From assembly GCA_017514525.1 (NCBI GenBank), contig JAFWJY010000198.1:1-33411 (forward strand): DNA of 33,411 bases. Direction: 5' to 3'. This document shows positions 1 to 33,411 of this stretch, piece by piece. The stretch comes from Solobacterium sp. GTDB lineage: Bacteria; Bacillota_I; Bacilli_A; Erysipelotrichales; Erysipelotrichaceae. Numbering within the stretch: the stretch's first letter is position 1; every line of letters begins with the position of its first letter. Both the position numbers and the translations under genes were made by a program. Under the pieces are notes generated by a model. It ran no database searches and was not told where the DNA came from. It worked only from the letters and a program-made list of their open reading frames with translations.

Positions 1-53
1 AGAAAAATTTATACTGGACAAACGTTCAAAAACTGATATTATTATTAAGCACT

Positions 54-135
54 GCGGATGTGGTGAAACTGGTAGACACGCTGATTTCAGGGGTCAGTGG
101 GGAGACTCGTGCAGGTTCGAATCCTGTCATCCGCA
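54..135 (+). tRNA. tRNA-Leu, anticodon CAG
   Basis: A full class II tRNA cloverleaf can be drawn. The acceptor stem GCGGATG (54-60) pairs with CATCCGC (128-134), followed by discriminator A135. The anticodon stem CTGAT/GTCAG encloses the loop TTCAGGG, which puts CAG at the anticodon and so reads leucine codon CUG. A long variable arm, typical of tRNA-Leu, precedes the T arm GCAGG-TTCGAAT-CCTGT. The CCA end is not encoded. An intrinsic terminator follows directly. Confidence 0.95.
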
Positions 136-144
136 TGAAACGAT

Positions 145-177
145 AAAAACCTTCTGGAATAGAGGGTTTTTATTTTT
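145..177 (+). terminator. Intrinsic terminator of tRNA-Leu
   Basis: An 11-bp stem (145-155 with 161-171, one G-T pair) with a GGAAT loop is followed by a T-rich tail (171-177). It starts ten bases after the tRNA 3' end and would end its transcript. Confidence 0.8.
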
Positions 178-276
178 GTGAGACAAATAATCCAATTCTT
201 TGTTTTATAAGTATCAGCGTAATCATGGAATAAACCATGTCAGCATCTGAAAAGCTGTAGTAAGATAAGGATAATT

Positions 277-1128
277 ATGGAAAAGATATGCGATCTTCAT
301 TGCCATTCAACGTTTTCTGACGGCACCAAGACACCGGCAGAACTTGTTGCACTTGCGGAACAAAAAGGGATCAGCGCATTAGCGCTAACCGATCATAATA
401 CCTCCGGAGGACTGAAGGATTTTATGGAAGCCGGGAAGAACAGCAGCGTGATTACTGTACCGGGCTGTGAGTTTACGACCGAATGGAATGGAAAAGAAAT
501 CCATGTTGTGGGTCTGTTCTTCAAGGAAGAATACTGGCCGGAAATTACCGACTTTCTGGAACTGTCTCAAATCGCAAAGGTCAACAGCAACCGTCTTCTG
601 ATAAAGAATCTTGCCGGCGCCGGCTATGACATTAGTTTTGAGGACGTCGTTGAGCTTGCCGGCAGCGAAGAGTTCAATCGTGCGCATGTTGCACGAGTGC
701 TGTTTAAGAAAGGGATTGTCGGCAGTGTTCAGGAAGCGTTTGATACGCTTCTCAAGAAAGGCAACGGCTTCTATATTCCCGCCAAGCGCATTACTTCTGC
801 TGCGGCAATCCGTTTCATTAAAACGTATGAGGCGACTGCGATTATTGCTCATCCGTACTTAAGCCTTAAACCGGATGAAGTTCGTGAATTCCTGCCGCAG
901 GCAAAGGAAGCAGGCCTGGATGCGATTGAAACGCACTATACAACTTATGATGAGGAGACCACAAAACTCGCCATTGCCGTGGCTGAGGAATTTGGTCTGA
1001 AACAAAGCGGCGGCTCCGATTTCCATGGTGAGGCCAAACCGGATATAGATCTTGGGGTTGGCAGAGGAAACCTTCGTGTTCCATATCAATTCTATGAAGA
1101 CATGCGCAGCTGCTCGTGCTTTCGCTAA
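277..1128 (+). CDS. PHP-domain metal-dependent phosphoesterase
   Basis: A 283-residue protein of the PHP family, most like the YciV/RNase AM group (3',5'-nucleotide phosphatases and 5'-3' exoribonucleases). Visible metal-ligand motifs are the N-terminal DLHCHSTFSDG (His8, His10, Asp15), LTDHN near residue 38, the GCEFT glutamate near residue 65, IAHP near residue 193 and GGSDFHG near residue 247. Length matches the family (about 280). The ATG follows an AAGGATAATT sequence that serves as the ribosome site. It is separated by 24 bases from the next gene and probably co-transcribed with it. The exact substrate cannot be read from the sequence; a histidinol phosphatase role is less likely without his genes nearby. 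Confidence 0.85.
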   Translation: MEKICDLHCHSTFSDGTKTPAELVALAEQKGISALALTDHNTSGGLKDFMEAGKNSSVITVPGCEFTTEWNGKEIHVVGLFFKEEYWPEITDFLELSQIAKVNSNRLLIKNLAGAGYDISFEDVVELAGSEEFNRAHVARVLFKKGIVGSVQEAFDTLLKKGNGFYIPAKRITSAAAIRFIKTYEATAIIAHPYLSLKPDEVREFLPQAKEAGLDAIETHYTTYDEETTKLAIAVAEEFGLKQSGGSDFHGEAKPDIDLGVGRGNLRVPYQFYEDMRSCSCFR

Positions 1129-1152
1129 TCATCCATTGACCAGGACGAATTC

Positions 1153-1851
1153 ATGAAGCAGTTTACACTTCGGACAAGAACAGATCTGATTGAGGCAGTG
1201 GCCTATTATGGCTTCCTGCCGTTTTTTGCTAATGAGATCGAAGGACTTTCAGTAGAGGAGATGACACCCACGCGTCTCTGGTTTACTGAGATCAGCGGAC
1301 CGTGGGAATGGAAAGGACCGGTCATTTCGGAAGGAAACTGCGTTTATGGAAAATTTTTTGATAAGAAAGCAGGCTTTGTCTCAAATCAGTGGTTTCCGGA
1401 TTTTGCCAATATCCGCAGGGATGGCTATGACTTTGATGCCCGGTTTGAAGATGGTCTGGCAACTCATAATGACCAGTATCTCTACAATCTGATTGCCTCG
1501 AAACATTCCATGTTATCGAAGGACGCCAAGATCCTTGGCGGATATATGAAACCGCGCAATGCCGGCAAAGATGACTGGAAACCAAGAAAAGGATTTGACA
1601 CAACGATTACCAGACTGCAGATGCAGTGTTATATCATCACATCCAATTTTGAGTATGAAACCGGCAAAAACGGACAGCCCTACGGATGGGGGATTGCCCG
1701 CTACGCAACCCCGGAAGCGTACCTTGGGAAATCATTCGGTAAAAAAGTTTACTATCGCACGGTGGATGCTTCGCGGAAGCGGATTCTGAAGCATCTTCGC
1801 AGTGTACTTCCGGATACGGAAACGGTATATCTGGAGCGTCTGATCGGCTGA
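1153..1851 (+). CDS. Conserved hypothetical protein, possibly AlkZ-related
   Basis: A 232-residue soluble protein without signal peptide or membrane segment. The N-terminal 45 residues look helical and could form a winged-helix start. A tryptophan-rich middle (TRLWFTEISGPWEWKG near residues 40-56) is followed by a basic region and a C-terminal stretch with YGWGIARY near residue 174. The pattern reminds me of proteins annotated as AlkZ-related (DNA glycosylase-like), but the resemblance is from memory and no catalytic residue can be assigned. An AGGA ribosome site lies seven bases upstream. It sits downstream of the PHP gene and ends in its own terminator, so the two form a small operon. Confidence 0.6.
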   Translation: MKQFTLRTRTDLIEAVAYYGFLPFFANEIEGLSVEEMTPTRLWFTEISGPWEWKGPVISEGNCVYGKFFDKKAGFVSNQWFPDFANIRRDGYDFDARFEDGLATHNDQYLYNLIASKHSMLSKDAKILGGYMKPRNAGKDDWKPRKGFDTTITRLQMQCYIITSNFEYETGKNGQPYGWGIARYATPEAYLGKSFGKKVYYRTVDASRKRILKHLRSVLPDTETVYLERLIG

Positions 1852-1871
1852 ACAGGCCGGTCTTTTTGTTT
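1842..1871 (+). terminator. Intrinsic terminator overlapping the stop of the 1153-1851 gene
   Basis: Stem GATCGGCT (1842-1849) pairs with GGCCGGTC (1855-1862) with two G-T pairs and a GAACA loop, then TTTTTGTTT. The left arm includes the last codons of the gene and the stop codon lies at the stem-loop boundary. Confidence 0.8.
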
Positions 1872-1925
1872 GTGAAAAAGTCGTAAAAACGCACTATTTA
1901 AGCCAAAATCCGCGTTTTTTATCCA

Positions 1926-1954
1926 TTGAAACCAGAACCTCCATCGGTTAGAAT
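1926..1954 (+). promoter_or_regulatory. Sigma-A type promoter of the thl-crt-hbd-bcd-etfBA operon
   Basis: TTGAAA (1926-1931) and TAGAAT (1949-1954) are separated by exactly 17 bases; each matches the consensus hexamer at five of six positions. The start of transcription is expected near 1961, giving a leader of about 55 bases with AGAAAGGA as the ribosome site ahead of the ATG at 2016. Confidence 0.8.
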
Positions 1955-1963
1955 AGGAAAGGT

Positions 1964-1981
1964 ATGAGAAAAAATTAACAA
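1964..1981. promoter_or_regulatory. Candidate Rex (redox repressor) operator at the thl operon
   Basis: The 18-mer ATGAGAAAAAATTAACAA matches the Rex pattern TTGTKAANNNNTTMACAA at 12 of 14 defined positions; the right half is perfect. It lies just downstream of the predicted transcription start, where a bound repressor would block elongation or open-complex formation. Rex control of clostridial butyrate genes is established; binding here is inferred. The site is AT-rich, so chance similarity is possible. Confidence 0.45.
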
Positions 1982-2015
1982 GTCTCACACACAGACAGAA
2001 AGGAACTTTTAATTC

Positions 2016-3203
2016 ATGTCAAAGAAGGTAGTATTAGCAGGTGCTTGCCGTACGCCAATCGGAAAAATGGGCGGTGCGCTGAGCACGGTTTCCGCGGTTG
2101 ATCTCGGAGCCATTGTAATCAAAGAGGCTCGGAACCGCGCAGGGGTAAAACCGGAACAGGTAGATCACGTATATATGGGTAATGTCATCCAGGCTGGTCT
2201 TGGTCAGAACCCGGCCCGTCAGGCTTCCATCAAAGCAGGTCTTCCGGTGGAATGTCCAGCCGTAACAATCAACGTTGTTTGCGGCAGCGGTCTGAACTGC
2301 GTCAATATGGCAGCTCAGATGATTCAGGCAGGCGATGCCGATATCGTCGTTGCCGGCGGTATGGAAAATATGAGCCAGGGCCCGTATGCGGTTATGAACG
2401 GCCGCTTCGGTTACCGTATGAATGACGGCAAACTGGTCGACCTGATGGTTCATGACGCTCTTTGGGATGCATTTAACAACTATCATATGATGATCACTGC
2501 TGAAAATGTTGCGGAGCAGTGGCATCTCACCCGTGAAGAGCTTGACGCATTCTCTGCAGAAAGCCAGCAAAAGTGTGAAAAAGCAGTTGCGGAAGGCAGA
2601 TTCAAGGATGAAATCGTCCCGGTAACGATCCATGGCCGCAAGGGTGATACGGTCGTTGACGCAGATGAAGGACCTCGTCCAGGCACAACTGCAGAATCCC
2701 TTGCCAAGCTGAAGTGCTGCTCTGGCAAGAAAGAGGGCGGTGTTGTTACAGCAGGCAACGCCTCCGGTATCAATGATGGTGCTGCTGCAGTCGTCGTCAT
2801 GAGTGAAGAAAAGGCCAAGGAACTCGGCATTCAGCCGATGGCAACATTCGTAGCCGGCGCATTAGGCGGCGTTGACCCAAGCATCATGGGTGTTGGTCCG
2901 GTTGCGGCCACAAAGAAAGTCCTCGCAAAGACCGGCATGTCTGTTGATGACTTCGATCTGATTGAGGCAAATGAAGCATTTGCAGCTCAGTCCGTTGCGG
3001 TTGAAAAGGAACTCAAGTGGGATCATTCCAAACTCAACGTCAATGGCGGTGCGATTGCCCTGGGACACCCGGTAGGTGCTTCCGGCTGCCGTATTCTGGT
3101 AACCCTGCTGAATGAGATGGTAAAACGCGATGCCAAGAAGGGTCTTGCGACACTCTGCATCGGCGGTGGCATGGGCTGCGCAACCATCGTGGAGCGTGAC
3201 TGA
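2016..3203 (+). CDS. thl: Acetyl-CoA C-acetyltransferase (thiolase)
   Basis: Condenses two acetyl-CoA into acetoacetyl-CoA, the first step of butyrate formation in the cytoplasm. The 395-residue length is typical for tetrameric biosynthetic thiolases. Catalytic residues are present: nucleophilic Cys89 in NVVCGSG, His351 in ALGHPVG and Cys381 in LCIGGGMGC; the NEAFA motif is near residue 319. First gene of an operon with crt, hbd, bcd, etfB and etfA, which strongly supports a role in butyrate synthesis instead of fatty-acid degradation. A second thiolase of similar size lies at 9767-10945 in the ptb-buk operon. A promoter and a possible Rex site lie directly upstream. Confidence 0.95.
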
Positions 3204-3217
3204 GAGGTACCATTGCC

Positions 3218-3994
3218 ATGAGTTTTGTGACCTATGAAAACAAAGGTGCCTACGGCATCATCACAATGAATCGTCCGGAAGCTCTGAACGCTCTGGATTC
3301 CAATGTATTGAATGATCTTTCCGCCGCATTGGATGAAGTTGATTTAAATACCGTTCGCTGCCTGATCATTACCGGTGCAGGCGAAAAGAGCTTTGTCGCA
3401 GGTGCTGATATCAAAGAAATGGCTTCTCTGACAAAGGCAGAAGGCGAGGCATTCGGCAAAAAGGGCAATGACATCTTCCGCCGTATTGAAACCCTTCCGA
3501 TTCCGGTCATCGCAGCCGTCAACGGCTTTGCGCTGGGCGGCGGATGCGAGCTGTCCATGAGCTGTGATTTCCGCATCTGCTCGGACAACGCGGTATTCGG
3601 CCAGCCGGAGGTTGGTCTTGGCATCACGCCGGGATTTGGCGGCACCCAGAGACTGGCACGCCTCATCGGTCCGGGCTATGCAAAACAGATGATCTACACA
3701 GCCCGCAACATCAAGGCAGATGAAGCGCTGCGAATTGGTCTTGTAAATCAGGTTGTCGCACAGGAGGAACTGCTTCCGACAGCGGAGAAACTGGCAGCCG
3801 GCATTGCCAAAAACGCTCCGATCGCCGTTCGTCAGTGTAAGAAGGCAATCAATGAAGGTCTTGAACTGGATATGGACAAGGCGATCGAACTGGAAGAAAA
3901 GCTCTTCGGAGACTGCTTCGAAACCCATGATCAGGTAGAAGGCATGACCGCATTCATGGAGAAGCGCAAAGAAAAGAACTTCACAAATAACTAA
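3218..3994 (+). CDS. crt: 3-Hydroxybutyryl-CoA dehydratase (crotonase)
   Basis: Dehydrates 3-hydroxybutyryl-CoA to crotonyl-CoA. The 258-residue protein is a typical enoyl-CoA hydratase/isomerase: the oxyanion-hole segment AGADIKEM (61-68), ALGGGCEL (105-112) with catalytic Glu111, and GQPEVGLGITPGFGGTQRL with catalytic Glu131. A GAGAGGT ribosome site lies ahead of the ATG, 14 bases after the thl stop. The position between thl and hbd is the classical clostridial arrangement, so the short-chain substrate is inferred from context. Confidence 0.95.
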   Translation: MSFVTYENKGAYGIITMNRPEALNALDSNVLNDLSAALDEVDLNTVRCLIITGAGEKSFVAGADIKEMASLTKAEGEAFGKKGNDIFRRIETLPIPVIAAVNGFALGGGCELSMSCDFRICSDNAVFGQPEVGLGITPGFGGTQRLARLIGPGYAKQMIYTARNIKADEALRIGLVNQVVAQEELLPTAEKLAAGIAKNAPIAVRQCKKAINEGLELDMDKAIELEEKLFGDCFETHDQVEGMTAFMEKRKEKNFTNN

Positions 3995-4023
3995 GGGATA
4001 GAAAAAGTTAAGGAGAAAACAGA

Positions 4024-4899
4024 ATGAAAGTAGCAGTAATCGGCGCCGGTACAATGGGACGCGGCATTGCGCAGGCATTTGCGCAGTGCGACAAGGTAGA
4101 AAAGGTATACCTCTGCGATATCAAGCAGGAATTTGCGGACAATGGCAAAGCCATGGTCAAGAAAGGCTTTGACAAGCGCATTGCCAAGGGAAAGATGGCA
4201 CAGGAAGATGCGGATAAGATCCTCGCAAAGATCCAGTGCGGTCTGAATGAACAGGCAGTTGATCCGGATCTGGTTGTTGAAGCAGCTCTGGAAGTCATGC
4301 AGCTGAAGAAGGACTGCTTCAAGCAGCTTCAGGATGAGATTGTTAAAAACGAAAACTGCATTTACGCATCCAATACATCCAGTCTGTCCATCACAGAAAT
4401 CGGTGCCGGCCTTTCCAAGCCGGTCATCGGCATGCATTTCTTCAACCCGGCTCCGGTTATGAAGCTCGTTGAAGTGATTGCCGGCATCAATACACCGGCA
4501 GAGATGGTTGCCAAGGTCAAAGAGATTTCCGAAATGCTCGGCAAGACACCGGTACAGGTAGAGGAAGCTCCGGGCTTCGTCGTCAACCGCATCCTCGTAC
4601 CGATGATCAACGAAGGCATTCAGGTTTACAGCGAAGGCATTGCCAGCATCGAAGGAATCGATACGGCAATGAAGCTTGGCTGCAACCATCCGATGGGACC
4701 GCTGGAACTCGGTGACTATATTGGTCTCGATATCGTGCTTGCCATCATGGATGTTATCTACAAGGAAACCGGAGATTCCAAGTACCGTGCATGCACGCTG
4801 CTCCGCAAGATGGTTCGCGGCAAGCATCTGGGTGTCAAGACCGGTATCGGCTTCTATGATTACAGCAACGGCGGCAAGGTTGCCGTAGACGCAAAATAA
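4024..4899 (+). CDS. hbd: 3-Hydroxybutyryl-CoA dehydrogenase
   Basis: Reduces acetoacetyl-CoA to 3-hydroxybutyryl-CoA with NAD(P)H. The 291-residue protein has the dinucleotide-binding GAGTMGRGIA loop (7-16), the family signature GMHFFNPAPVMKLVEV with catalytic His138 and Glu150, and a C-terminal helical dimerisation domain. Length is standard for the clostridial enzyme (about 280-290). AAGGAG lies eight bases before the start. A strong hairpin at 4909-4933 separates it from bcd. Confidence 0.95.
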   Translation: MKVAVIGAGTMGRGIAQAFAQCDKVEKVYLCDIKQEFADNGKAMVKKGFDKRIAKGKMAQEDADKILAKIQCGLNEQAVDPDLVVEAALEVMQLKKDCFKQLQDEIVKNENCIYASNTSSLSITEIGAGLSKPVIGMHFFNPAPVMKLVEVIAGINTPAEMVAKVKEISEMLGKTPVQVEEAPGFVVNRILVPMINEGIQVYSEGIASIEGIDTAMKLGCNHPMGPLELGDYIGLDIVLAIMDVIYKETGDSKYRACTLLRKMVRGKHLGVKTGIGFYDYSNGGKVAVDAK

Positions 4900-4908
4900 A
4901 ACAGCGGT

Positions 4909-4933
4909 GCCGGATGAGGATTTCTCATCCGGC
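4909..4933 (+). other. Intra-operon hairpin between hbd and bcd
   Basis: A perfect 10-bp stem GCCGGATGAG/CTCATCCGGC with a GATTT loop. No T run follows, so it is not a standard terminator. It could stabilise or process the operon mRNA, giving different levels of thl-crt-hbd and bcd-etfBA messages; that function is inference. Confidence 0.7.
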
Positions 4934-4970
4934 TTCACTGCGTACATAAAAATTTGGAGGAACAGAAAGT

Positions 4971-6131
4971 ATGGATTTCCAATTGGATCAGCAGCACGAA
5001 ATGGCTCGTTCACTCTTCCGTGAATTTGCCGAAAAAGAAGTGAAGCCTCTCGCAATTGAAACCGATGAAACAGAAGTATTCCCGCGTGAGACCGTCACAA
5101 AAATGCAGAAATACGGGTTTATGGGGATTCCCGTACCGAAAGAATACGGCGGACAGGGCTGTGACCCGCTGACTTATGTCATGTGTGTTGAAGAGCTTGC
5201 CAAGGTATGCGCTACAACCAGTGTTATTGTCAGTGCTCATACATCCCTGTGCATTGACCCGATTCTCACCTATGGCACCGAAGAACAGAAGCAGAAGTAT
5301 GTCGTACCTCTGGCAAAAGGGGAAAAGCTTGGCGCATTTGCGCTGACCGAACCGGGTGCCGGAACCGATGCCCAGGGTGCACAGACCAAAGCGGAATTTG
5401 ATGAAGCGACAAATGAATGGATTCTCAACGGCTCCAAGTGCTTTATCACAAACGGTAAGGAAGCAGATATCTATATTGTTGTTGCCTATACCGATATTGT
5501 CGAAGACAAGCGCGGCCGCAAGCAGAAGCGTTTCTCTACGTTTATCGTCGAGAAGGATACACCGGGCTTTACCTTCGGTGTAAAGGAAAAGAAGATGGGC
5601 ATCCGCGGCTCTTCCACCTATGAACTGATTTTCCAGGACTGCCGGAGTCCGAAGGACAACCTGCTTGGTGTCCGTGGCAAAGGCTTCGCCAATGCCATGC
5701 ATACCCTGGACGGTGGGCGTATCGGTATCGCTGCACAGGCCCTTGGCATTGCGGAAGGCGCACTGGACCGCACGATTGCCTACGTCAAGGAACGCAAGCA
5801 GTTCGGCCGTTCCATTGCCCAGTTCCAGAACACGCAGTTCCAGCTTGCCAACATGGCAACACAGATCGAGGCTGCACAGCTGCTGGTATACAAAGCTGCT
5901 GAGGCAAAGCGCACACAGTCTGTCTACAGCGTTGAAGCTGCCAAGGCGAAGCTGTTTGCGGCAGAAACAGCGATGGATGTCACAACCAAATGCGTACAGC
6001 TCATGGGAGGCTATGGCTACATCCGTGAGTATGAAGTAGAACGCATGATGCGTGATGCCAAGATCACAGAGATCTACGAAGGCACTTCTGAAGTTCAGCG
6101 CATGGTGATTTCCGGCGCGCTGCTGAAGTAA
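4971..6131 (+). CDS. bcd: Butyryl-CoA dehydrogenase
   Basis: An FAD-dependent acyl-CoA dehydrogenase of 386 residues that reduces crotonyl-CoA to butyryl-CoA. Family signatures are AFALTEPGAGTDAQG near residues 124-138, the FAD/acyl-binding GRIGIAAQALGIAEGAL near residue 249, QLMGGYGY near residue 344 and the C-terminal YEGTSEVQR with catalytic base Glu370. It is followed closely by etfB and etfA, the arrangement of the Bcd/Etf complex that, in clostridia, couples crotonyl-CoA and ferredoxin reduction to NADH oxidation (flavin-based electron bifurcation). Whether this one bifurcates is inferred from context. TTTGGAGGA upstream is the ribosome site. Confidence 0.95.
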   Translation: MDFQLDQQHEMARSLFREFAEKEVKPLAIETDETEVFPRETVTKMQKYGFMGIPVPKEYGGQGCDPLTYVMCVEELAKVCATTSVIVSAHTSLCIDPILTYGTEEQKQKYVVPLAKGEKLGAFALTEPGAGTDAQGAQTKAEFDEATNEWILNGSKCFITNGKEADIYIVVAYTDIVEDKRGRKQKRFSTFIVEKDTPGFTFGVKEKKMGIRGSSTYELIFQDCRSPKDNLLGVRGKGFANAMHTLDGGRIGIAAQALGIAEGALDRTIAYVKERKQFGRSIAQFQNTQFQLANMATQIEAAQLLVYKAAEAKRTQSVYSVEAAKAKLFAAETAMDVTTKCVQLMGGYGYIREYEVERMMRDAKITEIYEGTSEVQRMVISGALLK

Positions 6132-6152
6132 GAAAGGGGAATAGAAAATACT

Positions 6153-6941
6153 ATGAAAATAGTTGTTTGTATCAAACAGGTCCCGGATACTGCCGGCGGC
6201 GTGAAATTCAAACCGGATGGAACACTGGACCGTCAGGCGATGCTGGCGATCATGAACCCGGATGACAAAGCTGGTCTTGAAGCAGCGCTTCGCATCAAGG
6301 ATGCGGATCCGGAAAACGTTAAGGTTACCGTTTTGACAATGGGTCTTCCTAAAGCGGATTCCGTTCTTCGTGAGGCAATGGCAATGGGCGCAGATGATGC
6401 GCTGCTCATCACAGACCGTGTGCTTGGCGGCGCGGATACCTGGGCTACTTCTTCCACAATTGCCGGCGCGCTTAAAAACATGGACTTTGATCTGATCATT
6501 ACCGGCCGTCAGGCAATTGACGGTGATACCGCACAGGTTGGTCCGCAGATAGCGGAGCACCTTGGTATTCCGACGATTTCCTATGCAAAGGAAATTCAGG
6601 TCGAAGGAGATTCCGTAATTGTAAAGCGTATGTTCGATGACGGCTACATGATGGTCAAGGCTAAGATGCCGTGCTTAATCACTGCACTGTCCGAACTGAA
6701 TGAACCGCGTTATATGACACCGGGCGGAATCTTCGATGCATTCGCTAAGGATGTCACGGTCTGGGGACGCAAGGATCTTGACGTTGATGATGCTAACATC
6801 GGCCTCAATGGTTCTCCGACCAAGATCGCCAAAGCCAGTGACAAAGTTGCCAAGGGGAAAGGAACAGTCGTTACCCCGGATTCTCCTCAGGATGCGGCAG
6901 ACGGAATCGTCGCCAAGCTCGCTGAGAAGAACATCATCTAA
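6153..6941 (+). CDS. etfB: Electron transfer flavoprotein, beta subunit
   Basis: A 262-residue EtfB beginning MKIVVCIKQVPDT and containing MNPDDKAGLEAALRIKD near residue 35, both hallmarks of the family, plus the ITGRQAIDGDTAQVGPQIAE segment (about residues 115-134). Together with EtfA it carries electrons from NADH to Bcd. Start chosen at ATG 6153 after AGAAAGGGGA. It is 21 bases after bcd and 15 bases before etfA. The similarity to EtfB of the bifurcating clostridial type is a judgement from sequence feel and neighbourhood. Confidence 0.95.
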   Translation: MKIVVCIKQVPDTAGGVKFKPDGTLDRQAMLAIMNPDDKAGLEAALRIKDADPENVKVTVLTMGLPKADSVLREAMAMGADDALLITDRVLGGADTWATSSTIAGALKNMDFDLIITGRQAIDGDTAQVGPQIAEHLGIPTISYAKEIQVEGDSVIVKRMFDDGYMMVKAKMPCLITALSELNEPRYMTPGGIFDAFAKDVTVWGRKDLDVDDANIGLNGSPTKIAKASDKVAKGKGTVVTPDSPQDAADGIVAKLAEKNII

Positions 6942-6956
6942 GGAGGTCCAGAACGT

Positions 6957-8009
6957 ATGGGATTAGAAGAATATAAGGGCGTATTTATTTACGCGCAGCA
7001 GGTGGATAACAAACTGTCCAATATTTCATTCGAACTGCTTGGCAAAGCCAGAGAGCTTGCGGCAGATCTCGATGAGAAAAAGGTAACCGCTGTTCTGCTT
7101 GGATATCAGGTTGGCGAACTGGCTGATAAATTGGCAGAATATGGCGCAGACCGCGTTATTGTAGTAGATGATCCGGAACTGAAGGACTATCGTACAGAAC
7201 CGTATACGCATGCGCTTGCTTCAGTCATCAATGAATACAAGCCGGAAATCATGCTGGTAGGTGCGACTGCGATTGGCCGTGACCTTGGCCCGCGCACCAG
7301 TGCCCGTGTAAAGACCGGACTTACGGCAGACTGCACCAGCCTTGAAATCGGTGACTTCCCACTCACTCCGATTCCAGGCCAGGAACAGAAGCACAAGCAG
7401 CTGCTTATGACCCGTCCGGCATTCGGCGGAAACACCATCGCTACGATTGCCTGCCCGGACAACCGTCCGCAGATGGCAACCGTACGACCAGGCGTTATGC
7501 AGAAAATTGCCCGCATGGAAGGTGCCAAGGCCGAGGTTGTAAATTACAATCCTGGCTTTACACCGAACAACTGCTACGTTGAAATCCTTAAGGTTGTAAA
7601 GGAAGTCTCTGCAATTGCGGACATCGCTGAAGCCAAGATCCTGGTATCCGGCGGCCGCGGCGTTGGCTCCAAAGAAAACTTCAAGCTGCTGGAAGACCTG
7701 GCTGAAGTACTTGGCGCATCTGTTTCCTGCTCACGTGCGGTTGTTGACAACGGATGGATGCCGAAGGAAATGCAGGTAGGACAGACCGGTAAAACCGTTC
7801 GTCCGAAAGTATACTTCGCAATCGGTATCTCCGGCGCGATCCAGCATGTCGCAGGTATGGAGGAGTCGGACTTCATTATTGCCATAAACAAGGATGAAAA
7901 CGCTCCGATCTTCGATGTCGCTGACTATGGAATTGTTGGTGATCTGAACAAGATCGTCCCGCTGCTGACAGAAAAACTGAAAGCAGAAAAGGCGAAGAAG
8001 AGCGCCTAA
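6957..8009 (+). CDS. etfA: Electron transfer flavoprotein, alpha subunit
   Basis: A 350-residue EtfA. The N-terminal domain has LVGATAIGRDLGPR near residue 99 and LTADCTSLEI. The C-terminal FAD domain shows VSGGRGVGSKENF near residue 230, VGQTGKTVRPK, GISGAIQHVAGM and INKDENAPIFDVADYGIVGD, the characteristic FAD-binding blocks. Last gene of the butyryl-CoA operon; AAGGAGGT precedes the ATG and a strong terminator follows. It pairs with EtfB to serve Bcd. Confidence 0.95.
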   Translation: MGLEEYKGVFIYAQQVDNKLSNISFELLGKARELAADLDEKKVTAVLLGYQVGELADKLAEYGADRVIVVDDPELKDYRTEPYTHALASVINEYKPEIMLVGATAIGRDLGPRTSARVKTGLTADCTSLEIGDFPLTPIPGQEQKHKQLLMTRPAFGGNTIATIACPDNRPQMATVRPGVMQKIARMEGAKAEVVNYNPGFTPNNCYVEILKVVKEVSAIADIAEAKILVSGGRGVGSKENFKLLEDLAEVLGASVSCSRAVVDNGWMPKEMQVGQTGKTVRPKVYFAIGISGAIQHVAGMEESDFIIAINKDENAPIFDVADYGIVGDLNKIVPLLTEKLKAEKAKKSA

Positions 8010-8027
8010 TTCAATTCTTATGAAAAG

Positions 8028-8059
8028 CACCAGTCCCTTGAATGAGACTGGTGTTTTTT
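8028..8059 (+). terminator. Terminator of the thl-etfA operon, possibly bidirectional
   Basis: Stem CACCAGTC (8028-8035)/GACTGGTG (8046-8053) is flanked by AAAA on the left and TTTTTT on the right. It sits between converging operons, so it may also serve the minus-strand esterase genes. Confidence 0.9.
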
Positions 8060-8095
8060 GAATCACTTACAGGATGTAAACGGTAGAAGACGTAT

Positions 8096-8863
8096 TCAGA
8101 CTTCTTCCTGAACATAGTTCAGAAATCTGCAGAGTTCTTCGTCCCAGAAGCTCCATTCATGGCCAAGACCTTCGATCTGATCATACTGGTAGTGAAAGTC
8201 AGGGTCATTGAGCTCTTCGGCTGTCTGTCTGACCAGAAGGTTCTTATCAAGCCATGGATCCTCACTGCCGCAGGCATGATAGATTCGCGGCTTTACCTTG
8301 TTTTCGGCAGAAACCTTCTGAAGCAGATACCGGATGCTGTAGGAACTGTTATGGAATTCATCCGCTCCAAACATGCGGATCCGCGGGGTAATCTCACCAG
8401 GTTCCGCTGGTTTGTAAGCTGAGTCTGCTTTATCTCCGGCGGAGAAGGCACCGATTGCCCCAAAGCGTGATGGAAAGGAGAGACCAATCAGCATACATCC
8501 ATATCCGCCGTTGGAAAGACCGCAGATATAGTTATCTTCCCGTTTATCCGAAAGGTGCGGAAACATCTGAACCAGAAGTTCCGGCAGTTCCTTGCCAAGA
8601 TAAGTCCTATAGTTCAGGCCGTACGCCATATCCGCAAAACAGGAATCATTCGCATTGACGATCACTACCGCAAGATGACGGGAGTCAGGTATAGAGGCAA
8701 CAGTGGAATAGTACAGCCATTCATTTTCATCCCCGGAGCCGCCATGACACAGCCACAGCACCTTCAGTGTTTCATCTTCCTTCACTTCATCCGGAAGCAG
8801 GATGCGGCAGTCATTGTACATGCTCAGGATGTTGGAAAAGTGATTCAGCTTAACGGAAATCAT
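8096..8863 (-). CDS. Putative alpha/beta-hydrolase esterase (second of pair)
   Basis: A 255-residue member of the PF00756-type esterase family (tributyrin esterase, S-formylglutathione hydrolase and acetyl esterase relatives). Catalytic triad candidates are Ser117 in GLSNGG, Asp202 in GSEDPW and His235 in GLGHEW; WLCHGGSGDENEW near residue 37 forms the oxyanion region. No signal peptide, so it acts in the cytoplasm. Its start overlaps the end of the neighbouring esterase by 14 bases, indicating translational coupling. The nucleophile elbow GLSNGG differs from the GESMGG of its neighbour, so the two probably differ in substrate. Candidate substrates are short-chain acyl or carbohydrate esters; not provable here. 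Confidence 0.85.
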   Translation of the reverse strand: MISVKLNHFSNILSMYNDCRILLPDEVKEDETLKVLWLCHGGSGDENEWLYYSTVASIPDSRHLAVVIVNANDSCFADMAYGLNYRTYLGKELPELLVQMFPHLSDKREDNYICGLSNGGYGCMLIGLSFPSRFGAIGAFSAGDKADSAYKPAEPGEITPRIRMFGADEFHNSSYSIRYLLQKVSAENKVKPRIYHACGSEDPWLDKNLLVRQTAEELNDPDFHYQYDQIEGLGHEWSFWDEELCRFLNYVQEEV

Positions 8864-9647
8864 TGCCGTTCCTCCCCATGAAGTTTCCTTGTTTCAGTTC
8901 GCAGTCGCAGAACCATGCGAACATTTCTTTCAGGCGCTCATTCCAGTATTGAAATTCATGCCCACCGATTCCCCAGTGTGATATGACATCATAGCCGGTT
9001 TCCGCTGCTGCACAGAAGCGCTGATTAACCGCATACAGGGAATCTTCATTCCCGCAGCAAACAAACAGGCGGGGACGTTTTTCCACAGGCACCGCCTCAA
9101 GCAGCGCAAACGGGTTATACCTCTCTTCGTTTGCGAGTAAGAGATCCGGGCCGAACATGTTCTTCATGTTTACGCCGGGAATCTGTTCCTGAATCGCAAA
9201 GACATCCAGTGCTCCGCTGAATTCCGCGATATTGCCAAAGGTATCCGGATGATTGAGGCCGTTGATTACGGCGCCATAGCCGCCCATGGATTCTCCGGCA
9301 ATCAGCCAGTCTTCCTTCCGCTTTGAAACCCGAAAGTGCTTGCGGATAAACGAAGGAATTTCGATTGAAATGTAATCCATGTAGCGATAGCCATTCCAGG
9401 TATTGATATAAAAGCTGTTTTTACCGGAAGGCATGAACACGAGCACCGGCAGTTCCCGTACCATGTCGGCAATCTGACTTTTCAAGAGCCATTCGGTGCG
9501 GTCATTGTTGGCGCCATGCAAAAGAACGATTACCTTGTATCCTTCCTTCTGAGAAAGAGATTTGTATCCCGGCTGCGGGATCAGAACCTCTGCCTCTACC
9601 GGCATGTTCAGCGCTGATGAACGGAAATTGAATGTTCCCCATGCCAT
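8850..9647 (-). CDS. Putative alpha/beta-hydrolase esterase (first of pair)
   Basis: A 265-residue esterase of the same family as its downstream neighbour. From the chosen start the triad is Ser120 (GESMGG), Asp202 (GNEDS) and His230 (GGHEF), and VLLHGANNDRTEW forms the oxyanion region. A longer reading to ATG 9701 exists, but ATG 9647 has a perfectly spaced GGAGG (9655-9659) and the upstream ATG lies in the -35 element of the predicted promoter; the family also typically begins close to the MAWGTFNF segment. No secretion signal. It is placed between the two butyrate operons but has its own promoter, so a link to butyrate metabolism is only suggested. Confidence 0.85.
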   Translation of the reverse strand: MAWGTFNFRSSALNMPVEAEVLIPQPGYKSLSQKEGYKVIVLLHGANNDRTEWLLKSQIADMVRELPVLVFMPSGKNSFYINTWNGYRYMDYISIEIPSFIRKHFRVSKRKEDWLIAGESMGGYGAVINGLNHPDTFGNIAEFSGALDVFAIQEQIPGVNMKNMFGPDLLLANEERYNPFALLEAVPVEKRPRLFVCCGNEDSLYAVNQRFCAAAETGYDVISHWGIGGHEFQYWNERLKEMFAWFCDCELKQGNFMGRNGNDFR

Positions 9648-9675
9648 AGATGATCCTCCATATCTGTTTGAGACA

Positions 9676-9705
9676 ATGATAGCTTTACGCTCTTCTTCCA
9701 TGCAA
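9676..9705 (-). promoter_or_regulatory. Predicted promoter of the esterase pair
   Basis: On the minus strand TTGCAT (9705-9700) and TATCAT (9681-9676) are 18 bases apart. The implied leader is about 22 bases and contains the GGAGG at 9655-9659. This supports the start codon at 9647. Confidence 0.55.
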
Positions 9706-9717
9706 TGGATGTAACGT

Positions 9718-9745
9718 AAAAAGGCTCCTGCAGTTCAGGAGCCTT
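9718..9745 (-). terminator. Terminator of the ptb-buk-thl operon
   Basis: On the minus strand a perfect 10-bp stem AAGGCTCCTG/CAGGAGCCTT with a five-base loop is followed by a run of T residues (complement of 9718-9722). Confidence 0.85.
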
Positions 9746-9766
9746 AGAGACATGTGTTCTTGTGTA

Positions 9767-10945
9767 TTACCGACGTTCAACGATTGCTGCACAGCCCATG
9801 CCGCCGCCGACACAGAGGGTCGCAAGCCCTTTTTTCGCATCGCGCTTCTGCATTTCATACAGCAGGGAGACGAGAATTCTGGCACCGGTGCATCCGACCG
9901 GATGACCAAGGGCAATTCCGCTTCCGTTGACATTCAGCTTGGAATGATCCCATTTCAGCTCTTTCTCAACCGCAACGGACTGCGCCGCAAATGCTTCATT
10001 TGCTTCAATCAGATCGAAGTCCTCAATCTGATAGCCGGCTTTATCCATTACTTTGCGTGTCGCATAGATCGGGCCAACACCCATGATGCTCGGATCAACA
10101 CCGGCGAGTTCACCGGCTACCCAGTAGGCAAGGGGAGTAATGCCAAGCTCCGTTGCCTTTTCTTCACTCATGACAACAAGTGCCGCAGCGCCATCATTGA
10201 TGCCGGATGCGTTGCCGGCTGTAACGACGCCGTCTTTCTTGAATGCCGGCTTCAGTTTTGCCAAAGCCTCCATCGTCGTGCCCGGACGGTTTCCTTCATC
10301 GGTATCGAATACGATATCACCTTTGCGGGTCTTGATCGTAACCGGTACGATATCATCCTTGAAACGGCCCTCGGCAATGGCCTTTTCTGCCTTGTTCTGG
10401 GATTCTACCGCAAAGGCATCAAGCTCTTCGCGGGTGAGATGCCACTGTTCTGCCACATTCTCTGCCGTGATGCCCATATGGTATCCGCCAAATGCATCCG
10501 TCAGTGCGTCTTTGATCATCGAGTCTTCAACGGTACCTGCGTTCATACGGTAGCCAAAACGTGCTTTGGTCAGCAGGTATGGCGCAAGGTCCATGTTCTC
10601 CATACCGCCGGCAACGATGATGCCCTTATCACCCATGGCAATCAGCTTTGCGGCAAGATTGACGCAATGCAGACCGCTTCCGCACAGAACATTAATGGTA
10701 ATGGCTGGTACTTCTACCGGAATGCCGGCATTGATAGCTGCCTGACGGGCAGGGTTCTGACCGGTACCGGCCTGAATGACATTGCCCATGTAGACTTCAT
10801 CTACCATTTCCGGTTTGATGCCGGCACGGTTCATCGCTTCCTTAATCACAATGGAACCCAGTTCTGCTGCAGGTACATCCTTCAGCGTCCCGCCGAACTT
10901 GCCAATTGGTGTACGGCAGGCACTCGCAATTACTACATTTCTCAT
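9767..10945 (-). CDS. Acetyl-CoA C-acetyltransferase (second thiolase)
   Basis: A 392-residue thiolase that is very close in sequence to the one at 2016-3203. Catalytic Cys88 (NVLCGSG), His348 (ALGHPVG) and Cys378 (LCVGGGMGC) are intact. It is the last gene of the ptb-buk operon, five bases after buk, with AGAGGAA as ribosome site. It likely forms acetoacetyl-CoA like its paralogue; differential regulation, or a preference for acyl-CoA chains longer than acetyl, would be ways for the two to differ. Neither can be decided from sequence. The duplicate reads as functional, not as a decaying copy. Confidence 0.93.
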
Positions 10946-10950
10946 ATGGT

Positions 10951-12036
10951 TTATTCCTCTTCGTTTTCGTAATGCTTTGCGTCTTCTTCGCCGTACAGTA
11001 CACGAAGTGCGCCAAGCGCCAGCGCGATCATTTCGCGCTCGCCCGGAATCGCCACTACCGGTGCGATCCAGCCGACACGCTCTTCAATGCCTTTGACAAT
11101 CTGCTGGTCATAGGCAAGACCGCCGGTCAGAATCGTCGCGTCGATCTTACCGAAGTTTACGCTCGCAAGCGCCGCGATGTCTTTCGCATGCTGGTAGATA
11201 AACGCATCACGGATGATGCGTGCTTTTTCATCGCCTTCTTCAATCCGCTTTTCGACAACCCGCATATCTGCAGTGCCTAAATATGCGACAAGACCTGCAT
11301 CACCAACGGCACGCTTCATCATGTCATCGACAGTCGGATACTTGCCGGAATAGCAGAGACGAATCAGATCACCAACCGGAACTGCACCGGAACGGGTAGG
11401 GGAGAACGCGCCATCGCCATCCAGTCCGTTGTACATATCGATGCACTTGCCTTCTTTGATGATAACGGTTGTACATCCGCCGCCCATATGCGCAACGACA
11501 CAGGTTACTTCATCAAACTTTTTGCCGACAGACTTCGCGTATTCTCTCGTGACAGCACGGATATTCAACGCATGGATCAAAGAGCGTCTTGAGATATCCG
11601 ACATACCGGAAATGCGTGCGACCGGAGTGATCTCATCGACCGCTGTCGGATCAACGATATAGGATGGCTTGCCAAGCGGATCCGCAATCTTGCGGGCAAG
11701 CAGTCCGCCAAGGTTTGCCGCATGGTCGCCATGCAGGGCAATGGTGAGATCGTGAACGATCGCATCATTGACGAGATAGGTGCCAGCTTCAATCGGATGG
11801 AGATAGCCGCCGCGGCCAACGCAGGCATCCAGCTGACTGACGTCATAATTCTGTTCTTTCAGATAGTTCATGATGACGTTGTAGCGGAAGTCCAGCTGAT
11901 CAATGGTTTTCGGAAACTTGGCCATCTCTTCGGAAGGATGTTCCAGAACGGTTTCCGATACTTTCTGATCATCTTCAAACAGCGCAATCTTGGTTGAAGT
12001 GGAACCTGGATTAATTGCCAGAATATGAAATGCCAT
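10951..12036 (-). CDS. buk: Butyrate kinase
   Basis: Transfers phosphate from butyryl phosphate to ADP, giving butyrate and ATP. The 361-residue protein belongs to the acetokinase family: the N-terminal phosphate loop [16 protein letters not shown] (residues 8-23), [11 protein letters not shown] near residue 187, [15 protein letters not shown] near residue 207 and TGGLAYD near residue 299. Length is near 355-360, typical of butyrate kinase and shorter than acetate kinase (about 400). It starts two bases after the ptb stop, with GGAG inside the end of ptb, so the genes are translationally coupled. Confidence 0.93.
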
Positions 12037-12038
12037 GA

Positions 12039-12965
12039 TTATTCTCCTTTACTCCTTGCATGCTCGCTGAGCACCGCTGCCAGGGCAATCGAGTTGACCT
12101 TGACTTCTTTATTGTCAGAACGGCTGGTGAGAATGACCGGAGCCTTTGTGCCAGTCAGAACGTTGCCGTTCTTGATGCCGGGCACCATATGTACGATTGC
12201 TTTATAAACGAGGTTTCCGGCATGGATATCCGGGAAGAGCAGCACATCTGCCTTGCCGGCACATGGTCTGTCCTGAGCGCCTTTTTCAATTGCGGCTTCG
12301 TCATAGAGTGCGATATCGAGAGACAGCGGTCCATCAACGATCGCATCACCGAACTCACCGGCTTCACCGGCCTTGCGCAATTCTTCCGCATCGACCGTTA
12401 CCTGCATCTTCGGATTAACAACTTCAACTGCCGCAAGCGGAGCAATATGCGGCTTCACGACACCGCAGGCACGTGCAACCTCAGCGGTATAGTTGATGAT
12501 TGCTTTCTTGTCCTCCAGTGTCGGGTAGGGCATAAACGCCACATCACTTAAGAATAAGAGGTGATCGATGCCTGGAATCTCAAAGACACAGACATGGGAC
12601 AGCGGTTTGCCGGTACGCAGACCAACTTCCTTATTCAGTACACTCTTCAGGAAATCCTTGGTTGCCAGTAATCCTTTCATATACATGTCGGCTTTGCCGT
12701 CATGTACCAGCTGTACGGCTTTCAGACTGGCCTCAACACTATCCGGTTCGTTTATGATCTGAAACTGAGCCGGATCGATTTTCAGTTCGGAACAGATCTC
12801 ACAGATCTTTGTTTCATCACCGACCAGAATGGCATCCACAATTCCAAGGTTGTGGGCTTCCTGTACGGCTTCCAAAACAGCGGCGTCCTGGGCGCAGGCA
12901 ACAGATAATACTTTCTTGTCACACTGACGCACCTTGGACAAAAGCTCTTCAAATGTTTTACTCAT
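12039..12965 (-). CDS. ptb: Phosphate butyryltransferase
   Basis: Converts butyryl-CoA and phosphate to butyryl phosphate and CoA. The 308-residue protein belongs to the phosphate acetyl/butyryltransferase family; visible blocks include LVGDETKI near residue 47, FLSDVAFMPYPTLEDKKAIINY near residue 138 and DGPLSLDIALYDEAA near residue 208. Length agrees with Ptb (about 300). It is the first gene of ptb-buk-thl, with AAGGAGG upstream of the ATG and a divergent promoter region shared with coaD. The adjacent buk makes the butyryl assignment more likely than acetyl. Confidence 0.92.
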   Translation of the reverse strand: MSKTFEELLSKVRQCDKKVLSVACAQDAAVLEAVQEAHNLGIVDAILVGDETKICEICSELKIDPAQFQIINEPDSVEASLKAVQLVHDGKADMYMKGLLATKDFLKSVLNKEVGLRTGKPLSHVCVFEIPGIDHLLFLSDVAFMPYPTLEDKKAIINYTAEVARACGVVKPHIAPLAAVEVVNPKMQVTVDAEELRKAGEAGEFGDAIVDGPLSLDIALYDEAAIEKGAQDRPCAGKADVLLFPDIHAGNLVYKAIVHMVPGIKNGNVLTGTKAPVILTSRSDNKEVKVNSIALAAVLSEHARSKGE

Positions 12966-13007
12966 GCGTATGGTTATCCTCCTTGCATTCGTATTTGTCC
13001 GCCTAAT

Positions 13008-13025
13008 ATGTTAACATATTCACAT
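13008..13025. promoter_or_regulatory. Candidate Rex operator at the ptb promoter
   Basis: The 18-mer ATGTTAACATATTCACAT matches TTGTKAANNNNTTMACAA at 12 of 14 defined positions. It overlaps the predicted -10 of ptb and the upstream region of coaD. A comparable match lies at the thl operon promoter, which is the reason for taking it seriously. Confidence 0.45.
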
Positions 13026-13036
13026 ATAGCGTACAA
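13008..13036 (-). promoter_or_regulatory. Predicted promoter of ptb-buk-thl
   Basis: On the minus strand TTGTAC (13036-13031) and TAACAT (13013-13008) are 17 bases apart (each four of six to consensus). The -10 lies inside a perfect 16-bp palindrome, AATATGTTAACATATT (13005-13020), and inside the Rex-like site. Confidence 0.5.
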
Positions 13037-13061
13037 TCAAATAAGAAAGGTATTTACATAG

Positions 13062-13550
13062 ATGAAAGCTTGTTATCCCGGTACATTTGATCCCATCACA
13101 AAAGGGCATCTGGATATTATTGAACGGGCTTCCCGCATGTTTGATGAAGTTGTGATTCTGATCATGCGCAACCCGAATAAAAAGTGTCTGTTTTCCGAAG
13201 CGGAACGCAGACAGATGATCGCAGACTGTGTTGCGAGTCTGCCGAACGCAGACCGGATCAGTGTGGAAATCGGTTCTGGCCTGACAGTAGAGTATGCGAA
13301 GTCAATCGGCGCCTCTGCCATTGTCCGCGGCATCCGGGCGGTCTCGGATTACGAATATGAGTTACTGCAGGCAACAGCCAACATGTATCTCAATGACCGG
13401 ATCGAAACGATGCTGCTGATCGCCCGGCCGGAATATTCCTTTCTGAGCTCCAGCGTCGTAAAGGAAATCGGCGTCAACCGCGGAGATATCTCCGGCATGG
13501 TGCCGCCAGAGATTCTCGAAAAGGTATCCAGCCAGCTGGCAGGCAATTAA
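13062..13550 (+). CDS. coaD: Phosphopantetheine adenylyltransferase
   Basis: Catalyses the penultimate step of coenzyme A synthesis, ATP + 4'-phosphopantetheine to dephospho-CoA. The 162-residue protein begins MKACYPGTFDPITKGHLD, with the nucleotidyltransferase Thr8 and His16 motif, and has the C-terminal SSSVVKEI segment near residue 129. Length is normal. AGAAAGG is the likely ribosome site and TACAAT (13032-13037) a possible -10 for this gene. It is divergent from ptb; CoA supply and CoA-dependent fermentation share the intergenic region. Confidence 0.95.
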   Translation: MKACYPGTFDPITKGHLDIIERASRMFDEVVILIMRNPNKKCLFSEAERRQMIADCVASLPNADRISVEIGSGLTVEYAKSIGASAIVRGIRAVSDYEYELLQATANMYLNDRIETMLLIARPEYSFLSSSVVKEIGVNRGDISGMVPPEILEKVSSQLAGN

Positions 13551-13569
13551 GACGCAGACGCGTCTTTTT
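13549..13569 (+). terminator. Short intrinsic terminator after coaD
   Basis: A 7-bp stem AAGACGC/GCGTCTT with an AGAC loop runs into TTTTT. The stem starts within the stop codon. Confidence 0.7.
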
Positions 13570-13582
13570 CTGTGCCTGTGTT

Positions 13583-13611
13583 ATGACAACCGGGTTGCAC
13601 TGTGAAATAAT
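13583..13611 (+). promoter_or_regulatory. Promoter of the flavin reductase-like gene
   Basis: ATGACA (13583-13588) and AATAAT (13606-13611), each five of six to consensus, are exactly 17 bases apart. Transcription would start near 13618, which rules out the in-frame ATG at 13583 as the translation start. Confidence 0.7.
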
Positions 13612-13636
13612 AAGCGCAGGAAAACGAGGACTACAT

Positions 13637-14194
13637 ATGAGAAAAGAGTTTGGAAAAAAGACGATTATTACACCATTGCCGGTATTGATTCTGGCAACCT
13701 ACGATGAGGCAGGCGTGCCGAATGCGATGAATGCCGCATGGGGCGGTCAGTATGACGGCAATGAAATCTTTGTGAGTCTTGCCAAACATAAGACAACGGA
13801 CAATCTGATCGCCAAGAAGGCATTTACCGTTAGCTTTGCGACTGCGGATACCGTAGCGGAATCCGATTACTTTGGCATTGCCTCCGGCAAACATCTCAAC
13901 AAGATTGAAAAAGCAGGTTTTACAACCGTAAAGAGCACCCATGTAGATGCGCCGATCATTGAACAGTATCCGCTGACACTGGAATGCACCGTCAAGGAGC
14001 TGCAGGAGGATAAGACCGGCTATATTCTGATCGGGGAAGTCGTAAACATGAGCGCAGATGAATCCATTCTTACGGATGGCCAGGTAGACCTTGGCAAACT
14101 GAAGCCGATTATGTTTGACAGTGCCGCAAACAAATATCGTGTGATTGGAGATATTGTGGCAGATGCGTTTGCTTGTGGAAAGAAGTTCTTCTGA
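13637..14194 (+). CDS. Flavin reductase family protein (FMN-binding)
   Basis: A 185-residue protein with the split-barrel fold of flavin reductase-like flavoproteins: PLPVLILATYDEAG near residue 11, PNAMNAAWGG near residue 26 and FVSLAKHKTTDNLI near residue 42, the usual FMN-contact region. It probably binds FMN in the cytoplasm and transfers electrons; the partner is unknown. The start was placed at ATG 13637 because of GAGGA (13626-13630), the promoter position and the usual family start MRKEFGKK. The next gene begins three bases after its stop. Confidence 0.85.
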   Translation: MRKEFGKKTIITPLPVLILATYDEAGVPNAMNAAWGGQYDGNEIFVSLAKHKTTDNLIAKKAFTVSFATADTVAESDYFGIASGKHLNKIEKAGFTTVKSTHVDAPIIEQYPLTLECTVKELQEDKTGYILIGEVVNMSADESILTDGQVDLGKLKPIMFDSAANKYRVIGDIVADAFACGKKFF

Positions 14195-14197
14195 TCG

Positions 14198-15166
14198 ATG
14201 AAGTTTGATGTGCTTGTAAATCCAGGCGGGGCAGGTGGAAAGACGCTTGCCTTCTGGAAGGAAATTGAATCCTGTTTTAACGGAGTGGACTATGAAGTCC
14301 ATTTCTCAACGCTGGATCATGGGATCAGTGCGATCACCAATGAGCTGACATCGCAATCCAGGGAAGTAAACCTCATTCTTGTTGGCGGGGATGGCTCCAT
14401 GAATGAAGCGGTCAATGGCATTGCGGATTTCTCCAGAGTCCGTCTGGGTCTGATTCCAAGCGGCTCTGCCAATGATCTCGCCAAAGATATTGGCATTGCT
14501 GGAGATACCCGACAGCAGATCAGTACCATCCTGGAAGGAACCATAAAGCGATCGATTGATGTGGGAGAGGTCATTCTGCATAATCGCTCTTCCGTTATTG
14601 ATCCACTCACACTGAAGGAAGACCCGCACACATATCAGGATGAAACACGACTTCGCTTCAATGTCAGTGCCGGGATCGGCTGGGATGCGGAGATCTGCCG
14701 CTGCGTGCAGGTATCACCGCTGAAGAAAGTGCTAAACCGGATTCATTTAGGCAAACTGATCTACATTGCAGAGGCAGTACGTACTGTATTTGCGATGAAT
14801 ACCTTTCATTGCGACGTGAAAGCGGATGAGAAACCACTGACCTATGACCGGTGTGTGTTCTGCGCTGTAATGAACCATAAATATGAAGGCGGGGGATTCA
14901 TGTTTGGCCCGCATGCCAGAAATGATGATGGCATTCTGGACCTCTGTGCGGTGAATGATGTAACGCCGTTTGACTTCTTTCGCATGTTTCCCAAAGCCTA
15001 TAAGGGAAAGCAGTTTGAATCCCGTTTTGCCTTTGAAACAAGAGCATCTTCCTACCATTTCAAAACCGATCGTCCCGTATGGGTTCATACGGACGGGGAA
15101 ATTTCCTGCAAATCCAGTGATGTGACGATTCATCTGCAGAAAGAAAAACTGAATCTGCTCTTCTAG
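14198..15166 (+). CDS. Diacylglycerol kinase-like lipid kinase
   Basis: A 322-residue protein of the DAGK catalytic family (YegS/DgkB/BmrU). NPGGAGGK near residue 7, the nucleotide-binding LVGGDGSMNEAVNGI near residue 63 and GLIPSGSANDLAKDIGI near residue 85 are all intact; the C-terminal domain has the beta-rich pattern ending with VWVHTDGE. It likely phosphorylates a membrane lipid such as diacylglycerol to feed phosphatidate synthesis. No membrane segments. Co-transcribed with the upstream flavoprotein, with only a weak ribosome site (GGAAAGAAG) ahead of the ATG. Confidence 0.88.
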   Translation: MKFDVLVNPGGAGGKTLAFWKEIESCFNGVDYEVHFSTLDHGISAITNELTSQSREVNLILVGGDGSMNEAVNGIADFSRVRLGLIPSGSANDLAKDIGIAGDTRQQISTILEGTIKRSIDVGEVILHNRSSVIDPLTLKEDPHTYQDETRLRFNVSAGIGWDAEICRCVQVSPLKKVLNRIHLGKLIYIAEAVRTVFAMNTFHCDVKADEKPLTYDRCVFCAVMNHKYEGGGFMFGPHARNDDGILDLCAVNDVTPFDFFRMFPKAYKGKQFESRFAFETRASSYHFKTDRPVWVHTDGEISCKSSDVTIHLQKEKLNLLF

Positions 15167-15203
15167 AGTGCTACTATTATGGAGTTCGGAGGACAAGAAT
15201 AAC

Positions 15204-16076
15204 ATGAAAGAATACCAGCCAGTATCCAGTGGAAAAGTAAGAGAGATCTATGATGTGGATGACCATCTGATTATGGTCGCAAGCGACCGTATCAGCGCAT
15301 TTGATGTCATCCTAAACAACCAGATCACCGGTAAGGGAAAGATCCTGACCGGCATGTCAAAATTCTGGTTTGATTACACGAAGGATATCCTGCCTAATCA
15401 TATGGTATCGGTCGATACCAATGATATGCCGGAATATTTCCGTACGGAGTGGTTCAAGGGCAGGTCCATGCTGTGCAGAAAGCTGAAGATGCTGCCGATT
15501 GAATGCATCGTCAGAGGCTATATCACCGGAAGCGGCTGGGCAAGCTACCAGAAGAACGGTACTGTCTGCGGCATTCCATTACCACAGGGCTTAAAGGAAT
15601 GCGACAAATTGCCGGAACCGCTCTATACACCAAGCACTAAGGCAGAGCTTGGTGATCATGATGAAAACATTTCCTATGAGCAGTCCATTGAAGTACTGGA
15701 AAAGAAATTCCCTGGTCACGGGGAAGCATATGCCAAGGCAATCAAGGAGGCATCCATTGCCCTCTATAAAGCATGTGCAGACTATGCCTTAAGCAAAGGC
15801 ATCATCATCGCAGATACCAAATTTGAATTTGGTCTGGATGAAAATGGCAATGTACTAATTGGTGATGAAATGCTGACACCGGACTCCAGCCGTTTCTGGC
15901 CGAAGGAAGGATATGAACCAGGCAAGAGCCAGCCAAGCTATGACAAGCAGTTTGTCAGAGACTGGCTGAAAGCCAACCCGGACAGTGGCTATACACTTCC
16001 ACAGGATGTAATCGATAAGACGATTGCCAAGTACGAAGAAGCCTATACACTGCTGACAGGCAAACCAATGGAGTAA
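15204..16076 (+). CDS. purC: Phosphoribosylaminoimidazole-succinocarboxamide synthase
   Basis: Joins CAIR and aspartate with ATP to form SAICAR in purine synthesis. The protein has SSGKVREIYDV near residue 7, SDRISAFDVIL near residue 24, IECIVRGYITGSGW near residue 97 and DTKFEFGLDENG near residue 204, all family hallmarks. At 290 residues it is the longer (yeast-ADE1-like) form, not the approximately 235-residue Bacillus form. The start at 15204 follows GGAGG (15188-15192); the alternative ATG at 15168 lies before that site. It stands alone, without other pur genes, and is followed by a terminator. Confidence 0.93.
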   Translation: MKEYQPVSSGKVREIYDVDDHLIMVASDRISAFDVILNNQITGKGKILTGMSKFWFDYTKDILPNHMVSVDTNDMPEYFRTEWFKGRSMLCRKLKMLPIECIVRGYITGSGWASYQKNGTVCGIPLPQGLKECDKLPEPLYTPSTKAELGDHDENISYEQSIEVLEKKFPGHGEAYAKAIKEASIALYKACADYALSKGIIIADTKFEFGLDENGNVLIGDEMLTPDSSRFWPKEGYEPGKSQPSYDKQFVRDWLKANPDSGYTLPQDVIDKTIAKYEEAYTLLTGKPME

Positions 16077-16081
16077 TGATT

Positions 16082-16106
16082 GACCGGTACAATGCCGGTC
16101 TTTTTT
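16082..16106 (+). terminator. Terminator of purC
   Basis: Stem GACCGG/CCGGTC with a seven-base loop followed by six T residues. Confidence 0.85.
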
Positions 16107-16144
16107 GGTTATTCTGCTTTCTTAATGAAATTCGGTCAGTCTCC

Positions 16145-16173
16145 AAGACAAACGATCATTGTTTCTGTACAAT
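16145..16173 (+). promoter_or_regulatory. Promoter of the ABC transporter genes
   Basis: AAGACA (16145-16150) and TACAAT (16168-16173) are separated by 17 bases. The ATG at 16159 lies between the hexamers, so translation must begin downstream at 16195. Confidence 0.55.
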
Positions 16174-16194
16174 AGTCGCAAGGCAGGTAAGTTA

Positions 16195-16869
16195 ATGAAT
16201 CCAGATATCTTAAAACTATTAATAGATTCATTTATGAAGATATTAATGCCAGGCTTACTGGTAACGATTCCCTTAACGGTAATCGCTTTTTCCTTTGCGA
16301 TGATCATCGCAATCATACTGGCTATGGTGCAGGTAGCGGATGTACCGGTATTAAAGCAGTTTGCCCGGTTTTATATCTGGGTGATCCGAGGTACACCGCT
16401 GTTAGTACAGCTGTATGTCGTATTCTTCGGGCTTCCCAGTGTTGGCGTTCGGATCAATGCCTTTCCGGCTGCCGTATTAGTCTTCTCTATTAATGAAGGA
16501 GCCTATTGTGCAGAAACGATGCGAGCCGCAATTGAATCTGTACCGGCAGGGCAAATGGAAGCTGGCTATTGCGTAGGCATGAACTACTACCAGATCATGA
16601 CCCGCATCGTACTACCGCAGGCGTTCCGCACCGCATTCCCGCCATTATTCAACTCCCTGATCGGAATGGTAAAGGATACCAGTCTTGCCGCAAACATTAC
16701 GGTTGCGGAAATGTTCTTTGCGACGCAGCGCATTGCTGGCAGAACCTATCAGTTTATGGCGCTTTATCTCGAACTGGCCTTTATCTATCTGATGTTTTCA
16801 ACTGTATTGACCCGTGTACAGGCATGGGGTGAAAAGAGACTGAACTCTTATGGAGGTAATAAGATCTGA
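16195..16869 (+). CDS. Amino-acid ABC transporter permease (His/Glu/Gln family)
   Basis: A 224-residue integral membrane protein with about five hydrophobic segments, beginning with LMPGLLVTIPLTVIAFSFAM (about residues 16-35). The HisM/GlnP-type coupling region is visible: RGTPLLVQLYVVFFG near residue 66, EGAYCAETMRAAIESVPAGQMEAG near residue 101 and ALPQ-like VLPQAFRTAFPPLFNSLIGMVKDTSL near residue 138. It forms the channel of a polar amino-acid importer. The stop codon overlaps the ATPase start by one base. No solute-binding protein gene is adjacent. Confidence 0.88.
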   Translation: MNPDILKLLIDSFMKILMPGLLVTIPLTVIAFSFAMIIAIILAMVQVADVPVLKQFARFYIWVIRGTPLLVQLYVVFFGLPSVGVRINAFPAAVLVFSINEGAYCAETMRAAIESVPAGQMEAGYCVGMNYYQIMTRIVLPQAFRTAFPPLFNSLIGMVKDTSLAANITVAEMFFATQRIAGRTYQFMALYLELAFIYLMFSTVLTRVQAWGEKRLNSYGGNKI

Positions 16870-17618
16870 TGGCGATGCTGGAAGTAAAAGACTTGCATAA
16901 GAGTTTTGAGAACACGGTTGTACTGGATGGTGTCAGCCTTTCTGTTGAAAAGGGAGATGTTGTTGCGATTCTGGGACCCTCCGGTGGGGGAAAGACAACC
17001 TTCCTTCGCTGTATCAACTTTCTGGAACGGGCAGATTCCGGCACGTTTACCTTTGATGGGGTAACCCATGATCTGGCACATATCAAAAACCGTGAAATCA
17101 GCCAGATTCGCAAAAAGACCGGATTTGTATTTCAGAACTACAATCTCTTCCGGAACAAGACAGCGCTCCAGAATGTAACGGAAGGCCTGATCGTAGCCCA
17201 TAAGGTTGAAAAAAAGAAGGCCGAGGACATCGGCATGCGCATGCTGGAAAAGGTTGGCATGGCGGATAAAGCCTCCAACTATCCAAGCCAGCTGTCTGGT
17301 GGCCAGCAGCAGCGTGTCGCAATTGCCAGAGCGCTCTCAGCTGATCCGGAAATCATCTATTTTGATGAACCGACTTCAGCGCTGGATCCGGAACTGATCG
17401 GTGAGGTGCTCAGTGTCATGCGCAATCTCGCGGAAGAGGGTATGACAATGATCGTTGTCACCCATGAAATGGATTTTGCGAAGAATGTATCTTCCCGTTC
17501 CATCTTTATGGAACATGGACATATTGTAGAAGAAGGGGAATCCGCTGCCTTCTTTGCCAATCCGAAAATGGAACGTACCAGAGAATTCCTGCGGATGGAA
17601 GCGAACCGCGGCATCTAA
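16869..17618 (+). CDS. Amino-acid ABC transporter ATP-binding protein
   Basis: A 249-residue ABC ATPase that energises the preceding permease. Walker A GPSGGGKTT (36-44), the Q loop FQNYNLF near residue 87, signature LSGGQQQRVAIARAL near residue 141, Walker B IIYFDEPTSALDP near residue 162 and the switch VVTHEMDF near residue 197 are complete. The family is the GlnQ/HisP type. GGAGGT (16852-16857) lies 11 bases before the ATG. The substrate cannot be read from the ATPase. Confidence 0.93.
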   Translation: MAMLEVKDLHKSFENTVVLDGVSLSVEKGDVVAILGPSGGGKTTFLRCINFLERADSGTFTFDGVTHDLAHIKNREISQIRKKTGFVFQNYNLFRNKTALQNVTEGLIVAHKVEKKKAEDIGMRMLEKVGMADKASNYPSQLSGGQQQRVAIARALSADPEIIYFDEPTSALDPELIGEVLSVMRNLAEEGMTMIVVTHEMDFAKNVSSRSIFMEHGHIVEEGESAAFFANPKMERTREFLRMEANRGI

Positions 17619-17645
17619 TTTGTACGAAGAGGCTTACCTGAATCG

Positions 17646-17654
17646 TGCTAGAAT
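17646..17654 (+). promoter_or_regulatory. Extended -10 promoter placing transcription start at the ligase ATG
   Basis: TGC-TAGAAT forms an extended -10 element. Transcription would start about seven bases later, at or next to the A of the ATG at 17661. No SD is present in front of this ATG and no good -35 was found at normal spacing. Confidence 0.5.
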
Positions 17655-17660
17655 AAAGCT

Positions 17661-18998
17661 ATGAAATATACATCCTTTCAGGAGATCATTGAACAGGGAA
17701 AACAGAACTACGGTGATGCGCCGGCAGTGCGTTTTATTAATTCTTCTGGCATGCTTCATGAACTGTCGTATAACCAGCTCTATGAACGCGTTATGGACCG
17801 GGTACAGCGGCTGAAGGAAACCAACTGCAGCTGTGTGGGCATCTATGGCCCGGCATCCCCGGAATGGATCATTGACTTCTTTGCGGCACCGATTGCCGGC
17901 AAGCGCACTGTTCTGCTTGATCCTGCAATGACCCGTGAGGAAACTCAGAGACGGATCACAGATTTTGAGATCGAAGCGGTATTGCCTTCCAATGTCGGCT
18001 TTATGACCGTAAAGGAAGGGACTGCCTCCAAAGAGGCCTGTGGAGACATCCTGGTGTTTTCCAGCGGTACGACCTCTGCAGACAAAGCGGTTGTGCTTTC
18101 TCAGAAAGCTCTGGCTTATTCTGCCTGGAATGGACAGCAGATGCTGGCATGCGGAAAAGATGACGTCATTGTGGCAATGCTGCCGCTGAATCATGTGTTT
18201 GGCCTGGTCTGCACCGTATTATGGCCATTGTGCAATGGCGCAGTTACAGCGCTGGGCCGGGGCATGCGCTACTATACCGAAGACCCTGCGGCATACCATA
18301 CAACGATTCTGGTTATGGTGCCGACACTGCTGAATTATCTGCTTGCGACGGAAAGCTTCAGCACGGAATGCCATACGATTCTGCTTGGCGCAGCTCCATG
18401 CAGTGAACGCGTGTTCCAGGCGATCCGTGAAAAGAAGATACGCCTCAGCTATGGCTATGGCCTGAGTGAAACCGCAAGCGGACTGGCAATCTCCGTCGAT
18501 GCGGAAGATCCTGCCGCACTGGATCTCTGCCCGGATACGAAAATCACGATTGCGGAGGATGGCGAAGTGCTCGTTGAAACTCCGTGCATGATGGAAGGCT
18601 ACTGGCGAAAGCCGGAGGATACGGCTGCCGTGCTTCAAAACGGTGTTCTGCATACGGGCGATCTTGGCGAACTGGATGAGCAGAACAGACTACACCTCAA
18701 GGGCCGCAAGAATGATGTGCTCGTATTGTCCAACGGCGAGAAGGTTTATCTGCCGGAGGTGGAACAGAAGCTCAACGAACTGCTGGACGAGGAAGTGGCA
18801 CTGGTGCTGCTGTATGATACCCTGACTATTGTTGTCGGGCACAATAAAGATGCGGACGCAGTGAAACAGGCTGTGGATCAGTTCAATGAAACCCAGCCTC
18901 TCAGCAAACGCATTATGAATATCAGAGTGATTGAAGGCTCGCTGCCGCGAACAGCGACCGGTAAACTGAAACGCTGGAAATTGGAGGAACTACTATGA
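17661..18998 (+). CDS. AMP-dependent acyl/aryl ligase of the ANL superfamily
   Basis: A 445-residue adenylate-forming enzyme that would activate a carboxylic acid as acyl-AMP and load a CoA or ACP thiol. Visible motifs are the P-loop LVFSSGTTSADKAV (131-144), PLNHVFG (175-181), YGYGLSET (264-271), HTGDLGELDE (331-340), Arg349 in LKGRKND and the C-terminal PRTATGKLKR with catalytic Lys435. It is shorter than typical acyl-CoA ligases (about 500-550), mainly in the N-terminal domain. It overlaps the ACP gene by four bases (ATGA), which makes the ACP the likely acceptor. The acid is unknown. The start appears leaderless: no SD and a -10 element just upstream. Confidence 0.88.
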   Translation: MKYTSFQEIIEQGKQNYGDAPAVRFINSSGMLHELSYNQLYERVMDRVQRLKETNCSCVGIYGPASPEWIIDFFAAPIAGKRTVLLDPAMTREETQRRITDFEIEAVLPSNVGFMTVKEGTASKEACGDILVFSSGTTSADKAVVLSQKALAYSAWNGQQMLACGKDDVIVAMLPLNHVFGLVCTVLWPLCNGAVTALGRGMRYYTEDPAAYHTTILVMVPTLLNYLLATESFSTECHTILLGAAPCSERVFQAIREKKIRLSYGYGLSETASGLAISVDAEDPAALDLCPDTKITIAEDGEVLVETPCMMEGYWRKPEDTAAVLQNGVLHTGDLGELDEQNRLHLKGRKNDVLVLSNGEKVYLPEVEQKLNELLDEEVALVLLYDTLTIVVGHNKDADAVKQAVDQFNETQPLSKRIMNIRVIEGSLPRTATGKLKRWKLEELL

Positions 18999-19255
18999 CA
19001 GACCAGGAAATGATGGATGAACTGCTGAAGATTATTCATATCTGTCTGCCGGAAACGGAAACGGAATCCGTTACGCCGGAAACCGTAATCAATCGTGATC
19101 TCGGTGCGGATTCCATGAGCTTTGTCATGTTAATGACGAAGATTGAAGCCCGCTTTAACATTCGTGTACCGGAAGATACCTGGCAGAACCTTGCGACGGT
19201 ACAGGATGTAATGGATGCGATTCGCAAAGCGCAGAAGGAAGCAGCTAATGCCTGA
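18995..19255 (+). CDS. Free-standing acyl carrier protein
   Basis: An 86-residue acidic ACP. The phosphopantetheine attachment motif is LGADSMSF with Ser40; the flanking helices show ACP-like spacing (INRDLGADSMSFVMLMTKIE). DSM replaces the DSL of housekeeping fatty-acid ACPs, which suggests a dedicated carrier. Its start overlaps the ligase stop (ATGA) and its stop overlaps the thioesterase start by eight bases, so it is fixed in stoichiometric context with them. It should receive the acyl group from the ligase after being modified by the AcpS encoded two genes downstream. Confidence 0.9.
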   Translation: MTDQEMMDELLKIIHICLPETETESVTPETVINRDLGADSMSFVMLMTKIEARFNIRVPEDTWQNLATVQDVMDAIRKAQKEAANA

Positions 19256-19976
19256 GGCATATCGGCGTACCATTACGATTACTTCGTCCGATTGCGATCG
19301 ATTTCAGCGCCTGCGTCATTCGGCGCTGTTTTCCATTCTGCAGGAAGTGAGTATCCGTGATGTGGAACTGGGCGGACTGACCCGGGACAAAACTCTGGAT
19401 AAGGGCTTTCTCTGGGTGATCTCCCGGATGAAGATCACGATGGAGCGGCCAATTCTTTATGGCGAAACTGTAACGGTATTCACATCTCCCGGCGACCGTA
19501 TGCACATGGTATTCCCGCGGTTTTACCGGATCGAAGATGAGCAGGGCGAAGTGATTCTGCGGGGTTCTGCGCTCTGGACGCTGATCCATGCGGACAGCCG
19601 CATGCCGATTTCTCCAGAGGCGGAACACATCGAAATCCCGGGCATTGCGGAAGAAGGCCGCATTGAGGTGCCGATGGGGCTGAAGCCAGTGCTGTCTGAT
19701 CAGCCTGCCAGCATCCGTACGGCGCTGTTTTCGGATATCGATCTGAACGGGCATATGAACAACACCCGCTATCTTGACTGGATGGATGATCTGTTTGACC
19801 TGCATTTCCATGAGGTGACAAAGATCGAATCCATTCAGATCAACTATGTTCATGAAGTGGAATATGAAGATAAAGTGTCGCTGTTTTATGAATATAACGG
19901 CGGGCATTACCGGGTCGATGGCAAGACGGCAGACCATACGGTATTTTCTGCCGATATCCAGGTGCGCAAGAAATGA
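19248..19976 (+). CDS. Acyl-ACP thioesterase (FatA/FatB-like)
   Basis: A 242-residue double-hotdog protein of the PF01643 type that hydrolyses acyl-ACP to free acid and ACP. The first hotdog contains SDCDRFQRLRHSALFSILQEVS near residue 14; the second has the catalytic segment DIDLNGHMNNTRYLDWM with Asp165, Asn167, His169 and Asn171. The start was moved to ATG 19248, which follows AGAAGGA and gives the usual N terminus; an upstream in-frame ATG lies inside the ACP gene. The next gene overlaps by four bases. In this operon it could release or edit the acyl group on the adjacent ACP. Confidence 0.88.
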   Translation: MPEAYRRTITITSSDCDRFQRLRHSALFSILQEVSIRDVELGGLTRDKTLDKGFLWVISRMKITMERPILYGETVTVFTSPGDRMHMVFPRFYRIEDEQGEVILRGSALWTLIHADSRMPISPEAEHIEIPGIAEEGRIEVPMGLKPVLSDQPASIRTALFSDIDLNGHMNNTRYLDWMDDLFDLHFHEVTKIESIQINYVHEVEYEDKVSLFYEYNGGHYRVDGKTADHTVFSADIQVRKK

Positions 19977-20308
19977 TCGGCGTCGATATTGTTGATCTTT
20001 CCCGGATCGATCCGGAGGATGCGGCGTTCGTACGCCATCTTCTGACACCGGCAGAGCAGGAGGAATTCCATGCCCGCAAAAGCGCGCATCGGAAGACGGA
20101 ATATCTTGGTGGGCGCTTTGCGGCGAAAGAAGCGATCTTCAAAGCGACTGGCGACCAGATGTTTCTGTCTTATTCCATACTGACTGAAGTCTCTGGCAAA
20201 CCGTATGTCAAAGATCATCCGGAACTCGATGTCTCCATCTCGCATGACGGGGGCTTTGCGATTGCGGCTGTTCTCTGTCTGAAGCCGCAGAAAGGACTGG
20301 CAAAATGA
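19973..20308 (+). CDS. acpS: Holo-[acyl-carrier-protein] synthase
   Basis: A 111-residue phosphopantetheinyl transferase that moves 4'-phosphopantetheine from CoA to the ACP serine. MIGVDIVDLSRI holds Mg-binding Asp5, GRFAAKEAIFKA holds Glu53, and VSISHDGGFAIA lies at 87-98. The length is slightly short of the usual 115-125. ATGA overlaps occur on both sides. It may serve the operon ACP, the ACP domain fused to enzyme I at 30187 and the fatty-acid ACP; which ones cannot be seen. Confidence 0.93.
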   Translation: MIGVDIVDLSRIDPEDAAFVRHLLTPAEQEEFHARKSAHRKTEYLGGRFAAKEAIFKATGDQMFLSYSILTEVSGKPYVKDHPELDVSISHDGGFAIAAVLCLKPQKGLAK

Positions 20309-21213
20309 ACAAACAGGTTGTGGAAGCGGAAGGAAAACAGGTACTGCCATATCTGGCACAGCGTTTTCAGCAGCTCTATTTAAAACCGGAACCGGAAGGA
20401 AATCCGCTCTACCGCAGTGTTGTGCTGGCAGGGGAGGATGCGCCTTCGCAGGACCTGTCACACTTTGTGATGGATGAACGCGACAGCTGTGTACTTCTCG
20501 ATACTCCAGCCGGTTCAGTGCGGGCCGTAACGCTCCATCATCGCTCAGACTTTGAGACTGCCCTCAACTGCATTGCCATGAAGACCAGGGTGACAGAGAT
20601 TCCTGCCACGCAGGGTGCTTCGATTCTTGACGGCGTCATCAGCTGGCCGAAGATCAAAGCCCATGAAGAGGAATACCGCAAGACGGCAGATGACTGGGAT
20701 GAGGAATTCGGCCGTTTTACAAAGGATAAGAAAAACTATACCGAGGCTTTGATCCTGCTGTCCTATGGACCATACAGTGCCGTAAAGCCTGAAGCAGTTG
20801 GCTATGAACCGGAGGCGTGGAACCGGTATTCCGATCTGATCCGCCGGTATCACGAGTGCACGCACTTTGTCTGCAGGCGCCTGTTTCCAGATCAGATTCA
20901 TGCGATCTGGGATGAACTGGCTGCGGATGCGGCAGGTATCCTTGCGGCATTTGGAAGCTATGATCGCGCGATGGCGGAAGTATTCCTTGGCATCGAAGGG
21001 GAACACTATACCAAAGGGCGTCTGGAAAACTATGTCGAAGACAAAGATCCTGAGAAGCTGAATCAGCTTGCCAAAGAAGTACATGGAATTCTGCTGAACA
21101 TTGAAAAATTGCTGAAGGAAAATACCGTTAGCGATGTATTTGAAACCGTAATTCTGCTGGAAGAACACCAGAAGGAATTTCTGAAGGATACTTCACTTGC
21201 ACAGACCGCTTGA
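20305..21213 (+). CDS. Unassigned protein with HExxH motif, last gene of ACP operon
   Basis: A 302-residue soluble protein that I cannot name with certainty. It contains HECTH (183-187) followed by DELAADAAG (203-211), resembling the zinc-binding HExxH plus downstream glutamate of gluzincin metallopeptidases; the two histidines and Glu204 would be ligands and Glu184 the catalytic base. The surrounding block, with Tyr182 before the motif, the RRLFPDQIH segment and AAFGSYD, looks conserved, and I recall it from domain-of-unknown-function families. There is no signal peptide. The start overlaps acpS by four bases. Peptidase activity is a hypothesis; the same motif can occur in non-peptidase hydrolases. 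Confidence 0.7.
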   Translation: MNKQVVEAEGKQVLPYLAQRFQQLYLKPEPEGNPLYRSVVLAGEDAPSQDLSHFVMDERDSCVLLDTPAGSVRAVTLHHRSDFETALNCIAMKTRVTEIPATQGASILDGVISWPKIKAHEEEYRKTADDWDEEFGRFTKDKKNYTEALILLSYGPYSAVKPEAVGYEPEAWNRYSDLIRRYHECTHFVCRRLFPDQIHAIWDELAADAAGILAAFGSYDRAMAEVFLGIEGEHYTKGRLENYVEDKDPEKLNQLAKEVHGILLNIEKLLKENTVSDVFETVILLEEHQKEFLKDTSLAQTA

Positions 21214-21229
21214 GAAATTGCGGTCTTTT
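21203..21229 (+). terminator. Terminator of the ACP operon, overlapping the next promoter
   Basis: Stem AGACCGC (21203-21209)/GCGGTCT (21220-21226) with a ten-base loop, then TTTT. The stop codon TGA lies in the loop, and the -35 of the following promoter begins at the last base before it. Confidence 0.7.
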
Positions 21230-21238
21230 CACTATGAT
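21210..21238 (+). promoter_or_regulatory. Promoter of the PAP2 gene giving a leaderless start
   Basis: TTGAGA (21210-21215) and TATGAT (21233-21238) are separated by 17 bases, both five of six to consensus. The start of transcription falls at about 21245, next to the ATG at 21246. Confidence 0.7.
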
Positions 21239-21245
21239 GGAACAC

Positions 21246-22109
21246 ATGAACAAACGAACAAAAATGATACTTGTCACTGCAGGAATCTATATTGCGATAT
21301 TTCTGATCCTGGCTCCGTTTGACTATCCGTTCTCGGAGTTTTTGACCAGTCACGCCAATTCGTGGTTCATCGCATTCGGTGCCCGGCTTGGCCCGTTGCC
21401 TGCCGCGCTTGTTTGCGGCTACTGCATTCTTGCGCTTGGAACGATCCGTGAGAAGTGGTATCTGTACCGGGTTGCCGCCATCGCAGTGATTGCCGTAGCG
21501 GCGTTTAATATCCTGAAACCGGATCTCAGTTCCCTGTTGGAGTTTCTGTTTATGACGGTGCTGTGGGCCATCATGTTTGCAGCGATACGGATGATTCCGA
21601 CTCCCGAGAATACCAATGCCAACGAGCATATTCTTCAGTTTGGAATTCTGGTTACTCTGATCTCATCCGGGCTTGTTCAGCTGCTGAAGCTGCTGTGGGG
21701 AAGACCGCGCTTCTATGCGCTGCAACTGTTTGGTCTGGACTTTGTGCCGTGGTATCGTGTGGCAGGCTTTGCCATGCGTTCGGATGCTTTTCGAAGCTTC
21801 CCAAGCGGTCATACCGCTGGCGCAGCTGCTATCTTCTTTCTGGTCTTTCTGACCCAGCTGTTTCCAAAGCGGTTTGTGCGGCGATGGAAGCTGTGGGTGG
21901 TTGCGGGTATCTATACACTGATCATCGCCTCGACCCGAATCATGGCCGGCATGCATTTTCTGTCTGATGTCATGGGTGGCTGCGGCGTTTACCTTCTGAC
22001 TATGGTGATCCTTGCGGCGCTGTTTCAGCGAAACGGCATTGATATCTGGGCAGAACTGGAACAGGAGGAACTCAATGATGAAAAATCAATGGAAAACAAA
22101 ACTGCTTGA
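21246..22109 (+). CDS. Membrane-bound PAP2-family phosphatase
   Basis: A 287-residue membrane protein with several hydrophobic segments. The three PAP2 (type 2 phosphatidic acid phosphatase) motifs are present: KLLWGRPRF near residue 148 (KxxxxxxRP), PSGHTAG near residue 184 and SRIMAGMHFLSD-like STRIMAGMHFLSD near residue 231 (SRxxxxxHxxxD pattern). It probably dephosphorylates a lipid phosphate or undecaprenyl pyrophosphate at the membrane. Translation is predicted at ATG 21246; the ATGs at 21234 and 21237 lie inside the -10 region. The next gene begins inside its 3' end. Confidence 0.88.
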   Translation: MNKRTKMILVTAGIYIAIFLILAPFDYPFSEFLTSHANSWFIAFGARLGPLPAALVCGYCILALGTIREKWYLYRVAAIAVIAVAAFNILKPDLSSLLEFLFMTVLWAIMFAAIRMIPTPENTNANEHILQFGILVTLISSGLVQLLKLLWGRPRFYALQLFGLDFVPWYRVAGFAMRSDAFRSFPSGHTAGAAAIFFLVFLTQLFPKRFVRRWKLWVVAGIYTLIIASTRIMAGMHFLSDVMGGCGVYLLTMVILAALFQRNGIDIWAELEQEELNDEKSMENKTA

Positions 22110-22482
22110 ATTCATGAAGGGCAGATACGGTACGGATGATCTGAACGGAACGCTCCTTGCGCTTGCCGTACTGATCACGATCATCGGCATCGTATTCAAC
22201 CTGGGGTGGCTTTCTTACATCTCGCTTGGTTTATTGATCTATATCAATTACCGCTCGCTGTCCAAAGATACGCAGAAGCATGCGGCAGAAAACCGCGCCT
22301 ACTTAAACAAGACGGTGGTGCCTCGACGGATGATCAAGGCATTTGTACTGAGCCTGAAAGATAAAGAGCACAGCTACCACCTGTGTCCTGGCTGTCATAC
22401 CATCTGCAGAGTGCCAAAGGGCAAAGGGCAGATCGATGTGCACTGCCCGGGCTGTGGAAAGACATTCAGCGCCAAGAGCTGA
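22075..22482 (+). CDS. Small membrane protein with C-terminal zinc ribbon
   Basis: A 135-residue protein. Residues 22-60 hold two adjacent hydrophobic segments (GTLLALAVLITIIGIVFNLG and LSYISLGLLIYI). The C-terminal part has a CPGC-X(n)-CPGC zinc-ribbon pattern (Cys near residues 102, 105, 122 and 125). AGGAGG lies six bases before ATG 22075; a second ATG follows at 22078. It overlaps the PAP2 gene by 35 bases. The arrangement suggests an inner-membrane anchored zinc ribbon, function unknown. Confidence 0.8.
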   Translation: MMKNQWKTKLLEFMKGRYGTDDLNGTLLALAVLITIIGIVFNLGWLSYISLGLLIYINYRSLSKDTQKHAAENRAYLNKTVVPRRMIKAFVLSLKDKEHSYHLCPGCHTICRVPKGKGQIDVHCPGCGKTFSAKS

Positions 22483-22502
22483 TTAGAAAGAGAATCAATC
22501 GT

Positions 22503-23822
22503 ATGAAATCAATCACAAAACAGGATCTTGCCTCACTTCGTACAAACTATCTGAAGGATGATACGTCCCGCATCGTCCGCAACGCACTGACGGAAAATGC
22601 GGTGGAAAAGATTGCCCGCGTATTTGAATCGCGGAATGACAATCCCAATGTATTCTCCATTGATCTTGAGACAATGGAAGTAACCAACCAGCAGGCCTCC
22701 GGCCGCTGCTGGATCTTTTCTTCCCTGAATATCATGCGGGAGCTGATTGCCAAACGCTATCACATCAAATCACTGGAACTGTCCCAGAACTACATTGCCT
22801 TCTATGACAAGCTGGAGAAGGTGAACTGGTTCATGAACTGCGCTCTGCAGGAAATCGATGAACCGCTGAACAGCAGAACCATGACCTGGCTTCTTGATAA
22901 CGGCATCAGTGACGGCGGGCAGTGGGATATGGTTGTCAGTCTGGTCAAGAAGTATGGCATCTGCCCGAAAACAGCGATGAATGAAACCTGGACCAGCTCG
23001 CATACCAAGTCCATGAATGAGCTGTTAAACCAGCGCATGCGCCGGTTTGTGATCGATGCGAAACAGGCTGATTCCGCCGCTGCACGGGAACAGCTGCGCA
23101 AAGCGGCACTGGAAGAGTGCTATCGGCTGATCGCAGACTGCTTTGGGGTTCCGCCGGTGGAATTCTCATTTGAGTACCGGGATGCGAAGAAGGCGTTCCA
23201 TGCCCATCACCACGTGACGCCAATGCAGTTTTATACTGATTTTCTCAAGGAAGATCTGGATGACTATGCGGTCATCATCAATGCCCCGACCGAAGATAAG
23301 CCGTACCATAAGCTGTACAGCGTAAAATACATCGGCAATGTGGTCAGCGGAAATGAGATCCGCTACCTGAACCTGCCGATGAAGGAATTCAAAGCTGCCG
23401 TCATTGCCCAGCTTAAGGAAGGCATTCCGGTATGGTTTGGCTGTGACTGCGGAAAAGCTGCGGACAGAGAAGGCGGACTCTGGGATGATCAGCTGTTTGA
23501 CTATGAACATACCTTTGGCATGAATCTTGAAATGACAAAGGCAGAGATGCTGGACAGCCGCCACAGCGCCATGAACCACGCAATGGTGATTACCGGTGTG
23601 AACCTCGTCAACGGCAAGCCGAACCGCTGGAAGATTGAGAATTCCTGGGGTGATAAACATGCCAATAAGGGCTACTATATCTGTTCCGATACCTGGTTTG
23701 ACCTGTATGTTTATGAAGCTTCCGTGCGCAAAGGCAGCCTGACTGCCAAGCAGCGCAAGGAGCTCAATGGCAAGGTTACGATGCTGGAACCATGGGATCC
23801 GTTTGGAACACTGGCAGACTGA
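22503..23822 (+). CDS. pepC: Aminopeptidase C (bleomycin hydrolase family, C1B)
   Basis: A 439-residue cytoplasmic cysteine aminopeptidase. Catalytic Cys69 is in QASGRCWIFS, the histidine in MNHAMVITGVN near residue 359 and the asparagine in IENSWGDKH near residue 377. Length is standard (about 440). The ATG at 22503 was chosen because it gives the usual family N terminus; the ribosome site (GAAAGAGAA) is weak. It is separated by 20 bases from the zinc-ribbon gene. It likely trims N-terminal residues from peptides. Confidence 0.93.
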   Translation: MKSITKQDLASLRTNYLKDDTSRIVRNALTENAVEKIARVFESRNDNPNVFSIDLETMEVTNQQASGRCWIFSSLNIMRELIAKRYHIKSLELSQNYIAFYDKLEKVNWFMNCALQEIDEPLNSRTMTWLLDNGISDGGQWDMVVSLVKKYGICPKTAMNETWTSSHTKSMNELLNQRMRRFVIDAKQADSAAAREQLRKAALEECYRLIADCFGVPPVEFSFEYRDAKKAFHAHHHVTPMQFYTDFLKEDLDDYAVIINAPTEDKPYHKLYSVKYIGNVVSGNEIRYLNLPMKEFKAAVIAQLKEGIPVWFGCDCGKAADREGGLWDDQLFDYEHTFGMNLEMTKAEMLDSRHSAMNHAMVITGVNLVNGKPNRWKIENSWGDKHANKGYYICSDTWFDLYVYEASVRKGSLTAKQRKELNGKVTMLEPWDPFGTLAD

Positions 23823-23830
23823 GTTAACAG

Positions 23831-23854
23831 ATGCAGGTTTTTCCTGCATTTTTT
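23831..23854 (+). terminator. Terminator of pepC
   Basis: Stem ATGCAGG/CCTGCAT with a TTTTT loop is followed by a run of T residues (23850-23854). Its T run abuts the -10 element of rimO. Confidence 0.85.
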
Positions 23855-23862
23855 GTTACAAT
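23854..23862 (+). promoter_or_regulatory. Extended -10 promoter of rimO
   Basis: TGT-TACAAT forms an extended -10 directly behind the pepC terminator. Transcription would start near 23869, about three bases before the ATG at 23872. A purine-rich GGGGTGG (23864-23869) lies too close to the ATG for normal SD spacing. Confidence 0.5.
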
Positions 23863-23871
23863 GGGGTGGCT

Positions 23872-25173
23872 ATGAGAGTTGGAGTAATATCACTTGGCTG
23901 TGCCAAGAATCTGGTCGACACCGAATGGCTGCTTGGCCTGTTAAAGGAAAATGAAATTGAAGTTGTGACATCCTGGAAAGCAGCGGATGCGGTTATCATC
24001 AATACCTGCGGATTTATTGAAAGTGCCAAGAGCGAAGCAATCGATACGATTCTCGAGGCGGCGGAATATAAATCAAAAGGGCTTCAGAAGCTGATCGTCA
24101 TGGGCTGCCTGTCCCAGCGGTATAAACCGCAGCTGGAAGAAGAGCTGCCGGAGGTGGATCGTTTTATTGCGATTTCCGAATACGGCAATCTTGGACCGAT
24201 CCTGACAGAGGTTCTGGGCGTACCGGTACATCAGTCCTATGGCAAACAGACGAGGGTGCTTTCTGGCAAACCATGGATGGCCTATCTGCGGATTGCGGAT
24301 GGCTGTGACAACCGGTGCAGCTACTGTGCGATTCCATTGATCCGCGGAGATTTTGTCTCAGCGCCGATGGAGGAAATCATCGCTGAGGCAAAGGAACTGG
24401 CTGGACAGGGAGTGCGGGAATTAAACCTGATTGCGCAGGATTCCAGCCGCTACGGCATTGATCGGTATGGAAAGCTGATGCTGTCGGAACTGCTGAAACA
24501 GCTGGATGCGATCGAAGGCGTGCACTGGATCCGCATTTTATATCTTTACCCGGATGAAATACCGGATGATCTGATCGATACGATGAAGTCGTGCAGACAC
24601 GTTCTTCCGTACTTTGACATTCCGATCCAGCACGGCAATGACCGGCTGCTGCAGGCGATGCATCGCCGCGGTAACCGTGCCCTCATCAAAGATCGCTGTC
24701 AGAAGCTGCGGCAGGTCTTTGACCGCCCGGTGCTGCGCACCACGCTGATTGCCGGCTTCCCGGGAGAGACCCTGGAAGAACATGAAGACAATCTGTCATT
24801 GCTGAAAGAAATTGAATGGGATCATCTGGGCGTCTTTGCCTATTCGAAAGAAGAAGATACACCTGCGTTTGATCTGGAAGATGATGTCCCGGAAGAGGAG
24901 AAGATCCGCCGCCGGGATGAGTTGATGGAAGCACAGAGCGCCATCAGCCACAAACTGCTGTCTTCTACGATCGGCACCACAATGGAAGTGCTGGTGGAGC
25001 GGGAAGATGCCCTTACGGGAATGGCAGTGGGCCGCTCCTATATGCAGGCACCGGATAATGTTGATGGCGAAACGCGTTTCCGCCCATTGCGTCCGCATGC
25101 GCCAGGTGAGTTTGTACAGGTACGGATCAAGCGTGTCAGCGGCCTGAATCTGATTGGAGAAGAAATTGTATGA
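23872..25173 (+). CDS. rimO: Ribosomal protein S12 methylthiotransferase
   Basis: A 433-residue radical SAM enzyme that adds a methylthio group to an aspartate of S12. N-terminal Fe-S cysteines are Cys10 (SLGCAKNLVDTE), Cys46 (NTCGF) and Cys79 (GCLSQRY); the radical SAM CxxxCxxC is Cys145/Cys149/Cys152 (DGCDNRCSYCAIPLIRG). A C-terminal TRAM domain ends with RVSGLNLIGEE. The SLGCAKNLVDTE start distinguishes RimO from MiaB. The four-base overlap with the next gene (ATGA) indicates coupling. The start codon lacks a properly spaced SD. Confidence 0.93.
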   Translation: MRVGVISLGCAKNLVDTEWLLGLLKENEIEVVTSWKAADAVIINTCGFIESAKSEAIDTILEAAEYKSKGLQKLIVMGCLSQRYKPQLEEELPEVDRFIAISEYGNLGPILTEVLGVPVHQSYGKQTRVLSGKPWMAYLRIADGCDNRCSYCAIPLIRGDFVSAPMEEIIAEAKELAGQGVRELNLIAQDSSRYGIDRYGKLMLSELLKQLDAIEGVHWIRILYLYPDEIPDDLIDTMKSCRHVLPYFDIPIQHGNDRLLQAMHRRGNRALIKDRCQKLRQVFDRPVLRTTLIAGFPGETLEEHEDNLSLLKEIEWDHLGVFAYSKEEDTPAFDLEDDVPEEEKIRRRDELMEAQSAISHKLLSSTIGTTMEVLVEREDALTGMAVGRSYMQAPDNVDGETRFRPLRPHAPGEFVQVRIKRVSGLNLIGEEIV

Positions 25174-26414
25174 AAGATCTGAAGAAACAGTTAAAGCGTT
25201 ATGCACGTCTGCTTATTGAAAACGGCGTGCATCTGAAAAAAGGCCAGCTGCTGGTCATTACGTTGCCCGTTGAACAGGTGGAGTTTGGTCTGCTGTTAAA
25301 AGAAACGGCTTATGAATACGGGGCAGGATTAGTTGAGATGGAATATCGTGACGATGCCTCAAGCCGGATCGATTATCTGTATGCGGATGAAAAAGTCCTT
25401 TCCAAAGTAAAGGAATCCACCCGGCTCAAGACGATTGAACGCCAGAAGGAAGGTGCTGCCTTCCTGCATATTTCATCTCCGAATCCGGACCTGATGAAAG
25501 GGGTGGATGCCCGCAAGGCAGGCCGCATCCAGCAGGCACGCAGTAAAGCTACCAATGATCTTGCTGCCTATCAGATGAAAAGCGAAGGCTCCTGGTGTGT
25601 AGCCGCAATGCCGAACGCCGCCTGGGCAAAGAAGGTATTCCCGAAGATCAAGGATGCCGATCAGGCAGTCGAAGCGCTGTATGAGGCAATCTTTCATACC
25701 GTTTATCTTGACCGGAAAGGCGACCCGGTCAAAAACTGGCAGTCCCATGGGGATTTCATTCGTGCGCACTGCACGATCCTGAACGATTATGCCTTCACCG
25801 CACTTCGGTTTAAGAATGGTCATGGCACGGATCTTCTGGTTCCGTTAGTAGAGAATCATATCTGGGGCGGCGGTCGTGAGTTTGCCTCCAAAACGAGACA
25901 ATGGTTTGACCCGAATATTCCGACAGAGGAAGTATTTACCGCTCCGCACCGGATGAAGACCGAAGGAACCGTAGAAGCTTCCAGGCCATTGAATCTTAAC
26001 GGTACGCTGGTAGAAGGCTTTGGCTTTACCTTCCATAAGGGGAAGGTCGTGGACTTCCATGCCCGCAAAGGCAAAGAAGCTCTGGAAACACTGCTTGAAA
26101 CAGATGCCGGTTCCAGGCGTCTGGGCGAAGTGGCACTGGTACCGTATGACAGTAATATTTCCAATCTGAACCTGCTGTTCTACAGCACGCTGTTTGATGA
26201 GAATGCCGCATGCCATCTGGCCCTTGGCGCATCCTATCCCACAACCTGCGTTGCCGGAGAGGGAATGACTGATCCGGAACTTCGCCAACATGGTATGAAT
26301 ACCAGTGCGATTCATGTCGATTTCATGTTTGGAACAGAGGATCTCTCCTGTGACGGACTGTTAGCGGATGGCACAGCGGTACCGGTATTCCGAAAGGGTA
26401 ATTTTGTATTCTGA
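25170..26414 (+). CDS. M29-family aminopeptidase (AmpS/PepS type)
   Basis: A 414-residue metalloaminopeptidase. The family metal-ligand blocks are visible: TEEVFTAPHRMKTEGTV near residue 250, the LVEGFGFTFHKGK segment, GEVALVPYDSNISNLNLLFYSTLFDENAACHLALG near residues 315-349 and the C-terminal IHVDFMFGTEDLSCDG near residue 378. Length is standard (about 410). GGAGAAG before the ATG is the ribosome site. It overlaps rimO by four bases and is followed eight bases later by the DUF2779 gene, so the three are one operon. Confidence 0.9.
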   Translation: MKDLKKQLKRYARLLIENGVHLKKGQLLVITLPVEQVEFGLLLKETAYEYGAGLVEMEYRDDASSRIDYLYADEKVLSKVKESTRLKTIERQKEGAAFLHISSPNPDLMKGVDARKAGRIQQARSKATNDLAAYQMKSEGSWCVAAMPNAAWAKKVFPKIKDADQAVEALYEAIFHTVYLDRKGDPVKNWQSHGDFIRAHCTILNDYAFTALRFKNGHGTDLLVPLVENHIWGGGREFASKTRQWFDPNIPTEEVFTAPHRMKTEGTVEASRPLNLNGTLVEGFGFTFHKGKVVDFHARKGKEALETLLETDAGSRRLGEVALVPYDSNISNLNLLFYSTLFDENAACHLALGASYPTTCVAGEGMTDPELRQHGMNTSAIHVDFMFGTEDLSCDGLLADGTAVPVFRKGNFVF

Positions 26415-26421
26415 GGGACGT

Positions 26422-27897
26422 ATGTACCATATTTCAGATTTAAAAAAATTCAACCGATGCCCACGCATCTATATGATGGATCAGAACAGCCCAAAAACAC
26501 CATTTGTGCGCTATATCCGTCTGGATGATGAGGTGACTGCACTGGCCGCAAAGAAGATCGGTGCGACCGATTATTTTGTCGGCGAACGAGGGGATGACCC
26601 GAACCGTGCCCTTGCGGCATTAAAACAATACGACTGGCTGATGAAAGCCCGCTTTGAGTATGGCGGACTGCGCATCAAGGTGCCGTTTCTGCATCGTACA
26701 GATACCGGCTATGACCTGTATTTTCTGTTTATCGGCCTGTATCCGCACAGTGAGGATATGCAGTTTTACTGCGATACGGTGTGGGTGCTGGAAAAGCTTG
26801 GCATTCCGCTGAACAACTACTACATGATTCATCTGAATGCGGAGTATGTCAGAGGGAAGGAACTGGATCCTTCTGAGCTGTTTGTTGTATCAACGCATTT
26901 TTATAACAACAAGAACCGCCCCGGCAAAGATGTCCGTGCCGCGATCAAGGCATCGATGCAGGATGTCAGCCAGCAGATACAGGCAATGGATGAGCTGCTA
27001 TCCAAGCCGCTGCCAAGCCCGGTCCGCTCGCATAAATGTGCAGGCAGACAGAAGTGCCGGTATTTTGATCTCTGTTTCCCGGAAGCAGCTTCGATTGCAG
27101 ACAACTCGATTCTGTTTCTGTCCGGTTCCCAGTATCGCTATGCGATGAAGGATGAAGGACGCCTTTTGCTGAAAGACGCAGATCATACCCGGATTGAAGG
27201 CACGCCGATGCAGTATGCGGAGATCATGGCAGATAAAAACGGCGGTCTGTTTGTTGACAGGTCGGCAGTGGGTTCCTGGCTCAATGATGTGGTTTATCCG
27301 GTGACCTTTCTGGATTTTGAATGGGAATGTTTTGCGATACCTCCCTATGAAGGAATGCGTCCCTATGATGTATTGCTATTTGAATACAGCATTCATGTAC
27401 TGCACCGCGACGGAACCCTGGATCACCAGGTATTTCTGTCGACGCATGATGACCGGAAACAGCTGGCGGCTTCACTGCTCAAAGATATTCCGGCCTATGG
27501 AACGATCATGGCGTATAACGCAGACGGGGCCGAAAAGATTCGGATCCGGGAGCTGGCAGAGATGTATCCCGAACTGAAGGAAGATCTCTTAAAGCTGAAT
27601 GATCGCATGATGGATCTGCAGTTTCCGTTTGCCAATGGTCTGGTTTATGACCTGCGTATGCGCGGCAGCTGGTCCTTAAAAACCATCATGAATATGCTCG
27701 AAGAAAACAGCTACCATGATCTGGATATCCAGCATGGCATGGAAGCAGTATTTGAGTGGCGCCACCTGGATCGGGAAGAAGAGGGTGTTGACCGCCAGAA
27801 GATTATCGAGGAGCTGAAGGAATACTGTTCCATGGACAGTTATGCCACCGCAATTGTATTCCAGTGGCTTCAGAAGATCGTAACCGAAGAATCCTGA
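26422..27897 (+). CDS. Nuclease-like protein: Cas4-type cysteine pattern plus DEDDy exonuclease domain (DUF2779-like)
   Basis: A 491-residue protein. The N-terminal part has Cys13 and then Cys206, Cys212 and Cys218 (KCAGRQKCRYFDLC), the one-plus-three spacing of the Fe-S cluster in Cas4, Dna2 and AddB nucleases, although the PD-(D/E)XK residues look degenerate. The C-terminal part matches the DUF2779 pattern: FLDFEWE (Asp298, Glu300), AYNADGAEKIRI (365-376), MMDLQFPF (Asp398) and YCSMD (Tyr468, Asp472), which fit the four acidic and one tyrosine positions of a DEDDy exonuclease. It likely acts on DNA or RNA ends. ATG 26422 follows GAGGG; a longer frame to 26368 overlaps the upstream gene and lacks an SD. 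Confidence 0.8.
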   Translation: MYHISDLKKFNRCPRIYMMDQNSPKTPFVRYIRLDDEVTALAAKKIGATDYFVGERGDDPNRALAALKQYDWLMKARFEYGGLRIKVPFLHRTDTGYDLYFLFIGLYPHSEDMQFYCDTVWVLEKLGIPLNNYYMIHLNAEYVRGKELDPSELFVVSTHFYNNKNRPGKDVRAAIKASMQDVSQQIQAMDELLSKPLPSPVRSHKCAGRQKCRYFDLCFPEAASIADNSILFLSGSQYRYAMKDEGRLLLKDADHTRIEGTPMQYAEIMADKNGGLFVDRSAVGSWLNDVVYPVTFLDFEWECFAIPPYEGMRPYDVLLFEYSIHVLHRDGTLDHQVFLSTHDDRKQLAASLLKDIPAYGTIMAYNADGAEKIRIRELAEMYPELKEDLLKLNDRMMDLQFPFANGLVYDLRMRGSWSLKTIMNMLEENSYHDLDIQHGMEAVFEWRHLDREEEGVDRQKIIEELKEYCSMDSYATAIVFQWLQKIVTEES

Positions 27898-27917
27898 AGG
27901 AATGAGTAATGCAATCT

Positions 27918-27956
27918 CGCAGAGTACTCTCAATTAGAGAAACGCTCTGCGTTTTT
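27918..27956 (+). terminator. Terminator after the DUF2779-like gene
   Basis: Outer stem CGCAGAG (27918-27924)/CTCTGCG (27945-27951) contains an inner CTCT-CAATT-AGAG hairpin; five T residues follow. Confidence 0.8.
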
Positions 27957-28003
27957 GATTCTCGCAATGATGTTCTAGCCAAATTTCGTCTCCTTCGTAA
28001 AGA

Positions 28004-28033
28004 TAGTCACTGATTGCCAGAATCGGTTATAAT
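28004..28033 (+). promoter_or_regulatory. Promoter of hpf
   Basis: A perfect TATAAT (28028-28033) with TAGTCA (28004-28009) 18 bases upstream. Transcription would start near 28040, leaving a leader of about 70 bases. Confidence 0.6.
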
Positions 28034-28109
28034 AAAAACAGAGAAGAGATCAAAGAATAATACAAACCATTCCAATGTACATTTTCAAAACAGAAAGTGA
28101 GGAAATAAT

Positions 28110-28631
28110 ATGCGTTTTGAGATTGTAGGAAAGAATATTACCATTACGGATTCCATGCGGGAAAAGATCGAAAAGAAGCTTTCCGGGCTCCAGAAGTATC
28201 TTCTGATCGATGAAAATACGACCGCACGTGTGGTAGCGCGGGTTTATCCGACTTCCCAGAAAATTGAAGTTACGATTCCCAGCAAAGTTGGCATTCTGAG
28301 AACTGAAGTAGAGCACGAGGATCTCTATGCGGCGATTGACATCGCAATCGACAAGCTGGAAGATCAGCTCCGCCGTCAGAAGACCCGCCTGAACCGCAGA
28401 CACCGCGGTTCCCTGGCTGAATCCTTCGTTCTGGAGGAGGAAGCAGAAGATGTCGATATTCCGGTTAAGACAAAGTCAATCGTTGCCGAGAAGATGGATC
28501 TTGAAGAGGCAATCATGCAGATGGAACTGTCCAACCATGACTTCTATATCTACACCGATGACGAAACCGACCGTATCTCGGTGGTATACCGCCGCAATAA
28601 CGGTGGATATGGTCTGATTGAAACCGAATAG
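28110..28631 (+). CDS. hpf: Ribosome hibernation-promoting factor, long form
   Basis: A 173-residue protein of the long HPF class. The N-terminal S30AE domain (1-100) starts MRFEIVGKNITITDSMREKIEKK; the C-terminal dimerisation domain (about 125-173) contains EEAIMQMELSNHDFYIYTDDETDRISVVYRRNNGGYGLIE. It dimerises 70S ribosomes into inactive 100S particles in stationary phase. A linker of about 25 residues connects the domains. TGAGGA lies ahead of the ATG; it is monocistronic with its own promoter and terminator. Confidence 0.94.
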   Translation: MRFEIVGKNITITDSMREKIEKKLSGLQKYLLIDENTTARVVARVYPTSQKIEVTIPSKVGILRTEVEHEDLYAAIDIAIDKLEDQLRRQKTRLNRRHRGSLAESFVLEEEAEDVDIPVKTKSIVAEKMDLEEAIMQMELSNHDFYIYTDDETDRISVVYRRNNGGYGLIETE

Positions 28632-28653
28632 CCACGATTCAAAATCACTGTAC

Positions 28654-28678
28654 AAAAGAGGCCGATTGGCCTCTTTTT
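28654..28678 (+). terminator. Terminator of hpf
   Basis: Stem AAAAGAGGCC/GGCCTCTTTT with a GATT loop and a T run ending at 28678. Confidence 0.88.
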
Positions 28679-28820
28679 ACATGCGTTCATCCCCATGGAT
28701 GCATGAACACCCTAAAATTTCATTATCGTCACAGTACCTTTTGAAATGGGAGTCTTTCGTTTCTGTAGAAAAGCCTTAAGCTGATACTTGTAAGAAGGGT
28801 ATAAAATGCAACGGAATAAA

Positions 28821-28836
28821 TGCCATCTGTTTGGCA
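28821..28836 (-). terminator. Weak hairpin after the CPBP-like gene
   Basis: On the minus strand TGCCA-AACAGA-TGGCA is followed by TTTATT. The stem has only five pairs, so termination is uncertain. The rest of 28679-28865 contains no recognisable gene. Confidence 0.3.
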
Positions 28837-28865
28837 GGGAAAAGGTTTGGAGTACGGATACCTGA

Positions 28866-29525
28866 CTACAGAATAAACACGATCTGCCAGAGCAGAAGTA
28901 CCAGCGCCAGCGCAGTCATGCCGGGCAGGAACGAATGGGTCTGGTTGTAAAGATAGGACAACACAGTAACGGTGATCATATTGTAGAGATAGGTCGGCAG
29001 AATGGTCGTCAGTGTGATCGGCGGCAATGTCAGGGTATAGATCAGTCCGAACAGAAAGCCCGAAAGCAGAATCATCGCACCTTCACGGGCATGGACCTTG
29101 AAACGGTCCGTAATGCATTTGAAGGTGATATTGATCACAATCGACAGTGAAAAACTGAAGGCAAACAGAATTGCCGGAATGGCAATCGGGTAGGCGTGCA
29201 TAACGGACTGTTCCGGAAGGATCATCGCCCCATGAAGATAGGTGGCGTTGATCAGCGTCCAGAAAAAGAAAAATACCATGCCGATCACTGTATACAGGAT
29301 CGTATCTCCAAGGTTTGCCTTGGCCCGGTTCCAGTGCAGCCCGAACAGCTCCCAGTCATACATAACCAGCAGCCAGGCGCCGACGTTGAGCGCAAACATG
29401 CCGGAAAGGGTCATGTTGTTGGTCAGCCGGTACAGTAACAACCGAATGACCGGTATCAGAAGATATATCAGCAACGAAACGATAATGCGCTTCGTGGACA
29501 TCGTAGTGCTTTTTTCAAATTTCAT
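28866..29525 (-). CDS. Multi-pass membrane protein, degenerate CPBP-like
   Basis: A 219-residue protein made of about seven hydrophobic segments. The order of segments and the C-terminal LYNQTHSFLPGMTALALV resemble the CPBP (Abi/CAAX-protease-like) family. The usual catalytic residues are absent: there is no EExxxR before the fifth segment, FGLIYTL replaces FxxxH, and the final HxxxN position carries threonine. It may therefore be a non-enzymatic relative, or the resemblance may be superficial. It is on its own and divergent from the small hypothetical gene to the right. The ribosome site is weak (GATGGAA). Confidence 0.6.
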   Translation of the reverse strand: MKFEKSTTMSTKRIIVSLLIYLLIPVIRLLLYRLTNNMTLSGMFALNVGAWLLVMYDWELFGLHWNRAKANLGDTILYTVIGMVFFFFWTLINATYLHGAMILPEQSVMHAYPIAIPAILFAFSFSLSIVINITFKCITDRFKVHAREGAMILLSGFLFGLIYTLTLPPITLTTILPTYLYNMITVTVLSYLYNQTHSFLPGMTALALVLLLWQIVFIL

Positions 29526-29602
29526 AATTTTTTTCCATCAAATTTGCGGAGTTCTTCAAATTCCTTTCTATATGTTAAGTGAAGGGAGGAATAAAGGCAA
29601 GA

Positions 29603-29683
29603 ATGCTCACGCAATTGAAATGCAGGAACCGAACAGATGTTTTACGTATTCAAACAGAAGAAAGAGGGGTAAACAGAATATGA
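29603..29683 (+). CDS. Possible 26-residue upstream ORF or leader peptide
   Basis: A short frame of 26 codons that starts at ATG 29603, after GGGAGGA (29584-29590) and AAAGG (29593-29597), and stops at TGA 29681-29683, which overlaps the ATG of the next gene as ATGA. The peptide is basic, with six arginines. Such an overlap suggests translational coupling, but a frame this short can arise by chance. Confidence 0.35.
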   Translation: MLTQLKCRNRTDVLRIQTEERGVNRI

Positions 29684-30108
29684 AAAACAGTAAAACAACG
29701 ACAGGAAAACAAACGAAATCAGTAAAACAAAACGATGAAGGGATCCAGAAGGATGGCAAGACCAAACAGCTGAAGAAGGGCGGATCGGTAGACCCGGAGC
29801 ACATGGAAAAGGTTGCCATGTATATCGGCGCAATGTATCGGCAGTCCAAGATCCGGGTTGATCTTGCGACGCATGGGGCGATGTATGATATTGCTTCGCC
29901 GCTGTTTCAGAATGACTGCGCATTTATCGCAAGCGTGGATAAGGCACTGGTTGCCTGCCACAGTGAACATCAGCAGCTTCTTCGCCGGCAGTACTTTGAA
30001 GATCATGAACCGAAATGGTATCTGGTGTACTACACAGAGACATCATTCAAACGGAAACTGAAACAGGCGCTGGCTGAATTCTTCGCTTACATGAAGATTG
30101 ATAAATAA
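29680..30108 (+). CDS. Small hypothetical protein with sigma-region-4-like C terminus
   Basis: A 142-residue soluble protein. The first 35 residues are lysine-, threonine- and glutamine-rich and probably disordered. The conserved part begins VDPEHMEKVAMYIGAMYRQS near residue 36. The tail (residues about 105-140) reads like a helix-turn-helix: QLLRRQYFE, then YYTETSFKRKLKQALAEFF, a layout also seen in region 4 of sigma factors and ArpU-like regulators. It may belong to the MG284/MPN403 family of mollicute relatives; this is from memory. ATG 29680 follows GAGGGG at about ten bases. A regulator is plausible but unproven. Confidence 0.65.
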   Translation: MKNSKTTTGKQTKSVKQNDEGIQKDGKTKQLKKGGSVDPEHMEKVAMYIGAMYRQSKIRVDLATHGAMYDIASPLFQNDCAFIASVDKALVACHSEHQQLLRRQYFEDHEPKWYLVYYTETSFKRKLKQALAEFFAYMKIDK

Positions 30109-30114
30109 TCTGGT

Positions 30115-30128
30115 TGGAAACGTTTTCG
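30115..30128. promoter_or_regulatory. Candidate cre (CcpA) box upstream of the ptsI fusion
   Basis: TGGAAACGTTTTCG matches the cre pattern TGWAANCGNTNWCA at all but two defined positions (third and last). It lies about 55 bases upstream of the predicted transcription start. Carbon-catabolite control of PTS genes makes the position sensible. The direct binding is inferred. Confidence 0.45.
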
Positions 30129-30155
30129 AAGACGGTGGTTAAGCATGCTGAATTG

Positions 30156-30164
30156 TGATACTAT
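30156..30164 (+). promoter_or_regulatory. Possible extended -10 of the ptsI fusion gene
   Basis: TGA-TACTAT forms an extended -10 with no clear -35. Transcription would start near 30171, just ahead of the AAGGAG ribosome site at 30173-30178, which is too short a leader to be comfortable, so another promoter may be used. Confidence 0.3.
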
Positions 30165-30186
30165 CGTTACATAAGGAGTTTCCTTT

Positions 30187-32136
30187 ATGGAACGATTTGC
30201 GTTCTTAAAACAATTAGTAATGAACTACACCAGTCTTCCGGAAGATTTCTCACCGGATTCTCCATTTGCCTCAATCGGCATGGATTCTTATGATGTGGTG
30301 GATTTCATGTTAACGGTTGAGGAGAAGTTCGGCATTACCGCAAATGACGAAGAAATTCTCTCCATGAACTGCATCCGCGATGTAGAGGAACTGATCACAA
30401 ATTGCATGAAGGAGGATAAAGCAATCATGCTTAAAGGTATTGCCGCTTCACAAGGAATCGCTATTGCGAAAGTCTACAAACTGGAACAGCCGGTGCTCGA
30501 CATTCAGAGGGTCGAATCAGACCCGGATCAGGAACTTTCCAAGCTTGACGCTGCCTTTGCCAAAACGGTAGAAGACATCGAAAAGATAAAGGAAGTCGCT
30601 TCCAAGAGCCTCGCTCCGGAAGAACTGGCTGTGTTTGATGCACATCTGATGATGGCAGGGGATCCGGAACTTCGCACACAGATCGAAGACATGATCAAAA
30701 ATGACAAGGTCAATGCCGAGTATGCGACCGAACAGGTTGCCAATATGATGGTATCGATCTTTGAATCCATGGAAGATGCCTATATGAGAGAGCGCGCAGC
30801 TGACATCAAGGATGTTACGTTCCGTCTCAAGTGCAATCTCTGCGGCAAGGTTATTCCGAATCTCGCAACACTGGATTCTCCGGTCGTTGTGATTGCCAAG
30901 GACCTCACACCGAGTGACACCGGTTCTCTGAACAAGGAATTCGCAAAGGGTTTCGCAACTGAAATCGGCGGCCGTACCAGCCACAGTGCCATCATGGCCC
31001 GCTCCCTTGAGATTCCGGCAGTGGTAGGCGTCAAGGGCATCCTTGAAGCCGCAAACTCCGGCGACGAAGTTATTCTCGATGCGCTCAACGGGGAAGTGAT
31101 TCTGAACCCGACCGAAGCTCAGAAGGCAGAATATGCGGCCAAGGGTGAAGAATACCGCAAGCAGAAGGAAGCTCTTAAGGCACTTAAGGATCAGCCGTCT
31201 GTTTCCACAGATGGACACAAGGTGCTGTTAGTCGGCAACATCGGCGGACCGAAGGATGTGGATGGCGTCAATGCCAATGGCGGCGAAGGCGTAGGCCTGT
31301 TCCGTACCGAATTCCTCTACATGAAGAGTGAAGACGACTTCCCGGATGAAGATACCCAGTTCGCTGCTTACAAGCAGGTGCTTGAAGGCATGAATGGCAA
31401 ACCGGTTGTGATCCGTACGCTGGATATCGGCGGTGACAAGAAGCTGAAGTACTATGAGTTTGCGGAAGAGATGAACCCGTTCCTCGGTGTTCGCGCCGTT
31501 CGTTTCTGTCTCATTCGCAAGGATGTATTCCGCACTCAGCTCCGCGCACTCTTACGTGCTTCCGTATATGGCAAGCTCTGCATCATGTTCCCAATGATCG
31601 CAACGGTCAATGAGTTCAAAGAGGCAAAGCAGTGCTATGAAGATGCACGTGCAGAATTGATCGCAGAAGGCGTCAAGGTTTCTGATGATATCGAAGTCGG
31701 CTGTATGATTGAGATCCCGGCAGCAGCCGTACTGGCTGACCAGATTGCCAAGTATGCAGACTTCTTCTCCATTGGAACCAACGACCTCGTTCAGTACTCC
31801 ATGGCTGCAGACCGTATGAGTGAACCGGTATCCTACCTGTACCAGCCGTTGAACCCGAGTGTTCTGCGTCTGATCAAGATGACGATCGACGGTGCACACA
31901 AAAACGGCAAGTGGTGCGGCATGTGCGGTGAAATGGCTGGCGATGAACTGGCTGCACCGATCCTGCTTGGACTTGGACTGGATGAGTTCTCCATGAGCGC
32001 AACATCTATTCTCCGTGCCCGCCAGATCATCAACTCATTGAGCTATGAAGAGATGAAATCACTTGCGGCCAAGGCAGTTGAATGCGACACCAGCGAGGAA
32101 GTAACCGACCTCGTAAAATCCGTACTCAAGGCATAA
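30187..32136 (+). CDS. ptsI: PTS enzyme I with an N-terminal acyl carrier protein domain
   Basis: A 649-residue fusion. Residues 1-78 form an ACP domain: FASIGMDSYDVVDFMLTVEE with phosphopantetheine-site Ser34 in the GMDS motif, and a helix IV region ending VEELITN. From Met81 (MLKGIAASQGIAIAKVYKLEQ) follows a full enzyme I of 569 residues: phospho-histidine His266 in GGRTSHSAIMAR, GEGVGLFRTEFLYM, PEP-site GTNDLVQYSMAADR and the C-terminal CGMCGEMAGD. It transfers phosphate from PEP to HPr. The reading frame is open through the joint. AAGGAG lies eight bases before ATG 30187. No ptsH gene is adjacent. The ACP domain lacks any HPr feature. Confidence 0.9.
   Translation: MERFAFLKQLVMNYTSLPEDFSPDSPFASIGMDSYDVVDFMLTVEEKFGITANDEEILSMNCIRDVEELITNCMKEDKAIMLKGIAASQGIAIAKVYKLEQPVLDIQRVESDPDQELSKLDAAFAKTVEDIEKIKEVASKSLAPEELAVFDAHLMMAGDPELRTQIEDMIKNDKVNAEYATEQVANMMVSIFESMEDAYMRERAADIKDVTFRLKCNLCGKVIPNLATLDSPVVVIAKDLTPSDTGSLNKEFAKGFATEIGGRTSHSAIMARSLEIPAVVGVKGILEAANSGDEVILDALNGEVILNPTEAQKAEYAAKGEEYRKQKEALKALKDQPSVSTDGHKVLLVGNIGGPKDVDGVNANGGEGVGLFRTEFLYMKSEDDFPDEDTQFAAYKQVLEGMNGKPVVIRTLDIGGDKKLKYYEFAEEMNPFLGVRAVRFCLIRKDVFRTQLRALLRASVYGKLCIMFPMIATVNEFKEAKQCYEDARAELIAEGVKVSDDIEVGCMIEIPAAAVLADQIAKYADFFSIGTNDLVQYSMAADRMSEPVSYLYQPLNPSVLRLIKMTIDGAHKNGKWCGMCGEMAGDELAAPILLGLGLDEFSMSATSILRARQIINSLSYEEMKSLAAKAVECDTSEEVTDLVKSVLKA
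30409..30415 (+). promoter_or_regulatory. Internal Shine-Dalgarno for a stand-alone enzyme I
   Basis: AAGGAGG lies within the last codons of the ACP domain, 11 bases before the in-frame ATG at 30427, which begins exactly where enzyme I proteins normally start. Ribosomes could make the 569-residue enzyme I separately from the 649-residue fusion. Confidence 0.6.
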
Positions 32137-32152
32137 TTGGATGCGCTATAAT

Positions 32153-32184
32153 CTGAGGTGTAGAAATACACCTCGGATTTTTTT
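32153..32184 (+). terminator. Terminator of ptsI, abutting the next start codon
   Basis: A 10-bp stem CTGAGGTGTA/TACACCTCGG (one G-T pair) with a GAAA tetraloop is followed by ATTTTTTT. The ATG of the next gene begins at the base directly after the T run. Confidence 0.88.
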
Positions 32185-32667
32185 ATGAAAGAAACGACCA
32201 GAATTCTGTTTATATCCAGCACCGGCGGACACCTGACGGAACTGATGCAGCTGAGCCCGATGTTTGAACATTGCGACTATCGCATTATCACGGAAAACAA
32301 TCCGTCGAACCTGACGCTCCGGGAGAAATATGGAAAAGAACGGGTTGCCTTTGTCCCGTATGGATCCAAGTCACAGCCGCTGACGTATGTCTTCCATTTT
32401 TCTGCCAACATTATCAAAAGCCTTTACTATTTCCTCAAATGGAAGCCGGATGTGATCATCACCACCGGAACGCATACAGCCGTGCCCATGTGCAAGATTG
32501 CCCATTGGAACCATAAAAAGATCATCTGGATCGAAACGATTGCCAATGCGACAACGCCAACCATGGCAGGGAAGATGATTTACCCGATTGCGGATCTCTT
32601 TATCGTTCAGTGGGAAAGCATGCTGGAAATATATCCGAACGCAGTATACGGAGGGTTTATATTCTGA
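32185..32667 (+). CDS. Alg14/PssD-like glycosyltransferase subunit
   Basis: A 160-residue protein that pairs with the next gene to form a two-part UDP-sugar transferase. ISSTGGHLTELMQL (residues 11-24), the FVPYGSKSQPLTY segment, PDVIITTGTHTAVPMC near residue 92 and the Pro-rich TTPTMAGKMIYPIADLFIVQWE near residue 126 are typical of Alg14/PssD/CpsF, the membrane-recruiting subunit. It is one base overlapping the catalytic subunit. The ATG follows directly after a terminator T run and has no SD. A TATAAT at 32147-32152 might be its promoter. Confidence 0.85.
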   Translation: MKETTRILFISSTGGHLTELMQLSPMFEHCDYRIITENNPSNLTLREKYGKERVAFVPYGSKSQPLTYVFHFSANIIKSLYYFLKWKPDVIITTGTHTAVPMCKIAHWNHKKIIWIETIANATTPTMAGKMIYPIADLFIVQWESMLEIYPNAVYGGFIF

Positions 32668-33155
32668 TGATACTTGTAACACTTGGCACAAATGACAAAC
32701 CCTTTACAAGACTGCTGGATGCGGTGGAACACGCCATTGAAGAAGGCATCATCCAGGAAGAGGTCATTGTTCAGGCGGGTTTTACAAAATATAAAAGCGA
32801 CCGGATGAAGGTCATTGATTATATTGACCGGGAACAGTTCGCAGATTATCTTGCCAAAGCGGATCTTCTGATCACCCATGGGGGAGCTGGTACCATCATG
32901 ACCGGACTGAATAAAGGCAAGCGCATTCTTGCGGCAGCACGCCTTTCCGCCTATGGAGAACACGTCAATGATCACCAGATCCAATTGTTGGAGGCATTTG
33001 AATCCAAAGGCTATCTTATCTACATGAAGGATCTGGATCAGCTTGGCACCTATCTGCAGAAGGCCAGAACCTTTACGCCAAACCCATATGTTTCCCAGCG
33101 GGATCATATGATTGAACAGATAGAAACCTGGATTGAACAAAACGTAAATGACTGA
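32667..33155 (+). CDS. Alg13/PssE-like glycosyltransferase catalytic subunit
   Basis: A 162-residue protein homologous to the C-terminal (UDP-sugar-binding) half of GT28 enzymes. MILVTLGTNDKPFTRLL at the N terminus and LLITHGGAGTIMTGLNKGKRILAAARLSAYGEHVNDHQ near residues 68-106, the nucleotide-sugar contact region, are intact. Start chosen at ATG 32667, which overlaps the stop of the previous gene as TGATG and follows GGAGGG. The pair likely builds an exopolysaccharide or capsule precursor; no other polysaccharide genes are in view. Confidence 0.87.
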   Translation: MILVTLGTNDKPFTRLLDAVEHAIEEGIIQEEVIVQAGFTKYKSDRMKVIDYIDREQFADYLAKADLLITHGGAGTIMTGLNKGKRILAAARLSAYGEHVNDHQIQLLEAFESKGYLIYMKDLDQLGTYLQKARTFTPNPYVSQRDHMIEQIETWIEQNVND

Positions 33156-33189
33156 ACGACTTATTCAGCGACAGAATAAGTCGTTTTTT
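33155..33189 (+). terminator. Terminator of the glycosyltransferase pair
   Basis: A perfect 12-bp stem AACGACTTATTC/GAATAAGTCGTT with a seven-base loop and six T residues. The stem starts at the stop codon. Confidence 0.9.
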
Positions 33190-33368
33190 ACTTCAAAAGG
33201 TATTAATCCGACTCGAACTATGCGGTTTGCACTGCGATTCATAAAAGAAAACTCACAAATAATGATGAAAATATGCGTTTTAGACAGAATTATTATTAAG
33301 AATAATATCTCAAGATCCTCCGTAAGGACACCTGAAATACAAAAGGAAAGCGGAACTTCTGCTTAAAA

Positions 33369-33411
33369 TTATTCGACATACGGGTAGGTACTGTCGACGT
33401 AGAATTCCTGC
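33369..33411 (-). CDS. 3' end of a minus-strand gene cut by the window edge
   Basis: On the minus strand an open frame enters from the right edge and ends with QEFYVDSTYPYVE and a TAA stop at 33371-33369. Only 13 residues are visible, so neither the gene nor its function can be identified. The 33190-33368 stretch between this stop and the preceding terminator is AT-rich with no convincing gene. Confidence 0.4.
   Translation of the reverse strand, partial: QEFYVDSTYPYVE

Follow-up and report, generated by a model that had tools for sequence, protein, structure and literature searches.

Four genes of a compact operon in Solobacterium sp. (genome G000), encoding an acyl ligase (LIG), an ACP, an acyl-ACP thioesterase (TE) and AcpS, may make up the acyl-carrier arm of a pathway for external unsaturated C18 fatty acids, a reading towards which we lean with confidence just above even. 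The ligase, ACP and TE genes, hereafter the triad, keep company in relatives with a homolog of the C. acnes isomerase PAI and with a CrtI-like flavoprotein. We infer the substrate, direction and purpose of this pathway, as well as any redox or isomerase step on the ACP thioester; the load/release arm presumably serves the isomerisation, and perhaps also the reduction, of dietary unsaturated fatty acids. Together, these observations suggest an undescribed, carrier-based processing of dietary unsaturated fat.

The operon lies in the window, by which we mean the whole 33,411-nucleotide stretch of DNA that was analysed. Re-derivation from the sequence upheld the five genes of the initial annotation at 17661-21213, every junction overlapping (by 4, 8, 4 and 4 bases). 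The genes and their syntenic neighbours are:

16201..17618, + strand, ABC permease and ATPase genes, upstream neighbours (PF00528, PF00005)
17661..18998, + strand, LIG, AMP-forming acyl ligase, 445 aa (PF00501, 2.8e-40, 138.8 bits)
18995..19255, + strand, stand-alone ACP, 86 aa (PF00550, 2.7e-8)
19248..19976, + strand, TE, FatA/FatB-type acyl-ACP thioesterase, 242 aa (PF01643, 1.6e-19; PF20791, 1.1e-18)
19973..20308, + strand, AcpS-type holo-ACP synthase, 111 aa (PF01648, 3.7e-15)
20305..21213, + strand, DUF7005 HExxH protein, 302 aa (PF22541, 3.4e-46)
21246..22109, + strand, PAP2 phosphatase gene, downstream neighbour (PF01569, 1.2e-15)

Because both the five-gene order and the flanking genes recur in a second species, Solobacterium sp. 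RGIG5676 (G022, locus L007), the arrangement is not a matter of chance. The ABC genes end 42 bases before LIG and have equivalents beside the operon in G022, G023, G007 and G032; the PAP2 gene is syntenic in all six loci of the window's clade, and AcpS directly follows TE in five of the six. The five genes had initially been taken as one system whose order might be conserved. That view stands for ligase, ACP and TE, which stay together in 17 genomes (one locus being split by contig ends), and in part for AcpS, but DUF7005 is not conserved with the set. Scans for promoters and terminators gave no excess over shuffles, and a search of phage protein families gave nothing informative.

The catalytic motifs of the triad are intact. 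The adenylation motifs of LIG (SSGT loop, GYGLSE, TGD, GR and the PRTxxGK lysine, K435) are kept in an alignment across 15 homologs, and the enzyme is predicted to load an acid on ACP. It groups in a tree with the other triad ligases in a distinct clade (support 100/100); weak LIG homologs, found in G040, G297, G278 and G015 and as an additional copy in G032, have different gene neighbours, fall into another clade and were set aside. Family profiles place LIG nearest the CoA ligases, with all scores far under the curated cut-offs, and only the adjoining ACP suggests that the acceptor may be ACP rather than CoA. The ACP carries its phosphopantetheine serine, S40, in GADSM, and D39-S40-M41 is invariant in 15 homologs. 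Both hot-dog halves of TE exceed their cut-offs (PF01643, 70.3 bits over 23.7; PF20791, 67.7 bits over 21). Its D165-x-N167-x-H169 and E203 are invariant in 14 homologs; we take these to be the catalytic residue positions of plant FatB, and TE is predicted to act on acyl-ACP. AcpS scores 56.4 bits with PF01648 and passes the TIGR00556 cut-off, while its 45.3 bits with TIGR00516 (acpS) fall under the cut-off of 59.8. As the initial annotation had it, such a set would on paper suffice to load, prime and release acyl-ACP without elongation. The genome as a whole has no ketosynthase match.

The association with PAI and the CrtI-like flavoprotein emerges from 36 genomes of the genus, our main sample, mostly incomplete MAGs. 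The triad occurs in 16 of these and, outside the family, in a single genome (G430). All 16 triad genomes have a PAI homolog, against three of the 20 triad-free ones (Fisher p 1e-7, uncorrected for kinship), and the CrtI-like flavoprotein is present in 14 of 16 against two of 20. PAI in this genome and its relatives is a clear homolog of the C. acnes enzyme (PDB 2b9w, 9e-149). The flavoprotein, of 517 aa, resembles the CrtI/carotenoid isomerase/retinol saturase superfamily, matching crtI_fam (6.8e-26) and carot_isom (1.4e-21), both far under curated cut-offs; here, though, its genomic partners are fatty-acid genes and an FNR-type 2Fe-2S reductase, not carotenoid genes.

Physical linkage strengthens the association in relatives. 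PAI adjoins LIG in nine loci of a second triad type, and in a tenth relative the linkage runs across a contig break. In G021, PAI, CrtI, FNR, LIG, ACP, TE and a GltD-like gene all lie on one strand, with CrtI and FNR between PAI and LIG; AcpS adjoins the CrtI-FNR pair in G005 and G035. G430 provides an independent case: about 2.5 kb separate its TE-ACP-LIG genes from a CrtI of 61% identity, and a PPTase lies nearby; it has no PAI match. Conversely, CrtI has no match in G033 or G004, both of which encode the triad and PAI. Within the window's own clade, no linkage of the triad to PAI or CrtI was seen: in G000 the triad is on contig C181, and PAI (G000:C266:15467-16819), the CrtI-like FAD oxidoreductase and the 2Fe-2S NAD(P)H reductase (FNR) are on C266. 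This PAI is 88% identical to the LIG-adjacent PAI of G017, and CrtI in G000 is flanked by a GntR regulator with an FCD domain. Both partners lie outside the window and so were invisible to the initial annotation. In a tree, type-1 PAI is found in 17 genomes, namely the 16 triad genomes and G010, a 69% complete MAG. PAI as such was rejected as a sufficient marker of the triad: in other lineages, type-2 PAIs lack an adjacent triad (none in nine type-2 PAI genomes), and two adjoin GltD-like and Hyp-like genes.

The two triad types share only 40% LIG identity. Between clades, the triad is far more diverged than its presumed partners (40% identity for LIG versus 85% for PAI and 79% for CrtI), and distances correlate moderately between triad and redox genes (rho 0.3-0.6) as against 0.83-0.87 inside the triad. 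The window-clade triad might load another acid, be it aromatic, short-chain or the starter of a specialised metabolite, with the PAI co-occurrence a lineage effect; its long branch, its lack of linkage to PAI and the roughly equal likeness of LIG to MenE and FadD in family profiles would fit. We consider this quite unlikely, as across 17 triad loci we saw no recurring neighbour that encodes a condensation enzyme, a peptide synthetase or an obvious acyl acceptor, and TE is of the FatA/FatB type. Moreover, the two triad types never occur together in any genome searched and therefore look like replacements of each other.

Ketosynthase (PF02801) is absent from G000, which is about 80% complete, and from 35 of the 36 genus genomes, and is present in 10 of 14 controls. 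The acids must therefore come from outside the cell, and a FASII-linked role, as in a type II fatty acid synthase operon, is ruled out. An AasS-like LIG could then feed acyl-ACP to membrane-lipid acyltransferases in place of FASII, with TE trimming unwanted chains. Such scavenging is in keeping with the missing ketosynthase, with a DegV/FakB-family gene 0.5 kb after TE in G004 and with the diacylglycerol-kinase-like and PAP2 genes near the operon. However, 20 of the 36 genomes lack the triad, nearly all of them without ketosynthase as well, so the triad meets no general need of such cells. Scavenging gives no reason to expect PAI and CrtI alongside the triad, and a release enzyme would be counterproductive for lipid supply. 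Plain scavenging or editing, as initially considered, fits poorly, and we regard this explanation as unlikely.

Conceivably, the operon is instead an acyl sensor or a general acyl-ACP module that unites the cell's sole AcpS and ACP and also serves the ACP domain of a PTS enzyme I fusion. Two PP-binding matches exist in the genome, the operon ACP and a domain that begins the gene at 30187-32136, an in-frame PtsI fusion about 9 kb downstream of the operon, and there is a single AcpS match. Yet the count was taken on a genome of about 80% completeness, many relatives lack the triad, ligase and TE included, and nothing was seen to connect the two ACPs directly, making this role very improbable.

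We propose a model for the unsaturated fatty-acid pathway in which AcpS would prime the ACP, and LIG would use ATP to activate a free fatty acid and pass it to the ACP. Partners encoded elsewhere (PAI and the CrtI/FNR pair) would perform the double-bond chemistry, after which TE would free the product and the ACP would cycle. In the simplest order, PAI would form a conjugated diene, LIG would place it on the ACP, CrtI/FNR would reduce one double bond and TE would release the product. It is tempting to speculate that the purpose is detoxification or an electron sink. More tentatively, and with more doubt than confidence, we envisage ACP-tethered biohydrogenation in ketosynthase-free ruminant-gut bacteria, with PAI isomerising linoleate, LIG loading, CrtI-like/FNR reducing on the carrier and TE releasing. 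A published report (PMC2885616) describes C. acnes PAI working alone in recombinant hosts and turning linoleate into CLA, whereas here PAI co-occurs with ligase, ACP and TE; the isomerase can thus do without ACP loading, which counts against the proposal. Our search of the open-access literature turned up neither a ligase, ACP or TE reported together with C. acnes PAI nor a paper joining ACP, PAI and biohydrogenation.

Known systems share parts of this design. In JamABC-type modules, which form terminal alkynes as in jamaicamide, ligase and ACP are likewise dedicated, and the ligase charges the ACP with a free fatty acid so that a redox enzyme can modify it on the carrier, as proposed here. 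JamB, however, is a membrane-bound diiron desaturase/acetylenase that supplies a polyketide synthase, whereas here the partners are FAD enzymes (PAI and CrtI-like), a FatA/FatB thioesterase would provide release and a PPTase belongs to the set. AasS of Vibrio and Chlamydia similarly loads free fatty acids on ACP with ATP, as predicted for LIG, but it is a lone gene for recycling in FASII cells or for use of host lipids, whereas LIG, at 445 aa, shares its operon with a dedicated ACP, TE and AcpS, and its genome has no ketosynthase. The DltA-DltC D-alanyl carrier system likewise joins a small AMP-ligase to its own carrier protein in one operon; here DltB and DltD are not alongside, and a FatA/FatB thioesterase is found instead.

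Rumen-made trans-10,cis-12-CLA lowers milk fat, and identifying the microbes behind it has proved difficult. One rumen C. acnes strain was described in 2024, in a paper stating that searches by several laboratories gave no further rumen strains (PMC11770317). The present genus, which includes ruminant-gut bacteria, offers named genes for testing: a dedicated acyl-carrier kit, a homolog of PAI and a candidate reductase of conjugated dienes. If our proposal is true, it would supply genes for the reductase step of the trans-10 pathway and extend ACP use beyond synthesis to external fatty acids in cells without ketosynthase. A native function for FatA/FatB-type thioesterases of bacteria is suggested as well.

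The last gene of the operon is a rider and no core part. It adjoins the triad in G000 and G022 only, and stands without a triad beside it in G007, G032, G014 and one Lachnospiraceae MAG, which rules out the five genes as one unit and leaves a role of its product as acceptor or terminal partner unsupported. First described as unassigned, the protein does have a family, DUF7005 (PF22541), albeit one without known function. Neither fold nor sequence indicated a function: with an AlphaFold model built from three sequences (pLDDT 67), Foldseek gave no match below E 0.6, no meaningful PDB or sequence match was found, and comparison with aminopeptidase N and collagenase domains reached a Z of only 3.3-4.1. 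Its HExxH motif spans H183-H187 (codons 20851-20865) and is joined downstream by E204xxxD208, a pairing expected of gluzincin-type metallopeptidases; with H183, E184, H187, E204 and D208 invariant in six DUF7005 homologs, the protein is likely a zinc metallohydrolase.

The five open reading frames at 17661-21213 (+) lie where the initial annotation placed them, with the overlaps of 4, 8, 4 and 4 bases that it described. Profiles matched an AMP-binding ligase (LIG), a PP-binding acyl carrier protein (ACP), an ACPS-family phosphopantetheinyl transferase (AcpS) and DUF7005, the HExxH protein, and both halves of an acyl-ACP thioesterase (TE) were matched in the thioesterase frame. The catalytic positions, namely the ligase motifs and K435 of LIG, S40 of ACP, and D165/N167/H169/E203 of TE, are intact and kept across homologs. 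AcpS has only one match in this genome (G000), a MAG of 2.1 Mb that is 80% complete.

These genes had been read as a single acyl-ACP operon whose order might be conserved in relatives, a proposal that stands for its core but not for its last member. A strong LIG homolog occurs in 16 of 36 genomes of the genus, followed by ACP and TE in every case, although contig ends break the set in G001. Two types of this triad exist, found together in none of the genomes searched. Type A, that of the window (G000, G001, G007, G022, G023 and G032), is flanked by ABC-transporter genes on one side and PAP2 on the other, and AcpS follows TE in 5/6 genomes; type B occurs in ten. DUF7005 accompanies the type A triad in G000 and G022 only, a pair in which the purC-to-rimO order is fully kept, and stands alone in G007, G032, G014 and one Lachnospiraceae MAG. 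We therefore regard it as a rider, and the five genes do not form one unit.

Beside type B triads are encoded:
PAI, a 451-aa FAD protein and polyunsaturated-fatty-acid isomerase homolog (match to PDB 2b9w, 9e-149)
CrtI-like flavoprotein (CrtI), 517 aa
FNR/2Fe-2S reductase (FNR), 398 aa
GltD-like Fe-S flavoprotein, 933 aa

PDB 2b9w, deposited as 'putative aminooxidase', corresponds to Propionibacterium acnes polyunsaturated fatty acid isomerase. In nine of the type B loci PAI adjoins LIG; the one in G021 has CrtI and FNR intervening, within a one-strand run of PAI, CrtI, FNR, LIG, ACP, TE and the GltD-like gene. PAI and LIG in G005 lie at contig ends with matching orientations, and AcpS is next to CrtI-FNR in G005 and G035. 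A DegV/FakB-family gene (L137, 4631-5542) lies 0.5 kb downstream of TE in G004.

The window's clade carries triad and redox locus on separate contigs, and contig C266 of G000 encodes PAI (88% identical), CrtI (79%), FNR and the GltD-like protein. The clade's triad has a long branch, its divergence out of step with PAI and CrtI, and could be either a replacement whose role is unchanged or a triad that handles a new substrate. A candidate acyl-responsive regulator of the pathway is a GntR regulator with an FCD domain, weakly matching FadR_C, that is encoded between CrtI and PAI in G000 (L188, 10638-11351); several relatives have a similar protein beside CrtI.

In MAG-based counts across the 36 genus genomes that ignore kinship, PAI is present in 16/16 triad genomes versus 3/20 without the triad, and CrtI in 14/16 (no match was found in G004 and G033) versus 2/20. 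Of the three PAI exceptions, two carry a divergent type-2 PAI, and the third, G010, is 69% complete and placed within the window's clade. Type 1 of the PAI tree (17 genomes) tracks the triad, and its type 2 (9 genomes, including several of other families) never has a triad adjoining it. Two type-2 homologs from other groups of small-genome bacteria (L210, 9313-14674; L212, 9498-14938) neighbor genes for a GltD-like Fe-S flavoprotein of 969 aa and for CobW/HypB-like and HypA-like proteins, named by eye except for 10717-11373 of L210, and no ligase or ACP was found near them. These loci suggest another PAI-linked redox system.

A ligase-family search across 392 genomes of the phylum returned one close member outside the genus, in G430, from another family; it clusters with the genus triad ligases (100/100), other ligases being well separated. 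There a CrtI homolog (61% identical) lies ~2.5 kb away from TE-ACP-LIG, with a PPTase of the ACPS superfamily nearby, so the combination of ligase, ACP and TE with a CrtI-like protein and a PPTase recurs beyond the genus. No PAI match was found in G430, which we take, from equal sample sizes, to have been in the sample searched.

By profile search, ketosynthase (PF02801) was not found in 35/36 genus genomes; it was found in 21/24 sister-family genomes and 10/14 controls. The operon without a ketosynthase thus mirrors the whole genome, and the acid used by LIG must be external in origin. Since 20 of the 36 genomes lack the triad, it is not required merely for life on external fatty acids. The sole ketosynthase-positive genome (G025; L148, contig C34) may have gained or retained FASII, or may be misplaced.

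Put together, the parts would form a closed cycle of priming, loading, alteration and release. The nature of the partners, an isomerase of the PAI family and a CrtI-like enzyme supplied with an electron donor, leads us to think that alteration takes place at a carbon-carbon double bond in an external unsaturated fatty acid. Desaturases, isomerases and a saturase acting on conjugated polyenes all belong to the CrtI superfamily, and by this analogy reduction of a conjugated diene by the CrtI-like enzyme is plausible. The carrier may be there for the reductase; C. acnes PAI is reported to be active on linoleate when expressed alone (PMC2885616).

Papers on ruminal biohydrogenation cover isomerase genes and trans-10 route organisms, and in that literature we found no description of the LIG-ACP-TE/PAI/CrtI set. 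PAI has been reported from Lachnospiraceae, Oscillospiraceae and unclassified bacterial MAGs (PMC10019597). In one study of lambs, Solobacterium was among the genera shifting with biohydrogenation; it was lower where biohydrogenation was higher, so that study gives no support by itself (PMC8355377).

Elsewhere in the window, the gene at 30187-32136 (+) encodes a 649-aa protein in which PTS enzyme I carries an in-frame N-terminal ACP domain (serine motif GMDSYD), a fusion kept in five genomes. To our knowledge no ACP-PtsI fusion has been described. Free enzyme I may be made as well, since its ATG at 30427 follows a strong internal Shine-Dalgarno, AAGGAGGA. A further gene set at 2016-12965, named by eye from the sequences, resembles an acetyl-CoA to butyrate route:
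first part: thiolase, crotonase, hydroxybutyryl-CoA dehydrogenase, acyl-CoA dehydrogenase
remainder: EtfB, EtfA, second thiolase, butyrate kinase, phosphate butyryltransferase

Follow-up and report, generated by a model that had tools for sequence, protein, structure and literature searches.

A single reading frame of a Solobacterium sp. genome joins an acyl carrier protein (ACP) domain to a complete enzyme I (EI) of the phosphotransferase system (PTS), and the same arrangement is found in at least 10 genomes, which belong to three genera of the family Erysipelotrichaceae and fall into two distant groups. Judging from the sequences, we think it probable that the tightly packed acp-ptsI gene pair of this family merged into a single frame in two or more lineages, that the joined gene would yield two products, and that its ACP would have an auxiliary or regulatory function while tethered to EI. 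We use "the window" for the whole stretch of DNA analyzed (33,411 nucleotides).

The fused reading frame and its surroundings

The ACP–EI frame occupies 30187..32136 of the + strand, on which all its component features lie, and encodes 649 aa from an ATG start to a TAA stop; the in-frame fusion claimed in an earlier note on this DNA is borne out, since the 649 codons are uninterrupted and the DS motif is intact. A Shine-Dalgarno sequence, AAGGAG (30173..30178), stands 8 nt before the ATG at 30187 (hybridization −7.7 kcal/mol, rank 4 of 28 in-frame ATGs). The acyl carrier (PP-binding) domain covers residues 1–74 (30187..30408), a helical bundle recognized both by Pfam (PF00550 at residues 7–70, 36.5 bits against a cut-off of 20.8) and by a fold match, and the sequence places the phosphopantetheine attachment residue, Ser34 (30286..30288), in GMDSYDVVDF. 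The best PDB sequence matches of this part are ACPs. In the model of the whole protein (mean pLDDT 83) the ACP helices span residues 3–11, 27–30, 34–48, 54–58, and 63–74, and the domain modeled alone (mean pLDDT 85.8) matched solved ACPs with query TM-scores of 0.67–0.81 among the best 50 matches listed. The part is thus predicted to fold as an ACP, and the earlier assignment of residues 1–78 to an ACP carrying Ser34 agrees with the family match, the fold, and the residue itself, as does the structure prediction that had been proposed as a check.

The EI methionine is residue 81, at position 30427, so the ACP and linker together make up 80 residues and EI 569 (30427..32133, with its own ATG). 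The N-terminal, mobile, and PEP-binding domains of EI are present, in order, and at full length: Pfam places PEP-utilisers_N at residues 83–203, PEP-utilizers at 230–302, and PEP-utilizers_C at 328–618, the NCBIfam enzyme I model TIGR01417 scores 724 bits over residues 82–644 (cut-off 341.7), and alignments with solved EIs run nearly end to end, the best being 2hro (E 6.5e-212, residues 2–566 of 569). The complete 569-residue EI described in the earlier note is therefore real. His266 (186 in EI numbering; 30982..30984) lies in GGRTSHSAIMARS, within a GGRTSHS stretch identical in the 2hro alignment, and we take this histidine of the GGRTSH motif to be the EI active-site residue. The EI part should act as an ordinary PEP-to-HPr phosphotransferase. 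Between the two parts, the linker KEDKAI (residues 75–80, 30409..30426) is modeled with low confidence (pLDDT <50 at residues 75–77).

An intrinsic-terminator-like hairpin with a T tract follows ptsI at 32150..32179; its stem of 13 pairs is the longest among four such sites in the terminator scan, where 2.0 were expected. The promoter scan of 29900–32300 gave three sites against 2.2 expected, none of them useful. Upstream of the acp-ptsI region lies a gene (29683–30108) with an MG284/MPN403-type C-terminal domain, and similar open reading frame ends occur upstream in relatives whether or not an ACP lies between them and ptsI. A cre-like near-palindrome, TTGGAAACGTTTTCGAA, lies at 30114–30130, some 60 bases ahead of the ACP start, and control by CcpA is possible.

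The earlier note also held that the ACP occupies the place of ptsH. That part did not survive: an HPr gene with His and Ser motifs is encoded on another contig of the genome (G000:C66), so the ACP is no replacement for HPr, a role that we regard as ruled out, and ptsI has an ACP neighbor in no fewer than 11 of the family's genera.

Recurrence of the fusion and of the gene pair

Among 70 genomes searched in the window genus, the ACP part had a match in 21, each with a match adjoining ptsI, and these divide into five fused (G000, G001, G007, G010, and G022) and 16 separate cases. The four fused genomes besides that of the window contain the same continuous frame with 86–91% identity over 647–648 residues. 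Lactimicrobium massiliense (G033) belongs to this genus, as do many bins from the ruminant gut titled Solobacterium sp. and Bulleidia extructa W1219 (G060), whose ptsI has no detected ACP before it. When 315 genomes across the order were searched, at least five more fused frames came to light, in G136 (genus g27) and in G247–G250 (g57), the last of which is titled Holdemania sp.; the total is a lower bound taken from the order-wide matches listed, among which weaker fused cases are possible. The recurrence in related Erysipelotrichia that the earlier note proposed to look for is thereby established.

The pair itself is more widespread than the fusion. In a first set of 81 sequences (80 loci and the window), the EI start was unrecognized in five, and the 76 classified by profile search comprised six fused frames, 21 separate ACPs adjoining ptsI, and 49 sequences without an ACP within 700 bases before EI; in this set the spacing between the ACP stop and the EI start ranged from an 8-base overlap to 25 bases. 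A second set of 54 loci, about one per genus for 40 of them and 14 chosen because the order-wide search pointed there, contained one locus without a recognizable start, and profile search classified the other 53 as five fused, nine separate, and 39 without ACP. The two sets overlap, at least 15 loci of the second, six of them with an ACP, repeating loci of the first. In the second set, with g1 counted from the 70-genome genus search, an ACP stands beside ptsI in at least 11 of 36 genera; it is separate in nine genera and, so far, only fused in g27 and g57.

Could an indel introduced by sequencing, assembly, or binning have joined two separate genes? All five titled fused records are metagenome bins, from sources that include sheep, roe deer, and reindeer, and in the isolates Lactimicrobium massiliense (G033) and Anaerorhabdus furcosa ATCC 25662 the adjacent ACP is a separate gene. 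A TAA does lie one frame away at the joint, at 30417–30419, as had been pointed out. Yet the fused frame is found in at least 10 genomes, with joints that differ by lineage, and we give an artefact next to no probability, regarding it as ruled out by the ten fused genomes. A separate ACP with its own stop in related strains, which the earlier note would have counted against the fusion, does occur in a close relative (locus L104, EI 91% identical), but it is countered by the ten genomes in which the frame is fused.

The titles and abstract beginnings of publications among the matches listed describe neither an ACP–EI fusion nor an acp-ptsI pair, in line with the earlier note, which knew of no such fusion. 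We class ACP–EI as a novel arrangement of domains in a known enzyme.

Origin of the fusion

Comparison of joints between fused and separate genes suggests how the frame arose. L104 has one additional base at the joint compared with the window, its ACP stop lies within the overlapping ATGCTTAA and overlaps the EI ATG, and the spacing from GGAGG to the ATG is 12 nt, against 11 in the fused window; the same 12-nt spacing is found in the unfused relative L105. A TAGGAGG followed after 7 nt by the ATG is common to L145 (separate) and L149 (fused), but its TAG is in the ACP frame only in L145, where it ends the ACP, whereas L149 reads TAGGAGG in another frame as linker. Both joints indicate that a ribosome-binding site was turned into a linker. 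We propose that a small frame shift at the end of the ACP gene would put the ACP stop out of frame, so that a ribosome starting at the ACP ATG would read through the old ribosome-binding site, which would then encode the linker, and on into EI.

The linkers are unlike between lineages (KED..I versus GGK/GGN), which favors separate origins of the fusion. Two unrooted EI trees, with 87 and 40 rows, resolve the fused genes as two distant groups of five, each within a set of eight that also contains three separate pairs; the smaller tree took from the larger all 10 fused rows, 20 of the 24 separate rows, and 10 of the 53 rows that were ACP-less or unclassified. A single clade for all 10 fused genes was tried and rejected (p-AU 2.3e-62), and one clade per group of five was compatible with the data (p 0.39 and 0.25). 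Because the trees are unrooted, they are also formally compatible with an ancestral fusion that split many times, although by eye this would need more changes; we infer that the direction of change was from separate to fused.

Two predicted products

The earlier note overlooked a ribosome-binding site inside the frame. The sequence AAGGAGG (30409..30415), 11 nt before the EI ATG, has a predicted hybridization of −12.4 kcal/mol, the strongest of the 28 in-frame ATGs, and the ACP start of the window pairs only fourth best. In all five window-genus genes the EI start ranks first of 26–31 in-frame ATGs in pairing with the 16S end, and in the other five fused genes it ranks first or second of 29–33, the ACP start being the other. 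All 10 fused genes, which are not independent of each other, have GGAGG ahead of the EI ATG; in synonymous resampling it arose by chance in 16–39% of draws per gene, so that its retention alone is weak evidence, and the 11-nt spacing of the window genus is long. Since the pairing of the EI start is the strongest in the window-genus genes, free EI is probably made besides ACP–EI. Both starts are likely used, and with the Shine-Dalgarno sequence and ATG of EI kept inside the frame, two proteins would be expected, ACP–EI and free EI.

Selection on the two parts and the case for neutral tethering

By these sequence comparisons the fused frame is under purifying selection, with dN/dS of 0.05–0.45 for the ACP part (11 pairs) and 0.03–0.07 for the EI part (10 pairs where defined), values that are rough where dS exceeds 1, as it does in several pairs. 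The ACP ratio is the higher one in nine of the 10 comparable pairs. Residues D33, S34, D39, and E45 are invariant in an alignment of nine of the 10 fused sequences, and the attachment serine is present in 10 of 10 fused genes and in 21 of 25 separate ACPs (six duplicates removed), numbers that are small and non-independent. The four separate, ptsI-linked ACPs without it (L105, L131, L132, and L137) have Glu, Asn, Asp, or Pro instead, and their genomes (G032, G033, G034, and G093) contain AcpS-family matches; the separate ACPs of G080 and G083, outside the 25, keep the serine. The faster evolution of the ACP, together with the loss of Ser in four of 25 separate ACPs, makes a slow decay of the ACP domain possible.

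Much of this would also be expected if tethering were neutral, the stop having been lost as a harmless accident of an overlapping pair, with the ACP keeping its prior job and the internal start supplying most of the EI. In the EI trees the fused genes are intermixed with genomes having a separate adjacent ACP, the internal start signal is retained, the ACP mostly evolves faster than EI, and the 49 of 76 sequences in which no ACP was found before EI indicate that EI has no need of one. Set against this are the presence of the fused state in two distant groups and its persistence between divergent species (EI dS 0.34–2.3 among the pairs compared), an intact frame in all 10 fused genes, and the more consistent serine noted above. 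Neutral tethering is a serious contender, to which we give somewhat less than an even chance; an auxiliary or regulatory role of the tethered ACP is the reading that we carry forward.

Partners of the acyl carrier domain

What an ACP can do depends on its partners, and profile searches found few of them in the fused genomes; in these searches control genomes were matched in 8 to 11 of 14 cases, and the fused assemblies are 69–97% complete. The FASII ketoacyl synthase profile PF02801 matched one of the 70 window-genus genomes, which is not fused, and two of 15 genomes outside that genus, neither of them among the five fused ones there. PlsX (PF02504) was found in none of the 10 fused genomes and in three of the 22 genomes searched, all from genera with a separate DSL- or DSI-type ACP (g53, g58, and g65). 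AcpS (PF01648) was detected in 16 of 26 genomes searched, including four of the five fused window-genus genomes, that of the window among them; the exception is G010 (69% complete). It was matched in none of the five fused g27/g57 genomes and neither of two g61 genomes, where very divergent enzymes could escape the profile. Six of the 10 fused genomes thus have no AcpS match, and five of these six have a completeness of 92% or more. In nine of 15 genomes the sole PP-binding match is the ptsI-linked ACP; these nine include all five fused ones of that set, which belong to g27 and g57 and in which no AcpS-type transferase was found.

The window contains a second, free-standing ACP (18995..19255, + strand) and an AcpS-type phosphopantetheinyl transferase (19973..20308, + strand; PF01648, 56.4 bits), which in the window species can probably add the 4′-phosphopantetheine arm to the fused ACP. 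They belong to a cluster of an AMP-binding enzyme, free ACP, acyl-ACP thioesterase, and AcpS (17661–20308), in a genus with a ketoacyl synthase in one of 70 genomes. A second PP-binding match also lies 8–11 kb from the ptsI-linked one in G022, G007, G001, and G093, and the gut bins G022, G078, G010, and G241 have large open frames of about 770–2470 codons with PP-binding domains that, at a guess from their size, are possibly NRPS/PKS-like. Elsewhere in the window (2016–12965), translations inspected by eye include thiolase, crotonase, 3-hydroxyacyl-CoA dehydrogenase, acyl-CoA dehydrogenase, and Etf genes, with butyrate-kinase- and phosphate-butyryltransferase-like genes on the opposite strand, and the region looks like a butyrate pathway.

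Given the second ACP and the near absence of ketoacyl synthase, the fused ACP is ruled out as the FASII ACP of the cell in the window genus, and such a carrier role is unlikely outside it. It scores below the cut-offs of both NCBIfam AcpP equivalogs (31.4 bits versus 71, and 28.4 versus 70.45). In the minimal cell JCVI-syn3A, ACP works with PlsX and AcpS to use outside fatty acids (PMC6609329). With ketoacyl synthase and PlsX not found, the fused ACP is probably no ordinary lipid-synthesis carrier and would most likely be a tethered auxiliary or regulatory domain.

One form of regulation would be a PTS-linked acyl sensor, in which acylation of the arm alters the activity, localization, or dimerization of EI and so ties sugar phosphorylation to fatty-acid or acyl-CoA status. 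Ser34 in all 10 fused genes, with D33, D39, and E45 in the nine aligned, fits this proposal, as do the AcpS and acyl cluster of the window and the precedent of a regulatory auxiliary ACP, Enterococcus faecalis AcpB (PMC6509188). We nevertheless consider a sensor unlikely, as PlsX was found in none of the 10 fused genomes, the FASII ketoacyl synthase in none, and AcpS not in six; a coupling of sugar phosphorylation to lipid or acyl status is made less likely by these results. A rather unlikely variant of the regulatory role is that an orphan ACP, freed by the loss of FASII and PlsX, was recruited as a dedicated PTS domain. In g27 and g57, where it is the sole PP-binding domain that the genome encodes, it might then lack the arm and act on EI as an apo-ACP module for docking or regulation (or else Ser34 might carry another modification), with the internal start setting its ratio to free EI.

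Relation to known proteins and implications

The protein resembles PTS enzyme I (PtsI, TIGR01417) in having all three EI domains and the GGRTSH and GMCGEM motifs at full length, and differs from it in the 80 additional N-terminal residues that hold the acyl carrier domain. EI also occurs fused to GAF in PtsP and to HPr in multiphosphoryl-transfer proteins; as in these, EI here bears an extra, possibly regulatory module, but the module is an ACP and the internal EI start signal is kept, and the PtsP-type model NF008283 matches the fused protein below its cut-off. In-frame genes with an internal start yield a long and a short product, and the fused gene likewise has two start signals in one frame, except that its long form joins two genes still separate in relatives. 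The ACP part shares with AcpP and with auxiliary ACPs such as E. faecalis AcpB the PP-binding family, the ACP fold, and the DS attachment motif; unlike them it is part of EI, and unlike AcpP it scores far below the NCBIfam cut-offs and stands in genomes where ketoacyl synthase and PlsX were not found. Auxiliary ACPs other than the main FASII carrier are known (PMC6509188).

The acp-ptsI loci of this family form a natural series, from no ACP through separate and overlapping to fused genes, in which one can study how genes fuse by frame shift and how a ribosome-binding site comes to serve as a linker. EI supplies the uptake of every PTS sugar, and much of carbon regulation depends on how far the PTS is phosphorylated. 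An ACP covalently attached to this enzyme in two distant lineages, under purifying selection and in cells where no acyl-ACP lipid synthesis could be detected, suggests a previously undescribed link between the carrier-protein fold and the PTS.
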